Positions 1 through 64,000 of a stretch of DNA of 64,000 nucleotides are shown here, piece by piece. A model generated the notes under the pieces. It ran no database searches. It saw only the letters and a program-made list of their open reading frames with translations, and was not told the DNA's origin. The stretch is from Parvularcula lutaonensis (GTDB lineage: Bacteria; Pseudomonadota; Alphaproteobacteria; Caulobacterales; Parvularculaceae): contig NZ_BMXU01000001.1 of NCBI RefSeq assembly GCF_014651915.1, positions 62,001 to 126,000 of the forward strand, in the 5' to 3' direction. A program made the translations under genes and the position numbers. The first letter of the stretch is position 1. Each line of letters opens with the position of its first letter.

Positions 1-1039
1 CAAGTTCAAGACGTTCGGTCAGGAAGGTTTCGCGTTCCTGGATACGTTCCAAGCGGCTCGTGATCCGCTGCTCGCGGACCTCGACGCGGTCCAGGCGCTT
101 CTCGAGACGTTCGAGTTTGTCGAGCGAGATGGTGAGGCCAGCTTTCTGGGCCTCCTTCTCGGCACGATCAAAAGCCTTCTGAGCAGCTTTGGTGTTGCCC
201 TTCGCAGCAAGTTCCTTGGCCTTGCTACGAGTGTCCAGGGCTTTCGCCAGCTCTTTCTGGTCTTTGGCATCGGTCGGGCGAGCGCCGCTATCCACAAGGC
301 GGTCGGTGATCCGCTCCTCGATCCGGTCGAGGCGCTCGAGCCGGCTCGTCAGGCGCTCCTCGCGAGCCGTGAGCTTTTCGAGGCGCGAGGAGATCCGCTC
401 TTCGCGGTTCTCCAAACGAACCTGGCGTTCGACCAGCTTCTCGATCCGCGCGGTGAGACGCTCCTCACGGGTGATCGGTGTAGAGACGACTTCAGTGATT
501 GTCTGAGAAACCGTCTCGGTTTTCGTTGCAGCCTCGGTCGGGGACAGACCAACGGCTTCGAAATTCAGCTGGCGGAAGTCGAACTTGCCACCATTTGCAT
601 CAAAGCCGAGCGTTACCGTCAGGGTCTCGCCTTCTTTGAGAAGGTTCGTGCCACCGAAGCCCGCTGCTGCGACGATCTTGGCGGTGTCGCGCTCGAGGCT
701 GTCGAGCTGGCCGGAGAAGGCCGTGCCCGGAGCACCGGCTTCGACGGCACCGATTACGCTGTCGACGCGATCAAGGACGCTGCCGAGGGAGTCCGTGCCC
801 ACTTTGGCGGCGGCGATCGAAGCGTTAGCCTTGCCAAGGCTTTCGCCCAGCGTGCGGAAGATCATGCTTTCGCTCTTCACCGCACTCGAGATCGAGAAGA
901 AGCTCGACGAGGCCGAGATGCTGTTGTTCTTGAACGAGCCACCGACCACAGCCCCGAAAGGCTGGATATCCTGACCCTTGGAGCGGCGGAGCGCAAAGAG
1001 CGCGGACTTCGCCGAGATATCACTGACAAGCGCTGACAT
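1..1039 (-). CDS. Divergent flagellin-family protein with coiled-coil repeats (3' end cut by window edge)
   Basis: At least 346 codons are visible and the frame stays open to base 1. The N-terminal ~145 residues align by eye with the flagellin at 2294-3712: an ALFALRR segment, a region matching the flagellin D1 helices, and the block AAAGFGGTNLL, which matches AAGFQGRNLL there. The usual STGLKV..ADDNPAYF signature is replaced by GGSFKNNSISASSSFFSI. From about residue 191 the protein turns into strongly charged 14-residue repeats of the type REERLTSRLERL, interrupted by an Ala/Lys-rich stretch and resuming near residue 305. This predicts a long coiled coil. The ATG at 1039 is chosen because AAGGGA lies 8 nt upstream; the in-frame ATG at 1045 is too close to it. 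Whether the flagellin C-terminal D0/D1 helices follow lies outside the window. It is probably a minor or structural flagellar filament protein (inference). Confidence 0.7.
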   Translation of the reverse strand, partial: MSALVSDISAKSALFALRRSKGQDIQPFGAVVGGSFKNNSISASSSFFSISSAVKSESMIFRTLGESLGKANASIAAAKVGTDSLGSVLDRVDSVIGAVEAGAPGTAFSGQLDSLERDTAKIVAAAGFGGTNLLKEGETLTVTLGFDANGGKFDFRQLNFEAVGLSPTEAATKTETVSQTITEVVSTPITREERLTARIEKLVERQVRLENREERISSRLEKLTAREERLTSRLERLDRIEERITDRLVDSGARPTDAKDQKELAKALDTRSKAKELAAKGNTKAAQKAFDRAEKEAQKAGLTISLDKLERLEKRLDRVEVREQRITSRLERIQERETFLTERLEL

Positions 1040-1178
1040 ACCCATATTCCCTTACCTATGCGCCTCAGCGCACTGTCGAACATCAGTCAAAAATCCTAAT
1101 AGATCGTATCTTATGAAAAGGCGGATCAAAAAAAGTGCGGCAAGTATGGGAACAGTTCGTTATGCTTAAATAAACTTT

Positions 1179-1200
1179 ACCATATAAAATGATATATGGT
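1179..1200. promoter_or_regulatory. AT-rich inverted repeat, candidate operator
   Basis: Perfect 8-bp arms ACCATATA and TATATGGT are separated by AAATGA. The element lies in the 251-bp gap between the divergently transcribed flagellin-like gene (start 1039) and the SDR gene (start 1291), in a locally AT-rich patch that is also the most promoter-like part of the gap. The binding protein is unknown. Confidence 0.45.
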
Positions 1201-1290
1201 GGGACTTTTCCTTATGGTTACTTGCTGAGAAACCATGTCGCGCGATCGCGCGCTGGCAGCTAGGAATCTTGAAAAGTCTGGAGACACGCC

Positions 1291-2286
1291 ATGTCCATGC
1301 CCCTCGATCGCCGCCAGATGCTGGCTGGAACCGCCCTTGCTGCCGGTTTGGCCGGGACCGGTGCCTTCGCTTCCCAGTCGACGCAGACGGGTCCCGACCT
1401 CTCCGGCAAGTCGATCCTCATCACCGGGACCTCGTCGGGCTTTGGCCGCCTGGGGGCGGAGCACTACGCCCGGCTGGGAGCGAAGGTCTTTGCAACCATG
1501 CGCAACATCCCTCGGCCAGAGGCGGAAGAGCTGCGCCAGCTAGCCTCTGACGAGGGGTACGACCTTCACGTGATCGAGATTGATGTCACCGATGACGCGC
1601 AGGTCGACGCAGGGGTCAAGAAAGCCCTCGGGATGAACGAAGGCAGGCTCGACGTCCTCGTCAACAACGCGGGCATCTCGAACGCCGGGGCGATCGAGAT
1701 GCAGGACATGGAGCAGACGACTCTGCTCTTCGACACGAATGTCTATGGTCCCCACCGCATGGCGCGGGCGGTGCTGCCGGCGATGCGGGCGCAGGGTAGC
1801 GGGCAGATCTTTCAGGTCTCATCCCAGCTTGGCCGGGTGATCGCGCCTGCCTACGGGCAATACTCGCCCACGAAGTTCGCTCTCGAAGCCATGAGCGAGC
1901 AGATGGCCTATGAACTTGTGCCCCACGGTATCGAGGTGACGATCATCGAGCCGGGCGGGTATCCCACGAAGATCTGGGAGAATGCGAGCCGCCAGACTGA
2001 GCGCCTCTTGGCACGGACGCCTGAGGAGCTTCAGGCACCCTATGCCGATCTCCTGACCGTGGTGCAGGCGTCCGGCGCGCGCGAGCGGCCCACCGATCCG
2101 ATGGACGTGCCGCGCGCGATTGCCGAAATTATCGCGATGCCGGCAGGTGAGCGCCCGCTCAGGCGTCCGGTGCATCCGGCTTTCATCCCCCAGGAAGCGA
2201 TCAACAAGGTCAGTGCGGAGACGCAAGTGCGCTTCTTGGGCGACAGTCCGCTCGGACCGCTTGTGCGGGCCGTGCATAACGTCTGA
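1291..2286 (+). CDS. SDR-family oxidoreductase with a twin-arginine signal
   Basis: This 331-aa short-chain dehydrogenase/reductase has the nucleotide-binding motif TGTSSGFG (about residues 46-53), the NNAG motif and a catalytic YSPTK motif (Y-x-x-x-K) preceded by the usual Ser-containing strand. It probably uses NAD(P)H to reduce or oxidise a small alcohol or ketone; the substrate cannot be read from sequence. The first 29 residues look like a Tat signal: DRRQML followed by an Ala/Gly/Leu-rich stretch ending AFA. Tat export would put this enzyme in the periplasm with its cofactor already bound, which is uncommon for an SDR. A GGAGA box 6 nt before the ATG supports the start. It converges on the flagellin gene with only 7 bp between stop codons. 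Confidence 0.85.
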   Translation: MSMPLDRRQMLAGTALAAGLAGTGAFASQSTQTGPDLSGKSILITGTSSGFGRLGAEHYARLGAKVFATMRNIPRPEAEELRQLASDEGYDLHVIEIDVTDDAQVDAGVKKALGMNEGRLDVLVNNAGISNAGAIEMQDMEQTTLLFDTNVYGPHRMARAVLPAMRAQGSGQIFQVSSQLGRVIAPAYGQYSPTKFALEAMSEQMAYELVPHGIEVTIIEPGGYPTKIWENASRQTERLLARTPEELQAPYADLLTVVQASGARERPTDPMDVPRAIAEIIAMPAGERPLRRPVHPAFIPQEAINKVSAETQVRFLGDSPLGPLVRAVHNV

Positions 2287-2293
2287 GGACGGA

Positions 2294-3712
2294 TTACCGG
2301 AAGAGGCTGAGAACCAGCGAAGAGCGGCTGTTGGCGCTGACGAGGCTCTGGGTCGCGAGCTGCTCCTGCACTTGCGCTGCTTGCAGGCGGCTTGATGCTT
2401 CGGCGAGATCCGCTTCGACGAGGTCGGCCACGGCCCCTTCGAGATCGCCGGTCAGGCCATCGAGATAGCTCCGCTGACGGTCAATCTGCTTTTCATAGGC
2501 GCCGAGCTGGGCGCCATATCGGTTGAGCTTCGCGCGGGCGGAGTCGAGAACGAGCATGGCTGACTCAGGCGCAAGGCGCATGGCCTCGGGGTTCACGAGC
2601 TTCAGGAGCTCCATGAAACCTGCTTCGGCGCGGCGGCGCTCCCCTTCGACGGGATCGGTAAAGAACGGAAGGTCCGATCCGCCTATGGCGGTCACCGGGG
2701 GCAGGGGGGTGGCTCCGGACGGGATCGAAGGGTCATCGGTGAACTCGATCCCCTCGATCCGTGCGCCGTCCTCACGACCCCAGATATTGATCGTGTAAAG
2801 ACCAGGGGTTGGAATGTCGATGAAGACGCGGTTGCCGGTACCGGTTTCCCGCGTGCCCCATCCGGGGCCACCCGTAGGCAGGTCGACCCCGCCATTTCCG
2901 GTCAGCACCGTGCCGTTGAAACCCACATGAATACTGTCCGACGTGCCATTATAGCCCATCCCGCGAACGTTGATGTAGTATCTGCCGGGATTGGTAATCT
3001 GTACACGGTAGTCAAGCCGTGGCGAGCTTGCGAGGACCTCCGCGGGTGTCCGGTTGATGATGTTCGGGCCCGGAAGGTCGACCCACTCCATGAAGCCGGG
3101 CGCTGTCGCCGAATCCGACCATGTCGCTGTCCCCGCATCGGCGCGCCCCGAGAAGTTGTTGGCACGCAGAACGAAGTAATTCGCAGTCTCGACAGTCGCA
3201 TTGTTGAACTGCTTGCGCTTGAAGTCGCCACCTGCGACCCCCAGCGTCTGGAAGCGAAACTGCGAGCCTTCGCGGTTGAGCCCGATGACGGACGTTTCGA
3301 TACCGCTATCGGCCAGAAGGTTCCGGCCTTGGAATCCAGCGGCGTCGATCGTGTCGATCGCCTGTTCGATGATCTCGTTGAAGGTGACGTTGAGCTGCTC
3401 GATGGCGACGCCGTTCTGGGCAACCGGCACCATGTCGGCGAGCTGCAGAGTCAGCTCGTTGAGCTGCCGGATCCCGGCCTGGGCCGCATTGATCGCACCT
3501 TCTGTGACACTGAGATTGTCCCGAAGACCTTTCAGGACGGAGATGTCACCGCGTGTCGTGTTAGCGACGAGGAAATAGGCAGGGTTGTCGTCTGCCGAGC
3601 GAACCTTGAGGCCTGTCGAGATCTGTGCCCGCACGTCGTCGCCGACGTCCTGCGCAGTCCTGAGCTGCTTCAATGCGGTCACCGCGGACAGATTTGTAAA
3701 CACTGAGGTCAA
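2294..3712 (-). CDS. Flagellin with a carbohydrate-binding-like jelly-roll insertion
   Basis: This 472-aa filament protein has the canonical flagellin N-terminus (residues 1-140, including STGLKVRSADDNPAYF and AAGFQGRNLL) and C-terminus (about 375-472, ending SLVLSLFR), which form the D0/D1 core. Between them, about residues 173-327 form a beta-rich segment: ANYFVLRANNFSG, a PRLDYRVQITNPGRYYINVR strand pair, PGLYTINIWGREDGARIEG. These strand patterns resemble CBM6/35-like or GH115 C-terminal jelly rolls. The start is a TTG, giving MTSVFTNLSA, which matches the flagellin consensus; GGGGA lies about 8 nt upstream. A small stem (CACCC/GGGTG, 3732-3747) sits in the 5' leader. The domain assignment rests on visual similarity only. 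Confidence 0.9.
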   Translation of the reverse strand: MTSVFTNLSAVTALKQLRTAQDVGDDVRAQISTGLKVRSADDNPAYFLVANTTRGDISVLKGLRDNLSVTEGAINAAQAGIRQLNELTLQLADMVPVAQNGVAIEQLNVTFNEIIEQAIDTIDAAGFQGRNLLADSGIETSVIGLNREGSQFRFQTLGVAGGDFKRKQFNNATVETANYFVLRANNFSGRADAGTATWSDSATAPGFMEWVDLPGPNIINRTPAEVLASSPRLDYRVQITNPGRYYINVRGMGYNGTSDSIHVGFNGTVLTGNGGVDLPTGGPGWGTRETGTGNRVFIDIPTPGLYTINIWGREDGARIEGIEFTDDPSIPSGATPLPPVTAIGGSDLPFFTDPVEGERRRAEAGFMELLKLVNPEAMRLAPESAMLVLDSARAKLNRYGAQLGAYEKQIDRQRSYLDGLTGDLEGAVADLVEADLAEASSRLQAAQVQEQLATQSLVSANSRSSLVLSLFR

Positions 3713-4004
3713 AGCAACATCCCCACTGGAGCACCCGGCTAAGGGTGTTCTGATGTAACGGACTTCGCTGCAATTTGTGAAAATTGAGTCAAGACCGATA
3801 GCGGCAGACCGCCTGTTTTGACCGTGGCGCCTGGCTTCGGCGCGAAGACGCTGCCGGAGAACGCGCGGCAGCAGGACGCACCCCGCAGCAGTTTAAGTCG
3901 GCGTTAACCGTGCCGGGCGATAACTATCGTGCGAGAACCCGTCGGGCTTCAGTCCGGCAGAGCCGGAGAACCGGTTCCCTCCTCCATGAGGGTCGCGAGA
4001 TAGA
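3713..4004. other. Intergenic region upstream of the flagellin gene
   Basis: About 290 bp with no credible reading frame. It holds the flagellin 5' leader on the minus strand, including the small CACCC-ggctaa-GGGTG stem-loop at 3732-3747 a few tens of bases before the TTG start. I looked for a sigma-54 or sigma-28 type flagellar promoter on the minus strand and saw no convincing match. The part nearest 4004 is the 3' flank of the OmpA-like gene beyond its terminator. Confidence 0.5.
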
Positions 4005-4032
4005 AAACGCCCGCGGGAAACCGCGGGCGTTT
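4005..4032 (-). terminator. Intrinsic terminator of the OmpA-like lipoprotein gene
   Basis: A 12-bp perfect stem, AAACGCCCGCGG pairing with CCGCGGGCGTTT around a GAAA loop, is followed on the minus strand by a T-rich tail. It lies 49 bp beyond the stop codon at 4081. The A/T-flanked stem could also stop plus-strand transcripts. Confidence 0.85.
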
Positions 4033-4080
4033 CGCTTTTCGGGCTGGGCCACCCAACAGGAATGGCCCTGTTCATAAGGC

Positions 4081-4749
4081 TCAGGCCTGAATCGGAACGA
4101 GCTTGATCTCGACACGGCGGTTCATGGCGCGGCCGCTTTCCGTGGAGTTGTCGGCGATCGGCTGGCGCTCACCGAAGCCTTGGGCTTCGATCCTGACGGG
4201 CGGCACGCCTTGGGCAACAAGGTAATTCCCGACCGCTTCAGCCCGGCGGACCGAAAGCTGGTCATTATAAGCGTCCGAGCCGGTCGAGTCGGTGTGTCCC
4301 TGAACAAGAACCATGGTCTTGTCGAATTCCTGAATGACCTTGGCGACCGAGTTGAGGGTGGCGTAGAAGTCCGGGCGGATCGTCGCTTCGTTCGTGCCGA
4401 AGGTGATGTTGCCGGGCATGATCAGGGTGATGTCGTTGCCGTTACGGACCACGCGGACGCCGGTGGCTTCGAGCTCTTGGCGCAGGCGCGCTTCCTGGCG
4501 GTCCTGGTAGACGCCGATCGCACCGCCGGTCAGGCCGCCGGTGGTGGCGCCGATGATGGCACCCTTGGTGGCGTCACCGCCCCCGGTGTTGTTGCCGATC
4601 ACGGCACCCACGATCGCACCGCCAGCGGCGCCGATCACGGCGTTGCGCGCGGTTTTCGATGACTGTTGCTCACCGGTGTAGGGGTTGGTCGTACAACCCG
4701 CGATCACCATCGGAGCGGAGAGGGCAGCGGCAATGACAAGCTTCTTCAT
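4081..4749 (-). CDS. OmpA-family peptidoglycan-associated lipoprotein
   Basis: This 222-aa protein is a putative outer-membrane lipoprotein tying the envelope to peptidoglycan. It begins with a short signal and lipobox (VIAGC, Cys at 19), followed by a glycine-zipper segment (about residues 35-80, repeated GAxxG/GGAIxG units) of the type that inserts in or packs against membranes. The C-terminal OmpA domain (about 110-215) shows VQGHTDSTGSDAYNDQLS, RAEAV and MNRRVEI, the peptidoglycan-binding motifs with Asp and Arg in the expected places. The architecture matches the YiaD-like group. It is monocistronic, transcribed away from the pseudouridine synthase gene and followed by a strong terminator. 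Confidence 0.9.
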   Translation of the reverse strand: MKKLVIAAALSAPMVIAGCTTNPYTGEQQSSKTARNAVIGAAGGAIVGAVIGNNTGGGDATKGAIIGATTGGLTGGAIGVYQDRQEARLRQELEATGVRVVRNGNDITLIMPGNITFGTNEATIRPDFYATLNSVAKVIQEFDKTMVLVQGHTDSTGSDAYNDQLSVRRAEAVGNYLVAQGVPPVRIEAQGFGERQPIADNSTESGRAMNRRVEIKLVPIQA

Positions 4750-4863
4750 TCGAAATCTCCGTTCGAAAGCTGGCTAGAGTTCCAGCCTGACGCGCTTCTA
4801 TATCAGCGTCGCGAAAGCGCGCACGTCGCAATCGCACCAAATTGTATCGGACAGGCGGACTTC

Positions 4864-5610
4864 ATGAGCGAGAGTAACAGCGAACGTATTGCGAAAGTTC
4901 TCGCGCGGGCAGGAATTGCTTCGCGCCGGGAGGCCGAGCGTCTCATCGCTGAAGGCCGCATAACCGTTGACGGAGAGGTCCTGACGACCCCTGCGCGCAA
5001 GGTCACGGGAGCGGAGGATATCCGGTTCGACGGAGAGCGCATCGGCGCCCCCGATGTGCCGCGGCTGTGGCGATATTACAAACCCGTTGGCCTCGTCACG
5101 ACGCACAAGGATCCGCAGGGCCGACCTACGGTTTTCGACAATCTGCCTCAGGAGCTTCCTCGGGTGCTCTCGGTCGGGCGGCTGGACCTTACCACGGAAG
5201 GGCTTCTCCTGCTGACCAATGACGGGGGCCTCAGCCGTGCGCTCGAATTGCCGAGCACGGGATGGAAACGTCGGTACCGCGTGCGGGCCTACGGACGCGT
5301 CAGCCAGGCCAAGCTCGACCGGCTGAAAGATGGCGTCGAGGTCGATGGCGTGCAGTATGGTGGGGTCCAGGCCAGGCTCGACAGCACCCAAGGCGCGAAC
5401 AACTGGATCACGCTATCGATCACCGAAGGGAAGAACAGGGAGGTGCGCAACATCATGCGCCACCTGGGCCTGACCGTGAACAGGCTGATCCGCGTCGCCT
5501 ACGGACCTTTCCAGCTCGGCGCTCTCAAGGAAGGTGCGGTGGAGGAAGTCCCCGGCAAGATCCTGAAGGAACAGCTTGGCAAAAAGTTGTCAGCCGAGAT
5601 CGGCCTGTGA
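4864..5610 (+). CDS. RsuA/RluB-family rRNA pseudouridine synthase
   Basis: This 248-aa enzyme isomerises a uridine in ribosomal RNA. An N-terminal S4 RNA-binding domain (about residues 5-60, RIAKVLARAGIASRREAERL) is followed by the catalytic domain with SVGRLDLTTEGLLLLTNDG, whose Asp is the family nucleophile. KNREVRNIMRHLGL near the C-terminus is also characteristic. The resemblance is closest to RluB (23S rRNA), but it lacks the long basic tail seen in many RluB proteins, so I leave the symbol blank. The frame is open further upstream, but the ATG at 4864 is chosen because the S4 domain begins right after it. The next gene starts inside its stop codon (GTGA overlap). Confidence 0.88.
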   Translation: MSESNSERIAKVLARAGIASRREAERLIAEGRITVDGEVLTTPARKVTGAEDIRFDGERIGAPDVPRLWRYYKPVGLVTTHKDPQGRPTVFDNLPQELPRVLSVGRLDLTTEGLLLLTNDGGLSRALELPSTGWKRRYRVRAYGRVSQAKLDRLKDGVEVDGVQYGGVQARLDSTQGANNWITLSITEGKNREVRNIMRHLGLTVNRLIRVAYGPFQLGALKEGAVEEVPGKILKEQLGKKLSAEIGL

Positions 5611-6473
5611 GCCGATTGTTCGACTGCTACATCGCAGTGGACTGGTCGGCCGCCAATGCCCCGGCCAGAGGCAAGGACTCGATCTGGGTCGCCGCACGAT
5701 GGGCCGAGGGCGGCGCCGAGCATACGCTTTGCGAAAACATCCCGACACGGAGCGAAGCTTCCGAGAGGATCAGCAGTCTCGTCGGTGAGGGCATGGCACA
5801 GGGCCGTCGGGTCTTCGTCGGCTTCGATTTCGCCTTCGGTTATCCGGCGGGGTTTGCCGGGCGGATCGGCCGGAAGGGCTGGCAAGACCTCTGGTCGGGC
5901 ATTGCGGAGGCCGTCGAAGATGATGATCGCAACCGCTCGAACAGGTTCGCAGTGGCCGGGGCCCTGAACGAAAGGCTCGGAGAGCCGGTTTTCTGGGGAA
6001 AGCCCCATCAGCATAAGGATCGATACCCATCCCTTCCTGCGAAGAAGCCTTCCCACAGTATGGCGGAAAAGCGTGTCGTGGAGCGCTTGGTCCCGACCGC
6101 AAAGTCGGTCTTCCAGATGGCCTACAACGGGGCTGTGGGTAGCCAGAGCCTGCTCGGGATCGCCCGGCTGGAGACGCTGCGCCGACAGGTGGGGGCGAAG
6201 GTCTGGCCCTTCGAGACCGGCTTTGTCGAGAAGCTTCCTTCCGGGCCATCGGCCATCTTCGCCGAGATTTATCCCAGCCTCGTCCTTTCCCGCGCGCCCC
6301 GCGGCGAGGTGAAGGACGCAGCCCAGGTCAAGGCTGTGACGGCCGGGCTGTCGCGCCGGGATCGCGAGGGCACGCTCCGCCCTCTCCTTGACGCGCCGCC
6401 GGGCGTGACGGAGGAGGAGCGCGCAGCGATGCTGCGTGAAGAAGGCTCAATCATTGGTGCGGGAGTCCTGTGA
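5607..6473 (+). CDS. DUF429-like RNase H-fold protein of unknown function
   Basis: This 288-aa protein starts at a GTG that overlaps the preceding stop by four bases, so it is probably translationally coupled to the pseudouridine synthase. Near the N-terminus CYIAVDWSAA has the form of a first RNase H-like strand ending in an acidic residue. VFVGFDFAFGYP and FAEIYPSL resemble the conserved motifs of DUF429-type proteins. Homologues in alphaproteobacteria are sometimes labelled molybdopterin-guanine dinucleotide related, but I see nothing here to support that. rsmD follows one base later. The likely role is nucleic-acid or nucleotide related (inference). Confidence 0.6.
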   Translation: MSRLFDCYIAVDWSAANAPARGKDSIWVAARWAEGGAEHTLCENIPTRSEASERISSLVGEGMAQGRRVFVGFDFAFGYPAGFAGRIGRKGWQDLWSGIAEAVEDDDRNRSNRFAVAGALNERLGEPVFWGKPHQHKDRYPSLPAKKPSHSMAEKRVVERLVPTAKSVFQMAYNGAVGSQSLLGIARLETLRRQVGAKVWPFETGFVEKLPSGPSAIFAEIYPSLVLSRAPRGEVKDAAQVKAVTAGLSRRDREGTLRPLLDAPPGVTEEERAAMLREEGSIIGAGVL

Positions 6474-6474
6474 G

Positions 6475-7041
6475 ATGCGCATTGTCGGCGGGGAATTCAG
6501 GGGGCGGAGGATCGCGGCGCCTTCGGGGCAGACCACGCGCCCGACAACGGACCGTACGCGGGAGTCGCTTTTCAATATTCTCGCCCATAGACCGGGTTTT
6601 GTCTTCGAGGGCGCGCGCGTGCTCGATCTCTTCGCGGGCTCCGGAGCCTTGGGTTTCGAGGCCATGTCTCGCGGAGCCAGTTTCTGCCTCTTCGTAGATA
6701 CCGATGCAGCGGCACGCGGGGCGATCCGCGATAACGTCGAGGCCCTCGGCCTCTTCGGGAACACGCGCATTCATCGGCGCCCCGCCGACGCGCTCGGCAC
6801 CAAGCCCGCAGGAGTCGGCGCGCGGTTCGATCTCGTCTTCATGGATCCTCCGTACAGGAAGGACCTGATCACGCCGACTTTGAAGACCTTGGCGGAGGGC
6901 GAATGGCTGGCGCCTGGTGCGCTCATCCTCGCCGAACATGCGAAGGGCGAAACCTTCGAGATGCCGGAGGGATTTGGGCACGAAGAGACGCGCAGCTTTG
7001 GCGATACGGAGATCGCGTTCCTTACCGCCCCGTCCGCCTGA
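6475..7041 (+). CDS. rsmD: 16S rRNA (guanine(966)-N(2))-methyltransferase RsmD
   Basis: This 188-aa SAM-dependent methyltransferase modifies a guanine of 16S rRNA in the 30S subunit. The start MRIVGGEFRGRRI and the following RPTTDRTRESLFNIL are family hallmarks. The SAM-binding loop is VLDLFAGSGALGFEA, and the catalytic motif for N2-guanine methylation is FMDPPY. The length is normal. It follows the DUF429-like gene with only a one-base gap and sits in a small RNA-modification cluster with the pseudouridine synthase. Its 3' end overlaps the convergent DUF938 gene by 20 bp. Confidence 0.95.
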   Translation: MRIVGGEFRGRRIAAPSGQTTRPTTDRTRESLFNILAHRPGFVFEGARVLDLFAGSGALGFEAMSRGASFCLFVDTDAAARGAIRDNVEALGLFGNTRIHRRPADALGTKPAGVGARFDLVFMDPPYRKDLITPTLKTLAEGEWLAPGALILAEHAKGETFEMPEGFGHEETRSFGDTEIAFLTAPSA

Positions 7042-7633
7042 ACAGGACGACATGGTTGTTCGCCGGGACGCGCTCGACATGATCGAGGGTGAGAGCGAAG
7101 CGCGCACCCAGCGGTTGCAGCGTGTCGTCGAGGTCGCGAACACCCCATGCCGGATCGCGCATACGGAGCGATTCATCAAAGCGATGATTGCTCTCCTCCA
7201 TCTCGCCACGCCTGCTCATCGGGCCGTAGAGGAACAGGGCGCCGTTTTCGGGCAAGAGTGCCGCGGCGCCCCGGAACAGGTTCTCGTAGCCGGCGATCGA
7301 GGTGATGTGGATCATGTTGATCGCGACTATGGTGTCGACCGGCCTTTCGACCGCCTGCCACCAGCCATCGCGGCGAGTATCAAAACCTTTCGCTTCAGGC
7401 TGTCCAAGCTCGGCCATGCGAGCGGTGCTGCTTGCGCGGGCCGCACCGTCGGGGTCTGAGGCTTGCCAGTGGAGATTGGGCATTCGTGCGAGAACGGCCT
7501 CGGCATGCTCGCCAGTTCCCGAAGCCAGTTCCAGAACCCGCTCCGCATACGGACAAAGCCGTGCAAAGGCTTCAGCGATGATCTCCTTGTTGCGCGCGGC
7601 GCTGGTCGAATAGAGGCGCGGGTCGTCGGTCAT
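7022..7633 (-). CDS. DUF938 family SAM-dependent methyltransferase-like protein
   Basis: This 203-aa class I methyltransferase-fold protein is of unknown substrate. The SAM-binding motif is VLELASGTGEHAEAVLARMP, followed by the acidic WQASDPD at the end of strand 2. INMIHITS and the ending VPANNHVVLFRR are typical of DUF938 proteins, which are widespread in proteobacteria but poorly characterised. Two adjacent ATGs occur at 7636 and 7633; the second is preferred because GGAG lies 5 nt before it. The gene converges on rsmD with overlapping 3' ends. Its promoter region abuts the tRNA gene transcribed the other way. Confidence 0.85.
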   Translation of the reverse strand: MTDDPRLYSTSAARNKEIIAEAFARLCPYAERVLELASGTGEHAEAVLARMPNLHWQASDPDGAARASSTARMAELGQPEAKGFDTRRDGWWQAVERPVDTIVAINMIHITSIAGYENLFRGAAALLPENGALFLYGPMSRRGEMEESNHRFDESLRMRDPAWGVRDLDDTLQPLGARFALTLDHVERVPANNHVVLFRRTGR

Positions 7634-7686
7634 CATCTCTCCGGCGTTGACTTGGGCGTGGCCCGCGACCAAATTCGAAGGCCGCG

Positions 7687-7760
7687 GCGGGTATGATGTA
7701 ATGGTAGCCTGTCAGCTTCCCAAGCTGAACGCGCGGGTTCGATTCCCGCTACCCGCTCCA
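7687..7760 (+). tRNA. tRNA-Gly (anticodon CCC)
   Basis: The 74-nt cloverleaf has acceptor arms GCGGGTA and TACCCGC, an anticodon stem TCAGC/GCTGA enclosing TTCCCAA (anticodon CCC), a T-arm GCGGG-TTCGATT-CCCGC, and an encoded 3' TCCA. It reads GGG glycine codons. Confidence 0.96.
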
Positions 7761-7780
7761 TTCCCTGACGGTTTCGCTTG

Positions 7781-8827
7781 TCAAAGCGCGGAGAGGACTG
7801 CGTCGAGAGCATCTTTCGTGCTGGCGGAGCCGCCGAGGTCATGGGTGCGGAGCCCGTCCGCGAGGCACCAGGCTACGGCTGCTTCGATGGATGCCGCAGC
7901 GGTCTCTTCGCCCGCTGAATGGCGCAGCAGCATCGCCGCCGAGAGGATGGCGCCTATGGGGTTGGCGATGCCCAGGCCTGCGATGTCCGGGGCGCTTCCG
8001 TGGATGGGCTCGTAAAGGCCGGGCTTGCCTGCCTCGCCCAGCGACGCGGAAGGCGCGAGGCCGATCGATCCGACCACCGCAGAAAGCTCGTCCGAGAGAA
8101 TGTCGCCAAATAGGTTCTCGGTGACGACCACGTCAAAGCGTGAAGGGTGGGTGACGAGATGCATGGCCATCGCATCGACAAGGACATGCTCGAGCCTTAC
8201 GTCGGGATAGCTCTTGTGGACGTCCTCCACCACGCCGCGCCAGAGACGGGACGTGGCGAGGACATTTGCCTTGTCGACCGAGGTCAGCAAACCCTTGCGG
8301 CCGCGCGCCGCTTCGAACGCCGTTCGCGCAACCCGCTCGACCTCTTCGCGGGAGTAGGGGAGGCGGTCGAGCGCCCTGTCGCTCCCTTCTTCACGTTCAC
8401 CGAAATAGAGGCCTCCCGTCAGTTCACGGACGACCAGGATGTCTGTGTCCGCGACCACGCTCTTCCGGAGAGGCGAGGCTTCTTCCAGCCCCTCGAACAG
8501 GCGGGAGGGACGGAGGTTCGCGAAGAGACCCATCTCTCGCCTCAGGGCGAGGAGTCCGGCTTCGGGACGCGGGGCGCCTTTCTTCGCGGCCTCGTCGTAG
8601 CGCGGGCCACCGACGGCGCCGAGCAGGACAGCATCCGCCCCAAGGCACGCTTCGAGCGTCGCAGGCGGCAGGGGGTCGCCATACTGGTCGATGGCAGCAC
8701 CACCAAAAGCATGTTCTTCTGTATCAAGAGCAATATTCGAGGATGCGCAGGCGGCGCGCAGGACCGTGACAGCTGTTTCGCAGACCTCGGGGCCAATTCC
8801 GTCGCCGGGCAGGATCACGACCTTCAT
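7781..8827 (-). CDS. leuB: 3-isopropylmalate dehydrogenase LeuB
   Basis: This 348-aa enzyme oxidatively decarboxylates 3-isopropylmalate with NAD+ in leucine synthesis. It has the IPMDH nucleotide and metal motifs: GDGIGPEV at the N-terminus, LRREMGLFANLRPSRLF with the substrate Arg residues, RELTGGLYFG, DKANVL, the metal-binding FGDILSDE, and the NAD-binding GSAPDIAGLGIANP. The Asp in FGDILSDE and the adenine-pocket sequence fit NAD rather than NADP use. It is the last gene of the ilv-leu operon and overlaps leuD by four bases (ATGA). The tRNA-Gly gene lies just beyond its stop on the other strand. Confidence 0.96.
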   Translation of the reverse strand: MKVVILPGDGIGPEVCETAVTVLRAACASSNIALDTEEHAFGGAAIDQYGDPLPPATLEACLGADAVLLGAVGGPRYDEAAKKGAPRPEAGLLALRREMGLFANLRPSRLFEGLEEASPLRKSVVADTDILVVRELTGGLYFGEREEGSDRALDRLPYSREEVERVARTAFEAARGRKGLLTSVDKANVLATSRLWRGVVEDVHKSYPDVRLEHVLVDAMAMHLVTHPSRFDVVVTENLFGDILSDELSAVVGSIGLAPSASLGEAGKPGLYEPIHGSAPDIAGLGIANPIGAILSAAMLLRHSAGEETAAASIEAAVAWCLADGLRTHDLGGSASTKDALDAVLSAL

Positions 8828-9402
8828 GACATGGATCCCGCGCGTTGTTCGAAGGCTTCGATCTCGGGCAGGGCATCGAGCAGGACACCGAGCGGGTCCT
8901 TGCCTTCAAGGAGGCAAAGCCGGGCGAAGGCTTCGGTCTCGAACCGCTCGACATGGTTGCCAAAGCGGATCTCGTTGTCCTCGAGGTCGATCGTCACCTC
9001 GGTTGCCGGTTGCTCCATCAGCAGGGTGAGGGTCTCCGGGCTGACCTGCACGGGGAGAAGACCGTTCTTGAGGGCATTCGACCGGAAGATGTCACCGAAG
9101 GAGGTTGAGACCACTGCATCGAAGCCAAAGGCCTTGAGTGCCCAGGGAGCATGCTCGCGAGAGCTGCCGCAGCCGAAATTGTCGCCTGCCACAAGGATCC
9201 TTTCAGCCTCTCGGTCGGAGTGGTTGAGGGGGTGGTCCGTCTTCTCGCCGTCCTGGCCGTAGCGCCAATCGTGGAAGCAGTATTTCCCGAGGCCCTCGCG
9301 GCCGGTCGTCGTCAGGAACCGTGCAGGAATAATCTGGTCCGTATCGATATTGCTCTGGGGCAGGACGAATGTCCTGCTGGTGAGCGTGCGGAACGCCTCC
9401 AT
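8824..9402 (-). CDS. leuD: 3-isopropylmalate dehydratase small subunit LeuD
   Basis: This 192-aa small subunit forms the swivelling domain that completes the active site of isopropylmalate isomerase together with LeuC. Typical features are the start [18 protein letters not shown], the NIDTDQIIPARFL motif, and the substrate-recognition loop GDNFGCGSSREHAPWAL, whose Ser-Ser-Arg contacts the substrate carboxylate. The length is normal. It overlaps leuC by one base (TGATG) and leuB by four, indicating tight translational coupling. Confidence 0.96.
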   Translation of the reverse strand: MEAFRTLTSRTFVLPQSNIDTDQIIPARFLTTTGREGLGKYCFHDWRYGQDGEKTDHPLNHSDREAERILVAGDNFGCGSSREHAPWALKAFGFDAVVSTSFGDIFRSNALKNGLLPVQVSPETLTLLMEQPATEVTIDLEDNEIRFGNHVERFETEAFARLCLLEGKDPLGVLLDALPEIEAFEQRAGSMS

Positions 9403-10802
9403 CAGGCAGCCCTCCTTCTGATCGCGGAAGCATCGCGAATGAAGCCTGCAACAGCACTGGCGGCCGCGGTTGCAGGGCTGGCCAGCACCGTTCTCACACC
9501 TTCGCCCTGCCGCCCCCGGAAGTTGCGGTTCGACGTGGAGACCACGAGCTGGCCCGGCTCTCCCTTGTCACCATTCATGGCGATGCACATCGAGCAACCG
9601 GGTTCGCGCCACTCGGCTCCTGCTTCCTTGAAGACGAGATCGAGCCCTTCGGCTTCGGCATTGCGCTTGACCTCTTCGGAACCGGGGACAACCAGCATGG
9701 TGACGCCATCTGCCACTTTCCGCCCACGGAGGATGGCAGCCGCGGCACGCAGGTCCTCGATTCGGCCATTTGTGCATGAACCCACGAAGACGCGGTCAAC
9801 CGGAACGGAGCTGATGGGTGCGCCTGCGCTCAGCTGCATGTAATCGAGCGCAGACGCACTCGTTAGGTCACCCGGCAGAGGAACGAGGGACGATGCCGGG
9901 ACCGCCTCATGGGGGCTGACACCATAGGTGACCATGGGCTGGAGCGCCGAGGCGTCTATCGTGATTTCCTTGTCGAAGACGGCGTCTTCATCGGTCGACA
10001 GGCTCAGCCATTCGTCACAGGCCGAGACGAAGTCCGCGGGAACGCCTTCACGTCCCTGAAGGTAGGCAAGGGTCACGGCGTCCGGCGCGATCATCCCGGC
10101 CCTTGCGCCAGCTTCGATCGACAGGTTGCAGAGCGTCATCCGACCTTCCATGGAAAGCCCCCGGACTGCAGGGCCTGCATATTCGATCACATGGCCCGTT
10201 CCGCCATCCATGCCGAGTTCGGCGATGACGGCGAGGGCCATGTCCTTTGCCGTGACGTCGGCAGGAACCTCGCCCTCGAACTGCACACGGAGTGTTTTCG
10301 GCTTGCGCTGGAACAGGCACTGGGTTGCCAGAACATGGCCGACCTCCGTCGTGCCGATCCCGAAGGCGAGAGCGCCGAAAGCGCCATGGGTGCTGGTGTG
10401 GCTGTCACCACAGACAACGACCATCCCGGGATGGGTGCGGCCGAGCTCCGGCCCGACCATGTGCACGATGCCGCGGCGCGGGTCGCCAAGGTCCAGAAGT
10501 TCGATCCCGTGCTCCTGGCAGTTCCAACGCAAACGCGCGACCTGCTCCTCCGCTGCCTTGGTCGTGTAGGCGAGACGCCCCTCCTTTGCAGGAAGGGTCG
10601 GTACGGAGTGGTCGATCGTGCCGAGTGTCAGATCGGGCCGCCTGACTTTGAGCTTGCGCTCAGCAAGCGTCGCGAAGGCCTGGGGGCTGGTCACTTCATG
10701 GATCAGGTGCAGGCCGACATGCAGGATTGCGGGCCGGTCCTCTCGTTCCTCCGCAACGACGTTCCGTTCCCAGACCTTGTCGAAAAGCGTCTTCCCGCTC
10801 AT
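9402..10802 (-). CDS. leuC: 3-isopropylmalate dehydratase large subunit LeuC
   Basis: This 466-aa aconitase-superfamily subunit carries the catalytic 4Fe-4S cluster. Two of the three cluster cysteines are in CTNGR-type and GCSMC contexts: [16 protein letters not shown], then [13 protein letters not shown]. The [21 protein letters not shown] segment is the other family signature. With LeuD it converts 2-isopropylmalate to 3-isopropylmalate. Its start overlaps the end of leuA by four bases, and its stop shares one base with the leuD start. Confidence 0.96.
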
Positions 10803-11983
10803 GCCGTTGCCACCACGCGGTTCGATGCACCCGCCACGAGCGTCCGCAACTGGTCGTCGGTGACCTCATGGAACTCGTCGGCCAGGTGCTTGAAGGCAAT
10901 GAACAGCGCTTCGCGCGCATCCACAGGGACATCGTGCCCGAGCTCTTCCAGGCGGGCGAAGAGCGCATGCTTGCCGGAGTGCTTGCCGAGAACAAGGCTG
11001 CTGACCGGGGCGCCGACATCCTGTGGCTCCATGATCTCGTAGGTTCTCCGGTTGCTGAGCATGCCATGCTGGTGGATGCCGGCTTCGTGGGCGAAGGCGT
11101 TGCGGCCGACGACGGCCTTGTTGCGCTGGACCTTCTCCCCGGTGATGTCCTCAAGGGTGCGTGAGGCCTCGTAGAAACGTCGGGTGTCGATGCCTGTCTG
11201 GACCTCATAGGTATCACGGCGGGTACGGAGCGCCATGACAGCCTCCTCCATGGCGCAATTGCCTGCGCGCTCGCCGATGCCGTTGATGGTGCATTCGATC
11301 TGGCGAACGCCCGCCCGGACCGCAGCGAGGCTGTTGGCGACGGCCATGCCCAGGTCGTCATGGCAGTGGGTCGAGAACACAACGTCGTCAGACGGCTCCA
11401 CAGCCTCGATGAGGTAGCGGAAGACCTCGAATGTTTCCTCGGGCGTAAAGTAACCCACCGTGTCCGGAACGTTCAGCGTGCTAGCCCCCGCCTCGGCTGC
11501 GGTCTTGAGGCATTCGGCGAGGAAAGTTTTCTCCGTCCGCATGGCGTCTTCGGCGGAGAACTCCACATCCTCGAACAGCTCTCTTGCGTAGCGCACGCCG
11601 TGGTCGATCGCGTCGAGGACTTCGCCCTTGCGCATTTTCAGCTTGTGCTCCCGGTGTGTGGGGCTCGTGCCGATGAAGACGTGGGCGCGCTTGCGCGGCG
11701 CTGCGGCAAGAGCTTCCGCCGCAATGTCGATGTCCCTTTCGGTCACGCGGGCGAGGGAGCAGACGATCGGGCCGTCCGCCTCTTCTGCGATCGCCTTGAC
11801 CGCTTCGAGGTCGCCCGGCGAAGCCGCAGCAAACCCAGCCTCTATCACATCGACGTTCAGCGCCGAGAGCACCCTGGCCATCCTCAGCTTACCCTTCATG
11901 GTCATGGAAAAGCCGGGGCTCTGCTCTCCATCCCGGAGAGTGGTGTCAAAGATCCGAACGTGGGAGGGCGGGTGATAGGTCAT
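10799..11983 (-). CDS. leuA: Short 2-isopropylmalate synthase lacking the C-terminal regulatory domain
   Basis: This 394-aa TIM-barrel Claisen condensation enzyme is expected to join acetyl-CoA and 2-oxoisovalerate. The catalytic barrel is complete: [13 protein letters not shown] (residues 12-24), the metal ligands in [27 protein letters not shown], and the linker helix [10 protein letters not shown]. The protein stops after the linker subdomain, at ETSVxx-like VVATA, whereas the usual leucine-feedback-regulated LeuA has about 100-130 more residues. The stop is real in the sense that leuC begins inside it (ATGA overlap), so this does not look like a frameshift. Its position with leuCDB argues against a homocitrate or citramalate synthase, but those remain alternatives. 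Confidence 0.88.
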
Positions 11984-11992
11984 GATCTCTCC

Positions 11993-13273
11993 TCAGTAGT
12001 TCGCAAGTTCGACATCGAGTCCTTCCGCACGCAGAGCGCCGATGATGCGGTCCATGTGCTCGGGTCCCGTGGCCTCGACGGAAATGTCGAGATGGGTTTC
12101 CTTGGCGGGCAAGTCGTTGAAGACCTTGTGATAGGCAACGTCGATGACGTTCCCCCCTGCCTCTCCAATGGCGGCGGAGACGCGGGTCAGCTGTCCGGGA
12201 ACGTCCATCAGGGCGATGCGCAGGCGGGCAAGTCGTCTTTGGCGCGCAAGGTCGCGCATCAGGATTGATGACAGGAGTCGGGCGTCAATGTTTCCGCCGC
12301 AGATGACGCTGCCAACTTTCCGGCCAGTGAACAGGGTCGGGTGGGCGAGTATCGCCGCTAGCCCTGCGGCCCCTGCACCTTCGGCAAGGGTCTTCTGGGT
12401 GCTGAGGAGAATGGAGAGAGCCCGTTCGAGGTCGCGTTCCTCCACCATGACGATCTTGTCGACCAGTTCGGCCACCACCTGCCGGGTCAGGCGACCTGGG
12501 CGACAGACGGCGATCCCTTCGGCGAGGGTCATCCCCCCGCACGGCCTTGCCGCTCCGTGGACGGCATTGAGCATACCCGGATAGAGTGCGGCCTGCACGC
12601 CGATGATGCGGATATCGGGGTTGAGGCTCTTCGCCACCGACGCCATGCCTGCTATCAGGCCGCCCCCGCCAATCGGCACGACGAGGGTGTCGATGTCGGG
12701 CACCTGCGCGAGCATTTCCGCGGCGATGGTGCCTTGGCCTGCGCAGACGTGGGGATCGTCAAAGGGATGAACGAGGGTCAGGCCTTGTTCCTTGATGAGA
12801 CGGTCGGCCTCCTCGCTGGCCGTGTCGAAGCCGTCGCCGTGCAGGATGACCTCGGCACCGAAGCGCCGGGTTTCCTCGACCTTCACGGAAGGCGTATGCG
12901 CAGGCATGACAATCACGGCACGGATGCCCAAAAGCTCCGCGTGCCGCGCAAGACCCTGGGCATGGTTGCCGGCAGAGGCGGCGATGACGCCGGCTGCGCG
13001 CTCGGCTTCGGTCAACGACAGCAGCTTTGCCAGCGCGCCGCGTTCCTTGAATGCCCCGGTGACCTGCATGTTCTCGTACTTGAAATGCAGGTCGCAGCCC
13101 GTGAGGGCAGACAGCTTGGTGCTTTTCAGGCACGGCGTCTGGGCCACACGGGACCAGGCCGGGTCATGCTTGCCGATGACCGCCAGCCAGTCGGCATCGT
13201 CCAGCCCGAGCGGGTTGGCAGGCGGCGCGGGCGCTACGGACGGCTCGGCGACCGCTTCAGATGACAGCCGCAT
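11993..13273 (-). CDS. ilvA: Threonine dehydratase (biosynthetic type, single ACT domain)
   Basis: This 426-aa PLP enzyme deaminates threonine to 2-oxobutyrate, the first step towards isoleucine. The PLP lysine is K76 in VTGAFKERGAL, and the phosphate-binding glycine loop is PIGGGGLIAG. The last ~80 residues (LRIALMDVPGQLTRVSAAIGEAGGNV...) form a single ACT-type domain, the usual site of isoleucine feedback. ATG 13273 is chosen because AAGGAGAT lies 5 nt upstream; the frame is open further upstream but that stretch overlaps ilvM in a non-coding-looking register. It overlaps ilvM by 17 bp and is followed by leuA after 9 bp. Confidence 0.93.
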   Translation of the reverse strand: MRLSSEAVAEPSVAPAPPANPLGLDDADWLAVIGKHDPAWSRVAQTPCLKSTKLSALTGCDLHFKYENMQVTGAFKERGALAKLLSLTEAERAAGVIAASAGNHAQGLARHAELLGIRAVIVMPAHTPSVKVEETRRFGAEVILHGDGFDTASEEADRLIKEQGLTLVHPFDDPHVCAGQGTIAAEMLAQVPDIDTLVVPIGGGGLIAGMASVAKSLNPDIRIIGVQAALYPGMLNAVHGAARPCGGMTLAEGIAVCRPGRLTRQVVAELVDKIVMVEERDLERALSILLSTQKTLAEGAGAAGLAAILAHPTLFTGRKVGSVICGGNIDARLLSSILMRDLARQRRLARLRIALMDVPGQLTRVSAAIGEAGGNVIDVAYHKVFNDLPAKETHLDISVEATGPEHMDRIIGALRAEGLDVELANY

Positions 13274-13580
13274 GGGGGATCTCCTTCCAGCGACTCGGTT
13301 TCTCCCGGCTGCGGCGCTCGAGCTTGACGTGGCGGACATTAACGAGACGCTCGATCTGCAGGCGGAGGGTCTCGACAGACCGGCCCTTCCCGGTCGGTGA
13401 AACCTGCACGCGGGTCTCGACGCCACCTTCGGTCTCCTCGACCAGGAGTGAACGCACCGACCAGCCCCTCTGCTCAATGACTGTCCAGATCCGGCGAAGT
13501 GTCCCGTTCACGTCGTCCGAGATAATCGTGAAAGTCTCGATCGTTCCCCGGCGGGTGTTGGGGTTGATGTGCAGGCTCAT
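13257..13580 (-). CDS. ilvM: Acetolactate synthase small (regulatory) subunit, short form
   Basis: This 107-aa ACT-domain protein (ETFTIISDDVNGTLRRIWTVIEQRG, then VETRVQV and LRLQIERLVNVRHVKL) is encoded directly behind the large subunit. Its length is close to IlvM and clearly shorter than IlvN/IlvH proteins of about 160 residues, because the second C-terminal domain is absent. It should stabilise or activate the large subunit and may mediate valine sensitivity. It overlaps the large-subunit gene by four bases and ilvA by 17, so all three are coupled. The name ilvM is given on size and context. Confidence 0.85.
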   Translation of the reverse strand: MSLHINPNTRRGTIETFTIISDDVNGTLRRIWTVIEQRGWSVRSLLVEETEGGVETRVQVSPTGKGRSVETLRLQIERLVNVRHVKLERRSREKPSRWKEIPHAAVI

Positions 13581-15289
13581 CGTCCGCCCTCCATCATTTC
13601 GCTGTTTGACTTGCCCGGCGCGACCAGCGGCCAGACATTCTCGGCCGGGTCGATGATGACGTGCATGAAGATCGGCCCTTCAGCGGCGAGCAGCCGGTCG
13701 ATCCCGGCTGCAACCTCCGAGCGCCGGGAGACCGTGAAGGCCTCTATGCCGAAAGCCTCCGCGACCTTCGCGAAATCAGGGTTATCGGACAGGTCGATCT
13801 CGGAGAAATTGCCATCGAAGAAAAGCTCCTGCCACTGACGGACCATGCCAAGGCGTGAATTGTTCAGAACGATAACCTTGAGGGGGATGCCGTACCGCCG
13901 GAGGGTGGCAAGCTCCTGGATGTTCATCATGATCCCGCCGTCGCCGGAAATCGACACGACCGTGCTGTCAGGTTCGGCAAGCTGGGCGCCGATGGCTGTT
14001 GGCAGGCTGAAGCCCATGGAGCCGAGCCCGCCCGAGGTCAGGTGAGCCTCGGGTCGGGAGAAATGGCAGTGCTGTGCCACCCACATCTGGTGCTGGCCGA
14101 CATCGGGCACAGCGACGAAGCGGTCGCCCGCCGCGAGGGACAATTCGCGCAAGAGAGTGGGGGCATACACTCCCTCTCCCGGGGCGTCGTATCGGGGCGC
14201 AAACTCCTCGCGACGGGCAATTCCGAGCTGGACCCAGGCGGAAATGTCACCGGGCTCGGGGTTGAGGCTGCGAACGGCCGGGCGCATCGCGCCGTGTACG
14301 GACACGTCGGCGTGGCGCAGCTTGGAAATCTCGCTGGCATCGCAGTCGAAATGGATCACCTTGGCGTGGGGGGCAAAGGTATCGAGCTTGCCGGTGGCGC
14401 GGTCGTCGAACCGCCCGCCGATATTGATGAGGAGGTCGCACTCCTGCACCGCCAAGTTGGCTGCGCGAGCACCGTGCATTCCGATCATGCCGAGAAGCTG
14501 GGGGTGATCCGTTGGCAGCACGCCGTTTCCGTGGAGCGTGCACACGGCTGGGATGCCAGACCGCTCGACGAGGGCGCGAACATCACCCGTAGCGCCTGCG
14601 CGGGTGATGCCGCCGCCGAGGTAGAAGAGGGGCTTGTCCGCATCACGAATGGCAGCCTCGGCGCGGCGCAATCCGTCATCGTCAAGTTCGATGACCTGCG
14701 CCTCGCGCGCGGGGGAGGTGGCGGCTTTTGCCATCGCCTGCTGAACGTCCTTGGGCAGATCGATCAGGACGGGCCCTGGACGGCCGCTCTCGGCGACCTC
14801 GAAGGCCTCGGCGAAGACACCCGGAATATCTGCGGCATCCCGGACGATATAGCTGTGTTTCACGATCGGCATGGTGATGCCGAAAGTGTCGACTTCCTGG
14901 AAGGCGTCGGTCCCCATCACAGGCTGGGCAACCTGCCCGGTGATCGCAATCATCGGGACCGAGTCCATGTAGGCGTCGGCGATTCCCGTCACGAGGTTCG
15001 TAGCTCCGGGGCCGGAGGTTGCAAGGCAGACGCCGGCCTTCCGTGTCATCCTTCCGTAGGCGGCCGCGGCAAAGGCCGCGCCCTGTTCGTGGCGGCAGAG
15101 GATATGGCGCAGGCCCGAGCCAGGGAGGGCGTCATAGACCGGCATGATCGCGCCGCCCGGATAGCCGAAAACGGTGTCGACCCCTTGCGCAAGGATTGCT
15201 TCGACGACGAGCTGCGCCCCTGATCGCGGCGCGGCTTCGGTGTCGGCCTCTTCGCTCTCTGTCAGGGTTTCAGCGGCGGAACCTGTCAC
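13577..15289 (-). CDS. ilvG: Acetolactate synthase large (catalytic) subunit
   Basis: This 570-aa thiamine-diphosphate enzyme condenses pyruvate with pyruvate or 2-oxobutyrate, the first common step to valine, leucine and isoleucine. The N-terminal domain has VFGYPGGAIMPVYDAL and the catalytic Glu in RHEQGAAFAA. The C-terminal cofactor site is SGDGGIMMNIQELATLRRYG followed by VIVLNN. It starts at GTG, overlapping the stop of the 42-aa ORF by four bases. The symbol could equally be ilvB or ilvI; ilvG is used because of the short partner subunit next to it. Confidence 0.94.
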   Translation of the reverse strand: MTGSAAETLTESEEADTEAAPRSGAQLVVEAILAQGVDTVFGYPGGAIMPVYDALPGSGLRHILCRHEQGAAFAAAAYGRMTRKAGVCLATSGPGATNLVTGIADAYMDSVPMIAITGQVAQPVMGTDAFQEVDTFGITMPIVKHSYIVRDAADIPGVFAEAFEVAESGRPGPVLIDLPKDVQQAMAKAATSPAREAQVIELDDDGLRRAEAAIRDADKPLFYLGGGITRAGATGDVRALVERSGIPAVCTLHGNGVLPTDHPQLLGMIGMHGARAANLAVQECDLLINIGGRFDDRATGKLDTFAPHAKVIHFDCDASEISKLRHADVSVHGAMRPAVRSLNPEPGDISAWVQLGIARREEFAPRYDAPGEGVYAPTLLRELSLAAGDRFVAVPDVGQHQMWVAQHCHFSRPEAHLTSGGLGSMGFSLPTAIGAQLAEPDSTVVSISGDGGIMMNIQELATLRRYGIPLKVIVLNNSRLGMVRQWQELFFDGNFSEIDLSDNPDFAKVAEAFGIEAFTVSRRSEVAAGIDRLLAAEGPIFMHVIIDPAENVWPLVAPGKSNSEMMEGGR

Positions 15290-15414
15290 GGCGCGCTCCC
15301 CATGAAGAAAGCGAAGTCCGTGCCTTGGGCTTCACGGCGCGGCTTGGTGGCGCGCGCAGGCTTCAAAGGTTTGGCTGCCGGCTTTTTCGCCGACCGTTTT
15401 TCCTCGGCCATCAT
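15286..15414 (-). CDS. Uncharacterised 42-aa basic protein embedded in the ilv operon
   Basis: A tiny frame fits exactly between ilvC and the acetolactate synthase gene, overlapping each by four bases (ATGA at its start, GTGA at its end). The start MM is preceded by GGAG at 5 nt. The peptide has a Lys/Ala/Pro/Arg-rich first two thirds (KRSAKKPAAKPLKPARATK) and an ending with aromatic residues, TDFAFFMGSAP. I recognise no family. The coupled overlaps and the ribosome-binding site argue for real translation. Removing it would leave a 121-bp hole in an operon where every other junction is 9 bp or less. It could be a regulatory or accessory peptide, or just a coupling ORF. Confidence 0.55.
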   Translation of the reverse strand: MMAEEKRSAKKPAAKPLKPARATKPRREAQGTDFAFFMGSAP

Positions 15415-16439
15415 GCGGTCTCCGCATTGTTCGCGCCCGGACCAGCATTCAGCCAGCTCATCTGGGCGCGGAGCTGACGGCCGGTCTCCTCGATCGGATG
15501 CTCGAGATCGGCGCGCAGCATCTGGTTGTAGGACGGCTTCCCGGCCTGGTTCTCGATGATCCAATCGCGGGCGAAGTTGCCGTTCTGGATATCCTTCAGC
15601 ACGGCGCGCATTTTCTCGCGGGAGTTCTCATCCACGACACGGGGACCCGATTTCAGGTCGCCATAGATCGCGGTCTCGGAGATGAACTCGTGCATCTTTG
15701 CGAGGCCGCCCTCGTGAAGCAGGTCGACGATCAACTTCAACTCGTGCAGGCATTCGTAATAGGCGAGCTCTGGCGGGTAGCCTGCCTCGGTCAGGGTTTC
15801 GAAGCCCATGACCACGAGTTCCGTCGCGCCGCCGCAAAGGACGGCCTGTTCGCCGAAAAGATCCGTCTCCGTTTCATCGCGGAAGCTGGTCTCAAAGAGC
15901 GCGGCTTCGGTGCCGCCGATCGAGTCGGCATAGGCGATGGCCTTGTCTTTCGCGGTGCCACTTGCGTCCTGATGGACAGCGAAGAGGCAGGGAACACCGC
16001 GGCCCCGCTCGTATTCGCGACGAACGAGGTCACCGGGGCCCTTGGGAGCAACGAGGATCACATCGATATCCCGAGGTGGCGTGACGAGACCATAGAGAAC
16101 CGAAAATCCGTGGGCGAACATCAGTGTGTTGCCTGGCTCCAGGCCGGGAGCGACAGCATTCGCGAAGATTTCCTTGTGCGCCATGTCCGGCGCGGTGAGC
16201 GCGATGAAATCGCCTTCCTTCGCTGCGTCCTCGGGACTCATCACACGAAAGCCGTCCTCTTCAGCCTTGTGCCAGGAGGGGCCACCTTTCCGGGCACCGA
16301 TGATAACCTCGCGTCCTGAATCGCGGGCATTCATCGCGTGGGCGCGGCCTTGGCTGCCATAGCCGATCACGGCGATGACCTTGCCCTCGAGAACGGGTTT
16401 CACGTCTTCTTTGGTGTAGGCCTTCAGGGTGTTCGCCAT
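15411..16439 (-). CDS. ilvC: Ketol-acid reductoisomerase (class I)
   Basis: This 342-aa enzyme performs the alkyl migration and NADPH-dependent reduction of acetolactate or acetohydroxybutyrate. The N-terminal Rossmann domain has GYGSQGRAHAMNARDSG (about residues 26-42). The knotted helical C-terminal domain has the Mg-binding residues in FETSFRDETETDLFGEQAVLCGG and YECLHELKLIVDL, plus the ISETAIYGDL signature. The length is that of class I enzymes. It starts 3 bp after ilvD ends and its stop overlaps the start of the 42-aa ORF. Confidence 0.96.
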   Translation of the reverse strand: MANTLKAYTKEDVKPVLEGKVIAVIGYGSQGRAHAMNARDSGREVIIGARKGGPSWHKAEEDGFRVMSPEDAAKEGDFIALTAPDMAHKEIFANAVAPGLEPGNTLMFAHGFSVLYGLVTPPRDIDVILVAPKGPGDLVRREYERGRGVPCLFAVHQDASGTAKDKAIAYADSIGGTEAALFETSFRDETETDLFGEQAVLCGGATELVVMGFETLTEAGYPPELAYYECLHELKLIVDLLHEGGLAKMHEFISETAIYGDLKSGPRVVDENSREKMRAVLKDIQNGNFARDWIIENQAGKPSYNQMLRADLEHPIEETGRQLRAQMSWLNAGPGANNAETA

Positions 16440-16442
16440 TGC

Positions 16443-18104
16443 TCAGTATCCTTCTGTTGTGGTGGCGCCGCGACTCGCAGAGGAGGCGAGGCGGGCATAT
16501 TTGTCGAAGACGCCGCCGAAACGGCGCGGCTCGCGCTGGGGCTGCGCACCGGCGCGGGCATCCCAGTCGATGTCTGCATCAATGCGGCGGACGTCTGCAT
16601 CGATCTCGATGATGTCGCCCTCGGCGAGGAGGCCGATAGGCCCGCCCATCGCCGCTTCGGGTGCGATATGGCCGATGACGAAGCCGTGGCTCGCGCCGGA
16701 GAAACGACCATCCGTCATCAGAGCGACCTTGCCAGCAAGGCCCTGTCCGGCGAGGGCGGCGGTCACGGCCAGCATCTCCCGCATTCCCGGACCGCCGCGC
16801 GGCCCCTCGTTCCGGATGACAACGACGTCGCCTTCCTTGATTTCGCAGGCCTGCACGGCGGCGAAGGCGTCTTCCTCGCATTCGAAAACGCGGGCCGGGC
16901 CACGAAAGACGGCATTGTCATAACCGGCCGTCTTGAACACCGAACCTTCGGGGGCGATGTCGCCATAGAGAATGCGGATGCCGCCCTGCTTCTTCACAGG
17001 GTTCGACACTGGACGGACGACTTGCTGACCGGGCGTTTCCTCAGCGAGATCCAGCTCGCCGAACAGCGACCGCCCACTGACGGTCGGGGTGTCCTCCAGA
17101 AGCCCCGCTTCACGCAGCTTCTGGCCGAACAGCCGACCGCCGCCGGCCGCGAAGAGGTCCTGGGCCAGGAACCGGCCGCCGGGCTTCATGTCGGCGATCA
17201 CCGGGGTCTCGCGGCTCAGCCTATCGAAAATCTCGATATCGAAGGGTACACCCGCTTCGGTCGCGATGGCGGCGAGGTGGAGGACGGCGTTGGTGCTGCC
17301 GCCCGAGGCGACCACGGAGACGGCTGCATTATGCAGGCTCTCCTTCGTGACGTAATGGCGCGCGCCTTTGCCGAGCGCGTTCTCCGCGACCAGGCGGCCA
17401 CAGCGTTCTGCTTCGGCACTTTTGCGAACGTCCGTCGCGGGAACATCCCCTGCGCCGAAAGGTGCAAGGCCAAGGAAGGCCAGCGCCATCGCCATGGTGT
17501 TGGCCGTGAACTGGCCACCGCAAGCACCTGCACCGGGGCAGGCTGCTTTCTCGACCTGCTCGAGTTCGGCGTCATCGATCTTACCCTGGCCGTGGGCACC
17601 GACGGCTTCGAAGGCATCCTGGATCGACAGCTGGCGTTTCCCAAGGCAACCTGCCGCTATCGTCCCGCCGTAGAAAATCACGCCGGGTACGTCGCATCGC
17701 GCCAGCGCCATGGCGGCAGCAGGAAGGGTCTTGTCACAGCCCACCATGACCATTGCGGCATCAAGGGCGTGACCTCGGACGACCAGCTCCACGCAATCCG
17801 CGATCACCTCGCGGCTGACGAGGCTGGCGCGCATCCCTTCATGGCCCATGGTGATGCCGTCCGAGACAACCGGGGCGCCGAAGGTCATCGGCCAGCCACC
17901 CGCCGCGCGGATGCCCTCGACCGCAGGTTCGGCCAGGGCGCCCAGATGCATGTTGCACGGTGTGACGGTTGAGTGGGTGTTGACCAGCGCGACCAGCGGA
18001 CGGTCGAAATCCTCGTCGGTCATGCCCGTCGCGCGCAACATGGCGCGCGCTGCGGCCCTGTCGGGGCCTTTGGTGATCTGGTCGCTGCGTTTTCTCGTGG
18101 TCAT
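16443..18104 (-). CDS. ilvD: Dihydroxy-acid dehydratase
   Basis: This 553-aa Fe-S enzyme dehydrates dihydroxy acids to the 2-oxo precursors of valine and isoleucine. The cluster cysteines are visible: C50 in [22 protein letters not shown], and [15 protein letters not shown]. The C-terminal [21 protein letters not shown] is the substrate-binding signature. It is the first structural gene of the ilv-leu operon and begins about 25 bp after the leader terminator. No good Shine-Dalgarno is visible before the ATG (the preceding bases are GCCCCAA). Confidence 0.96.
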
Positions 18105-18129
18105 TTGGGGCTTTGGCTGGGTTCAGGTC

Positions 18130-18155
18130 AAAAAAAAGCTCCCCGTCGGGGAGCT
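18130..18155 (-). terminator. Attenuator terminator in the ilvD leader
   Basis: On the minus strand AGCTCCCC and GGGGAGCT form an 8-bp stem around a 3-nt loop, followed by eight T residues. It lies between the Leu/Ile/Val-rich leader peptide and ilvD. The 5' arm can alternatively pair with GGGAGC at 18191-18196 inside the last leader codons, which would prevent the terminator from forming when a ribosome stalls upstream. This is the classic attenuation geometry. Confidence 0.85.
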
Positions 18156-18177
18156 GGTGATCGGTTGCTGATGACAG

Positions 18178-18291
18178 TCAGTCCGATGCCGCTCCCGCAG
18201 GGCTGTTGCTAATAAGGAGTACAAGGACGATCGGCAGCACGCCTTCCGAAGAAGGGCCGGTGAGGTTCGAAACGGTCACGGTCGTCGCCAT
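18178..18291 (-). CDS. ilv operon leader peptide (attenuator sensor)
   Basis: A 37-codon frame lies upstream of ilvD on the same strand. Codons 18-27 read Val-Leu-Pro-Ile-Val-Leu-Val-Leu-Leu-Ile, so nine of ten consecutive codons call for the three products of the downstream operon. An in-frame TGA lies shortly upstream of the ATG, so the frame cannot start earlier. The stop is 23 bp before the terminator stem. Codons 32-34 contain GGGAGC, complementary to the 5' arm of the terminator. Stalling on the Leu/Ile/Val run would leave that segment free to act as antiterminator; translation to the stop would mask it. No strong Shine-Dalgarno is visible. Confidence 0.82.
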   Translation of the reverse strand: MATTVTVSNLTGPSSEGVLPIVLVLLISNSPAGAASD

Positions 18292-18385
18292 GGTCTTGGA
18301 GCCGCTCTTTTGCCGTCAGGCGCTGCGTTAGCCTTAGGTATCACCACTACTGCTGCGGCGCAACAGGAAACTGGCAGAAGCCTGC
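18292..18385 (-). promoter_or_regulatory. Presumed promoter region of the ilv-leu operon
   Basis: The ~95 bp between the gltB terminator and the leader ATG must hold the promoter if the operon is transcribed independently. No clear -35/-10 pair could be read with confidence, and there is no other gene in this stretch. Confidence 0.35.
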
Positions 18386-18413
18386 AAAAAGATGGTTAAC
18401 ACTGCATCTTTTT
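18386..18413 (-). terminator. AT-rich hairpin behind gltB, probable terminator
   Basis: Arms AAAAAGATG and CATCTTTTT form a 9-bp stem around a 10-nt loop, 34 bp after the gltB stop. The T-run on either strand would give a terminator-like end. It separates gltB transcription from the ilv leader, which runs in the same direction. Confidence 0.55.
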
Positions 18414-18446
18414 GCCATGCACATGATTTCGGTTGGCGTTATCCAC

Positions 18447-21400
18447 TTACGCCTTCGCGCGCGCCGTGGGTTCCGCGTCATTCGCTGAGTTGCGCTCTTG
18501 TGCTTTAGGAAGAACAAGACGGAACAAGGACTTAGCCTCTTCCCAACGGCCCAGGAGCTCCTGGCCCAGTGTGCTTCCCGTCTCATTGACGTGGCGTTCC
18601 AGAAGGGCGCGGCAATCGGGCTCCATGTGACCGAGGGGCACCCAGACCACGTGCTCTGGATTGGCCAACGCATCGAGCGCTCCGTGTTCGTCATAGACGA
18701 AGGCACGGCCTCCGGTCATGCCGGCTGCGAAATTGTCACCGACCGGGCCGAGGATCATCACGGTACCACCCGTCATGTACTCGCAGCCATTGGCTCCACA
18801 GCCTTCGACCACTGCCGTCGCCCCTGAATTCCTGACCGCGAAGCGCTCGCCTGCACGGCCCGCGACGAAAAGCGAGCCAGAGGTCGCGCCGTAGAGGCAA
18901 GTGTTGCCTGCCAGGACGAAACCCTTGCCGCCTTCGCCCTTGAAGCCACGGATGACGATTTCAGCACCGGACAGGCCCTTGCCGACATAGTCATTGGCAT
19001 CGCCCTCGACCTCGATCCTCAAACCCTCTGCACCGAAGGCTGCGAGGGACTGGCCAGCAGAGCCGAGCAACCGCACCGTCAGATGGCCGGCGGGAAGGCC
19101 GCCGAACTGGCTGACGATGTGATGACTCGTCCGTGTGCCAACAGCCCTGTGGGTATTCTTCACCGTGTAGGTGAGCTGCATCTTCTCGCGGCGCTGCCAA
19201 ACCGGCGCTGCGTCGGCGACGATCTGCTCGTCGAGGGTCGGATCGACTTCCTTGCGGCCCTCGCGCGTGGAACGGGGAGGCCGGGGGCCCTCATCGGCGC
19301 GAACCAGGACCGGGTTGAGGTCGAGGTCGTCGAGGAAGTCGGGACCGCGGCTGAACTGGCGAAGGAGATCCGAGCGCCCGATCACGTCTTCGAGGCTCCT
19401 GACGCCGAGGCCTGCAAGGATTTCGCGCACTTCCTCGGCGATGAACGTCATCAGGTTGACCACGTGATCCGCGGTACCGACGAATTTCTCGCGCAGCGCC
19501 TGGTCCTGTGTGCAGACACCGACGGGACAGGTATTGGAGTGGCACTGCCGCACCATCAGGCAACCCATGGCCACGAGCGACAGGGTTCCAATGCCGAATT
19601 CCTCGGCACCCAGCATGGCCGCAATGACGATGTCGCGGCCTGTGCGCAGTCCGCCATCGGTCCGCAGGGTAACGTCTTCGCGCAGGTCGTTGAGGGTCAG
19701 GACCTGGTTGGCTTCAGCAAGACCCAGCTCCCACGGGCTGCCGGCGAACTTGATGGAGGTCTGCGGACTCGCGCCCGTGCCGCCGACATGTCCCGAGATC
19801 AGGATCGCATCCGCCTTGGCCTTCGCGACACCCGCGGCGATCGTACCGACGCCCGCCGAACTCACGAGCTTCACGCAGACGCGCGCCTTGGGTGCGATCT
19901 GCTTCAGGTCGTAGATCAACTGGGCGAGGTCTTCGATCGAATAAATGTCATGGTGTGGAGGAGGCGAGATCAGTGTCACGCCTTCGGTCGCATGGCGCAG
20001 CCGCGCGATATAGGCATTGACCTTGAAGCCGGGCAGCTGTCCGCCTTCGCCGGGTTTTGCGCCCTGGGCGACCTTGATCTCGATTTCGCGGCACTGGTTG
20101 AGGTATTCCGCCGTCACGCCGAAACGGCCGGATGCCACCTGCTTGATGGCCGAGTTCATGTTATCGCCGTTGGGCAGGGGGGTGTAGCGGTCGCGGTCCT
20201 CGCCACCTTCTCCGCTCACGGATTTTGCTCCGATGCGGTTCATGGCGACATTGAGAACGCCGTGTGCCTCCGGGCTCAAGGCGCCGAGGGACATTCCGGG
20301 CGTTACGAAGCGTTGGCGGATGGCGTTGATGCTCTCGACCTGATCGACAGGGACGGCGTCCCCGAACTGCCGGAACGTCAGGAGATCGCGCAACTGGATC
20401 GGCCCCTCTTCCGCTAGTGCTTCCGAGAACCGTTTGTAAGCGGTGTAATCATTTTCGCGCACGGCCTTCTGGAGGTCCGCGATCATCTTCGCCTGATAGG
20501 CATGGCGCTCGCTCTCGGCGCGCACCCGATAAAAGCCGCCAACCGGCAGCCGGGTTACGCCGCCATCTTCGGGCCAGGCCTTGGCGTGGAGAGCGAGACC
20601 TTTCTTCTCGAGACCTTCGAGCCCGATACCGGAAATCCGAGACGAGGCGTCGGGGAAGAACTCGGCAAGCAGGGTGCGCGAGAGGCCCAGCGTCTCGAAG
20701 TTACAGCCCCCTCTGTAGGCGGAGAGAACTGAAACCCCCATCTTGGACAGGATCTTCAGGAGACCGTTCTCGACGGCAGTCTTGTAGGCCAGGCATGCTT
20801 GCCCCAGCGTCTTGCCGGGGTAGCGGCCTGCGGCGTGGTGGTCCGCGATCGTGTCAAAGGCGAGGTAGGGACTGACGCAGGTCGTCCCCACACCGATCAG
20901 GACGGCAGCATAGTGGCTGTCGACGCATTCCGCCGACCGCACCGTGAAGGAGCATTCGGAGCGCAGGTTGGCCTCGATCAGGCTGCGATGAACGCCGCCT
21001 GCTGCAAGGATCATCGGCACGGGAAGGCGATCAGGGCCCTGCGCCTCATCCGAGAGCACCACGTGGCTGTGTCCGGCCCGGACGGCATCGCAGGCCTGTT
21101 CGCGGATGCGCTCGAGGGCTTCGTGGAGCGCGCGGCCCGAGCCGTCTGCATCCTTGTAGGTGCAGTCGATGACTTTCGCGCCGAGGCGCCGCTTCATCCG
21201 CTCATACATCCCGTTGGTCAGAATCGGGCCATCGAGAACGAAAACGTCTGTCTGCGTCTCATCCTGTGCAAGGATGTTTCCCAGGTTCTTGAAGCGTGTC
21301 TTCAGCGACATGACCCGGCCTTCGCGCAACGGGTCGATGGGCGGATTGGTCACCTGGCTGAATCGCTGGCGGAAATAGTGCGAGAGCGGACGGTATTGTT

Positions 21401-22916
21401 CGGATAGCACCGCGAGGGGCGTGTCGTCGCCCATTGACCCGATTGCCTCTTTCGCCTCCATGACCATCGGTTTGAGGATCAGCTCGAGATCTTCCTGCGT
21501 GTATCCGGCAGCAACCTGGCGGTGCCGGAGTTCGTCGGGCTCGAAAAGCCGGTCTTCGGGTCCAGGGCCGATCTCGCTGTCGAGCTCGGTGACATTCTTG
21601 AGCCATTCCTTGTACGGATGGGCCTTGGTCAGGAGGTCGCGCGTTTCTTCTGCGTCGTAGAAATAGCCTTTCTCAAGGTCGACCGCGATCATGCCACCTG
21701 CGGGAACCGCGCCCCGGTGGGTGATGGTCTTGCCATCGAGCGGACACATGCCGGTTTCCGAACCGACCGCGAGCAGGCCGTCTTCTGTCAGCGCATAGCG
21801 GAGCGGCCGCAGCCCGTTTCGGTCGAGCCCGGCCACCGCCCAGCGACCGTCGAAACCGCAAATGGCGGCGGGTCCGTCCCATGGCTCCATCACGGAGTTG
21901 CAATACTCGTAGAGCGCCTGGACCTTCGGGCTCATGGAGGAGCCGCGCTTCGACCAGGCTTCGGGGATCAGGAGCGCCTTTGCCATCGGCGCAGTCCTTC
22001 CCGCACGGACCAGAAGCTCGAAGGCCGCATCGAGCGCCGCGGAGTCGGAGGAGGCCGGCTGGATGACCGGCTTCACATCTTCACCATGCGGACCGAATGC
22101 TTCCGCGGTCATCTTGACTTCGTGGGCACGCATCCAGTTGGTATTGCCCTTCAGCGTGTTGATCTCACCATTGTGGGCAAGCATCCGGAAGGGTTGTGCC
22201 AGCCGCCATTCGGGGAAGGTGTTGGTCGAGTAGCGCTGGTGGAAGATCGCAAAGGAGCTGACGAAGCGCTCGTCCCGCAGGTCGTGATAGAACCTGTCGA
22301 TTTCCTCGGCGAGGAACATGCCCTTGTAGATGATGTCCCGCGGGCTGAGTGAGCAGACGTAGAAGTCCAGCAGGCGCTCAGCAAGCGCCTGCTTCTCGAT
22401 CCGCCGGCGGACGATGTAGAGTGTCCGTTCGAGTTCGTCGTTGGGCCGGCCTGCCGGGTCATGGAACAGGATCTGCTCGATTTCGGGGCGAACGTCGTTC
22501 GCCTTGCGGCCGATGACCGTGGAATCCACGGGCGTCTGGCGCCAGCCATAGAGCTTGAAGCCAAAGCGCAGGACCTCCGTTTCGACGATCGTCCTTGCGC
22601 GATCCTGCGCGTTGAAATCCGTCCGTGGAAGGAAGACCTGGCCGACGCAGACTGGCGCGCGTGTCGGCTCGTGGCCGCCCTGGGCGATCTTCTCCCGGAA
22701 AAATTCCTGTGCCACGTCGAGGCGCAGTCCTGCGCCATCACCGGTCTTGCCATCAGAAGCCACGGCGCCGCGGTGCCACACAGCCTTCAGTGCAGCGATG
22801 GCGCGGGTGACGACCTCTCGCCGGGGCTTGCCGTCGATGGCGGCGACAAGGCCGACGCCACAGGCATCGTGCTCATCACGGGGGTCATAAAGTCCGAAAG
22901 CGGATGGTCTGGTCAT
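18447..22916 (-). CDS. gltB: Glutamate synthase (NADPH) large subunit GltB
   Basis: This 1489-aa multidomain enzyme transfers glutamine amide nitrogen to 2-oxoglutarate. The class II glutamine amidotransferase domain begins at HDACGVGLVAAI; the Cys (residue 19) becomes the N-terminal nucleophile after propeptide removal. The central and FMN-binding domains follow (PHHDIYSIEDLAQLIYDLK, VSGEGGEDRDRY). The 3Fe-4S cysteines lie in CHSNTCPVGVCTQD, and the C-terminal beta-helix carries GxGxG-type repeats (ANDYVGKGLSGAEIVIRG, GANGCEYMTGG). The length is normal for bacterial GltB. Its start overlaps the end of gltD by four bases. Confidence 0.97.
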   Translation of the reverse strand: MTRPSAFGLYDPRDEHDACGVGLVAAIDGKPRREVVTRAIAALKAVWHRGAVASDGKTGDGAGLRLDVAQEFFREKIAQGGHEPTRAPVCVGQVFLPRTDFNAQDRARTIVETEVLRFGFKLYGWRQTPVDSTVIGRKANDVRPEIEQILFHDPAGRPNDELERTLYIVRRRIEKQALAERLLDFYVCSLSPRDIIYKGMFLAEEIDRFYHDLRDERFVSSFAIFHQRYSTNTFPEWRLAQPFRMLAHNGEINTLKGNTNWMRAHEVKMTAEAFGPHGEDVKPVIQPASSDSAALDAAFELLVRAGRTAPMAKALLIPEAWSKRGSSMSPKVQALYEYCNSVMEPWDGPAAICGFDGRWAVAGLDRNGLRPLRYALTEDGLLAVGSETGMCPLDGKTITHRGAVPAGGMIAVDLEKGYFYDAEETRDLLTKAHPYKEWLKNVTELDSEIGPGPEDRLFEPDELRHRQVAAGYTQEDLELILKPMVMEAKEAIGSMGDDTPLAVLSEQYRPLSHYFRQRFSQVTNPPIDPLREGRVMSLKTRFKNLGNILAQDETQTDVFVLDGPILTNGMYERMKRRLGAKVIDCTYKDADGSGRALHEALERIREQACDAVRAGHSHVVLSDEAQGPDRLPVPMILAAGGVHRSLIEANLRSECSFTVRSAECVDSHYAAVLIGVGTTCVSPYLAFDTIADHHAAGRYPGKTLGQACLAYKTAVENGLLKILSKMGVSVLSAYRGGCNFETLGLSRTLLAEFFPDASSRISGIGLEGLEKKGLALHAKAWPEDGGVTRLPVGGFYRVRAESERHAYQAKMIADLQKAVRENDYTAYKRFSEALAEEGPIQLRDLLTFRQFGDAVPVDQVESINAIRQRFVTPGMSLGALSPEAHGVLNVAMNRIGAKSVSGEGGEDRDRYTPLPNGDNMNSAIKQVASGRFGVTAEYLNQCREIEIKVAQGAKPGEGGQLPGFKVNAYIARLRHATEGVTLISPPPHHDIYSIEDLAQLIYDLKQIAPKARVCVKLVSSAGVGTIAAGVAKAKADAILISGHVGGTGASPQTSIKFAGSPWELGLAEANQVLTLNDLREDVTLRTDGGLRTGRDIVIAAMLGAEEFGIGTLSLVAMGCLMVRQCHSNTCPVGVCTQDQALREKFVGTADHVVNLMTFIAEEVREILAGLGVRSLEDVIGRSDLLRQFSRGPDFLDDLDLNPVLVRADEGPRPPRSTREGRKEVDPTLDEQIVADAAPVWQRREKMQLTYTVKNTHRAVGTRTSHHIVSQFGGLPAGHLTVRLLGSAGQSLAAFGAEGLRIEVEGDANDYVGKGLSGAEIVIRGFKGEGGKGFVLAGNTCLYGATSGSLFVAGRAGERFAVRNSGATAVVEGCGANGCEYMTGGTVMILGPVGDNFAAGMTGGRAFVYDEHGALDALANPEHVVWVPLGHMEPDCRALLERHVNETGSTLGQELLGRWEEAKSLFRLVLPKAQERNSANDAEPTARAKA

Positions 22917-24406
22917 GGGGTCACCGGTTCGTAGGCGCGGGGGTCGTAGGATGGCTGCTGCTTGCCGACGGTCATGACGTCGGCAGCTGCGCTGCGTGCT
23001 GAGATGTAGTCGTGGATACCCGCCGCAGCCTTGCGGCCGTCGTGGATGGCCCAGACGACAAGGCTCGCCCCGCGGACGATGTCGCCGGCCGCGAAGACGC
23101 CGGGGAGGGAGGTCTGGAAACTGCGAGGATCGGCCTTGATGGTGCCGTGCCGGGTCAGGCGGAGGTCTGGCTCGCCGAACGCTGCCGGAAGATCCTCGGG
23201 CGAGAAGCCGAGCGCCTTGATGACGAGATCGGCCTCGAGATCGACTTCTTGGCCCGGAACCTCCTCAGGGGTCTGACGACCGGAGATGTCAGGCGGACCA
23301 AGGCGCATTTTCGCCACGCGGACGCCCTGGAGGCTCTCGGCATCGCCCAGCACCAGCTTGGGGTTCGACAGCCAGCGGAAGGCAACGCCTTCTTCTTCGG
23401 CATTCTGCACTTCGCGGGCGCTGCCGGGCATGTTGTCCTTGTCCCTGCGGTAGACACAGGTCACGGAAACCGCGTCCTGCCTGATGGCTGTCCGAACGCA
23501 GTCCATGGCGGTATCGCCCCCGCCGATGACGACGACCCTCTTGCCGCGGGCGTTCAACGAGCCGTCATCGAAGGCCGGGACATCATCGCCTAAGCCTTTC
23601 CGGTTGGACGCGGTGAGGTAGTCGAGAGCCCTGACGACGCCGTGGCCGCCTGCGCCCGGGACAGGAAGCTCCCGCGCCTTGTAGACACCGGTCGCGATCA
23701 GGACGGCGTCGTGTTTCTTTCGAAGCTCAGCAAACGGAACGGTGCCGCCGATGTCCTGGTTCTGGAGGAAGGTGACACCGGAGTCTTTCAGTCGCTGGAC
23801 CCTGCGCGCGACAACGTCCTTTTCGAGCTTGAAACCGGGGATACCGTAAATCAGGAGCCCGCCCGCCCGGTCGTAGCGGTCGTAGATCGTCACCTGGTAG
23901 CCAAGATGCCGGAGCATGTCCGCCGCCGAAAGACCTGCGGGCCCCGCACCGATGATGCCGATCGTCTCCGTGCGTTCACGGCGCGGCTTGATTGGTCCGA
24001 TCCAGCCTTCCTTCCAGGCATTGTCAGTGATGTATTGCTCCACCGCGCCGATCGTCACCGTGCCATGCCCGGATTGCTCGATGACACAGGAGCCTTCGCA
24101 CAGGCGGTCCTGTGGGCAGATGCGGCCACACACTTCGGGCATCGACGAGGTCGAGGCGGATAGCTCGTAAGCCTCCCTGAGATCCCCGTCGGCGGCGAGG
24201 CGCAGCCAGTCGGGGATATGATTGCCAAGCGGGCAGCCTGACGAGCAGAACGGCACCCCGCATTGCGAACAGCGCGATGCCTGCGCCTCCGCCTGGCGTT
24301 CCTGGAAGCCTTTGTAGATCTCCTCGAAGTCTTCCTTTCGGAGATCCGCCGCCCTCTTTTCGGGCGTCGAGCGTGGGGTATCCACGAAGCGGAGCATGTC
24401 GGTCAT
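22913..24406 (-). CDS. gltD: Glutamate synthase small subunit GltD
   Basis: This 497-aa subunit passes electrons from NADPH through FAD and Fe-S clusters to GltB. The N-terminal ferredoxin-like region has C46, C49, C54 and C58 (CSQCGVPFCSSGCP), and a second set in CGRICPQDRLCEGSC. The FAD-binding loop is GIIGAGPAGLSAAD and the NADPH loop is VVVIGGGDTAMDC. ATG 24406 is chosen because AAGGAGAT lies 7 nt upstream. gltD precedes gltB, the reverse of the enterobacterial order. The upstream gap of 180 bp is shared with a divergent CitE-like gene. Confidence 0.96.
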   Translation of the reverse strand: MTDMLRFVDTPRSTPEKRAADLRKEDFEEIYKGFQERQAEAQASRCSQCGVPFCSSGCPLGNHIPDWLRLAADGDLREAYELSASTSSMPEVCGRICPQDRLCEGSCVIEQSGHGTVTIGAVEQYITDNAWKEGWIGPIKPRRERTETIGIIGAGPAGLSAADMLRHLGYQVTIYDRYDRAGGLLIYGIPGFKLEKDVVARRVQRLKDSGVTFLQNQDIGGTVPFAELRKKHDAVLIATGVYKARELPVPGAGGHGVVRALDYLTASNRKGLGDDVPAFDDGSLNARGKRVVVIGGGDTAMDCVRTAIRQDAVSVTCVYRRDKDNMPGSAREVQNAEEEGVAFRWLSNPKLVLGDAESLQGVRVAKMRLGPPDISGRQTPEEVPGQEVDLEADLVIKALGFSPEDLPAAFGEPDLRLTRHGTIKADPRSFQTSLPGVFAAGDIVRGASLVVWAIHDGRKAAAGIHDYISARSAAADVMTVGKQQPSYDPRAYEPVTP

Positions 24407-24586
24407 GGCAAATCTCCTTGGGAGGATCGGCGTAGGGGGCGAGCGTGCGCGATAGAAAAATCTACGATCAAATGCAAGCTTGGCAAAAAACACTACGCAA
24501 TTTTGCGTGCGCTGCAATCTGTTCCGGGCGTTGCGGCACCCTGCATAGCCGCGTATCAGCCGGGACAAGCCGTGGGAGACACCGTG
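24407..24586. promoter_or_regulatory. Divergent promoter region of gltD and the CitE-like gene, with an inverted repeat
   Basis: This 180-bp gap is locally AT-rich. It holds the inverted repeat ACGCAA-TT-TTGCGT at 24495-24508, a plausible operator for one or both genes. gltBD operons are commonly controlled by Lrp- or Ntr-type regulators, but nothing identifies the regulator here. A GGGAG box precedes the plus-strand start. Confidence 0.4.
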
Positions 24587-25417
24587 ATGACTGCCTTTGA
24601 CCCGAGCCTGTGGCGTAGCCTTCTTTTCGTGCCAGGTGCCCGTTCTGACCGATTCGACAAGGCTGTCGCGGCGGGGGCGGACCTTGTCTGTATCGATCTT
24701 GAAGATGCGGTGGCTCCAGAGGGCAAGGACGAAGCGCGTTCCGCGACGCTTGGTTATCTTGCGGCCAAGGACGGGCGGCCTGCGCCGCTAGGCCTTCGCG
24801 TCAATGGCCCGGACAGCGCGTGGTGGGCTGATGATCTCGCCTCGCTCAGGGCTGCGGAAGGTGTCGATTTCGTGATGATGCCGAAGCCGACCGCCATCGC
24901 CGAGATCGACCAGCTGTGTGATGCCTTCGGCCAGGACAGGATCATCGTCGTCATGGAGACGGCACGCTCCTTAGGCATGGCGGAGGCGATCGCTGACCAT
25001 CCCGCCGTATGCGGAGCTATCTACGGCGCTATCGACCTTGCCGGCGAGATCGGCTGCGACCTTTCCTGGGAGGCCCACCTTTACGGGCGATCGCGCTGCG
25101 CCGCGGCCTTTGGCGCCGCACGGAAGGTTCTCTTCGACGTGCCCTATCTGGACGTGAAGGACCCTGAAGGACTGAAGGAGTCGACCCGAAGGGCGCAGGC
25201 TCTCGGCATTCACGCGCGCGCTGCGATCCACCCCGCGCAGCTTGGCCCGATCCACGAGGCTCTCGCGCCGACTGCGGAGGAACTTGCCCAGGCACGGCGA
25301 GTCGTCGAGGCGTTCGAGAAGGCCAAGGGCGGCGTCGCTCTGCTTGACGGGAAGCTGCTCGAACTCCCCGTTGTCAAGGCAGCGCGGCGGAAAATCGCTG
25401 CCGCAGAAAGGGCTTAG
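24587..25417 (+). CDS. HpcH/HpaI-family CoA-ester lyase (CitE-like)
   Basis: This 276-aa TIM-barrel lyase belongs to the CitE/malyl-CoA lyase group. The N-terminal RSLLFVPGARSDRFDKA, the metal-binding CIDLEDAVAPEGKDEAR, IIVVMETARS, GAIDLAGEIG and AIHPAQLGPI are the expected conserved blocks. It probably cleaves or forms a (beta-)hydroxyacyl-CoA such as citramalyl-CoA, malyl-CoA or beta-methylmalyl-CoA; the exact substrate is not readable. ATG 24587 is preferred over GTG 24584, with GGGAG 8 nt upstream. It converges on a crotonase-family gene with a 4-bp overlap of stop codons. Confidence 0.88.
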   Translation: MTAFDPSLWRSLLFVPGARSDRFDKAVAAGADLVCIDLEDAVAPEGKDEARSATLGYLAAKDGRPAPLGLRVNGPDSAWWADDLASLRAAEGVDFVMMPKPTAIAEIDQLCDAFGQDRIIVVMETARSLGMAEAIADHPAVCGAIYGAIDLAGEIGCDLSWEAHLYGRSRCAAAFGAARKVLFDVPYLDVKDPEGLKESTRRAQALGIHARAAIHPAQLGPIHEALAPTAEELAQARRVVEAFEKAKGGVALLDGKLLELPVVKAARRKIAAAERA

Positions 25418-26247
25418 TCCCTTCCGTCCACCTTGCGGAGAGGTGGCAGCGGCGCGAACTGTCCGGGCTGGCCGGTCTGCTTCGCCGCCATGGCCGCCAT
25501 CAGCTCCGACGGCTGGAGCATCGACGCGTTCCACAAAGCGATGCGGTCGAGTGCTTCTGCGGTGGTGTGATCGCGCGAATAGGTGATGATGTCCTTGCAT
25601 CCGTGCACGGCCATTGGTGCTTTGCTCGCGATCTCTGCTGCCATTTCCTTTGCCGCCGCGATGCAGGCCTCATGGTCAGGCAGGACGCGGTTCACGAGGC
25701 CGTGGCGCAAGGCTTCGTCGGCTAGCATCTTCCGGCCTGTATAGGCCAGTTCACGGACGATCCCTTCGGGCAGGTGGTTGAGGATCCGGGGGAAGGTCCC
25801 GACATCGGCAGTCATCCCGATATTGATCTCGAAGATCGTGAAGAACGCATCCTCCGTGCACAATCTGATGTCGCAGGCCGTGATGAGATCGACACCGCCG
25901 CCGATGCATCCGCCCTGGATGGCGGCAATGACGGGCATCCGTGCATCTTCGAGGGCGTTGAAGGCGCGCTGCATACGCAGGACCGTCCGGTAGAAATCGA
26001 GCCCCTTGGCCGGGCCCAGGTCGTCCTTCTGCACCGTGGTGAACATGCCCAGGTCGATGCCCGAGGTGAACACAGGCCCCTCCGAGGCAATCACCAGCGC
26101 GCGGCATTCACCTGACGCCGAGAGCGCGTCGACCTGGTCGGGAAGGTCTTCCCAGAAAGCCGCGCCCATGGCGTTGCGTTTCTCCGGATTGGACAGGGTG
26201 AGGGTGGCGACGGGGCCGTCATGCTCGAGGCGAAAAGCTTGGGTCAT
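25414..26247 (-). CDS. Crotonase-family enzyme resembling delta(3,5)-delta(2,4)-dienoyl-CoA isomerase
   Basis: This 277-aa enoyl-CoA hydratase/isomerase superfamily protein has the oxyanion-hole segments FTSGIDLGMF and GGCIGGGVDLITACDIRL. The catalytic-site block MTADVGTFPRIL, with Asp in the position used by ECH1-type dienoyl-CoA isomerases, and the C-terminal TYSRDHTTAEALDRIALWN are much closer to ECH1 than to ordinary crotonase, which would have a catalytic Glu pair. The likely role is beta-oxidation of unsaturated fatty acids with odd-position double bonds. ATG 26247 was chosen because the conserved domain begins directly after it; an upstream ATG at 26262 has no ribosome-binding site. 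Confidence 0.85.
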   Translation of the reverse strand: MTQAFRLEHDGPVATLTLSNPEKRNAMGAAFWEDLPDQVDALSASGECRALVIASEGPVFTSGIDLGMFTTVQKDDLGPAKGLDFYRTVLRMQRAFNALEDARMPVIAAIQGGCIGGGVDLITACDIRLCTEDAFFTIFEINIGMTADVGTFPRILNHLPEGIVRELAYTGRKMLADEALRHGLVNRVLPDHEACIAAAKEMAAEIASKAPMAVHGCKDIITYSRDHTTAEALDRIALWNASMLQPSELMAAMAAKQTGQPGQFAPLPPLRKVDGRD

Positions 26248-26345
26248 GCCTCGCTCTACCATGGAAGCCGCAGAGGGACAGCCTTGGTCCTGCGACAGCA
26301 TGCCGGGACAGTCTCGGGTCAATGATGCTTGACAAACGGAATCGT

Positions 26346-26366
26346 GATAAGGAAAGTTTCCTTGTC
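26346..26366. promoter_or_regulatory. Near-perfect palindrome upstream of a small membrane-protein gene
   Basis: Arms GATAAGGAAA and TTTCCTTGTC flank a central G with a single mismatch. The element lies 21 bp before the ATG at 26388 and 11 bp after a TTGACA hexamer at 26329-26334, so a bound protein would block transcription or initiation. No convincing -10 is visible at ideal spacing. Confidence 0.4.
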
Positions 26367-26387
26367 ATCAGGAAAAGGGAAGGCGAC

Positions 26388-26696
26388 ATGTTCGGGGCCA
26401 AGGCAGTCGGTCTGACACTTCTTGCGGGATCGGCGATGTCCGTTTTCGGAGCCGTGGCCCTTGGGGTGACGGCGGTTGAGCAACAATGGGAACCCGACCG
26501 CGTGCTGGCTGCCACGGCAGCGCTTGCCATGATCGCGGAAGCCTGTTTCTGGCTGGGCGGGGGGCTTGTCGGTCTCTCGATGATTCGCCGGCGCCGGGTG
26601 GCGGTGGCAGGCTGGGCCGGCCGTGTTGCGTTCCTTGCGCCTATGCTGTCCCGAAGCGGTTCGCATGAGGAGAAACAAAATGCGATTTCTGAATAA
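26388..26696 (+). CDS. Small two-helix membrane protein of unknown function
   Basis: This 102-aa protein has two predicted transmembrane segments (about residues 5-28, VGLTLLAGSAMSVFGAVALGV, and 40-66, AALAMIAEACFWLGGGLVGLSMI), followed by a basic RRRR stretch and a third weaker hydrophobic patch. AAGGGAAGG a few bases before ATG 26388 supports this start over an in-frame ATG at 26322. Its 3' end overlaps the TraB-like lipoprotein gene by 17 bp, so the two are probably co-expressed. I recognise no family. Confidence 0.6.
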   Translation: MFGAKAVGLTLLAGSAMSVFGAVALGVTAVEQQWEPDRVLAATAALAMIAEACFWLGGGLVGLSMIRRRRVAVAGWAGRVAFLAPMLSRSGSHEEKQNAISE

Positions 26697-27609
26697 GGCG
26701 CTGGGGATCAGCGTGCTCGCCCTGATGGCGGCCTGTGGTCAGCAGGCAGAGGAAGCCGCGGAGGCGGACAGCACCGGGACGATGGTCGCGGATACCATGT
26801 CGGCCGGCGCACCATTTTGGGTCGTCTCCGACGAGGACAGCAAAATGGTGCTGTTCCCGACAATCCACGTCTTGCCCGAGGACCTCGAGTGGAAGAGCGA
26901 AGCCTATGAGGCCGCCCTGGCGGAAGCCGACGAGGTCTGGTTCGAGATCCTTCCAACAGAGATGAACGACCAGGCGCAGATGCAGCAACTGGCCCTGCAA
27001 TACGGCATGTCGCCGGACAAGCCGTTGTCGGAACGTCTGAGTCCGGAACTTTACGCGGAACTCGAAGCAGCAGCGACGGAAGTTGGCCTGCCGATGCAGG
27101 CGCTCGAGCCAATGCGTCCGTGGTTCGCGGCCGTGAATCTCAGCGTGATGGACCTGATGGGCGACGGTTTCACCCCCGGCGCAGGTGTCGAGACCGTTGT
27201 CGCCGCAGAGACGCCCGACGAGAAGGAACGGGGCCTTGAAACCGTGGCGCAGCAGCTCGGTTTCTTCGGCAGCCTGCCGGAGGATGTCGAGATCATGTTC
27301 CTCGAGGCGACCCTCGAACAGATGGAGAGCGGCCAGAAGGAGCTGAAGGAGTTCGCGGAGGACTGGGCATCCGGTGATGTCTCTGGCCTTGAGGAGTTCG
27401 TCATCGGCGGAATCCGCGATGTCTCCGAAGAGCTTTACCAGGTCCTCCTCGTGAAAAGGAACCAAGATTGGGTCGAGCAGCTTGCCGAGGAACTCGAGGG
27501 AAGCGGCAATGACTTCGTCGCCGTCGGTGCGGGCCACCTGGTCGGTGCGGATGGCGTGCCACAGCTTCTCGCTGCGCGCGGTTACAAGGTCGAAGGGCCG
27601 GGTTTCTGA
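26680..27609 (+). CDS. TraB/GumN-family lipoprotein
   Basis: This 309-aa protein has a lipobox (LALMAAC, Cys about residue 19) followed by an acidic linker and a TraB/GumN domain. VVSDEDSKMVLFPTIHVLPED, with its conserved His after a strand, and the ending VAVGAGHLVGADGVPQLLAARGYKV with GxGHLxG are the two paired motifs that define the family. It is probably an envelope-anchored metalloprotease-like protein of unknown substrate. GAGGAG lies 7 nt before the ATG. It overlaps the preceding small membrane-protein gene and is followed by an XRE regulator after 54 bp. Confidence 0.85.
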   Translation: MRFLNKALGISVLALMAACGQQAEEAAEADSTGTMVADTMSAGAPFWVVSDEDSKMVLFPTIHVLPEDLEWKSEAYEAALAEADEVWFEILPTEMNDQAQMQQLALQYGMSPDKPLSERLSPELYAELEAAATEVGLPMQALEPMRPWFAAVNLSVMDLMGDGFTPGAGVETVVAAETPDEKERGLETVAQQLGFFGSLPEDVEIMFLEATLEQMESGQKELKEFAEDWASGDVSGLEEFVIGGIRDVSEELYQVLLVKRNQDWVEQLAEELEGSGNDFVAVGAGHLVGADGVPQLLAARGYKVEGPGF

Positions 27610-27663
27610 TCAAATCCGTGGCCCGGCATTCACCGGGTCACGCTTCGCGTGCGTAGGGACAGG

Positions 27664-27885
27664 ATGGACAACACGCTCCGTGTGCTGCGCGCCGAACGGC
27701 GCTGGACCCAGGCTGACCTGGCGAAGGAACTCGGCGTGTCTCGGCAGACGGTCAATGCCATCGAAGTCGGCAAGTATGATCCAAGCCTCCCGCTCGCGTT
27801 CAAGATTGCGCGCGTCTTCGGCCGACCTATTGAAGACATTTTTCACGACGGGGAGGATCAGTCATGCCCCATCGAACCAAGCTGA
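27664..27885 (+). CDS. Small XRE-family transcriptional regulator
   Basis: This 73-aa single-domain Cro/C1-type helix-turn-helix protein has LRVLRAERRWTQADLAKELGVSRQTVNAIEVGKYDPSLPLAFKIARVFG, the complete HTH fold, and no sensor domain. Such short YozG-like regulators often act with a neighbouring membrane protein. An upstream in-frame GTG at 27649 is an alternative start; ATG 27664 has AGGGA just before it. Its end overlaps the next small membrane-protein gene by 22 bp. The palindromes at 26346-26366 or in its own promoter are candidate targets (inference). Confidence 0.85.
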   Translation: MDNTLRVLRAERRWTQADLAKELGVSRQTVNAIEVGKYDPSLPLAFKIARVFGRPIEDIFHDGEDQSCPIEPS

Positions 27886-28106
27886 AATGGATTTTCGCAG
27901 TCATCCTGTTCATCCTCGGCGGGATGATGGCGTCGTTGCAGGAAGGCGAGATCTCCGGCAGGTGGCTGGTCCTTGCCGGGCTGGGCATCATCGTGGTGAC
28001 GATCCCGGCGACATGGATTGATTGGCAGGGCCTCGATGAGCTCGTCAGGCAGGCCCGCAAATCCGCTTGGATGTGGGGCGGTTCGTTCGACATGCTGATC
28101 CGGTGA
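27864..28106 (+). CDS. Small membrane protein coupled to the XRE regulator
   Basis: An 80-aa protein with two predicted transmembrane helices (about residues 8-24, WIFAVILFILGGMMASL, and 34-52, LVLAGLGIIVVTIPATWI) and a basic/aromatic C-terminal tail. It begins inside the XRE gene (22-bp overlap), which suggests coupled translation and a shared function. No family is recognised. Confidence 0.6.
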   Translation: MPHRTKLKWIFAVILFILGGMMASLQEGEISGRWLVLAGLGIIVVTIPATWIDWQGLDELVRQARKSAWMWGGSFDMLIR

Positions 28107-28270
28107 TGATCCTTGTCGAGCGCATCCAGAACCGGCGCTACGATTTCACGGGGCTCGATCCCGAGATCGCCTCGCTGCTGGGGTTCTCCGCAGGTGCGGG
28201 GATCACGATCTTCGGGGCCGTGGCCGGGTATAGCCTGGCCTGGATCATCTATTGGATGCGCAAACGATAA
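28106..28270 (+). CDS. Very small membrane protein, last gene of the XRE module
   Basis: A 54-aa protein with one long hydrophobic helix (about residues 20-48, LLGFSAGAGITIFGAVAGYSLAWIIYW) and a basic C-terminus MRKR. The start codon shares a base with the preceding stop (TGATG). A strong terminator follows its stop directly, so transcription clearly ends here, which supports it being a real gene. Confidence 0.55.
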   Translation: MILVERIQNRRYDFTGLDPEIASLLGFSAGAGITIFGAVAGYSLAWIIYWMRKR

Positions 28271-28295
28271 GGGGGCCCCGAGGCCCCCTTTTTTT
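28271..28295 (+). terminator. Strong intrinsic terminator of the XRE/small-membrane-protein operon
   Basis: GGGGGCC and GGCCCCC form a 7-bp GC stem around CCGA, followed by seven T residues, directly after the stop at 28270. The convergent nuoG stop lies 18 bp further on. Confidence 0.92.
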
Positions 28296-28313
28296 GATCC
28301 GTGTCCGGGAGGC

Positions 28314-30437
28314 TCACTCCGCTGCGATCAGCGGGGTTTTCGGTGTCAGCGTCTCCGAGCACTCGCTCATGATATCCGAAGCTCGGGCCACCGGGTTGGT
28401 CTTGTAATAGTCCTCGAAGACCGGCCCGAAGACATCACTCGACAGCTCGCCTGCGCCCTCCCAATCGGAAGCGCTGGGTGCATCACCGATATCGACCTGG
28501 TCAAGGCCGGCAAAGCTCGGCGCATCTTCGATCATGGCCTGACGAAGGGCGAAGAGGTCGTCATAGGGCAGGGTCTTGCCGAGCCGCTCGGAAAGCGCCC
28601 GCAGGATCGCCCAGTCGTCTTTCGCTTCGCCGAAGGGGAAATAGGCACGGTTCGCCATCTGCACCCGGCCTTCCGTGTTCACATACAGGCCCGGCTGTTC
28701 CGAATAGGCGGCACCCGGAAGGATGACATCGGCGACCCTCGCGCCTGCGTCCCCATGGTGGCCCTGGTAGATGACGAAGGCATCGGCGAGGCCCGAAAGG
28801 TCCGCTTCGTCACAGCCCAGATTGTACACAACCTCGATCTCGCCGGTCCGCGCGCCGTCGAGGATGGCGTGGAAGTCGCGGCCGTTCTCGCCAGGCAGGA
28901 AGCCGAGGTCGAGGGCACCGACCCGGCCCGCCGCGTTGTGCAGGACGCCGAAGCCGTTCCATTCGCCGCCAAGCGCACCGACGCTCTCAGCCAGCTTGAG
29001 GGCGGATGCCATCACCGCCTGGCCATCTTTCCGGGCCAGTGCACCGGCACCGACGACAATCATCGGACGCTCGGCCTTTTTCAGCGTCTCAAGGAAGCTG
29101 TGCTGGCCATCGGTAAGCGTTTTCAGGCTGTCCGCACCTGCTCCGATATGTGTCGTGTCGTAGGTCAGGTCCCGGCGCTCGCCGATGACACCCACCTGCA
29201 AGTCTATCTTGGCGAGCCAGTTCTTGCGGATCCGGGCGTTGATCAGCGGCGCTTCGATTCGCGGATTGGTTCCTATGAGAAGGATCGCGTCCGCCTCGTC
29301 GATACCGGCGATCGTCGGCGCGAAGGTATAGGAAGCGCGGGGCGCTCTCTCGCCATTGGGCTTCACGCCGATTGTCGAGCCGTCCTGCCGACAATCCGTG
29401 TGCGGCGTCCCGATTGCAGCCATCAGGTCCTTGAGGGCTTTCACCGGCTCGGTGGCGACGAGGTCGCCCGCGATTGCCGCAACCTTCTCGGGCGCGGTGT
29501 TCTCGAGGCGGGCGGCGATGGCGTCAAACGCCTCGTTCCAGCTCGCAGCACGCAGCTTGCCGCCTTCGCGGATATAAGGACGGTCGAGGCGGCGCTTGGC
29601 GAGGCCGTCCCAGATGAAGCGGCTCTTATCGGCCAGCCATTCCTCGTTCACGTCGTCATGGATGCGCGGAAGAATGCGCATGACCTGGCGGCCTTTGACA
29701 TCCATGCGGATGTTCGAGCCGACAGCATCCATGACGTCGATCGTCTCGACCTTCTTCAGCTCCCAAGGGCGCGCCGTGAAGGCGTAGGGCTTGGAGGTGA
29801 GCGCACCCACCGGGCAAACGTCGATCAGGTTGCCGGTCAGTTCCGAAGCGACGGCCTTCTCGAGATAGGTGGTAATCTCTGCATTCTCGCCGCGATTGAC
29901 GAGGCCGAGGTCATCCACGCCCGCCACTTCTGTCGCAAAGCGGACGCAGCGGGTGCACTGGATGCAGCGGGTCATGATCGTCTTGATCAGCGGGCCCATG
30001 TATTTCTCTTCGACCGCGCGCTTGTTCTCTTCGAACCGGGAGTCGTCCCGGCCATAGGCGACGGCTTGGTCTTGCAGGTCGCATTCGCCGCCCTGGTCAC
30101 AGATGGGACAGTCCAGCGGGTGGTTGATAAGCAGGAACTCCATCACACCTTCGCGGGCCTTCTTGACCATCGGGGTGTTGGTGAAGAGCTCCGGCGGCTG
30201 GCCTTCCGGACCGGGGCGCAGGTCGCGCACGTTCTGGGCGCAGGATGCCACGGGCTTGGGCGGCCCGCCCTTCACCTCAATCAGGCACATCCGGCAATTG
30301 CCCGCGACCGACAGCCGCTCATGGTAGCAGAAGCGGGGGATTTCCTCGCCCGCTTCCTCGCAGGCCTGGAGCAGGGTGAGGCGCGGATCGACGTCGATCT
30401 CGCGGCCATTGACTTTGATGGTGCGCAGTTCGGTCAT
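28314..30437 (-). CDS. nuoG: NADH-quinone oxidoreductase subunit G (NuoG)
   Basis: This 707-aa peripheral-arm subunit of Complex I carries several Fe-S clusters. The N-terminal 2Fe-2S ferredoxin domain has C37, C48, C51 and C66. His106 with C110, C113 and C119 (HPLDCPICDQGGEC) holds the N5 cluster, and C158, C161, C164 with C208 hold another 4Fe-4S cluster. A molybdopterin-oxidoreductase-like domain without obvious cofactor ligands follows. The length is normal for alphaproteobacteria. nuoH would normally follow and nuoF precede; here an XRE module follows, and nuoF is 3.2 kb upstream with two opposite-strand genes in between. Confidence 0.96.
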   Translation of the reverse strand: MTELRTIKVNGREIDVDPRLTLLQACEEAGEEIPRFCYHERLSVAGNCRMCLIEVKGGPPKPVASCAQNVRDLRPGPEGQPPELFTNTPMVKKAREGVMEFLLINHPLDCPICDQGGECDLQDQAVAYGRDDSRFEENKRAVEEKYMGPLIKTIMTRCIQCTRCVRFATEVAGVDDLGLVNRGENAEITTYLEKAVASELTGNLIDVCPVGALTSKPYAFTARPWELKKVETIDVMDAVGSNIRMDVKGRQVMRILPRIHDDVNEEWLADKSRFIWDGLAKRRLDRPYIREGGKLRAASWNEAFDAIAARLENTAPEKVAAIAGDLVATEPVKALKDLMAAIGTPHTDCRQDGSTIGVKPNGERAPRASYTFAPTIAGIDEADAILLIGTNPRIEAPLINARIRKNWLAKIDLQVGVIGERRDLTYDTTHIGAGADSLKTLTDGQHSFLETLKKAERPMIVVGAGALARKDGQAVMASALKLAESVGALGGEWNGFGVLHNAAGRVGALDLGFLPGENGRDFHAILDGARTGEIEVVYNLGCDEADLSGLADAFVIYQGHHGDAGARVADVILPGAAYSEQPGLYVNTEGRVQMANRAYFPFGEAKDDWAILRALSERLGKTLPYDDLFALRQAMIEDAPSFAGLDQVDIGDAPSASDWEGAGELSSDVFGPVFEDYYKTNPVARASDIMSECSETLTPKTPLIAAE

Positions 30438-30705
30438 TCGAGAAACAAATCGCTGAAGCTTTTCCGAGGCGAGCTAGAGGATGAGACGCCCGAGCGCCAG
30501 AGGTTTTAGGGTCGCTCCTGACGGTGGCGTGACCATCGGCAATGCCAGTCGCGCTGGATAGCGCATCGGCGCCAGACCAAGTGGTGCGCTGCTTGCACCG
30601 GGCCAGGCGAGATTGTGTTGAGTTGCCTGTCCTTATCGCTTCGCTTACGCAATTTCCGTAACGAATTTCGCGAACGTTCTGGGGCGGGAAAGCGTCGAGG
30701 GTCCT
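30438..30705. other. Divergent intergenic region between nuoG and the exosortase gene
   Basis: 268 bp with no credible gene. It must hold the promoter for the now isolated nuoG and for the exosortase gene. An imperfect inverted repeat TTACG-N7-CGTAA (30645-30661) occurs about 45 bp before the exosortase GTG. Confidence 0.4.
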
Positions 30706-32274
30706 GTGAGTACAACTGTCCAAACGCCGTCTCGCATCGAGCGCGATGGGCCCGTCTACGCGGTTTCCGCAGGGCTCGTCCTGGCCCTCGTGTTCCTGTT
30801 CCATGAGTCGCTGGCCAATCTGTGGCTTCGCTGGGGCAATCAGAAAGAACTCAGCCACTCATACTTTATTCCTCTCATCACGGCCTGGATGCTGTGGGAC
30901 AGGCGCGATGCGATCCGGCAGAGCATGGGCCCGTCGAGCTGGCTTGGCGTGGCGATCCTCGCCTTCTCGGTGATCCTCGTCTGGGGCTACCAAACAACCC
31001 ACATTCACCTGCTCCAGCATATCGGCCTGTTCGTCAGCTTCTTCGGCGTGGCGCTCGTTGTCGGCGGCGTTTCGCTCCTGCGCCTCTGTTTCTTCCCGCT
31101 CGCCTATCTTGTCTTCATGATCCCGCCGCCCTTCTGGATCATCACGGTCACCTCGTGGCAGTTCCAGCTCTGGTCGTCGGAGCTCGGCGTCGCGATGATC
31201 CGCATGTTCGATGTGCCGGTGGCGCTGTCGGGCAACGTCATCGAACTGCCGACCCTGAACTTGCAGGTCGTCGAGGCGTGCTCCGGCCTGCGTTATCTTT
31301 TCCCGTTCCTCAGTCTCGGTGCGCTCGCGGCCTATTTCTACAAGGGGCCATTCTGGCAGCGGGCCATCATCATCCTGTCGACGATCCCGATCACGATCGT
31401 GATGAACAGCTTCCGGATCGCTATCACCGGCGTCCTGTCGGAAAACTACGGCAGCCAGCATACCGAAGGGTTTCTCCACTTCTTCGAAGGCTGGGTCGTT
31501 TTCCTCCTCTGCATCGCGATCCTTCTGTTCGTCGTTTGGTTGGTCGCGCGTCTCTCTGGCCAGAAGAACGTTCTTGGGACGCTCGGCCTGCCTGAAGCAA
31601 AGCCGATCCGTCCCGCGCAGCCGTTCGAGCGCAACCGTTTCATGGTGGTGGCCGGTGTCGCCGCTGCCGGTGTCGCGATCTCCGCCGTCCTGCTCCACAC
31701 CAGCGAGGACGAGCTTCGCGTGCCGGAGCGCGAGCGCTTCGTCAGCCTGCCGCTCGAATTCCCCGGCTGGCAGGTCCAGGAATCACCCCTCGATGTCGAG
31801 ACCGAGCAGGCGCTCGGTGCGGACGACTACATCGTGCTCAATCTCGTCAACCCCGAGAATGAACAGTACAATCTCTACGTGGCGTGGCTGGACTCCCAGC
31901 GCGATGGCAACAGCTGGCACTCGCCGCGGCAGTGCCTGCCGGGTGGCGGATGGGAATTCCAGCAGCAGGGGATCGTCAGTGATGGCGAAAACAACCCCCT
32001 CGGCCATCCCTACAACCGCATCGTGATGAAGAACGGACAGGTCCGTTACCTCGTCTACTACTGGTACGATCAGCGCGGCCGCTACTACGCCGACGAGATC
32101 AACATGAAGCTCGGACTGATCTGGGATGTCGCGACCCGTCAGCGTTCTGACGGTGCCATGGTGCGCCTGATGACGCCGATTGACCCGGAGGAAAGTGTCG
32201 CTGACGCCGATGCCCGCCTCATCGAGATGGCGCGGAAGACGGAAGAAATCCTCCAGCCCTACATCCCCGATTAA
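30706..32274 (+). CDS. Exosortase fused to an EpsI (DUF3485) domain
   Basis: This 522-aa integral membrane protein is a predicted transpeptidase for PEP-CTERM-like sorting signals. Residues ~15-285 form about eight transmembrane helices with the exosortase catalytic triad: C192 in VEACSGLRYLFPF, R237 in MNSFRIAITG and H258 in GFLHFFEGW. After a further transmembrane helix (~312-331) comes the periplasmic EpsI domain (~340-520; FPGWQV, SWHSPRQCLPGGGWEF). This exosortase-EpsI fusion is the architecture of XrtD-type enzymes. The start is GTG. A glycosyltransferase follows after 11 bp, in keeping with the usual link between exosortases and exopolysaccharide. No matching PEP-CTERM substrate is visible in this window. 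Confidence 0.9.
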   Translation: MSTTVQTPSRIERDGPVYAVSAGLVLALVFLFHESLANLWLRWGNQKELSHSYFIPLITAWMLWDRRDAIRQSMGPSSWLGVAILAFSVILVWGYQTTHIHLLQHIGLFVSFFGVALVVGGVSLLRLCFFPLAYLVFMIPPPFWIITVTSWQFQLWSSELGVAMIRMFDVPVALSGNVIELPTLNLQVVEACSGLRYLFPFLSLGALAAYFYKGPFWQRAIIILSTIPITIVMNSFRIAITGVLSENYGSQHTEGFLHFFEGWVVFLLCIAILLFVVWLVARLSGQKNVLGTLGLPEAKPIRPAQPFERNRFMVVAGVAAAGVAISAVLLHTSEDELRVPERERFVSLPLEFPGWQVQESPLDVETEQALGADDYIVLNLVNPENEQYNLYVAWLDSQRDGNSWHSPRQCLPGGGWEFQQQGIVSDGENNPLGHPYNRIVMKNGQVRYLVYYWYDQRGRYYADEINMKLGLIWDVATRQRSDGAMVRLMTPIDPEESVADADARLIEMARKTEEILQPYIPD

Positions 32275-32285
32275 GGAGCGCTCGG

Positions 32286-33509
32286 ATGCGCGTGCTCCTT
32301 GTCGCACCCAACGCCAGTGCACGCATGGGCGGAGAGGCGATCCTGCCGCTCCACTGGCTGCGCGAGCTTCGGGCGCTGGGCGTCGACGCCCATCTGCTGA
32401 CCCATGAGCGCTGTCGCGCGGAACTCGAAGACTCTCCTTATGCGGAGATGCCGATCTCCTATGTCGCTGACTCCAGCGGTGAGAGAGCGGTCTGGCGCTT
32501 CCAGAAAGGCGCCAAGGGGTTCGCCTGGCGCGCGAGCGGGTTCCTCCTGTCGCTCCTTTCGATGATGCGCCTTGGCAAGGAAGTTCGGCGCAAGGTGGAT
32601 GCTGAAGGGTTCGACCTCATCCATCAGGTGATCCCGGTCTCGCCGCGGCTGGCGTCACCGGTAACGCACAAAACCGTGCCAGTCGTGATCGGCCCTCTGA
32701 ACGGCAACATGAGGTTCCCTGACGGTTTCGCGAAAGACTATGGCGACGGATCAGAGGCCGCCGAAGAGATGGCAAGGGGGCTGAGCGCCTTCACGCACAG
32801 GCTGCTGCCCGGCAAGCCGAATGCCGCGCGAATCCTGGTCTCCAATCAGCGAACGGAAGAAGGCTTGCCCGAGGGCGTAAACCGCGGGCGGGTGACCCAT
32901 TTCATCGAGAACGGCGTCGATCTCGACCAGTGGCAGGCGAGCAGCCCGCTGCCTGAAGGCCCGGCGCGGTTCATCTTCGTCGGGCGGCTCGTCAACTGGA
33001 AGGCCGTCGACATCCTGCTCGATGCCTTTTCCCGCCTTGATGCCGGCGAGACGCTGACGATCTGTGGCGACGGGCCGGAGCGTGGCAGGCTCGAACGCTT
33101 TGCCAAGGCGCGAGGGCTCGAGGACCGCGTGACCTTCACTGGCCGGGTGCCTCAGGACGAAATCACGGCGCGGGTCGCGGACAGCCATGTCCTCGTCCTG
33201 CCAAGCCTCTATGAATGCGGCGGTGCCGTCGTCCTCGAGGCGATGGCGATGGAGCGTGCCGTGATCGCGAGCGACTGGGGCGGGCCGTCCGACTATGTGA
33301 CGCCGGAGACCGGAATCCTCATCGAGCCGACCAGCAGGCAGGGTTTCTCCGACGCCCTTGCCAACGCCATGCGCGACCTCGGCGGCGACATGGACCGTAT
33401 CAAGAGCATGGGCCAGGCTGGCCGCAAGCGTGTCGAGCAGCACTTTGCCTGGAAGAAGAAGGGTGAGGCCATGCTCAGGATCTACAAGGAGATCCTTGGC
33501 GGTAGCTAG
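32286..33509 (+). CDS. Family 4 glycosyltransferase
   Basis: This 407-aa GT-B fold enzyme has an N-terminal domain beginning MRVLLVAPNASARMGGEA with the glycine-rich acceptor loop. Its C-terminal GT4 domain contains RFIFVGRLVNWKAVDILLDAF, the sugar-nucleotide site GDGPERGRLE, and the E-x7-E type motif in YECGGAVVLEAMAMERAVIASDWGG. It probably transfers a sugar in exopolysaccharide or surface glycan assembly, in line with the exosortase gene 11 bp upstream. The donor and acceptor cannot be predicted. Confidence 0.9.
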   Translation: MRVLLVAPNASARMGGEAILPLHWLRELRALGVDAHLLTHERCRAELEDSPYAEMPISYVADSSGERAVWRFQKGAKGFAWRASGFLLSLLSMMRLGKEVRRKVDAEGFDLIHQVIPVSPRLASPVTHKTVPVVIGPLNGNMRFPDGFAKDYGDGSEAAEEMARGLSAFTHRLLPGKPNAARILVSNQRTEEGLPEGVNRGRVTHFIENGVDLDQWQASSPLPEGPARFIFVGRLVNWKAVDILLDAFSRLDAGETLTICGDGPERGRLERFAKARGLEDRVTFTGRVPQDEITARVADSHVLVLPSLYECGGAVVLEAMAMERAVIASDWGGPSDYVTPETGILIEPTSRQGFSDALANAMRDLGGDMDRIKSMGQAGRKRVEQHFAWKKKGEAMLRIYKEILGGS

Positions 33510-33571
33510 GCGATCGCGACGGCTGCTCGGTGGCGACCAGCCTCAAAGCCCGCAGGTGACTGGATGCCGGT

Positions 33572-33612
33572 GTCCCGGAACCCGCGACGGTCGTGTCGCG
33601 CCGCCCCGGGAC
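33572..33612. repeat. Nested inverted repeat between convergent genes
   Basis: Outer arms GTCCCGG (33572-33578) and CCGGGAC (33606-33612) enclose inner arms CGCGAC (33583-33588) and GTCGCG (33595-33600). The structure lies between the glycosyltransferase stop and the nuoF stop and has no T-run, so it may be a factor-independent pause site, a 3'-end stabiliser or a REP-like element. Confidence 0.5.
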
Positions 33613-33623
33613 GTGGAACAAGG

Positions 33624-34928
33624 CTATTCAGCCGCTACGTGGGGCAGCGCCACCTGTCCGGGGCTGCGGCGGTAGTTCGTGATCTTCTCTTCGATCTCGT
33701 GGCGGAAATGCTTGATAAGGCCCTGCACCGGCCATGCAGCAGCATCGCCCAGCGCGCAGATCGTGTGACCTTCGATCTGGCCAGCCACATCCAGCAGCTT
33801 GTCGATCTCGTGCATTTCCGCATCGCCTTTCGCCATGCGGGTGAGGACGCGCCACATCCAGCCGGTGCCTTCGCGACATGGCGTGCACTGACCACAGCTC
33901 TCGTGTTTGTAGAAGTACGCAATGCGGGCGATCGCCTTCACCATGTCGGTGGATTTGTCCATGACGATGACGGCGGCAGTACCAAGACCAGAGCCATGCT
34001 CGCGCAGGGCGTCGAAGTCCATCAGGACATCGTCGGCAATTTCCTTGTTGATGCAGCGTACGGACGATCCGCCCGGGATCACAGCCTTGAGGTTGTCCCA
34101 GCCGCCACGCACGCCGCCGCAATGCCGGTCGATCAGTGTGCGGAGCGGGATCGACATCTCTTCTTCCACGTTGCACGGCTTGTTCACGTGGCCCGAGATG
34201 CAGAAGAGCTTCGTGCCGTGATTGTTCGGTCGGCCGAAGCTCTTGAACCAGTCGGCGCCTCTGCGGAGGATCGTCGGGACGACCGCGATCGACTCCACAT
34301 TGTTCACCGTGGTGGGGCAACCATAAAGGCCGGCACCCGCCGGGAAGGGCGGCTTCAGGCGCGGCTGCCCCTTCTTGCCCTCTAGGCTTTCGAGCAGTGC
34401 CGTTTCTTCACCGCAAATATAGGCGCCTGCACCGTGAGCGATATAGAGATCGAACGGCCATCCATGGATGTTGTCCTTGCCGATCAGCTTCGCCGCATAG
34501 GCTTCGTCGATGGCCTTCTGGAGCTGCTCGCGTTCGTGGATGTATTCGCCGCGGATATAAATGTAGCAGGTATGCGCCTTCATCGCGAAGGAGGCGACGA
34601 GACAGCCCTCGATGAAGAGGTGCGGATCGTGCCGCATGATCTCTCGGTCCTTGCAGGTGCCGGGCTCCGACTCGTCAGCATTGACGACGAGGTAGTGCGG
34701 ACGGTCCTTCACCTCTTTGGGCATGAAGGACCATTTGAGACCAGTGGAGAAGCCTGCGCCCCCGCGGCCGCGCAGGCCGGATTCCTTCACCTGCTCGATG
34801 ATCCATTCGGGACCCTGGTCGAGCATCAGCTTCGTCGCGTTCCACGCGCCGCGCTGCTTGGCGCCTTCGAGGAACGGGTCCTTCAGGCCATAGAGGTTCT
34901 GGAAGATGCGGTCTTTGTCCTGGAGCAT
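33624..34928 (-). CDS. nuoF: NADH-quinone oxidoreductase subunit F (NuoF)
   Basis: This 434-aa Complex I subunit binds NADH, FMN and the N3 4Fe-4S cluster. The NADH/FMN glycine loop is [10 protein letters not shown] (residues 51-60), with further FMN contacts in [13 protein letters not shown] and [19 protein letters not shown]. The cluster ligands are C345, C348 and C351 (CGQCTPC) plus C391. ATG 34928 gives the conserved [14 protein letters not shown] start; sequence further upstream in frame looks non-coding. The ribosome-binding site is weak. nuoE should lie just upstream but is 6.6 kb away. Confidence 0.96.
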
Positions 34929-35088
34929 AGGGTCTCGAACACTCGGAGAAATCTGTCCGGCAGCTGCTAAAGCGCCGGGGCGCGGGACGCAAGGCGGTCC
35001 GTGGGCGCAGGGGCCAGTTCGCCTGTGCATAGGACGCTTGAGAACGGAAAAGTTCCACTCTAACGCGCCGCCGACAGGGAGTTCTGCG

Positions 35089-36018
35089 ATGAAACGTCTG
35101 GTTTTTTCGGCCTTTACGGCCCTCTCTCTGAGCGCTTGCGGCGACACGCTGGCGCCGGATGTCGCTGCTTGGGAGGTGCCGGTGCTCGACGCGACCGGAC
35201 ACCCCACGGCGGCCTCTTTCATGTCCTGCATGGAGGGGAAGGCCGCGATTGTCAGCGCGCACCGCGGTGGGCCAGCGCCCGGCTATCCCGAAAACGCTAT
35301 CGAGACCTTCCTGCATACCCTGTCGGAGGTCCCCGCGCTTATCGAGACGGATGTGCGCGAGACCGCGGATGGTGTCCTGATCCTGCTCCATGACGACACG
35401 GTGGACCGGACGACCAATGGTACGGGCAACGCGTCGCAGATGACGCTGGCTGAGATCAAGGCGCTCCGCCTTGTCGACGCTGACGGTCGCTTGACGGAGT
35501 ATAGGGTACCGACCCTCGACGAGGCGCTTGAAGCCATGCGGGGCCGGACCATCCTGCAGCTCGATGTCAAGCGCGGGGTGGGCCTTGCCAAGGTCGTGCG
35601 CGCGGTCGAGCGGGCTGGGGCGGAAAGCTACGCGGCGATCATCACCTATAACGACAATGGCGCCGTGATCGCCGCCGAGGCCGGTGACAACATCACTGTG
35701 ATCGCGGGGATCGATGAATATTCCGACGTCGCCTCCCTCGGCAGCCGTGGCCTCGACCGAGAGCGGCTGATCGCGTGGACCGGCATCATCGACGAACTCG
35801 AACCGGATCTCTACGAGGCGCTTGGCGAGCTCGACATTTCGGCCTCAGGCGGCGCGCTGAGAAACATCGACCGCCGCGCGGCCGAAGGGGAGGTCGGGCT
35901 CTATAAAGTGCTCGAGCAAGCAGGTCTCGATGTCATCGCCACGGACATGCCGGTGCGCGCCGCGCGCTATCTCGGCATGTCCGGCATCAGCGAAGCCATT
36001 GAATTATGTGCGCTTTGA
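35089..36018 (+). CDS. Glycerophosphodiester phosphodiesterase family lipoprotein
   Basis: This 309-aa protein has a lipobox (ALSLSACG, Cys about residue 16) and a GDPD TIM barrel. The motifs are [25 protein letters not shown], and [15 protein letters not shown], supplying the two catalytic His and the metal-binding Glu/Asp residues. It should hydrolyse glycerophosphodiesters at the envelope to glycerol-3-phosphate and an alcohol. AGGGAG lies 7 nt before ATG 35089. It is divergent from nuoF, with a 160-bp gap between them. Confidence 0.9.
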
Positions 36019-36073
36019 CGGAAATCATCAACCCGGCTGAATAATACTGTTCGGCTGCCAGAATGTTGGAAGT

Positions 36074-36093
36074 ATAGAACTCGCGAGTTCTAT
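36074..36093. promoter_or_regulatory. Perfect 20-bp palindrome upstream of the AlkB-type hydroxylase gene
   Basis: The sequence ATAGAACTCGCGAGTTCTAT is fully self-complementary and ends 37 bp before ATG 36131. Its length and perfect dyad symmetry are typical of a repressor operator, for example of the TetR or LysR type. It lies within the 112-bp gap that must also contain the promoter. Confidence 0.6.
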
Positions 36094-36130
36094 CAGATAA
36101 TGTCAGCACCTCTTGATTGGAGGGCTGACA

Positions 36131-37258
36131 ATGTCCACCACGCTCCGGCTAGACCACAAACCGACTGACGTCATTCGTGCGCCGCGCAAATGGATGTTCC
36201 TCTTGGGCATCCCCAGTGCGATGGTTCCGACAATATGCGTCGCGGCCTATTACGCGTTCGGGCAGCAACCCTGGATCGCTGTCCTTCCCTTCATCTGGTT
36301 TTTCATCTGTATACCGATCCTTGATGCGGTGGTCGGCGAGGACCTGACCAATCCTCCGCCGGAGGATTTCGAGCGCTTGGCAGCGGACCGTTTCTACACG
36401 AACATCATTTTCGCCTCCCTGCCGGTCTACTTCCTGAATTTCGTCTTCGGCATCATGCTTCTCGTAGACGGGCTACCGGTCTGGGCGATGTTGCCGTTCC
36501 TCTACACGATTGGAATTGGCGGCGGGCAAGTCCTCATCATCGCCCATGAGCTGGGTCACAGGACCAACAGGCTCGACCGTAACATCGCCAAGCTGGCGCT
36601 CGGCCTGATCGGCTACGGACATTTCTGCATCGAGCACAATCGCGGGCACCACGTGAATGTCGCCACGCCTGAGGATTGCTCGTCGGCGCGAATGAACGAG
36701 ACCGTCTATGCCTTCATGTTCCGTGACATCATCGGCGCCTTCGTCGGCGGTTGGAAGCAGGAGGCCAAGCGCCTCAGGAACCGCGGGCAGCCGGTCTTCT
36801 CCCATCACAACGAGATCCTGCAGTCCTACGCCATCACCGTGCTGATCGCGGCTGCGATGGTCGCTTGGCTCGGCTGGGCCGCGCTGCCCTTCATCATCGC
36901 CCACCACTTCCTTGCATTCTTTGCACTGACGATGGTGAACTATATCGAACATTACGGCCTCAAGCGCGAGAAGCTTCCGAACGGCCGGTACGAGCCTTGC
37001 CAGCCGCACCACTCGTGGAACACCAACCACACCGTTTCGAACCTCCTCGAGATCAATCTCCAGCGCCACTCGGACCATCATGCCAACCCGATGCGACCCT
37101 ATCAGTGCCTGCGGAATTTCGAGGAGCTGCCGCGCCTGCCTTCCGGCTATCCCGGCTGCATCACGATGAGCCTGATCCCGCCATTATGGTTCAGGGTAAT
37201 GAACCCCAAGGTTTTGGCCTGGGCTGGCGGCGACAAGTCGAAATTGAACTGGGGCTAG
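36131..37258 (+). CDS. alkB: AlkB-type alkane 1-monooxygenase
   Basis: This 375-aa integral-membrane non-haem di-iron hydroxylase has the full set of histidine boxes: HELGH (139-143), EHNRGHH (168-174), LQRHSDHH (310-317), and the additional NYIEHYG (270-276) that separates AlkB from desaturases. Several hydrophobic segments occur at residues ~25-70, 90-130 and 235-270. It should hydroxylate the terminal carbon of medium-chain alkanes using rubredoxin-delivered electrons; no rubredoxin gene is adjacent. GGAGG lies upstream of the ATG at a suitable distance. A perfect palindrome upstream suggests local control. Confidence 0.93.
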   Translation: MSTTLRLDHKPTDVIRAPRKWMFLLGIPSAMVPTICVAAYYAFGQQPWIAVLPFIWFFICIPILDAVVGEDLTNPPPEDFERLAADRFYTNIIFASLPVYFLNFVFGIMLLVDGLPVWAMLPFLYTIGIGGGQVLIIAHELGHRTNRLDRNIAKLALGLIGYGHFCIEHNRGHHVNVATPEDCSSARMNETVYAFMFRDIIGAFVGGWKQEAKRLRNRGQPVFSHHNEILQSYAITVLIAAAMVAWLGWAALPFIIAHHFLAFFALTMVNYIEHYGLKREKLPNGRYEPCQPHHSWNTNHTVSNLLEINLQRHSDHHANPMRPYQCLRNFEELPRLPSGYPGCITMSLIPPLWFRVMNPKVLAWAGGDKSKLNWG

Positions 37259-37302
37259 CGCAACCCCCGGAACTTCCCGCCCGCGCCGTCCGTTGGCTGG
37301 GC

Positions 37303-37899
37303 ATGAGCGAGCCGATCCAGGGAGTGGAGGATGCGCTCGACCGTCTCGAGCAGGCGGTCGCATCCAGCAGCGACGCCGGAACCGGCAAGGTTTCCGTCGC
37401 CACGGTCCTCGATGCCTTCGGGCGCAGGAGTTATGGTCCGCTGCTGCTCGTTCCCGCACTCATCGAGCTGACGCCGATCGGAAGTATTCCCGGCGTTCCG
37501 ACCCTGATCGCTTTCCTGATCCTGACCACCGCGCTGCAGATCCTCGCAGGCCGCGATCATGTCTGGGTACCGGGCTTCATCGAGAGACAGCGTTTGCGCG
37601 GCGACTGGATCGAAGCGGCGGACAGCAAGATCCGCCCCGTCGCGCGATGGCTCGACCGGCATACCAAGGCGCGCTTCCGGCCGCTGGTCCGGAACCCGGC
37701 GGTCAAGCTGGCCGCGTTCCTTATTGTCTGTCTCTGCCTGACAGTTCCGCCGCTGGAGCTTGTCCCCTTCGCAAGTTCGATACCGATGGCGACGGTCGCG
37801 CTTTTCGGTCTCGCCCTTCTTGTCGGGGACGGTCTCTTGATGCTCATCGCCTTCCTGGGCGTTGCGGCGGCGGTAGGCGGAATCATCGCCATGGTCTAG
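37303..37899 (+). CDS. ExoD-family exopolysaccharide-synthesis-like membrane protein
   Basis: This 198-aa protein has a soluble N-terminal segment (~1-50), the conserved FGRRSYGPLLLVPALIELTPIGSIPGVPT block, and several transmembrane helices (~55-75, 135-150, 157-195). This is the layout of ExoD-family proteins, which were first linked to exopolysaccharide production in rhizobia; the biochemical role is unclear. It lies 44 bp downstream of alkB and may share its transcript. ATG 37303 is the first codon that makes biological sense, since sequence upstream in frame overlaps alkB. Its end overlaps the convergent deacetylase by 4 bp. Confidence 0.75.
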   Translation: MSEPIQGVEDALDRLEQAVASSSDAGTGKVSVATVLDAFGRRSYGPLLLVPALIELTPIGSIPGVPTLIAFLILTTALQILAGRDHVWVPGFIERQRLRGDWIEAADSKIRPVARWLDRHTKARFRPLVRNPAVKLAAFLIVCLCLTVPPLELVPFASSIPMATVALFGLALLVGDGLLMLIAFLGVAAAVGGIIAMV

Positions 37900-38822
37900 T
37901 CGGAAAAGACGCCGCGCTCCTCGAGCTTCGCGTCGATGGCCGCTTCGTCCGCTGACCAATGGTCAAAAACCTCCGCCCCGGATGCACCGCGGTCCGCGGC
38001 CAGCGCAGCCACCCGGCCCATGCCGGAGAAAGTCGTTTCCGGCAGCTCGTCCGCTATCGGATCGTCATAGGCTTCATCGGGAGAGATGATCTCCCATCCC
38101 GCCTGCCGCAGGGCCTTTACCGCGTCGCCAATGAAGAGCGCTGCGAGGTCGTTTTCATGCAGCAGGAGAACATGCGCAGGCTGACGATCCAGCCATTCCT
38201 CCGCCATGGCATCGTAATGCTCGGCAGCGTCGACGATCATGCTGACATAGACCTCGCGCAGGGCTGCGAGGTTCACGGATTTGCCTTCCGCCGCCGCTTG
38301 TCTCCATCGCCGGTCGATATGCCAGTCATAGGTATCGACGGTGACATAGCCTGACATCAGGCCGCGCTCAGCCAGTGCTTCGCGCACGGCATCGCGCTTT
38401 TCGACGTCCTGGCGCCCTTCATCGAGAAAGGGATACCGGAACCAAGGACGCCGGTTCTCGAACCGCGCGAGTCGCCGCTCTGCCTCGTCGATGTCGGCAA
38501 GATAAGTCTCGACGTCCGTCTGATGCAGCCACGGATGACTGTGCGAGTGATTGGCGATCAGGTGTCCTGCCGCCGCATAGGTCTCGATCCGCTCGACCCC
38601 GTCGAGGCCCTCCTCGAAGCCCTTGGTCGTGACAAAGAAGGCCGACGGCACTGCGCGAGCCTCGAACAGGCGGCGGACCAGCATATCGGTCCGCATGGCG
38701 CCGGACAGGACGGGTCCATCACCGCGGGGGGCATCATCGAAGGTCAGCGCAATCCTCTTCTCCGCCGAGGCTGATCCCACGAGGACGAGAGCGGCAATGA
38801 GAATACTCAAAAAACGGATCAT
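37896..38822 (-). CDS. Exported polysaccharide deacetylase family protein
   Basis: This 308-aa NodB-fold protein has a signal peptide (MIRFLSILIAALVLVGSASA). The NodB motifs are TFDDAP (D29 catalytic, D30 metal), NHSHSHPW (H92 and H96 metal ligands) and a motif 3-like RYPFLDEG. A C-terminal LLLHENDLAALF supplies the late His motif. It probably removes an acetyl group from an extracellular glycan or peptidoglycan. It is followed on the other strand by the ExoD-like gene (4-bp stop overlap) and preceded by the NTF2-like gene, 8 bp upstream, with which it is likely co-transcribed. Confidence 0.88.
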   Translation of the reverse strand: MIRFLSILIAALVLVGSASAEKRIALTFDDAPRGDGPVLSGAMRTDMLVRRLFEARAVPSAFFVTTKGFEEGLDGVERIETYAAAGHLIANHSHSHPWLHQTDVETYLADIDEAERRLARFENRRPWFRYPFLDEGRQDVEKRDAVREALAERGLMSGYVTVDTYDWHIDRRWRQAAAEGKSVNLAALREVYVSMIVDAAEHYDAMAEEWLDRQPAHVLLLHENDLAALFIGDAVKALRQAGWEIISPDEAYDDPIADELPETTFSGMGRVAALAADRGASGAEVFDHWSADEAAIDAKLEERGVFSD

Positions 38823-38830
38823 CGGTGGCC

Positions 38831-39274
38831 TTACTGGTCCTGCCTGATGAAGACCTTCTGCACGATCTTCCACTCTCCATCGATCTTCGCGAGGGTCAGG
38901 GCGTCGAAGAAGCGGCCATCGCTATCGAACATGACCGTGGCGAGGCGCCCGTCTGCGATGTTCATCGACAGGATCTCTCCCTTGCGCTCTGCGGTCGATG
39001 GTTCGCCCTCGGACCAGCGCGGTATCGTCTCGCGCATCGCCCAGCTGCGAATCTCTGTCCCGCCGTCCTCGGCGCTCAGCACGCCGACCATCTGCGCGGT
39101 CTCTGCATGGAAGGCACGGTTGAGGCGCTCGGCGCTCCGCTCGCCCTGGCCTTCGAAATAGTCCATGACGGCGGCTTCGATCGCTTGCCTATCGGCCTCC
39201 ATGGTGCGTTCCTCTGCCAGGGCCGGCGCGAGAAGGCTCACCCAGCATGCGGCAGTGGCCAGTGTCATCAGCAT
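38831..39274 (-). CDS. Exported NTF2-like (lumazine-binding-like) protein
   Basis: This 147-aa protein has an N-terminal signal (to about ALAEE, residue 22) and a single NTF2/SnoaL-like cone fold: EADRQAIEAAVMDYFEGQGERSAERLNRAFH, then VMFDSDGRFFDALTLAKIDGEWKIVQKVF. The pattern is that of the putative lumazine-binding group, which has no established function. It is co-oriented with and 8 bp from the deacetylase gene. Periplasmic location is inferred from the signal. Confidence 0.75.
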   Translation of the reverse strand: MLMTLATAACWVSLLAPALAEERTMEADRQAIEAAVMDYFEGQGERSAERLNRAFHAETAQMVGVLSAEDGGTEIRSWAMRETIPRWSEGEPSTAERKGEILSMNIADGRLATVMFDSDGRFFDALTLAKIDGEWKIVQKVFIRQDQ

Positions 39275-39400
39275 CGGTGTTTTCTCCCATCAGGCGGAGG
39301 GATCGTTGCCTGCCTGGCGAACGAAGGCCCGTTTCCACTTGTTCAGAAAGGCCCGAGAGTGCCCGTCCTGCGGCAAGGTGACGCAACTGTAATGCCGTTT

Positions 39401-39416
39401 GACCACAGATGTAGTC
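39401..39416. promoter_or_regulatory. Imperfect palindrome resembling a BlaI/CopY-type operator
   Basis: GACCACAGATGTAGTC has one mismatch in its dyad and contains ACA-GA-TGTA, close to the TACA-N2-TGTA core bound by BlaI/MecI/CopY repressors. It lies in the 253-bp gap between the NTF2-like gene and the first TonB-receptor gene. The rest of that gap shows no gene. No such repressor is encoded in the window. Confidence 0.3.
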
Positions 39417-39527
39417 TTTTTGTCAGCTGCGCCGATGGATGATGGTTCCAATCGGTGATACCCCGACCATATCGGAAAACGGTAAGGCGCCCGGTCGGGG
39501 CGCGACGAGGACTTCGGAGCTATCACA

Positions 39528-41549
39528 TTGAACGCACGCAAGTTTTTTGCGGCGGCACTGCCCCTGTGCCTGCTGCTAACAATCGCGCTCGCCCAGACGG
39601 AGGTCGATGGAAGGCAGGTCTTTGAACCGCGCTTCTTCGAGCGTTTTGCGCCCCAGACGGCCCTCGACATGCTGCGCCGGGTGCCGGGTTTCTCCGTTCG
39701 CAACAACAGCGATGGCCGCGGCCTCGGGCAGGGCGGCACCAACGTCCTGATCAATGGTCAGCGTGTCACTGCAAAGGATACCGGCCCGCTCGAAATCCTC
39801 GGCAGGACCCCGGCGAGTTCTGTCGTCCGTATCGAGATTTCCGACGCCGCGAGCCTCGGCGTCACCGGCCTGACCGGGCAGGTCGCGAATGTGGTGACCG
39901 AGCAGGACAAGCTGACGGGCAATTGGGAGTGGAACCCGCAGTTCCGCCACGGCCTGCCGCCACGCCTCCATGCAGGTTCAGTGTCCTTCAGCGGCAAGGC
40001 AGGCGGAATGGCGTACACGGTGGGCCTCGAAAGCAGCCCCTTCCGCAACGGTAATCGAGGCCCCGAATACGTCTTCGGGCCAGATGGGGAGCTGACCGAA
40101 ACCCGGTATGAGGACGGGCAGTTCTTCGGTGACCGACCGTCGATCACGGTGAACCTCTCCGGCGGCAAGAAGGAGACGCTTCAGTACAACTTCACCGGCT
40201 CGGGGGTTCTCTTCGAGTTCGACGGCCGGGAAATTTCCCAGCGTCCCGACGATTTCGTCCGTGTCAACCGCAACAGTGAGGACGAGTGGAACGCTGAAGT
40301 GTCAGGCGATCTTACCAAGACGATTGGCCCCGGGGATGCGAAGATCATTGCCTATCACCGCTACGAACACAGCCCATTCGTCAACGAGTTGCAGGCATTC
40401 GACACCGGGACCCTTCTGCAGACGGATCACTTTTTCCAGACCTCTGACGAGACAGAGACCATCGCGCGCGTGGAATACGCGATCCCGCGGCCCAAGGACC
40501 GGTCATGGGAGCTGGCGGCCGAGTACGCCTTCAACAGCCTCGATAACGAAAGCGCTTTCGCGACGGATGGGAGCGGGACGGTGGTCCGCACGGATTTCGA
40601 CGATGTCGAAGTGACCGAGGACCGGATCCAGTCATCCGTCACTTACAGCCGCAAGATCGGCCCGAAACTCGCGTTCCAGGGCTCCCTCGGCTCTGAATAT
40701 TCCGAGATCCAGTCCCGGACGGGGACGGTCGAGGGTGAGCCGCGCAGCTTCTTCCGCCCGAGGGGGTTCGTCAGCCTCGCCTATCCATTTGGAGAGGACA
40801 TGGACATCAGGGCGCGGATCGAACGCTCTGTAGGCCAGCTCAATTTCTTCGCTTTTGTCAGCTCCCAGAACCTCAATGACGAGACGACGCAGGCAGGGAA
40901 CACCAATCTCGTCCCACAGCAGTCATGGGATGGCGAACTGGAGGTCGAACGCCGCTGGGCAGAAGAGGAAAAGGTTGTCTTCCGCACCACGTTGTCTCTC
41001 ATCGAGGACCGCGTCGACAATATTGTCATCGACGGTGAGGAGGCTGTCGGCAACATCGATGAGGCGCGCCAACTCTCGCTCGAGGTTGAAGGCACGACGC
41101 TGCTCGACCGTTGGGGGATCGAGGGTGGACGCGTTGATTTCCGCGGTGAGCGGAACTTCAGCGAGATCGACGACCCACTGACCGGTGAATCGCGACCCTT
41201 CTCGGGCCAGCTGCGCTACTTTGCAAACATCGGCTTCCGCCAAGACATTCCCAATACGGACTATGCCTATGGCGCGGAGATCACCCACCTCGAGTTCGAG
41301 AACCGCCCGCAGGCGCTGCAGACCAGCTTCCAGAGCTTCAGCCAGCCGCAGACCGAGATCTTCATCCAGCACAAGGATTTTTTCGGGCTGAACGTGACTG
41401 GCTACGTGGTAAACCTGCTCGACATGGACGAGCGGTTCGAGCGCACGGTCTATGACGGCTTTCGCGACCAGTCACCCGTGCTCTTCCGTGAAGCGCGTTC
41501 ACGGGATTACAAAGCCATCGTCGGGTTCAATGTGCAGGGGACGTTCTAG
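39528..41549 (+). CDS. TonB-dependent receptor-like outer-membrane protein, paralogue 1
   Basis: This 673-aa protein starts at TTG (GGAGC 8 nt upstream), with a signal peptide ending at IALAQ. A plug domain follows: FFERFAPQTALDMLRRVPGFSV, GRGLGQGGTNVLINGQRV, VVRIEISDAASLGVTGLTGQVANVV. The remaining ~530 residues alternate in the manner of a beta barrel and end in an aromatic residue (VQGTF). It is the most divergent of three paralogues in this region and the one on the left of nuoE. The substrate is unknown; no siderophore, vitamin or sugar-use gene is adjacent. Confidence 0.85.
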   Translation: MNARKFFAAALPLCLLLTIALAQTEVDGRQVFEPRFFERFAPQTALDMLRRVPGFSVRNNSDGRGLGQGGTNVLINGQRVTAKDTGPLEILGRTPASSVVRIEISDAASLGVTGLTGQVANVVTEQDKLTGNWEWNPQFRHGLPPRLHAGSVSFSGKAGGMAYTVGLESSPFRNGNRGPEYVFGPDGELTETRYEDGQFFGDRPSITVNLSGGKKETLQYNFTGSGVLFEFDGREISQRPDDFVRVNRNSEDEWNAEVSGDLTKTIGPGDAKIIAYHRYEHSPFVNELQAFDTGTLLQTDHFFQTSDETETIARVEYAIPRPKDRSWELAAEYAFNSLDNESAFATDGSGTVVRTDFDDVEVTEDRIQSSVTYSRKIGPKLAFQGSLGSEYSEIQSRTGTVEGEPRSFFRPRGFVSLAYPFGEDMDIRARIERSVGQLNFFAFVSSQNLNDETTQAGNTNLVPQQSWDGELEVERRWAEEEKVVFRTTLSLIEDRVDNIVIDGEEAVGNIDEARQLSLEVEGTTLLDRWGIEGGRVDFRGERNFSEIDDPLTGESRPFSGQLRYFANIGFRQDIPNTDYAYGAEITHLEFENRPQALQTSFQSFSQPQTEIFIQHKDFFGLNVTGYVVNLLDMDERFERTVYDGFRDQSPVLFREARSRDYKAIVGFNVQGTF

Positions 41550-41561
41550 CGTCCCCCGCGC

Positions 41562-42218
41562 TTACGCTGCGTCGGTGTTCGGCAGCTTGGTGAGCGGTTT
41601 CGCCTGCTCACCCTTGTAGATTTCGTCGCTGGTCAGGGTCGTGTTCTCGCCCTCGGGGTCGGAGGTGTGACGGCCATCATTGAAGACGCCCGGCTCCACA
41701 TATTCGCCGCGGTCAAGCTTCATGAGGATATCCCGGAAAATCTCGGGCGTGAGGTCCTGGTAGTAGTAGTCGTTGATCTGGACCATTGGCGCGTTGCAGC
41801 AGGCACCCAGGCACTCGACCTCTATCCATGACAGATTGCCCGAGGGAGTGATCGTGTTCTGGGGGCCGATCACGTCCTTGCAGACCTCCACGAGGTCCTC
41901 CGCGCCGCGGAGCATGCAGGGCGTCGTGCCGCAGAGCTGGACGTAGTATTTCCCGACCGGCTTGAGGTTGAACATCGTGTAGAATGTCGCGACCTCGTAG
42001 ACCCGGATGTAGGGCATATCGAGCTGCTTGGCGATCGTTTCCATCGCCGCGATCGACACCCAGCCTTCCTGCTTTTGCGCACGCCACAGGAACGGGATCA
42101 CTGCCGAAGCCTGTCTGCCTTCGGGGAACTTCTTGATCTGTTCCTCGCACCACGACTTGTTCTCGGGGCTCCATTCGAAGCTGTCGGGTTGTTGGCGCGA
42201 AGGGGTGCGTTCAGCCAT
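41562..42218 (-). CDS. nuoE: NADH-quinone oxidoreductase subunit E (NuoE)
   Basis: This 218-aa thioredoxin-like subunit of Complex I holds the N1a 2Fe-2S cluster. Its ligands are C96 and C101 (QLCGTTPCMLRG) and C136 and C140 (VECLGACCNAP). The VYEVATFYTMFNL segment is also conserved. It has a C-terminal extension of about 45 residues, usual in alphaproteobacteria. It lies alone between TonB-receptor paralogues 1 and 2, which are on the opposite strand; no nuoD lies upstream and no nuoF directly downstream. Confidence 0.95.
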   Translation of the reverse strand: MAERTPSRQQPDSFEWSPENKSWCEEQIKKFPEGRQASAVIPFLWRAQKQEGWVSIAAMETIAKQLDMPYIRVYEVATFYTMFNLKPVGKYYVQLCGTTPCMLRGAEDLVEVCKDVIGPQNTITPSGNLSWIEVECLGACCNAPMVQINDYYYQDLTPEIFRDILMKLDRGEYVEPGVFNDGRHTSDPEGENTTLTSDEIYKGEQAKPLTKLPNTDAA

Positions 42219-42351
42219 CTTGAAAAGCCGTCTCCTACTCGAAGCCTGCCTAAAGCCGGACACGGGCGAATTGTCCAGATGCTGCGGCGAGAACCTTGCT
42301 CGCGAGGGCTGCCATCTTACTTGGACGAACGATGCCGCAACACAGTTTTCG

Positions 42352-42365
42352 TTACGCAAGCGTAA
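42352..42365. promoter_or_regulatory. Perfect inverted repeat upstream of TonB-receptor paralogue 2
   Basis: TTACGC-AA-GCGTAA lies 92 bp before the TTG start of paralogue 2, in the divergent region shared with nuoE. Related sequences with ACGCAA half-sites occur before the CitE-like gene and before the exosortase gene. Confidence 0.35.
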
Positions 42366-42457
42366 GCTTGGAGCGGCCAGATGACCGGTGTTATTGGCTC
42401 CCAGTTATGAACCAGAAAGCGCCGGGACGAAGCGCGTCGGTTCACCGGAGGAAAGTC

Positions 42458-44506
42458 TTGCCGAACGCCGCACTCCTGAGCGCTGTTGCGCTGCTCGCCT
42501 TTGCACCGATGGCCGCGTCCGCGCAGGGCGACGGGCAATCTGGAGGCTTTCAGGTTTTCGAACCGGAATATTTCGAGCGCTTCGCTCCCCAGACCGCCAG
42601 CGACATGCTCGAACAGGTGCCGGGTTTCTCGATCCGCCAGACAGGTGGCGGACGCGGCCTCGGCCAGGGCGGCACGAACGTCTTGATCGATGGCGAGCGG
42701 GTGACGTCCAAGGACACGAACGCGCTCGACATCCTGAACCGCACGCCCGCCAGCGCGGTCGTCAGGATCGAGATCACCGATGCCGCGACGCTCGGTGTGA
42801 CCGGCCTCACCGGTCAGGTGGCGAACGTGGTGCTCGACCGCTCCACCGTGAGCGGGAGCTTTGAGTACCGTGCGCAGTTCAGGAACGGCGCGCGCCCGAA
42901 CCTGACACAGGGTTCGGTTTCGGTGTCGGGCACGAAAGGCAATCTCGCTTACACGCTCGGCTTCGAGAACAATGCCCGGCGCGGTTTCGAAGAGGGTCCC
43001 GAGCTGCTCCTCGACCCCAATGGAAACCTCATCGAAGAGCGTTTCGAGCATGAAAGCGTGCGCGCGGAATCGCCGCGCCTCACCGCGGTTATCGATTTCG
43101 ACCTCAGTGAGGGCACCTCGCTGAACGTGACCGGCTCGGCGCAGTCTCAGTCCTTCGAATCGCAGGAGCGGTCCGAGCGCTCCACCGGTGAGTTCCGCCG
43201 GGCCCTCAATGGCGAGGACGAGTGGAACGCGGACCTTTCCACTGAACTCAGCCGCAAGACGGGCCCCGGCACGCTGAAGCTCATCGGCTACCAGCGGTTC
43301 GAGCACAGCCCATTCTCCAACGAAGCCCTGACGGTCTCTCCAGCCGGGGCGGTCAGCGTCGTGTCTTTCGACCAGACCAATGACGAGGGCGAGACCATCG
43401 GCCGGGTGGAGTATTCCTGGGCACCTGCCGAGGATGTCAGTTGGGAGATCGCTGCAGAGACCGCCTACAACTTCCTCGACCGCGAGGCCGTTTTCACCGT
43501 CGGACAAGGACCCGGCGCCGTGGCGACGCCTTTTCCCGACACCAAGGTCGAGGAACTGCGCAGCCAAGGCTCCATCACCCGCGGTTTCGTCCTCGGCGAG
43601 AAACTGTCCGTGCAGGCATCGGCGGCGGCGGAATGGTCCCGCCTGACCGTTTCCGGAGATGCGAGCAACCGGGAGCAGGACTTTTTCCGGCCCAAGGGCT
43701 TTGTTTCCTTTGCCTATCCCGTATCTGAGAGCTTCGACATCAGGGCACGGATCGCCCGCGAGGTCGGCCAGCTCAACTTCTTCGATTTCGTCGATTCGGT
43801 GAACCTGACCGAGGACCGCGCCAATGCGGGCAATGCCGGCCTCGTCCCGCAGCAGTCTTGGGACGGCGAGATCGAACTCCAGAAGGAATTCGGCGACGAC
43901 GAGAAGATCATCTTTCGTCTGAGCGGCTCGCTGATTGAGGACCGGGTCGACCGTGTGCTGATCGAGACTGATGACGGGAACGGGAACATCGTCCTTCAAG
44001 ATGCCGTCGGCAACATCGACGAGGCCCGATTCGCCTCTGCCGCGGTCGAAGGAACCCTTCTCACGGATCGCTGGGGGCTCACTGGTGGCCGTTTCGACTT
44101 CTCCGGTGAACGCAGGACCTCGGCCCTCGACGATCCCCTGACCGGGGAAAGCCGCAATTTCAGCCGCCTTGCCGAATGGAACTACGATATCAATTTTCGC
44201 CAGGATATTCCGAACACCCCCTATGCTTGGGGCACCGGCCTGAGCGACCGGGCCGAAGAGGTGCTCATCCGCTTTGACGAGGTCACGGTTTTCGACCGGA
44301 CCGATCCCTGGGTCAGGGCGTTCGTCGAGCACAAGGATGTCTATGGGCTGAACCTGCGCCTCTGGGCGAGCAACTTGGTGAACACGGAGTTCACCGTCGA
44401 CCGTACCCGTTATGCCGAATTCCGCGATGGCCCCGTGCAGGAGATCGAACGGCGTTCCCGAATCGATAACCGGCGGTTCTCGGTGACTCTATCCGGGACT
44501 TTCTGA
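42458..44506 (+). CDS. TonB-dependent receptor-like outer-membrane protein, paralogue 2
   Basis: This 682-aa protein has a signal peptide (MPNAALLSAVALLAFAPMAASAQ), a plug domain with YFERFAPQTASDMLEQVPGFSI, GRGLGQGGTNVLIDGERV and DAATLGVTGLTGQVANVVL, and a beta-barrel domain ending FSVTLSGTF. TTG 42458 is preferred over the in-frame ATG at 42407 because GGAGGA lies 5 nt before it and the signal peptide begins exactly there; the ATG has no ribosome-binding site. The plug is nearly the same as in paralogue 3, which follows after 146 bp. Confidence 0.87.
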   Translation: MPNAALLSAVALLAFAPMAASAQGDGQSGGFQVFEPEYFERFAPQTASDMLEQVPGFSIRQTGGGRGLGQGGTNVLIDGERVTSKDTNALDILNRTPASAVVRIEITDAATLGVTGLTGQVANVVLDRSTVSGSFEYRAQFRNGARPNLTQGSVSVSGTKGNLAYTLGFENNARRGFEEGPELLLDPNGNLIEERFEHESVRAESPRLTAVIDFDLSEGTSLNVTGSAQSQSFESQERSERSTGEFRRALNGEDEWNADLSTELSRKTGPGTLKLIGYQRFEHSPFSNEALTVSPAGAVSVVSFDQTNDEGETIGRVEYSWAPAEDVSWEIAAETAYNFLDREAVFTVGQGPGAVATPFPDTKVEELRSQGSITRGFVLGEKLSVQASAAAEWSRLTVSGDASNREQDFFRPKGFVSFAYPVSESFDIRARIAREVGQLNFFDFVDSVNLTEDRANAGNAGLVPQQSWDGEIELQKEFGDDEKIIFRLSGSLIEDRVDRVLIETDDGNGNIVLQDAVGNIDEARFASAAVEGTLLTDRWGLTGGRFDFSGERRTSALDDPLTGESRNFSRLAEWNYDINFRQDIPNTPYAWGTGLSDRAEEVLIRFDEVTVFDRTDPWVRAFVEHKDVYGLNLRLWASNLVNTEFTVDRTRYAEFRDGPVQEIERRSRIDNRRFSVTLSGTF

Positions 44507-44652
44507 CCGGATTCCTCATGTAATTTCTGAGATGTGGCGAAAACCACACTGGCATTGGCTTGTTTTTACCGGGGCATCGGTCCACCCTTCTTGCCGGGCA
44601 GCGCTCTTGTTTGAGCGGCAAAGGACGGCGGGGCACGCCGCGGAGGACGACA

Positions 44653-46695
44653 GTGAGCAATTTGGTGCGGCAGGGGTTGCTCGCAGGGGCAGCGGTATTG
44701 GCCCTGACCGGCGCGGCGGCGGCGCAGGAAGACAGCGGGCGGCAAGTCTACGAGCCTGCGTTCTTCGAGCGTTTCGCGCCGCAGACCGCCTTCGACATGA
44801 TCGAGCAGATTCCGGGCTTCTCGATCCGCGAGACTGGCGGCGGCAGGGGCCTCGGCCAGGGCGGTACGAACATCCTCATCAACGGCGAGCGGGTGACCTC
44901 CAAGGATACCGACGTGATCGAGATCCTTGAGAACACCCCTGTCCAGGCGGTGAAGAGGATCGAGATCGCCGATGCCGCAACCTTGGGCGTGACGGGGCTG
45001 ACTGGCCAGGTCGCCAATGTGGTTCTCGAGCGCAACGAGATGAGCGGCAGCTTCCGCTGGAGCCCCGAGTTCCAGCACGGCGCCAAACCTCTCTTCACGC
45101 GCGGATCGGTTTCGGTCACGGGCAAGCGCGGCGATCTCAACTATACCCTCGGCCTGTCGAATGGAAGCTCCCGCAGCTTCGAGGAAGGGCCCGAGGTCGT
45201 CATCTTCGGTGATGGTCGTCCGGATGAAGACCGTTTCGAGAGGACGCGTGTTGCGACCGAGCTACCGTCGATCACTGCAGCGCTCGAATTTCCGGTGGGC
45301 GAGCGTACGACCCTGAACCTGCGCAGCTCTGCCGGAACCCTGTCGCTCGAGCAGGAGGAGACTTCGCTCGGCTTTGATGGCGGCGTCCGGATATCAAAAC
45401 TTTCCGCAGACCAATGGTTCGCAAACGTTGCAGCCGAACTCACGAGGCGTGTGGGCGATGATGCGAGCCTCAAGGTCATCGCCTCGCAGAACTATACCGA
45501 AGCGCCTCTCGTCAATGACATCAACGCCCTGGCCCGCCCCAATGCCGCCGACCTCACCGCCCGTTTCGTCAATGACGACAAATCGGGCGAAAGCATTCTG
45601 CGCACGGAATATGCGTGGAAGACGAACAAGAAGGTCAGCTGGGAGCTAGCAGGCGAGGTTGCCTACAACTTTCTCGACAACACCAGCAGCCTCGTCATCA
45701 ACAACGGCACACCGACGTTAACGCCGCCGACCTATGTTGACGAGATCCGGGCGCAAAGCTCGATCACGCGCGGCTTTACTCTTGGCAAGAAGCTTGCGGT
45801 CCAGGCATCGCTCGGCTCGGAATGGTCACAGATCGAGGCGGATAGCGAAGGCAACGTCCGTTCGGACGAGTTCTTCCGCCCCAAGGGGCTTCTGACCGTT
45901 GCCTATCCGTTTACAGATGACCTCGATTTCCGCGCCCGTATCGAGCGCAGTGTCGGTCAGCTCGATTTTTCTGATTTCGTGGACTCGACAGACCTGACCG
46001 AGGAACGGATCCAGGGCGGCAACGTCAACCTCGTGCCGCAGCAGGCATGGGAAGGCGAGGTCGAACTCGAACGACGTTTCTCCGACAAGGAGAAGATCAT
46101 CTTCCGTCTCGAAGGCGCCCTCATCGAGGACCGCGTGGACCGGATCGTGATCCTGACTGACGTGAACGGAACATTGCAGCTGACCGATGCCGTCGGCAAC
46201 ATCGACGAGGCCAGCTCGGCCAAGGCAACGGTCGAAGGGACTGTCTTCACCAAACGATGGGGCCTCGATGGTGGCCGCATCGACTTTCGCGGCACCCGCG
46301 AGACTTCCCGCCTTGAAGACCCGCTGACTGGCGAAGACCGGAATTTCAGCCTCGTTCAGCAATGGACCTACTTCGTCAATTTCCGCCATGACATCCCGGG
46401 CACGCCGTATGCGTGGGGGACCGGTGTGGTCAACGCGGCGCCGCGGACTGTCTACCGGTTCAACGAAGTGTCCCGCGCAGAAACGCCTCAGCCGAACCTC
46501 AGCCTGTTTGTCGAGCACAAGGACTTCTACGGCCTCAACCTGAACATCCGTGCAGGGAACCTGCTGAACCAGGAAGACGTCCGGGACCGGACGATCTTCG
46601 TCGATCGCCGCGATACCAGTGCGCTCAACCGTATCGAGTCGCGGGAGCGGATCGACAACCAGGTCTTCCGCATCACGCTGTCCGGCACGTTTTGA
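44653..46695 (+). CDS. TonB-dependent receptor-like outer-membrane protein, paralogue 3
   Basis: This 680-aa protein starts at GTG with GGAGGA 5 nt upstream. It has a signal peptide ending ALTGAAAAQ, a plug domain with FFERFAPQTAFDMIEQIPGFSI and GRGLGQGGTNILINGERV, and a beta barrel ending FRITLSGTF. The plug blocks match paralogue 2 at most positions while the extracellular-loop parts of the barrel differ. This is the pattern expected of receptors that keep the same energy-coupling partner but see different ligands. ubiA follows 29 bp downstream. Confidence 0.87.
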   Translation: MSNLVRQGLLAGAAVLALTGAAAAQEDSGRQVYEPAFFERFAPQTAFDMIEQIPGFSIRETGGGRGLGQGGTNILINGERVTSKDTDVIEILENTPVQAVKRIEIADAATLGVTGLTGQVANVVLERNEMSGSFRWSPEFQHGAKPLFTRGSVSVTGKRGDLNYTLGLSNGSSRSFEEGPEVVIFGDGRPDEDRFERTRVATELPSITAALEFPVGERTTLNLRSSAGTLSLEQEETSLGFDGGVRISKLSADQWFANVAAELTRRVGDDASLKVIASQNYTEAPLVNDINALARPNAADLTARFVNDDKSGESILRTEYAWKTNKKVSWELAGEVAYNFLDNTSSLVINNGTPTLTPPTYVDEIRAQSSITRGFTLGKKLAVQASLGSEWSQIEADSEGNVRSDEFFRPKGLLTVAYPFTDDLDFRARIERSVGQLDFSDFVDSTDLTEERIQGGNVNLVPQQAWEGEVELERRFSDKEKIIFRLEGALIEDRVDRIVILTDVNGTLQLTDAVGNIDEASSAKATVEGTVFTKRWGLDGGRIDFRGTRETSRLEDPLTGEDRNFSLVQQWTYFVNFRHDIPGTPYAWGTGVVNAAPRTVYRFNEVSRAETPQPNLSLFVEHKDFYGLNLNIRAGNLLNQEDVRDRTIFVDRRDTSALNRIESRERIDNQVFRITLSGTF

Positions 46696-46724
46696 TCGCA
46701 GGCAACACCTGCTAGGCGGCGGCC

Positions 46725-47633
46725 ATGACTGCTGCCGCCGACAAGACCCTCGACGCCGAACCCGGCCTCGTTGACCGATCGCCAAGCTGGCTTCGTCCCT
46801 ATCTCAGGCTGATGCGCGCTGACCGGCCGATCGGGGTGTGGCTTCTGTTCCTGCCCTGCAGCTGGGGCGTGATCGCCGCGCGGCCGGACGGTATGGATGC
46901 AGGCCGTTTCTGGTGGCTGCTCCTGTTGTTCGCCGTGGGCAGCTTCGTCATGCGCTCGGCGGGTTGCGCCTACAACGATCTCGTGGACCGTGACCTCGAC
47001 CGTTCGGTGGAGCGGACAAGGAACCGGCCGATCGCGTCGGGTGCGGTCTCGCCGAAAGCCGCGACCGCCCTTATCGTCGGGCTCAGTCTCGTGGGTCTTG
47101 CCGTCCTCCTGCAGCTTGGGCTGCCAGCCATCCTCATCGGCATCGGAAGCCTTGCGCTTGTGGCAGGCTATCCTTTCATGAAGCGGATCACGTGGTGGCC
47201 ACAGCTCTGGCTCGGCCTCACCTTCAACTGGGGCGTGCTTGTCGGCGCGGCTGCGGTCAGCGGCGGCGTGCCGCTCCCCGCCGCGCTTCTCTATGCGGCA
47301 GGCATCTTCTGGACCCTTGGCTATGACACGATCTACGCGCTCCAGGACATCGAGGACGACGCGCTTGCGGGCATCAAGTCCAGCGCCCGAAGGCTCGGCG
47401 GCGATGTCAGGAAAGGCGTTGCGCTTTTCTACACGGCCACGATCCTGCTCGCGGCGGGTGCGCTCGTTGCCGGGGGGCGAGGCGAGTGGATCTGGCTGCT
47501 TGCACCGGCTGCTCTTCACTTCGCGTGGCAGGTCGCCTCGATCGACCGCGACGATCCAGCGCGTAACCTTCGCCTCTTCAAGTCGAATATCTGGCCGGGT
47601 GTCTTCATCGCCGTGGCGATGTTGCCGCTGTGA
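46725..47633 (+). CDS. ubiA: 4-hydroxybenzoate polyprenyltransferase UbiA
   Basis: This 302-aa integral membrane prenyltransferase attaches the polyprenyl tail to 4-hydroxybenzoate in ubiquinone synthesis. The two Asp-rich motifs are present: AYNDLVDRDLDRSVERTRNRP (NDxxDxxxD) and GYDTIYALQDIEDD followed by GIKSSA. About eight hydrophobic helices fit the fold. It follows paralogue 3 closely and precedes msrB. Confidence 0.94.
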   Translation: MTAAADKTLDAEPGLVDRSPSWLRPYLRLMRADRPIGVWLLFLPCSWGVIAARPDGMDAGRFWWLLLLFAVGSFVMRSAGCAYNDLVDRDLDRSVERTRNRPIASGAVSPKAATALIVGLSLVGLAVLLQLGLPAILIGIGSLALVAGYPFMKRITWWPQLWLGLTFNWGVLVGAAAVSGGVPLPAALLYAAGIFWTLGYDTIYALQDIEDDALAGIKSSARRLGGDVRKGVALFYTATILLAAGALVAGGRGEWIWLLAPAALHFAWQVASIDRDDPARNLRLFKSNIWPGVFIAVAMLPL

Positions 47634-47659
47634 TGGACCTTCCCGGACCGGGAGCCATC
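47632..47659 (+). repeat. Inverted repeat in the ubiA-msrB gap
   Basis: Outer arms GATGG and CCATC flank the inner palindrome TCCCGG-A-CCGGGA, just after the ubiA stop and ending 15 bp before ATG 47675. There is no T-run. It could be an RNA structure that modulates msrB translation or a pause site. Confidence 0.35.
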
Positions 47660-47674
47660 TTAGGGGAGAAGACG

Positions 47675-48214
47675 ATGATAAAGTTCGACCGCCGCTGGTT
47701 CCTGACCGCCTCCGCCGCAGGGCTTGTCCTGCCTACGGCGTCCTGTGCCCGCGTGCAGCCATCATCCAAGGAGAGCCCGATGTCCGATATCAAGCCTGTC
47801 CCGCTCGGCGAGAGCGATGTCGACTGGGATGCCATGACCGAGCGCGAATGGCGCGAGCGCCTCACCGACGCCGAATTCAGGGTCATGCGCAAGGAAGGCA
47901 CCGAGCGCTCAGGCAGCTCGCCTCTCAATGACGAGAAGCGCAAGGGCGTATTTGTTTGCCGCGGCTGTTACCTGCCGATCTTTCCATCCGAGTACAAATA
48001 CAACTCAGGCACCGGCTGGCCGAGCTTTTTCGACTACAATGAAGGCACGCTGGGCTTCAAAACGGACTACAAGCTGATCTACCCGCGCAAGGAATATCAC
48101 TGTATTCGCTGCGGCAGTCATCAGGGCCACGTCTTCAAGGACGGCCCGGAGCCGACGGGCCTGCGCTACTGCAACAACGGTGTCGCACTGGCCTTTGTTC
48201 CGGACGAGGCGTGA
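47675..48214 (+). CDS. msrB: Exported methionine-(R)-sulfoxide reductase MsrB
   Basis: This 179-aa enzyme reduces the R epimer of methionine sulfoxide in proteins. The zinc-binding pairs are C95/C98 (VCRGC) and C143/C146 (CIRCGSHQGHVF); the catalytic cysteine is C166 in LRYCNNG. The usual NSAxL after it is NGVAL here. The N-terminus has a twin-arginine signal (FDRRWFLTASAAG) leading to TASC at residue 24, a possible lipobox, so the protein should act in the periplasm, perhaps lipid-anchored. GGGGAG lies 6 nt before the ATG. A second, cytoplasmic start at Met36 (MSDIK) is possible. Confidence 0.9.
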   Translation: MIKFDRRWFLTASAAGLVLPTASCARVQPSSKESPMSDIKPVPLGESDVDWDAMTEREWRERLTDAEFRVMRKEGTERSGSSPLNDEKRKGVFVCRGCYLPIFPSEYKYNSGTGWPSFFDYNEGTLGFKTDYKLIYPRKEYHCIRCGSHQGHVFKDGPEPTGLRYCNNGVALAFVPDEA

Positions 48215-48868
48215 TCAGGGCGTGTTGGGAAAGCTGACCGCGCCAGTCTGACGGTCGATGACGATGGCGTCGCGGAACGTGCCGCCATCATCGGCTACCT
48301 TGATCGAGAAATCATCCGTACCCGCAAGGCCAAATTCGGCTTTCCCGGCCCAGCCCGACTGGAACACCAGCGTTGCGGTGTTACCGCTCCCGCTTTTGTT
48401 CAGCACGAACCGCACGTCGCCCGATCCGGGCGTCACGTCATCATGGCTGACAAGGACCGCGTCTGATTTAACAGCGAGACGGTTTGTCGCGTCGGGAGAT
48501 GCATTGACCCCGAGCTTGGAAGGCTCGCTGACAGGCTTCCAGCCGGTGCCATCGAAATAGCGCAAAATGCCGTCATCCTCTGTATACGCGCTCATGCCGG
48601 AGGCCGGGGCAATGGCGATCCAGGCACCCTCTTGAAACACCATGAGTGTGCCCTCAGGCTGGCCGCCCCAGTCGGTCCCCGTGGCGCCCGCAGGCAGGAT
48701 GTAGGCGTCGCCGTCGCTGGCGGCGGGCTCAGCGACGATCGAGACGCTCTTCACACTGAGGTGCACCAGCGCATCGAGCCGCCGGAAGCTCTCATTGACG
48801 GTGACATGCTTCTGGGCCTGCGCCTCGGCAAGGTAGGACAGGCTGAGGCGAGCGGAGGTGAGGCTCAT
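48215..48868 (-). CDS. DUF2793 domain protein (phage/GTA-type)
   Basis: This 217-aa protein opens with LAEAQAQKHVTVNESFRRLDALV, the DUF2793 signature, followed by DGDAYILPAGATGTDWGG and a W-rich repeat-like region (EGAWIAIAP, GTGWKPVSE). The second half is beta-rich with Gly/Asn/Thr, like a phage-tail adhesin. DUF2793 proteins are found in phage tails and near gene-transfer-agent loci, where related proteins act in host attachment. No other phage or GTA gene is nearby, so this is an orphan. It ends where msrB ends, with adjacent stop codons. Confidence 0.75.
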   Translation of the reverse strand: MSLTSARLSLSYLAEAQAQKHVTVNESFRRLDALVHLSVKSVSIVAEPAASDGDAYILPAGATGTDWGGQPEGTLMVFQEGAWIAIAPASGMSAYTEDDGILRYFDGTGWKPVSEPSKLGVNASPDATNRLAVKSDAVLVSHDDVTPGSGDVRFVLNKSGSGNTATLVFQSGWAGKAEFGLAGTDDFSIKVADDGGTFRDAIVIDRQTGAVSFPNTP

Positions 48869-48925
48869 GGTCTGGCTCCTTGTATCAGGAGGCCAGTATC
48901 TCCCGGCCGCGCGGCGCGGGGATAA

Positions 48926-49903
48926 CTATTCCGAGGGCGTTACGTCGCCGGGCGCATAGCCGAGGCCGTCCGATCCCTGACCGACATCGAAGCTATGCAG
49001 GATATCGAAGCTCTCCATATCGATCTCGAAGACCTTCTCCGCGCCGGTCGCAGCCGCCCAGAGGACGTCACCTTCAGGGGAGAAGAGTAGGGTCACGGGC
49101 ACTGTGCCCTCGCCAAGTTCCACCGTCGCCGCGGGTTGCAGGTCACCGACCTGATAGATCACGACATTGCCCCGGTCGGGCTGGCTCACCGCGAACAGCG
49201 TGCCGTCCGGGCTGATCTCGATGCGGATCGGAATCCCCTCCGTCTCCACCGTATCGCGCAGCTCCAGCGTCTCGGCATCGAAGATCATGACGCTTTTCGA
49301 GCCATTGTTGCCGACAAAGATTTCCTGTCCGCTCGGGCTGATCGCGATAGCTTCGGTCTGCTCTCCAGCCTTCACGTCGCGAAGCTTTTTCGCGGCCGGG
49401 ATGTCGATCACCGTGAAGGTGCCCGAGCCGATATTCGCGACATAGGCCCTCAGACCGTCCGGGCTCACCGCCACCATGTGCGAGCCTTGCTGGTCGGTCT
49501 TCACCCTGTCGCGGATGCGGCCCCGCTGGGGATCGATAATCACGACGTCCTCGGTGATCTCGGTCGTCACGATCACATGATCCGTGTTCGGGATCCATTT
49601 CAGCCCGTGAGGCCCTTTCGAGCCGTCGAGAGACACGGGACCCAGCGGCTCGGCCGTGCGGGCGTCGAAGCGATAGAGCTCGTCACCATCGAAGCCCGGA
49701 CCGCGGTAGCTGACCACGACCACCTGTTCCCCGTCCGGCGAGACCACGATCTCGTGGGGGAACCGGCCGGTCTCGCGCCGGACCACTTCTTCCCCGCTCT
49801 CGAGATCGACGAAACTGACCGTGTGCTCGGCCTTGTTACCCACGATGAGGGTCTGGGCCGAGGCGCTGCCGAGAAGGGCTGCGAGGATGAAAGCGAGGCG
49901 CAT
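48926..49903 (-). CDS. Exported YVTN-type beta-propeller protein
   Basis: This 325-aa protein has a signal peptide (MRLAFILAALLGSASAQ) and about seven repeats of a beta-propeller blade with the recurring pattern VSPDGxxxxVxN plus VxDxxxxE (for example VAVSPDGLRAYVANIGSGTFTV). It is probably periplasmic; such proteins often accompany quinoprotein or metal-related systems, but nothing nearby indicates that. ATG 49903 is chosen for the signal peptide and the GGAG upstream. Confidence 0.82.
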   Translation of the reverse strand: MRLAFILAALLGSASAQTLIVGNKAEHTVSFVDLESGEEVVRRETGRFPHEIVVSPDGEQVVVVSYRGPGFDGDELYRFDARTAEPLGPVSLDGSKGPHGLKWIPNTDHVIVTTEITEDVVIIDPQRGRIRDRVKTDQQGSHMVAVSPDGLRAYVANIGSGTFTVIDIPAAKKLRDVKAGEQTEAIAISPSGQEIFVGNNGSKSVMIFDAETLELRDTVETEGIPIRIEISPDGTLFAVSQPDRGNVVIYQVGDLQPAATVELGEGTVPVTLLFSPEGDVLWAAATGAEKVFEIDMESFDILHSFDVGQGSDGLGYAPGDVTPSE

Positions 49904-50019
49904 GGCGGGCTCCGGGGTTGGCATTGCCAAATGACCGACCGTCTTTCGGGAGGAGTCAATCATCCAGCGCAGCGATCCGCCTCAGTTGAGCCGCGCGCGC
50001 TGACGCATACATTTCCTTC

Positions 50020-51036
50020 GTGAAGCCGAGTGAACTCCTGCATCCCACGCCTGCCGGGCTCTACTGCCCGCCGGGAGATTTCTACATTGACCCCGTCCAG
50101 CCTGTCGGACGGGCGATCATCACCCATGGCCATGCCGACCACGCGCGCGCAGGGCACGGTGCCGTCCTTGCTACGCCGGAGACACTGGCCATCATGGCCG
50201 TGCGCTACGGCGAGGTGTTCACCGAAAAACGCCAGCCCTTGGCCTACGGAGAGGTGGTCGAGGTGAACGGTGTGACCATCTGGCTCGTGCCCGCCGGCCA
50301 TGTCCTCGGTTCCGCCCAGGCCGTGGTGGAGCATCGCGGCATACGGATCGTCACGACCGGCGACTACAAGCGTCGCCGCGACCCGACCTGTGCCGCCTTC
50401 GAGCCGGTGGAATGCGACGTCCTCATCTCCGAGGCGACCTTTGGCCTGCCGGTCTTCATCCATCCGGACACGGCAGGGGAGGCGCGCAAGCTCATCCGCT
50501 CGACCGAGCAGTTCCCCGAGCGCGCGCACCTCATCGGTGCCTATGCGCTGGGCAAGGCCCAGCGGCTGATCTGCCATCTGCGCGAAGAGGGCTACGACAA
50601 GCCGATCTATATCCATGGCGCGATGAAGCGGCTCTGCGATCTCTATGAGGAACTCGGCGTCCCTCTCGGACCGCTGCTCCCCGCGACGATTGAGAAGGAG
50701 AAGGGTGAGAAAGACCGCTTCGCCGGCGAGATCATTATCTGCCCGCCCTCGGCCATGCAGTCGACCTGGGCCCGGCGATTCCCCGATCCTGTCCCGGCTT
50801 TCGCCAGCGGATGGATGCGTGTTCGTCAGCGTGCGAAGCAACGCGGTGTCGAGTTGCCGATCATCATGTCCGACCATGCCGACTGGGAAGAGCTGACCAA
50901 CACGGTTCGCGAGGTCGACCCGGCCGAGCTTTGGGTCACCCACGGCCGGGAGGACGCGCTCGTCCGCTGGGCAGAGCTCGAGGGCAGGCGGGCCAAGGCC
51001 CTTCATCTCGTCGGCTATGAGGAGGACGCTGAGTGA
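50020..51036 (+). CDS. Ligase-associated metallo-beta-lactamase-fold DNA exonuclease
   Basis: This 338-aa metallo-beta-lactamase/beta-CASP-like nuclease has the metal-binding motif ITHGHADHARAGH (H36, H38, D40, H41), the further His in PAGHVLGSAQ, and TTGDYKRRRDPTC. It lacks any mRNA-processing context; in bacteria this family is encoded next to an ATP-dependent DNA ligase, and here the ligase gene overlaps its stop by four bases. It probably trims DNA ends before ligation in a repair pathway. The start is GTG with no obvious ribosome-binding site. Confidence 0.85.
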   Translation: MKPSELLHPTPAGLYCPPGDFYIDPVQPVGRAIITHGHADHARAGHGAVLATPETLAIMAVRYGEVFTEKRQPLAYGEVVEVNGVTIWLVPAGHVLGSAQAVVEHRGIRIVTTGDYKRRRDPTCAAFEPVECDVLISEATFGLPVFIHPDTAGEARKLIRSTEQFPERAHLIGAYALGKAQRLICHLREEGYDKPIYIHGAMKRLCDLYEELGVPLGPLLPATIEKEKGEKDRFAGEIIICPPSAMQSTWARRFPDPVPAFASGWMRVRQRAKQRGVELPIIMSDHADWEELTNTVREVDPAELWVTHGREDALVRWAELEGRRAKALHLVGYEEDAE

Positions 51037-52628
51037 ACCGCTTCGCCGAACTCCTCGACCGCCTGATCTTCACGCCTTCGCGAAACGGGAAAATCCGGCT
51101 ACTGACTGAGTATTTCCGGGAGGTGCCGGACCCGGAGCGCGGCTGGGCCGTTGCCGCCATCACGCGCGACCTCGAGATCAGGTCGGTGAAGATGGCGGCG
51201 ATCCGCGGGGTCATCGCTTCGAGAGTGGACGAGGTCCTGTTCGACCTCTCCCGCGACTATGTCGGTGACACGGCCGAGGCTGCAGCTCTCATTTGGCCTG
51301 CTGAGCACGGAGCGAACCGCCAGCCGTCGCTTTCAGAGGTGATCGAAACCCTGAACAGCGCCAGCCGGACCGAAGCGCCCGCAATTGTCGAACAATGGTT
51401 CGATGCCCTGGACGCGAGTGGCCGCTGGGCGCTTATCAAGCTCATCTCCGGCGGCCTCAGGATCGGCGTCGCTTCCCGGCTTGTGAAGCTTGCACTCGCA
51501 GAGTTTGGCGGGAAGGAGCCGCAGGAGCTCGAAGAGCTCTGGCACGGTCTCAAGCCGCCCTATACGGAGCTCTTCGCCTGGCTCGAAGGCGGTGCTGAGA
51601 AGCCGGTCAATGCGATGAAGGCCCCGTTCCGTCCGGTCATGCTCAGCCATCCCGTTGAAGAAGCGGACAAGCCGAAGATCGACCTCGACAGAATGGCGGC
51701 GGAGTGGAAGTGGGACGGTATCCGCGTGCAACTCGTGCGCGAGGGTGGCGAGGCAAGGCTCTACTCACGCACCGGCGATGACATCTCGGATGCATTCCCC
51801 GACGTGATCGAAGGCTTCCCTGCTAATGCCGCGCTCGATGGAGAGCTCCTGGTCTTCGACCCCGACACCACCGACCATTTCGCTGTTCGTCCGTTCAATG
51901 ACCTCCAGCAGAGGCTCAACCGCAAGAAAGTGTCGGCGAAGATGCTGAAGACCCATCCCGCCTTCGTCCGCGCCTATGACATATTGTGGGAAGAGGGCGA
52001 GGATCTCAGGACCCTGACGCTTGAGGAGCGTCGTCGGCGCCTCGAAGCAGTCATCGGCGAGGGCCTGCCGCGCGTCGATCTCAGTAAACGGATCGAAGCT
52101 GCTGACTGGGACGAACTGGCCAGGCTCCGGGCGGAACCGCCCATCGATGCGATCGAAGGCGTCATGCTCAAGTCCAGAGACGCTCCTTACGTCCCCGGTC
52201 GCCCCAAGGGGCCTTGGTGGAAGTGGAAGAAGGAGCCGTTCCTCATCGATGCGGTTCTGATGTATGCCCAGCGCGGGCATGGCAAGCGTTCGAGTTTCTA
52301 CTCAGACTATACGTTCGGCTGCTGGCGCGGGGACGAGCTGGTCCCCGTCGGCAAGGCTTATCATGGGTACACGGACCAGGAACTCAAGAAGATCGACAAG
52401 TTCGTACGCGACAACACGGTGGAGCGCTTCGGACCCGTCCGCTCGGTGAAGGCTTCGCGCGACCACGGCCTTGTCTTCGAGGTGGCCTTCGAGGGCCTCA
52501 ACCGTTCTCCGCGGCACAAGTCGGGGGTCGCGATGCGCTTTCCGCGGATCAACCGGCTTCGCTGGGACAAGCCGGCTGCAGAGGCGGACGAGCTCTCGAC
52601 CCTCGAGGCGATGCTGCCCCGCCAATGA
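51033..52628 (+). CDS. ATP-dependent DNA ligase (ligase-associated repair type)
   Basis: This 531-aa ligase has an N-terminal DNA-binding domain (1-200), a nucleotidyltransferase domain with the adenylated lysine K226 in EWKWDGIRVQL, further motifs (ALDGELLVF, IEGVMLKSRDAPYVPGRPKGPWWKWKKEP), and an OB-fold domain with RSPRHKSGVAMRFPR. It is not fused to LigD-type polymerase or phosphoesterase domains. The family normally sits in a four-gene set with an exonuclease, a large helicase and a phosphoesterase; only the exonuclease is present here. It is translationally coupled to that gene. Confidence 0.92.
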   Translation: MNRFAELLDRLIFTPSRNGKIRLLTEYFREVPDPERGWAVAAITRDLEIRSVKMAAIRGVIASRVDEVLFDLSRDYVGDTAEAAALIWPAEHGANRQPSLSEVIETLNSASRTEAPAIVEQWFDALDASGRWALIKLISGGLRIGVASRLVKLALAEFGGKEPQELEELWHGLKPPYTELFAWLEGGAEKPVNAMKAPFRPVMLSHPVEEADKPKIDLDRMAAEWKWDGIRVQLVREGGEARLYSRTGDDISDAFPDVIEGFPANAALDGELLVFDPDTTDHFAVRPFNDLQQRLNRKKVSAKMLKTHPAFVRAYDILWEEGEDLRTLTLEERRRRLEAVIGEGLPRVDLSKRIEAADWDELARLRAEPPIDAIEGVMLKSRDAPYVPGRPKGPWWKWKKEPFLIDAVLMYAQRGHGKRSSFYSDYTFGCWRGDELVPVGKAYHGYTDQELKKIDKFVRDNTVERFGPVRSVKASRDHGLVFEVAFEGLNRSPRHKSGVAMRFPRINRLRWDKPAAEADELSTLEAMLPRQ

Positions 52629-52657
52629 AAAAGGGGCGGCAGGAAGCCGCCCCTTTG
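52628..52657 (-). terminator. Intrinsic terminator between the ligase gene and cysNC
   Basis: AAGGGGCGGC and GCCGCCCCTT form a 10-bp stem around AGGAA. On the minus strand five T residues follow, so it ends cysNC transcripts; on the plus strand three T residues follow, giving weaker termination of the ligase transcript. It lies 21 bp after the cysNC stop. Confidence 0.88.
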
Positions 52658-52677
52658 CCGATCGTCGTCCGGCGCCA

Positions 52678-54576
52678 TCAGCCTTCGAGATAGCCGTTCC
52701 TGTCGAGATATTCGACGATCATCTCGGCTGCTTTCTCGGCGGCTACTTCGGAGGTGTCGATCTCGATGTCCGGGTTCTCCGGCTCTTCATAGGGGCTGTC
52801 GATGCCCGTGAAGTTCTTGATCTCACCCTTACGCGCCTTGGCGTAGAGGCCCTTCACATCGCGCTGCTCGGCAACTTCGAGCGGGGTTGAGATAAAGATC
52901 TCGATGAACTCCCCGTCTTCCATCCGCTCACGGACGGCCCGGCGCTCCGAGCGGAACGGCGAGATGAAGGAGACAAGCGTGATAAGCCCGGCATCCACCA
53001 TCAGCTTGCCTGCTTCGCCAACGCGGCGGATATTCTCCACGCGGTCGGCATCGGTGAAGCCGAGGTCGCGGTTGAGGCCATGGCGGACATTATCGCCGTC
53101 AAGCAGGTAGGTGAGCTTGCCAAGGTCGTGCAGGCGTTTCTCGACGAGGTTCGCCACCGTCGATTTGCCGGAACCCGAAAGCCCGGTGAACCACAGCATG
53201 GCCGATTTCTGGCCGAGCATCTTGCGGCGGCTGTCCTTGTTCACGTCCACGGCCTGCCAGTGCACGTTCTTCGAACGGCGCAGGGCATAATCGATCATGC
53301 CGACGCCAACCGTATGGTTCGTCAGGCGATCGATCAGGATGAACGAGCCCATGGCCCGGTTCTCACTGTACGGATCGAAGACCAGGCGCTGGGTCAGCGA
53401 CAGGTTGCATTCGCCGATCTCGTTCAGCTTGAGCGTCTTGCCGGAGAGGTGCTCCAGCGTGTTGACGTCGATGCGGTGCTTGAGATCGGTGATCTGTGCC
53501 GGGATCATCCTGTTGTTCGATTTGAGGATGTATTGCCGTCCCGGCAGCATCTCCTCATCGTCCATCCAGAGGATCTTCGCCTGAAGCTGGCCAGCCTGTT
53601 CTGCAGGCTGGGCGGCGGCGGCGATGACATCCCCACGGCTGGCGTCGACTTCGTCTTCCAGGGTCAGGGTCACCGCACGGTTCTTGTCGGCAAAGGCCAG
53701 ATCGCCCTCACGGGTCACGATGCTCTTCACCTTGGTGCGTTTGCCCGACGGCAGGATCACCACTTCGTCGCCCGGTGCGACCCGGCCAGAGACCACCGTG
53801 CCGGCAAAGCCGCGGAAGTCGAGATTCGGCCGGTTCACCCACTGCACGGGCATACGGAAGGGTTGCTCTTCATCCCTCGAGGTATCGACCGTCTCGAGAT
53901 AGGGGAGCAGCGCCGCACCATCATACCACGGAGTGTTTGGAGACTTGGTCAGGATGTTGTCACCCTTGAGCGCCGAAAGGGGCATGCAGGTGATCGTCTT
54001 GAAGCCCAGCGGCTTGGCGAATTCGCGATAGGCTTCCTCGATCTCGCGGAACTTGTCCTCGCGGAAGTCCACGATATCCATCTTGTTGATGGCGACGACG
54101 ACATGGCGGATGCCAAGGAGCGAGCAGATGAAGCTGTGACGCTTCGTTTGCGGAAGAACGCCGTGGCGGGCATCGATCAGGATGATCGCGAGATCAGCCG
54201 TCGAGGCACCGGTAGCCATGTTGCGCGTATACTGCTCGTGGCCGGGCGTATCGGCAACGATGAACTTGCGCTTCTCGGTCGAGAAGAAGCGGTATGCGAC
54301 ATCGATCGTGATCCCTTGCTCGCGCTCCGCAGCCAGGCCATCGACAAGGAGGGCGAAGTCGATCTCGCCGCCTTGCGTGCCGAACTTCTTGCTGTCCGAG
54401 CCGAGCGTTTCGAGCTGGTCGTCGAAGATCGATTTGGCGTCGTGAAGGAGGCGACCGATGAGGGTCGACTTGCCGTCATCCACCGACCCGCAGGTCAGGA
54501 AGCGCAGCATGTCCTTCTTTTCGTGCGTGGCGAGGTACTCGTGGATGTCGTCGCCATCTTTGAAGACGTCACTCAT
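52678..54576 (-). CDS. cysNC: Bifunctional sulfate adenylyltransferase subunit 1 / adenylylsulfate kinase
   Basis: This 632-aa fusion couples the GTPase subunit of ATP sulfurylase (CysN, about 1-450) to APS kinase (CysC, about 458-630). The GTPase motifs are CGSVDDGKST (29-38), DTPGHEQ (109-115) and NKMD (164-167). The APS kinase P-loop is GLSGSGKST (465-473), followed by DGDNVRHGLNRDLGF and IENFTGIDSPYEEP-like KNFTGIDSPYEEP. It makes APS and then PAPS from sulfate with CysD, whose gene shares its last base with the start here. The fusion is common in alphaproteobacteria. Confidence 0.95.
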   Translation of the reverse strand: MSDVFKDGDDIHEYLATHEKKDMLRFLTCGSVDDGKSTLIGRLLHDAKSIFDDQLETLGSDSKKFGTQGGEIDFALLVDGLAAEREQGITIDVAYRFFSTEKRKFIVADTPGHEQYTRNMATGASTADLAIILIDARHGVLPQTKRHSFICSLLGIRHVVVAINKMDIVDFREDKFREIEEAYREFAKPLGFKTITCMPLSALKGDNILTKSPNTPWYDGAALLPYLETVDTSRDEEQPFRMPVQWVNRPNLDFRGFAGTVVSGRVAPGDEVVILPSGKRTKVKSIVTREGDLAFADKNRAVTLTLEDEVDASRGDVIAAAAQPAEQAGQLQAKILWMDDEEMLPGRQYILKSNNRMIPAQITDLKHRIDVNTLEHLSGKTLKLNEIGECNLSLTQRLVFDPYSENRAMGSFILIDRLTNHTVGVGMIDYALRRSKNVHWQAVDVNKDSRRKMLGQKSAMLWFTGLSGSGKSTVANLVEKRLHDLGKLTYLLDGDNVRHGLNRDLGFTDADRVENIRRVGEAGKLMVDAGLITLVSFISPFRSERRAVRERMEDGEFIEIFISTPLEVAEQRDVKGLYAKARKGEIKNFTGIDSPYEEPENPDIEIDTSEVAAEKAAEMIVEYLDRNGYLEG

Positions 54577-55697
54577 CAGAAGTATCCCTCTTGCTTTTTC
54601 TTCTCCATCGACGCCGACTGGTCGTGGTCGATAACCCGGCCCTGGCGTTCGGAGCTTCGTGAGAGGAGCATTTCCTCGATGATCTGCGGAAGGGTGTTGG
54701 CTTCGGACTCGACCGCACCGGTGAGGGGGTAGCAGCCAAGGGTCCGGAAACGGACCATCTTCTCTTCGACTTTCTCGCCTTCGTGGATCGGCATACGGTC
54801 GTCATCGACCATGATCAGCGTACCGTCACGCTCGACGACCGGGCGCTTCGCAGCGAGGTAGAGCGGCACGATCTCGATATTCTCGCGAGCGATGTATTGC
54901 CAGATGTCGAGCTCGGTCCAGTTCGACAGCGGGAAGACGCGGATCGATTCGCCCGGCGCGGTGCGGGTGTTGTAGATGTTCCAGAGCTCAGGGCGCTGCG
55001 ATTTGGGATCCCAGCGGTGGTCCGCCGTGCGGAAGCTGAAAATCCGCTCTTTCGCGCGAGACTTTTCTTCATCTCGGCGCGCGCCGCCGAAGGCAGCGTC
55101 GAACTTGTAGTGGTCAAGGGCCTGCTTCAGGGCCTGGGTCTTCATGATGTCCGTGTGGACTGCAGAGCCATGCGTGAACGGACCAACACCAGCCTTCACG
55201 CCTTCCTGGTTCGTCCAGACACGGAGTTCGAGGCCAAGCCGCTCCGCGAGCTTGTCGCGGAACTCGATCATCTCGCGGAACTTCCACGTCGTATCGACAT
55301 GGAGGAGCGGGAAGGGCGGCTTCGAAGGGTAGAAGGCCTTGAGCGCGAGATGCAGCATCACGGCAGAGTCCTTGCCGATCGAATACAGCATCACCGGGTT
55401 CTCCACCTCGGCGACGACCTCGCGCATGATGTGGATCGATTCCGCCTCGAGCCTGTCGAGGTGGGTCATCGCTTCGGGCGACAGCAGGCCCTTGGCCCGC
55501 GGTGTTTCGGCGACTTCCAGCTCGTCGAGCCTCCTGGACGCCTGCTCTAGGGTTTTTTCGGTCATTCCGCCCCCGTTCTTGATGCGGGCAAGCCCCTTTC
55601 CGTCATTGAGGAGCTTGCGGGAAATGGTGGTGAGAGACAGGCCAGTGCTCTCGCTCAGCCTCTCGGCGCGTCGTAAGAGCGTCTCTGTGTCGATCAT
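54576..55697 (-). CDS. cysD: Sulfate adenylyltransferase subunit 2 with an N-terminal HTH-like domain
   Basis: This 373-aa ATP sulfurylase catalytic subunit has the conserved CysD start [18 protein letters not shown] at residue 77, the PP-loop [14 protein letters not shown] (105 onward), and [20 protein letters not shown]. Before it lie about 76 extra residues: [39 protein letters not shown], a small helix-turn-helix-like domain of a type otherwise found in free-standing alphaproteobacterial DNA-binding proteins. The start at 55697 is backed by GGAGG 5 nt upstream; the canonical CysD Met at 55469 has no ribosome-binding site. The fused form is therefore probably what is made. It partners CysN of the downstream cysNC gene. 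Confidence 0.88.
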
Positions 55698-55731
55698 CTG
55701 GGCCTCCGGGCATGGGACCTTGCGCCCATGC

Positions 55732-55782
55732 GTGGGAAAAGCAAGTGCAATCGGCATGCCAATCGTGGGAATGGTTTCCCAC
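55732..55782. promoter_or_regulatory. Palindrome and matching half-site upstream of cysD
   Basis: GTGGGAA-TGGT-TTCCCAC at 55765-55782 is a perfect 7-bp-arm dyad. A further GTGGGAA half-site lies at 55732-55738, 33 bp away, about three helical turns. Both are in the 137-bp divergent region between cysD (start 55697) and the PH-domain gene (start 55835). The element is a good candidate operator, possibly for the HTH domain fused to CysD (inference). Confidence 0.55.
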
Positions 55783-55834
55783 TCTCTAATTTACTTGGTT
55801 TCCGAGCCGTTAATGGCGCGAAAGTGAGAGCTTT

Positions 55835-56335
55835 ATGGTATTCAGGAGTGCCCCGCTCGATGGGATTTCAAGGGTTTTGACGCCAGTCACGGTGCTTCTG
55901 TCCCTTGCTCTCCTGTTTCTTCCCACGATGATCGGGCCGGATGGCGACCTCGCCGAGCGCGGGACACAGGCGGTAGGGCTTGTCCTTCTCGTGAGCAGCA
56001 TCGCGAGTTGGGCCGCGATGCCGAAAGCCTATAAGCTGTCGAGCGAGGGGCTGCTGATCGAAACCGGCGCAGGCGGCTCGCGCATCCCTCTGGACCAGAT
56101 CGGCACAGTGCGCGCGATCCAGCCATCCGAAGCACCGGGCTTGCGCCTTTTTGGCGGCAGCGGTCTCTTCGGGCACTGGGGAACCTTCAGGACGAAGAGC
56201 GGCGATACCGTCTCCGTCCGGGCGACGCGTCTTTATCCTGCCGTCAGGATCGAGCGGCCGAACAGCCGCGATCTTATCGTTTCGCCAGCCGACGTGGACG
56301 GTTTCGTGGCGGCGGCGGAGAAGCTCCGGGCCTAG
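55835..56335 (+). CDS. Membrane protein with a bacterial PH-like domain
   Basis: This 166-aa protein has two transmembrane helices (about residues 14-31, LTPVTVLLSLALLFLPTM, and 43-62, GLVLLVSSIASWAAM) followed by a bacterial pleckstrin-homology-like domain (YKLSSEGLLIETGAGGSRIPLDQI, LRLFGGSGLFGHWGTF, VIVSP-type end). The GLFGHWGTF element is typical of this family, whose role is unknown. It is divergent from cysD, and its stop overlaps the convergent dnaE2 stop by 4 bp. Confidence 0.72.
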   Translation: MVFRSAPLDGISRVLTPVTVLLSLALLFLPTMIGPDGDLAERGTQAVGLVLLVSSIASWAAMPKAYKLSSEGLLIETGAGGSRIPLDQIGTVRAIQPSEAPGLRLFGGSGLFGHWGTFRTKSGDTVSVRATRLYPAVRIERPNSRDLIVSPADVDGFVAAAEKLRA

Positions 56336-59300
56336 TGGAAATCGCGGCTGGCGAAGAGCCGTTTGGCCTGCTCCCTCGGATGCGCGACGCTGGGCTTGGC
56401 CGGCAAGGCCTTGGGTTGTTTCCGCGCAGGCTGCTGGACATTGTTCGGGCCCGGACGACGCGCTTCGTCCTGGCTTTCCCAGGTCGGGTCGATGGTCGCG
56501 CCATAGGCGTCGGCGTCGCCCAGTGTCTCGAGCATAGAGGAGCAGTCCTCGATCCGGTGCGCGACGATATGGGTGACAAGTCCCTCACGCTGGACCTCGC
56601 CTGAGATCTTGAGGAGACGTCCCGTCATCACCTCGCGCCTGTGGCGCTCGAACGTCTTGGGCCAGACGATGACGTTGATACTGCCGGTCTCGTCCTCCAG
56701 CGTGATGAAGATCACGCCGCTTGCCGTACCCGGACGTTGCCGCGTCGTGACAAGGCCGGCCACGGTCTGGCGGCTCTTCTCGGGCACCTCGCGCTGGGCT
56801 GCGGATTTGAGAAGCCGTCGCTCGGGGCTGAGGGCATTGTTGAGGAGGAGGACCGGGTGCTCACGCAGGGTCAAGCGCGTACTGACGTAATCCTCGAAGA
56901 CATCCTCGCTCTTGGCCGGCGCGGGCAGGGCCGCCTTTGCCACCCGTTCCTCGGCCTCGAGCGCTGCGAGAAGCGGTGGGGCTTCGTTCTTGATTGCCTG
57001 CGCCTGCCACAGGGCCTGCCGTCGGTCGATACCGAAGGGTGCGAAGGCATCCGCCTCGGCAAGCTTGGTCAGGCAGCCAGGCTTCACCCCCGTCCGTGTC
57101 CAGACATCCTGGATCGAGCGGTAGCCTGCGCCGCGCGCGCCGGAGATCGCGTGCGCCTCATCCTCCTTGAACCCCTTGAGCTGGCGAAATCCGAGCCTGA
57201 TCGCCAGCCGTCCGTGTCCGTCGGGTTCGAGGGCATGGTCCCAGGTGCTCTTCTGGATATCGATCGGCAGGACGATCACCCCATGCCGCCGCGCATCCGC
57301 CACCAATTGGGCGGGTGCGTAGAAGCCCATAGGCTGGCTGTTAAGAAGGGCGCAGGTGAAGATCTCCGGATGGTGCCGCTTCAGCCATGCTGAGGCATAG
57401 ACGAGAAGCGCAAAGCTCGCCGAGTGGCTCTCGGGAAATCCGTAGCCAGAGAAGCCTTCCAGCATCTCGAAGCATTTGACCGCATACTCATAATCATAGC
57501 CGCGTTCGACAGCGCCCGTGACAAACCTCTCGCGAAACTTGCCCACATCGCCTGAGCCCCGGAAAGTCCCCACCGAGCGGCGAAGCTGGTCGGCCTCGGA
57601 AGGCGTGAAGCCTGCCGCGACCACAGCGATCTGCATCACCTGCTCCTGGAAAAGCGGCACGCCGAGCGTCCGCTCGAGCACGGCTTCGAGCTCTTTGGAT
57701 GGGTACTCCACCACCTCCTCACCGCGCCTGCGCCTGAGATAGGGATGCACCATGTCGCCCTGGATAGGACCTGGGCGGACGATTGCGACCTCGATAATCA
57801 AGTCCCGGAACTCCCGTGGGCGCATGCGCGGCAGGAAGTTCATCTGGGCACGGCTTTCCACCTGGAAGAGGCCCACCGTATCCCCTTCGCAAAGCATGTC
57901 ATAGACCACCGGGTCCTCAGGCGGCAGGGTCGCAAGGGTGTAGGGCTCTCCCTTCCACTCTTCGAGAAGTTTGAAACTCTTGGCGATACAGGTCAGCATA
58001 CCGAGAGCCAGGACATCGACCTTAAGGATGCCAAGGGCGTCGATATCGTCCTTGTCCCACTCGATGACCGTGCGGTCCTCCATGGCCGCATTCTCGATCG
58101 GGCAAAGTTCGTCGAGCCGCCCCTTGGTGATGACGAAACCGCCCACATGCTGGGAAAGGTGGCGAGGAAATCCGACCAGTTCCTGCACCAGCATGCCGAG
58201 AAGGCGCACCCTGCGGTCTGTCTTCTGGAGCCCCGCCGCTTCGATCCGTTCGTCCTTGAGACCGCTCTCCGACCAGCCCCAGATCTGTGAGCTGAGGGAA
58301 TTGATGGCATCGGCTGAGAGGCCCAGCGCCTTCCCCACTTCACGAATGGCTGCACGCAGACGAAAGTGTATCACGGTGGCGCAGAGTCCTGCGCGGTGAC
58401 GGCCATATTTCTGGTAGATATGCTGGATCACCTCCTCGCGCCGCTCGTGCTCGAAGTCGATGTCGATATCTGGCGGCTCGTTGCGCGCTTCGGAGACGAA
58501 GCGCTCGAATACCATGGTGATGAGTTCCGGGCTGACCGACGTGACGCCGAGAGCATAGCAGACCACCGAGTTCGCGGCCGAGCCGCGCCCCTGGCACAGG
58601 ATGTCCTTGGACCGGGCAAAGCGGACCACGTCATGGACGGTCAGGAAATAGCGCGCATAGTCCATCTGACGGATCAGCCGCAGTTCCTTCTCCACCATTG
58701 CCTGCACCTTGAGCGGCACACCATCAGGGTACCGCCTTCCAAGACCCCGCTCGGTCAGGGTGCGCAGGCGCTCGTCAGGGTCCTGCCCACGGCTGACTTC
58801 TTCGGGATATTCGTAGCGCAACTCGTCGAGGGAGAAGGTGCAGGCCTCGGCGATCTTCAGGGTGTTGGCGAGGGCATCGGGGTAGTCCGTATAAAGTCGC
58901 CGCATCTCGAAGGGCGTCTTGAGGCGCCGTTCGGCATTCGGCAGGGCCTTGAGGCCGAGCCTGTCGATCGTCGTCTTCTCGCGGATGCAGGAGAGAATAT
59001 CGGCCAGCGCCCGGCGTCTGGCCCGGTGCATCAGGACATTGCCTGTGGCGACGAGGGGAACGCCCAGATCCTCCGAGAGCTGACGGGCCTGTTCGAAGCG
59101 CCTCTGGTCCTCGCCATCATAGAGCGGCGCGAGGGAGAGATAGATATCTTCGCCGAAGCGTTTCTTCCAGCGGGCGAGGGCGTCGAGGTCGAGCTTCGAC
59201 GTCGTGTCCGCGATCAGGACCGAACCCTTGCCGAAATCATGCTTCTCGAGGTCCGCCGGGAAGATCTCGCATTGGCCCTTCACCGTCCTGCGCTTGCCGA

Positions 59301-59577
59301 GGGTGAGGAGCTTTGACATCCCTCCGTAGGCGTTGCGGTCCTTTGGGTAGGCGATCACCTCCATGCCGCAGGTGAACCGGAGCCGTACGCCGGGCAGATA
59401 GCGGACGCCCGCCTCCTTCGCCGCCACATGGGCGCGGACAAGCCCGGCAAAGGTGTTCGTGTCCGCAAGGCCTATCGCAGAAAGACCGCGTTCCTTTGCC
59501 CAGACAGCATATTCCTCAGGGTGCGATGCACCTGTGAGAAACGTGAAGTTCGACGTGATGGCGAGTTCGGCGTACAT
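56332..59577 (-). CDS. dnaE2: Error-prone DNA polymerase III alpha subunit DnaE2 (ImuC)
   Basis: This 1081-aa C-family polymerase performs mutagenic translesion synthesis together with ImuA and ImuB. The N-terminal PHP domain starts YAELAITSNFTFLTGASHPEE. The polymerase active-site region includes GRGSAANSVVCYALG and PDIDIDFEHERREEVI with the catalytic Asp residues. The helix-hairpin-helix and OB domains follow, and the C-terminus lacks the clamp-binding tail of replicative DnaE. The length is right for DnaE2. It is the last gene of the imuA-imuB-dnaE2 operon, 12 bp after imuB. Confidence 0.95.
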   Translation of the reverse strand: MYAELAITSNFTFLTGASHPEEYAVWAKERGLSAIGLADTNTFAGLVRAHVAAKEAGVRYLPGVRLRFTCGMEVIAYPKDRNAYGGMSKLLTLGKRRTVKGQCEIFPADLEKHDFGKGSVLIADTTSKLDLDALARWKKRFGEDIYLSLAPLYDGEDQRRFEQARQLSEDLGVPLVATGNVLMHRARRRALADILSCIREKTTIDRLGLKALPNAERRLKTPFEMRRLYTDYPDALANTLKIAEACTFSLDELRYEYPEEVSRGQDPDERLRTLTERGLGRRYPDGVPLKVQAMVEKELRLIRQMDYARYFLTVHDVVRFARSKDILCQGRGSAANSVVCYALGVTSVSPELITMVFERFVSEARNEPPDIDIDFEHERREEVIQHIYQKYGRHRAGLCATVIHFRLRAAIREVGKALGLSADAINSLSSQIWGWSESGLKDERIEAAGLQKTDRRVRLLGMLVQELVGFPRHLSQHVGGFVITKGRLDELCPIENAAMEDRTVIEWDKDDIDALGILKVDVLALGMLTCIAKSFKLLEEWKGEPYTLATLPPEDPVVYDMLCEGDTVGLFQVESRAQMNFLPRMRPREFRDLIIEVAIVRPGPIQGDMVHPYLRRRRGEEVVEYPSKELEAVLERTLGVPLFQEQVMQIAVVAAGFTPSEADQLRRSVGTFRGSGDVGKFRERFVTGAVERGYDYEYAVKCFEMLEGFSGYGFPESHSASFALLVYASAWLKRHHPEIFTCALLNSQPMGFYAPAQLVADARRHGVIVLPIDIQKSTWDHALEPDGHGRLAIRLGFRQLKGFKEDEAHAISGARGAGYRSIQDVWTRTGVKPGCLTKLAEADAFAPFGIDRRQALWQAQAIKNEAPPLLAALEAEERVAKAALPAPAKSEDVFEDYVSTRLTLREHPVLLLNNALSPERRLLKSAAQREVPEKSRQTVAGLVTTRQRPGTASGVIFITLEDETGSINVIVWPKTFERHRREVMTGRLLKISGEVQREGLVTHIVAHRIEDCSSMLETLGDADAYGATIDPTWESQDEARRPGPNNVQQPARKQPKALPAKPSVAHPREQAKRLFASRDFH

Positions 59578-59589
59578 GGCGCACCAGCA

Positions 59590-61086
59590 TCAGGGGAGTT
59601 CTCCGTAAACCGACCACTTACGTTTCGCTCCGGGCTCGGGGTCGGCGCCGAGCCAGAGGCGTTCCCCGCTCGCTGTTTCCACGCGCCAATAGTCGCGCGC
59701 CTCGTGGCGGCGGGGATCGTCGTGCCACCATTCGGGCAGCACCCGGCGGGGGCCGTCCGATCGCTTGAGCTTGAAAGCCTTGCCGCGCCAGCGGAAGCGC
59801 TCGGGCGGCCTTCCGGGTGCAAGAGGCTCCACCGGCTGTCCGGGGAAAAGCCGTAAAGGTCCGGGGGCGGAGGGCCTTGACCACTGCCCTGGCCGAGGCT
59901 GCGCGATCGCTGGCACCCGCGCTTCGTTAAAGCCGGGCAGGTGGCTCTCCGCAGGAAGGGGCTTGGTTACGCGATCAAAGCCGAGGCGGTTGCCAAGCGT
60001 GCCGATGAGGTCATCGATGCTGCCCTTTTTTGTCACCTCGCCCATGCCGGACTGCTTGACCTCGAGCGGGCCGTGGCCGCGGACGATGATACGCAGGACG
60101 TCGATGCCGAAGCCTGCGTCGAGCCTGCCGATCACCGGGCTCCACTGGCGCATGATCGCCGCGCGATCGATGGTCGGGCGGGCCATGCCGATGGTGTAGC
60201 TTTCGGAGGAGCTGTCCGCCTTCTGAACGATCAGCTCCAGCGCCGTGGTACCGCGACCGTCCTTCTCCAGCTTCTCGCAGAGGGCGGTGACGATCTTCTC
60301 GACGCCTGCCGTCACGTCATCAGTGAAGCCAATAGGTTCGGGAAAACTGAGCCGTGCGGAGTAACGCTTCTTCGCTTCGGTGGGGGCGACGGGGGTGGCG
60401 CTTCGCCCCAGGGCTTCCTCGAGCTTGCGCCCGAGATCGGCGCCGAAGCGCTTGGTAAGCTCCGCACCAGGAAGACGCGCGACATCGGCAAGGGTCTTGA
60501 GGCCGAGCCGCCTCAAGTGTCGGCTGTCTTGACCCAGCGCTGCGACCGGCAGGCGCTGCAGCATTTCCCATGTCTTGCCCGCCGGGGCGATTTGCGCCTC
60601 GTGGCCTGAGAAGCGGGCGAGAGCGCGTGCCGCGCCCTTGGTATCGGCAAGAGCTGCGCGGCTGTCGAAACCAAGGTCTTCTGCCTGCTGACGGACTTCG
60701 AGCAGCATCGCCTCCTCGCCGCCGAAGATATGGGCGCAGCCGGAGATGTCGAGCACCAGCGCGTCGGGCCTCTCCACTGCCACGAAGGGGGTGAAGCGGT
60801 GGGCCCAGCGGTGAAGGGCAGTAAGCAGGCGCTCCTCTCGCACGGGGTCCTCCACCCGGGTCAGGAGATGGGGCACCGCGGCGCGCGCATCGGCGAGGGC
60901 GGTGCCGGGGGTGAGGCCGATCTCCTCCGCCGCGCGGTTCAGGACCTTGAGCCTAAGCGTGCCTTTGCTCTCGGTCACCACGGCAAAGGGTTCGGCCGCA
61001 TCGAGACCGTCACGCCGCCGCGCCTGGTCCGCTGCCAGCCTGTGAAGCCACAGATAAAGAACGCGTTTTCCAACTCCACGTGACAT
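59590..61086 (-). CDS. imuB: Mutasome protein ImuB (catalytically inactive Y-family polymerase homologue)
   Basis: This 498-aa Y-family-like protein acts as the hub linking DnaE2 to the beta clamp and ImuA. It opens with RVLYLWLHRLAADQARR, where an active Y-family enzyme would have its first catalytic acid, and keeps the palm and finger fold (LVLDISGCAHIFGGEEAML, LRRLGLKTLADVARLPGAEL). The long C-terminal region rich in Pro/Arg/Trp (EWWHDDPRRHEARDYWRVE) is characteristic. ATG 61086 is inside imuA; the ribosome-binding site is weak, so translation is probably coupled. Confidence 0.93.
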   Translation of the reverse strand: MSRGVGKRVLYLWLHRLAADQARRRDGLDAAEPFAVVTESKGTLRLKVLNRAAEEIGLTPGTALADARAAVPHLLTRVEDPVREERLLTALHRWAHRFTPFVAVERPDALVLDISGCAHIFGGEEAMLLEVRQQAEDLGFDSRAALADTKGAARALARFSGHEAQIAPAGKTWEMLQRLPVAALGQDSRHLRRLGLKTLADVARLPGAELTKRFGADLGRKLEEALGRSATPVAPTEAKKRYSARLSFPEPIGFTDDVTAGVEKIVTALCEKLEKDGRGTTALELIVQKADSSSESYTIGMARPTIDRAAIMRQWSPVIGRLDAGFGIDVLRIIVRGHGPLEVKQSGMGEVTKKGSIDDLIGTLGNRLGFDRVTKPLPAESHLPGFNEARVPAIAQPRPGQWSRPSAPGPLRLFPGQPVEPLAPGRPPERFRWRGKAFKLKRSDGPRRVLPEWWHDDPRRHEARDYWRVETASGERLWLGADPEPGAKRKWSVYGELP

Positions 61087-61612
61087 CCCACGACCCGTAT
61101 GTTCCTTCTTTGTTCTTTTTAAGGCTCCAAGCCCAGCGAGTCGAGTCAGGATCGGGGTTCGGGCGTTGATGACACACCCAGCGGGTCGTCGCGGCGGTCG
61201 GGCGCTCATGCTCCGGACAGGCGAGAAGGCCTATGGTCCCGCCTGCCTCCGCCGCCAGTTGCAGGCGCCGGCTTTCGGTGAGGCTGGGCGGGCGGGGCAG
61301 TTCCAGAAGAACGCTGGAGACACTGCCCGAGCGCAAGGATGTCTCTGCCGCCCAGAGGATGTCCCGGACATCATGGACGTGGACAAAGAGGAGCGCCGCG
61401 GGATCGAGGAATGCCGCGAGTCCATGGGTATGCGGCTCCCCCGTCCCGAAGCGCAAAGCCCAGACAGCCCGCCCGCCCGCAGCAGCGATCGCGAGGGCAA
61501 GGAAGCTGAGCGACGCGCTGCCTGCGACCTCGTGCAGCCGCCCGAAGCTGAGGCCGGGCAAACCGTCCGCGAGGCGGGCTTTCGCACGCGTGGTGGGGCT
61601 TAAGGATTCCAT
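61010..61612 (-). CDS. imuA: Mutasome protein ImuA
   Basis: This 200-aa RecA-like accessory protein of SOS mutagenesis has LPGLSFGRLHEVAG, AIAAAGGRAVWALR, DILWAAETSLRSGSVSSVLLELP and the late YGSWDVTW, which fit alphaproteobacterial ImuA. It lacks a clear Walker A motif, as usual for this family. It overlaps imuB by 77 bp in another frame, longer than the few bases normally seen. The LexA box begins 3 bp before its start codon, so repression should be direct. Confidence 0.88.
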   Translation of the reverse strand: MESLSPTTRAKARLADGLPGLSFGRLHEVAGSASLSFLALAIAAAGGRAVWALRFGTGEPHTHGLAAFLDPAALLFVHVHDVRDILWAAETSLRSGSVSSVLLELPRPPSLTESRRLQLAAEAGGTIGLLACPEHERPTAATTRWVCHQRPNPDPDSTRWAWSLKKNKEGTYGSWDVTWSWKTRSLSVASQAGSGPGAAA

Positions 61613-61615
61613 ACG

Positions 61616-61630
61616 GAACGATTCCAGAAC
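61616..61630 (-). promoter_or_regulatory. LexA (SOS) box 1
   Basis: GAAC-N7-GAAC on the plus strand reads GTTC-TGGAATC-GTTC on the minus strand, the exact alphaproteobacterial direct-repeat LexA site. It ends 3 bp before the imuA ATG. Confidence 0.9.
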
Positions 61631-61651
61631 ACTGCCCGGGAGTCAAAGGAT

Positions 61652-61666
61652 GTTCGGCATATGTTC
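61652..61666 (+). promoter_or_regulatory. LexA (SOS) box 2
   Basis: GTTC-GGCATAT-GTTC is a second perfect alphaproteobacterial LexA site, oriented opposite to box 1, with box centres 36 bp apart. It may contribute to imuA repression or to control of the divergent membrane-protein gene starting at 61733. Confidence 0.88.
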
Positions 61667-61732
61667 TCAACAGTGTGAAGGGCTGGGCGGAGGCGGCGAA
61701 GACTGCTTATTCTGGGGGCCGGGAGGCCTCTC

Positions 61733-62446
61733 ATGATGTCGAGTATCCGCCGGAGCGCCGAGCGTCGCGACTGGGCTATGTTGCTCTTTGAGCTGATTAT
61801 TGTCGTGCTGGGTATTTATCTCGGCCTTGCGCTGGGCAACTGGAACGAGGAAAGAATCGAGCGGCAAAAGGCTGAAGCCCTGATCGGTCGTCTCGATGCG
61901 GAGTTTGAATCCCTTGCAGAACAAGCCGAGATCCTTGCCGAGGATTACAGGCGCAAGGCCAACCGGGCCGGAGAATTGTTCAAGATCATTCGGGGCGAAG
62001 GTGACGTGCCGCAGGACGATCTCGTCAACATCGTTGCCGATATTCAGACCTCGAGCCTGCCCGTCTTCCCGTCCGGGACCTATCAGGAGATGGTCGCGAC
62101 CGGGACGCTGGGCCTGATCGAGAGCCCAGAGCTTCTCGAAGCGCTGGTCCAGTTCGACCAGAAGATCGAGCCGATCAATGCCGCATTCCTGTCGCAGATG
62201 CAGTCGATCGACGACAATGCCGAGATGATGCTGCGCTATGCGGAATTCGACGCCGTGGTCGATGAAGACGGGAACTACAGCCAACGGATCATCGGTGTCG
62301 ATCTGGAAGGTATGCGGAGCGATCCGGAAGTCGCGGGCGCCATCCTGAGCTTTTTCGGGTTTTACGAAGGGATGGCCCTGGTAAGCGGGATCCAGAGGGA
62401 CGACGCCAATCGCGTGATGCGGGAGATCGAAGCCTATGACGAGTGA
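61733..62446 (+). CDS. DUF6090-like single-pass membrane protein
   Basis: A 237-aa protein with a transmembrane helix near the N-terminus (MLLFELIIVVLGIYLGLALG, about residues 16-35) followed by NWNEERIERQKAEALIGRLDAEFESL, the helix-plus-NWNE signature of DUF6090-type proteins. The rest is a helical periplasmic domain. Function is unknown. It is divergent from imuA and shares the gap that holds both LexA boxes. Its 3' end overlaps the thioesterase gene by 11 bp. Confidence 0.7.
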   Translation: MMSSIRRSAERRDWAMLLFELIIVVLGIYLGLALGNWNEERIERQKAEALIGRLDAEFESLAEQAEILAEDYRRKANRAGELFKIIRGEGDVPQDDLVNIVADIQTSSLPVFPSGTYQEMVATGTLGLIESPELLEALVQFDQKIEPINAAFLSQMQSIDDNAEMMLRYAEFDAVVDEDGNYSQRIIGVDLEGMRSDPEVAGAILSFFGFYEGMALVSGIQRDDANRVMREIEAYDE

Positions 62447-62855
62447 GCCCTCCGTAGTCTCCGCCGAAGAGATCAATGCGTTTCTGGCCAAAGGCTTCGA
62501 AAGCGGCAGCTTGCCTGACGTCAAGCTGGCGGAGAGGGATCGCGTGATCCTTCGCCTCGACTGCGGCGCCGAGCACCTGCGTCCGGGTGGTTTCGTCTCC
62601 GGGCCGACCCAGATGACGATGGCCGATACGGCGGCCTATGTAGCCGTCTTTACCCGGATGGGCCTGACGCCCATGGCCCTGACCTCAAATCTCAACATCA
62701 ATTTCCTCCGCCCCTGCCAGAGCACGTGGCTGGAAGCGGAGTGCCGTGTGCTGAAGTTCGGCCGTGCGAGTGTCGTGTCTGAGGTCAACCTGCGCGGCGA
62801 AGCATCAGACAAAGCAGTCAGCCACGCCACCGTCACCTATGTCCTGCCACGCTAG
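62436..62855 (+). CDS. Hotdog-fold thioesterase (PaaI-like)
   Basis: This 139-aa single hotdog domain has LRPGGFVSGPTQMTMADTAAYVAVFTRMG, where the Asp in the central helix is the expected catalytic residue, and LTSNLNINFLRPC plus SHATVTYVLPR. It probably hydrolyses an acyl- or aryl-CoA thioester; the substrate is unknown. It is coupled to the membrane-protein gene by an 11-bp overlap. Confidence 0.85.
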   Translation: MTSEPSVVSAEEINAFLAKGFESGSLPDVKLAERDRVILRLDCGAEHLRPGGFVSGPTQMTMADTAAYVAVFTRMGLTPMALTSNLNINFLRPCQSTWLEAECRVLKFGRASVVSEVNLRGEASDKAVSHATVTYVLPR

Positions 62856-62874
62856 AAGCATGGGCGGATAAGTC

Positions 62875-64000
62875 CTAGCCGGTCCGCTTCTTCCTCGCCT
62901 TGTAGGGCTTGCCCGTATCGAGCCGCTTGCGCGGGCCCTGACCGTCGGTCGGCTTCTTGCTTTTCTTCGGCTTGCGTTTGAGGGCAGGCGGGGTGTCGGC
63001 AAGGACCGCGGTGTCTTCGGGACGCCAGGGTTTGTCCGTCTTCGGCTTGTCGGACTTCGCCGTGTCAAAGCGGGGCTTGTTGCTCTTTCCGGAGGTCCTG
63101 CCGCGCGGTTTGAAGGGCGGTTTCGGACCACGGCGTTCCGCCGGCGGAGGGCCTTTGGCGAGCCGGGCTTCAATGCCTTCCTCGATCTGCTTGCCGCGTT
63201 CCATGCCGATCAGGAAGTCGGAGGCACCCTCGGCATCGAGCTGGACGAAGGTTGTCTCTTCCTGGATGCGGATCGCACCGATGGCGCCTTTTCTGATGCC
63301 GGTGTTCTTGCAGAGCATCGGCAGGAGCCAGCGCGGCTCCGCGCGCTGTTTGCGGCCGACGGTCAGGGTGATCCAGACGGCGTCCTCGATCTCGTCGCGC
63401 TTCTTGCGCTCGCGCGGCTTGGTGGTTTCAGCGACCTCTGAGATCTCTTCGGGTGCCGAGCGGCCTGCCTGGTGCATACGGACGATGGCGGCTGCGAGAT
63501 GTTCGGCGGAGTAGGCTTCGGCGATGCGCGAGGCGAGATCGCTTGGCTCTGCCTCTTCGGTCAGGACCGGATCGGAGAGCAGGCGTTGATCATCCCTCGC
63601 TCGGACTTCGTCGGCAGAGGGAGGGCTCGACCAGTGCGCATCGACCTTCACCTCGGCGAGGAGGCGCTCAACAAAACGGCGGGCGCGGGGCGGGACGATG
63701 AGGACGCTGGTGCCCTTGCGGCCTGCGCGGCCTGTCCGGCCCGAGCGGTGGAGGAGGCCTTCGCGGTTCTTCGGCAGGTCGGCGTGGATGACGAGTTCGA
63801 GGCCGGGGAGGTCGATGCCTCTCGCGGCAACGTCGGTGGCAACGCAGACCCTCGCCCTGCCGTCACGCATGGCCTGGAGGGCGTTGGTGCGCTCCTGCTG
63901 GCTGAGCTCTCCGGAAAGGCTGACTACGGAGAAACCGCGATTGGCGAGACGGCTTGTCAGGCGGGCGACGGCTGCACGGGTGGAGCAGAAGACGATCGCG
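62875..64000 (-). CDS. DEAD-box RNA helicase (5' part beyond the window)
   Basis: About 375 codons are visible and the frame stays open to base 64000. The visible part starts within helicase domain 2: AIVFCSTRAAVARL (motif IV), VCVATDVAARGIDLPG (motif V) and LLHRSGRTGRAGRKG (motif VI). A DbpA/CsdA-like RNA-binding domain follows (AVWITLTVGRKQRAEPRWLLPMLC, then GAIGAIRIQEETTFVQL), then a long Lys/Pro/Arg-rich tail. The architecture suggests a ribosome-assembly or cold-adaptation helicase of the DeaD type. Motifs I-III are outside the window. Confidence 0.92.
   Translation of the reverse strand, partial: AIVFCSTRAAVARLTSRLANRGFSVVSLSGELSQQERTNALQAMRDGRARVCVATDVAARGIDLPGLELVIHADLPKNREGLLHRSGRTGRAGRKGTSVLIVPPRARRFVERLLAEVKVDAHWSSPPSADEVRARDDQRLLSDPVLTEEAEPSDLASRIAEAYSAEHLAAAIVRMHQAGRSAPEEISEVAETTKPRERKKRDEIEDAVWITLTVGRKQRAEPRWLLPMLCKNTGIRKGAIGAIRIQEETTFVQLDAEGASDFLIGMERGKQIEEGIEARLAKGPPPAERRGPKPPFKPRGRTSGKSNKPRFDTAKSDKPKTDKPWRPEDTAVLADTPPALKRKPKKSKKPTDGQGPRKRLDTGKPYKARKKRTG

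Follow-up and report, generated by a model that had tools for sequence, protein, structure and literature searches.

The ilv and leu genes of Parvularcula lutaonensis lie in a single array, ilvDCGMA-leuACDB, behind a short leader that we read as a ribosome-mediated attenuator of the ilvL type controlling one operon, with a probability of roughly 0.92. The window, by which we mean the whole stretch of DNA analysed, comprised 64,000 nt of contig NZ_BMXU01000001.1 (positions 62,001-126,000, forward strand), and the coordinates of its features are collected in Table 1. An initial annotation had described a 37-codon leader with Val, Leu or Ile at nine of the ten codons 18-27, followed by an 8-bp stem with eight T residues whose 5′ arm is complementary to GGGAGC in leader codons 32-34, and every one of these elements was found in its place. 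Translated, codons 18-27 give V L P I V L V L L I; codons 18, 19 and 21-27 specify Val, Leu or Ile, so that the leader ORF carries a run of codons for the products of the operon, as ilvL-type leaders do. The leader stop codon lies at 18180-18178 on the minus strand. The exact start codon is uncertain because no match to the sigma-70 promoter consensus occurred before the leader in the window and no clear Shine-Dalgarno sequence, a weak one at best, was seen before 18291. A TTGCG-N16/17-TTAG-like block, a candidate promoter, was visible upstream in some congeners.

Table 1. Features of the leader and of the downstream genes (window coordinates)
Feature	Coordinates	Strand	Basis
Leader peptide ORF, 37 codons	18178..18291	-	ORF read from sequence; start codon inferred
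Sensing run, codons 18-27, Val/Leu/Ile at 9/10	18211..18240	-	Read from sequence
Region 2, GGGAGC, antiterminator 5′ strand	18191..18196	-	Sequence and folds
ATCGG, second antiterminator helix 5′ strand	18183..18187	-	Folds
CCGAT, second antiterminator helix 3′ strand	18160..18164	-	Folds
Intrinsic terminator hairpin, 8 bp with a loop of 3 (regions 3 and 4)	18137..18155	-	Terminator search; fold z -3.23
Unpaired part of T-run after terminator	18130..18136	-	Read from sequence
ilvD, dihydroxy-acid dehydratase	16443..18104	-	NCBIfam
ilvC, ketol-acid reductoisomerase	15411..16439	-	NCBIfam
ilvG, acetolactate synthase II-type large subunit	13577..15289	-	NF006524, 854.7 bits, cut-off 738
ilvM-like small subunit	13257..13580	-	Below curated cut-offs; position and genus conservation
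ilvA, threonine ammonia-lyase	11993..13231	-	NCBIfam; start approximate
leuA, 2-isopropylmalate synthase	10799..11983	-	NCBIfam
leuC, isopropylmalate dehydratase large subunit	9402..10802	-	NCBIfam
leuD, isopropylmalate dehydratase small subunit	8824..9402	-	NCBIfam
leuB, isopropylmalate dehydrogenase	7781..8827	-	NCBIfam

Between the leader and the first gene lies an intrinsic terminator, as in ilvL-type attenuators. Its stem, AGCTCCCC/GGGGAGCT at 18155-18137 of the minus strand, is followed by a run of eight T, one of which is paired inside the stem, and it was the only terminator-like site on that strand in the region 7500-18500. The sequence GGGAGC (18196-18191) is complementary to GCTCCC (18154-18149) of the terminator 5′ arm. 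The predicted folds added a second helix absent from the initial annotation, ATCGG/CCGAT, which sits inside the GGGAGC/GCTCCC pairing. When the RNA was folded as a ribosome on the codon run would leave it (from 18203 on, 76 nt), the antiterminator was predicted (-31.2 kcal/mol, z -2.97), with part of the terminator 3′ arm also drawn in, and when the ribosome was placed at the stop codon (RNA from 18168 on) the terminator was predicted (z -3.23). Folding with and without a ribosome footprint thus gave the outcome that had been predicted, and supports the proposal that stalling on the run favours antitermination. The fold of the untranslated full leader (164 nt) likewise ended in the terminator, its total energy being ordinary (z -0.37 versus shuffles). 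The 64-nt antiterminator stretch of the window gave z -2.68 versus shuffles. The 6-bp region 2 match of the window is not significant by itself, an equally long match being found in 8% of 300 shuffles.

The folds were extended to 71 loci of relatives and of the window (see below). Antiterminator folds showed a mean z of -3.6 and were below -2 in 64 loci, and at least five bases of the terminator 5′ arm paired upstream in all 71 when the 3′ arm was left out, although the longest match between region 2 and the 5′ arm beat shuffles at the 5% level in only 33. The mutually exclusive pairing typical of such attenuators was therefore found both in the folds and in the upstream pairing of 71/71 loci, the reach of the footprint being an estimate. 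The reach of a stalled ribosome over region 2 was judged from usual footprint sizes: with the last base of codon 27 at 18211 and the first of GGGAGC at 18196, a ribosome held up on the run would just clear GGGAGC, while one at the stop codon would cover it.

From the observed anatomy, its conservation and the predicted folds we infer termination and read-through as follows. RNA polymerase would transcribe the leader while a ribosome translates it. With charged Leu-, Val- and Ile-tRNA plentiful, the ribosome would reach the stop codon and cover region 2 (18196-18183); region 3 would then pair with region 4, the hairpin at 18155-18137 would form and transcription would stop before ilvD. With any of the three amino acids short, the ribosome would probably stall in codons 18-27, its front edge just clearing region 2, which would then be free to pair with region 3 (GGGAGC/GCTCCC plus ATCGG/CCGAT); no terminator would form and the nine genes would be transcribed. 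Since the run contains codons for all three amino acids, lack of any one of them would be expected to induce the whole operon, and leucine shortage would raise the Ile/Val genes too.

The gene order after the leader is ilvD-ilvC-ilvG-ilvM-ilvA-leuA-leuC-leuD-leuB, all on the minus strand, so that the structural genes of the matching pathway lie downstream. Overlaps of 1-4 bases occur at four of the gene junctions; the largest spacing, 121 bases between ilvC and ilvG, holds a small ORF, and the nine genes are presumably co-transcribed. Searched against its own genome, the IlvG protein gave one match (E up to 0.001). One leader appears to set the whole branched-chain pathway, and as ilvG is the single match to this synthase in the genome, lack of leucine, valine or isoleucine alone would switch on all nine genes.

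We then asked how widely the arrangement is distributed. The sample comprised 249 genomes of the order, 75 of which had a match to this ilvG type with E of 1e-180 or below; among 385 genomes of the class only two did, the window's own and one assembly with 8% contamination. With one further member of the genus (G007), the 75 loci of the order gave 76. An automatic rule requiring a leader ORF with at least six Val, Leu or Ile in ten codons, ending at most 150 bases from a hairpin with a T-run, found leader and terminator in 71 of the 76. The five misses were a locus that starts inside ilvC (L168), a masked one (L191) and three (L195, L197 and L224) outside the hairpin or T-run limits, in which run and hairpin were present by eye. 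At least seven Val, Leu or Ile in ten codons were reached in 70 of the 71 leaders and in none of 2115 random blocks put through the same rule (three blocks reached six), these blocks being taken from the same loci and mostly coding DNA, and hence not an intergenic control. Within the genus of the window, the operon and a Val/Leu/Ile leader with terminator were present in 10/10 members (in one, L039, the locus ends with the contig after ilvA), and the leader was kept with the operon in four families of the order. The conservation expected of a genuine leader was thus seen both in the genus and in the wider set. To judge from sequence comparison, it is the relatives, and not the statistics of the window, that settle the matter and lift the predicted attenuator above chance. 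They also provide about 70 natural variants with which to test the influence of region 2, codon choice and the position of the stop on attenuator sensitivity.

In a quick-method tree, IlvG grouped mostly by genus; the largest family (f5) was not one clade and several forks stayed open, so that the tree is compatible both with plain inheritance of the operon with its leader and with transfers. The loci of two f5 genera (f5g23 and f5g26, e.g. L173 and L176) showed no ilvD in the fetched stretch, the leader standing directly before ilvC. Upstream of the other acetolactate synthase type of the relatives (17 loci, L016-L032, 800 bp each), the same rule with its threshold lowered to five or more gave one locus at six, three at five and thirteen with none. 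The same leader layout was found in 11 of 16 ilvG loci from named gammaproteobacteria (L046-L061); the genome scan for named relatives returned gammaproteobacteria and others among its best 80 matches, and no near relative among them. A record labelled as a Candidatus Obscuribacter MAG (L045) contained ilvD-ilvC-ilvG-(leuA-like)-leuC-leuD-leuB, a hairpin and a Val/Leu/Ile leader lying 2954 bases ahead of ilvG; it represents contamination or else a distant relative of this operon.

Conservation of the RNA was examined within the genus and across genera. GGAGCG was invariant in 10/10 rows of the genus alignment, with GGGAGCGGCATCGG exact in six, and TCGG with CCGA of the second helix was seen by eye in 7/10. 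Leaders of the genus cross region 2 in either of two frames, and three members have a stop codon ahead of it. Being kept across two frames and beyond a stop codon, region 2 looks, as far as the alignment tells, to be under selection as RNA. Over the 71 loci there were 30 distinct longest helices, many of these being truncated or extended versions of a single GGGAGCGG/CCGCTCCC core and a few truly different; some other genera showed different helices with matching changes, for instance CGGAAGCGG/CCGCTTCCG and CGGGTTGT/ACAACCCG. When arms were swapped between genera, own arms bound slightly better overall (-15.0 versus -13.5 for foreign arms). In the genus of the window foreign arms bound better (-14.8 versus -12.7 for own), since the GAGCGG/CCGCTC core is widely shared, and the swap did not discriminate between the two. 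Neither RNAalifold on the genus alignment, which returned the terminator and a 3-bp remnant with no double-sided change, nor a structure-pair count over its ten rows gave real covariation support. The row of the window is shifted by one base against the other nine in this alignment, and the pairing cells amounted to 54.2% and 62.5% in the window's register and to 87.6% and 97.5% when slid by +1.

What most deserves pursuit is the strong bias in synonymous codons within the run. Over the 71 runs, leucine was written CTC or CTT in 275 of 328 cases (operon share 29%), valine GTA in 70 of 184 (3.9%) and isoleucine ATT in 86 of 101 (24%), operon shares being computed over the same loci from as many as six of their operon genes. 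The disparity was large in genus f3g11, with CTC/CTT at 49/56 (operon 3.5%), GTA at 12/14 (1.1%) and ATT at 12/12 (4.1%). Compared genus by genus, and the genera are not independent, the run share exceeded the operon share in 15/16 for the leucine codons (the exception being f5g34, 0/3), in 16/16 for ATT and in 12/16 for GTA, the last not significant in a sign test (p 0.08). An in-frame CTTATT was common to 45/71 leaders, and part of the bias may be plain inheritance. The 14 putatively translated codons upstream of the run showed a weaker bias (CTC/CTT 50/106).

A bias arising from pairing of the run with region 2 (a 1:2 protector helix) was considered and rejected, as 0/71 runs paired better than 90% of recodings drawn from operon usage. 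Real runs paired with region 2 worse than 90% of these recodings in 35/71 loci, so that avoidance of mispairing still competes with isoacceptor choice as an explanation. With uniform recoding as the reference, the runs showed no consistent deficit of pairing (the fraction at least as strong averaged 0.16-0.79 by genus), and CTA, TTA and TTG were nearly absent (23/328 leucine codons), though they would be expected to pair less. It is conceivable, though we would put it at somewhat under even odds, that specific tRNA isoacceptors are what the leader responds to, its run using CTC/CTT (tRNA-Leu GAG), GTA and ATT across families regardless of the codon usage of the operon. One gene was seen for each of the Leu anticodons GAG, CAG, TAG, CAA and TAA in the genome of the window. 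No tRNA-Ile(GAT) was among the tRNAs read with ARAGORN in that genome (L229-L269), perhaps as the draft assembly lacks the rRNA operons. According to the selective-charging theory, an isoacceptor of low concentration and high use loses its charge first (PMC1183508). Judged on operon genes alone, this could suit the genus of the window and not obviously f3g11: the f3g11 operon uses CTC/CTT for 3.5% of its leucines, so that the theory in its simple form would predict CTG to be the sensitive codon. The sensor may depend on a scarce rather than an over-used isoacceptor, and the bias makes the theory testable outside E. coli.

The codon bias and the RNA conservation also bear on other explanations of the leader. 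That it encodes a small functional peptide, for example a membrane or trans-acting one, with selection on the hydrophobic run, would agree with the character of that run and with the trans-acting attenuator leader peptide peTrpL (PMC7298713), but we regard it as improbable: peptide ends and the frame downstream of the run vary within one genus while the RNA is kept, and a strong synonymous bias is not needed for peptide function. A second role of the leader peptide in trans, besides attenuation, is compatible with these data. Another explanation is a T-box or other tRNA- or metabolite-binding riboswitch in which the leader RNA would be the sensor and the ORF incidental. The ilv-leu operon of B. 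subtilis is under T-box control (PMC5794164), yet in the window tRNA was the only Rfam match at gathering score, with no T-box or other leader family, only three unrelated weak matches appeared in the leader at E up to 5, and the element conserved across loci is the codon run together with the terminator, which makes this reading very improbable. Equally slim are the chances that the hairpin serves only to terminate the upstream glt genes, with ORF and complementarity coincidental, for while gltB lies upstream on the same strand and the hairpin could also end glt transcripts, leader and hairpin are kept before ilvD or ilvC in other genera without gltB in the fetched upstream stretch, the background rate is 0/2115 and region 2 is conserved as RNA.

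The attenuator reading places the leader beside several known systems. The ilvL leader before ilvGMEDA in enterobacteria and other gammaproteobacteria likewise has a Leu/Val/Ile run upstream of acetolactate synthase II (PMC6123439), Shewanella ilvG being among such cases (PMC2659441). Gammaproteobacterial leaders of this type likewise have a G-rich region 2 in the last leader codons and a GC hairpin with a T-run. In E. coli, however, ilvG comes first and leu genes are absent from ilvGMEDA, whereas in the window ilvD comes first and leuACDB is included; and the run uses mostly GTG and ATT in enterobacterial loci, in place of the CTC/CTT, GTA and ATT of the window's group. The attenuator of E. 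coli leuABCD likewise has Leu codons and serves the leu operon alone (PMC6123439). In Caulobacter crescentus, ilvBN has a leader CDS with tandem Ile/Val codons and a rho-independent terminator (PMC4117421, which cites Tarleton 1994); this is the other acetolactate synthase operon, and the excerpt of that source mentions no leu genes and names no Leu codons. In S. aureus a fused ilv-leu operon lies behind one leader peptide rich in branched-chain amino acids and a terminator before ilvD; the excerpted account of this Gram-positive system names Ile and Leu codons and not Val, has the proposed antiterminator pair with the poly-U tail and adds control by CodY (PMC5794164). The proposal that one leader controls a fused ilv and leu operon stood as to gene order, a single transcript being probable, while the novelty attached to it is weaker than claimed, the S. 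aureus attenuator and C. crescentus ilvBN being on record. Very probably the leader is a well-conserved further case of classic attenuation, a known mechanism in another bacterial group and with another operon composition. Among the literature matches listed, judged by title and start of abstract and with subscription papers outside the search, no account of this leader in this order was found.

No convincing second attenuator was seen inside the operon in nine gaps of five congeners (L033, L034, L036, L037 and L038) or in the ilvC-ilvG gap of the window. The small ORF of the latter gap (about 15286-15414, minus strand) is basic, ends in DFAFFMGSAP and abuts ilvG, and counterparts ending in MGSAP or MGCAP were present in L033, L036 and L038 (by a simple rule, 4/10 genus members including the window). 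The ilvA-leuA gap of L037 (oriented 9140-9265) holds a short ORF with consecutive Leu codons but without a visible terminator; it may be a remnant or another leader. Elsewhere in the window, at 39528-46695 on the plus strand, three long ORFs (39528-41549, 42296-44506 and 44560-46695, with a minus-strand ORF between the first two) share motifs such as FERFAPQTA and GRGLGQGGTN, and may be paralogous outer-membrane receptor-like proteins.
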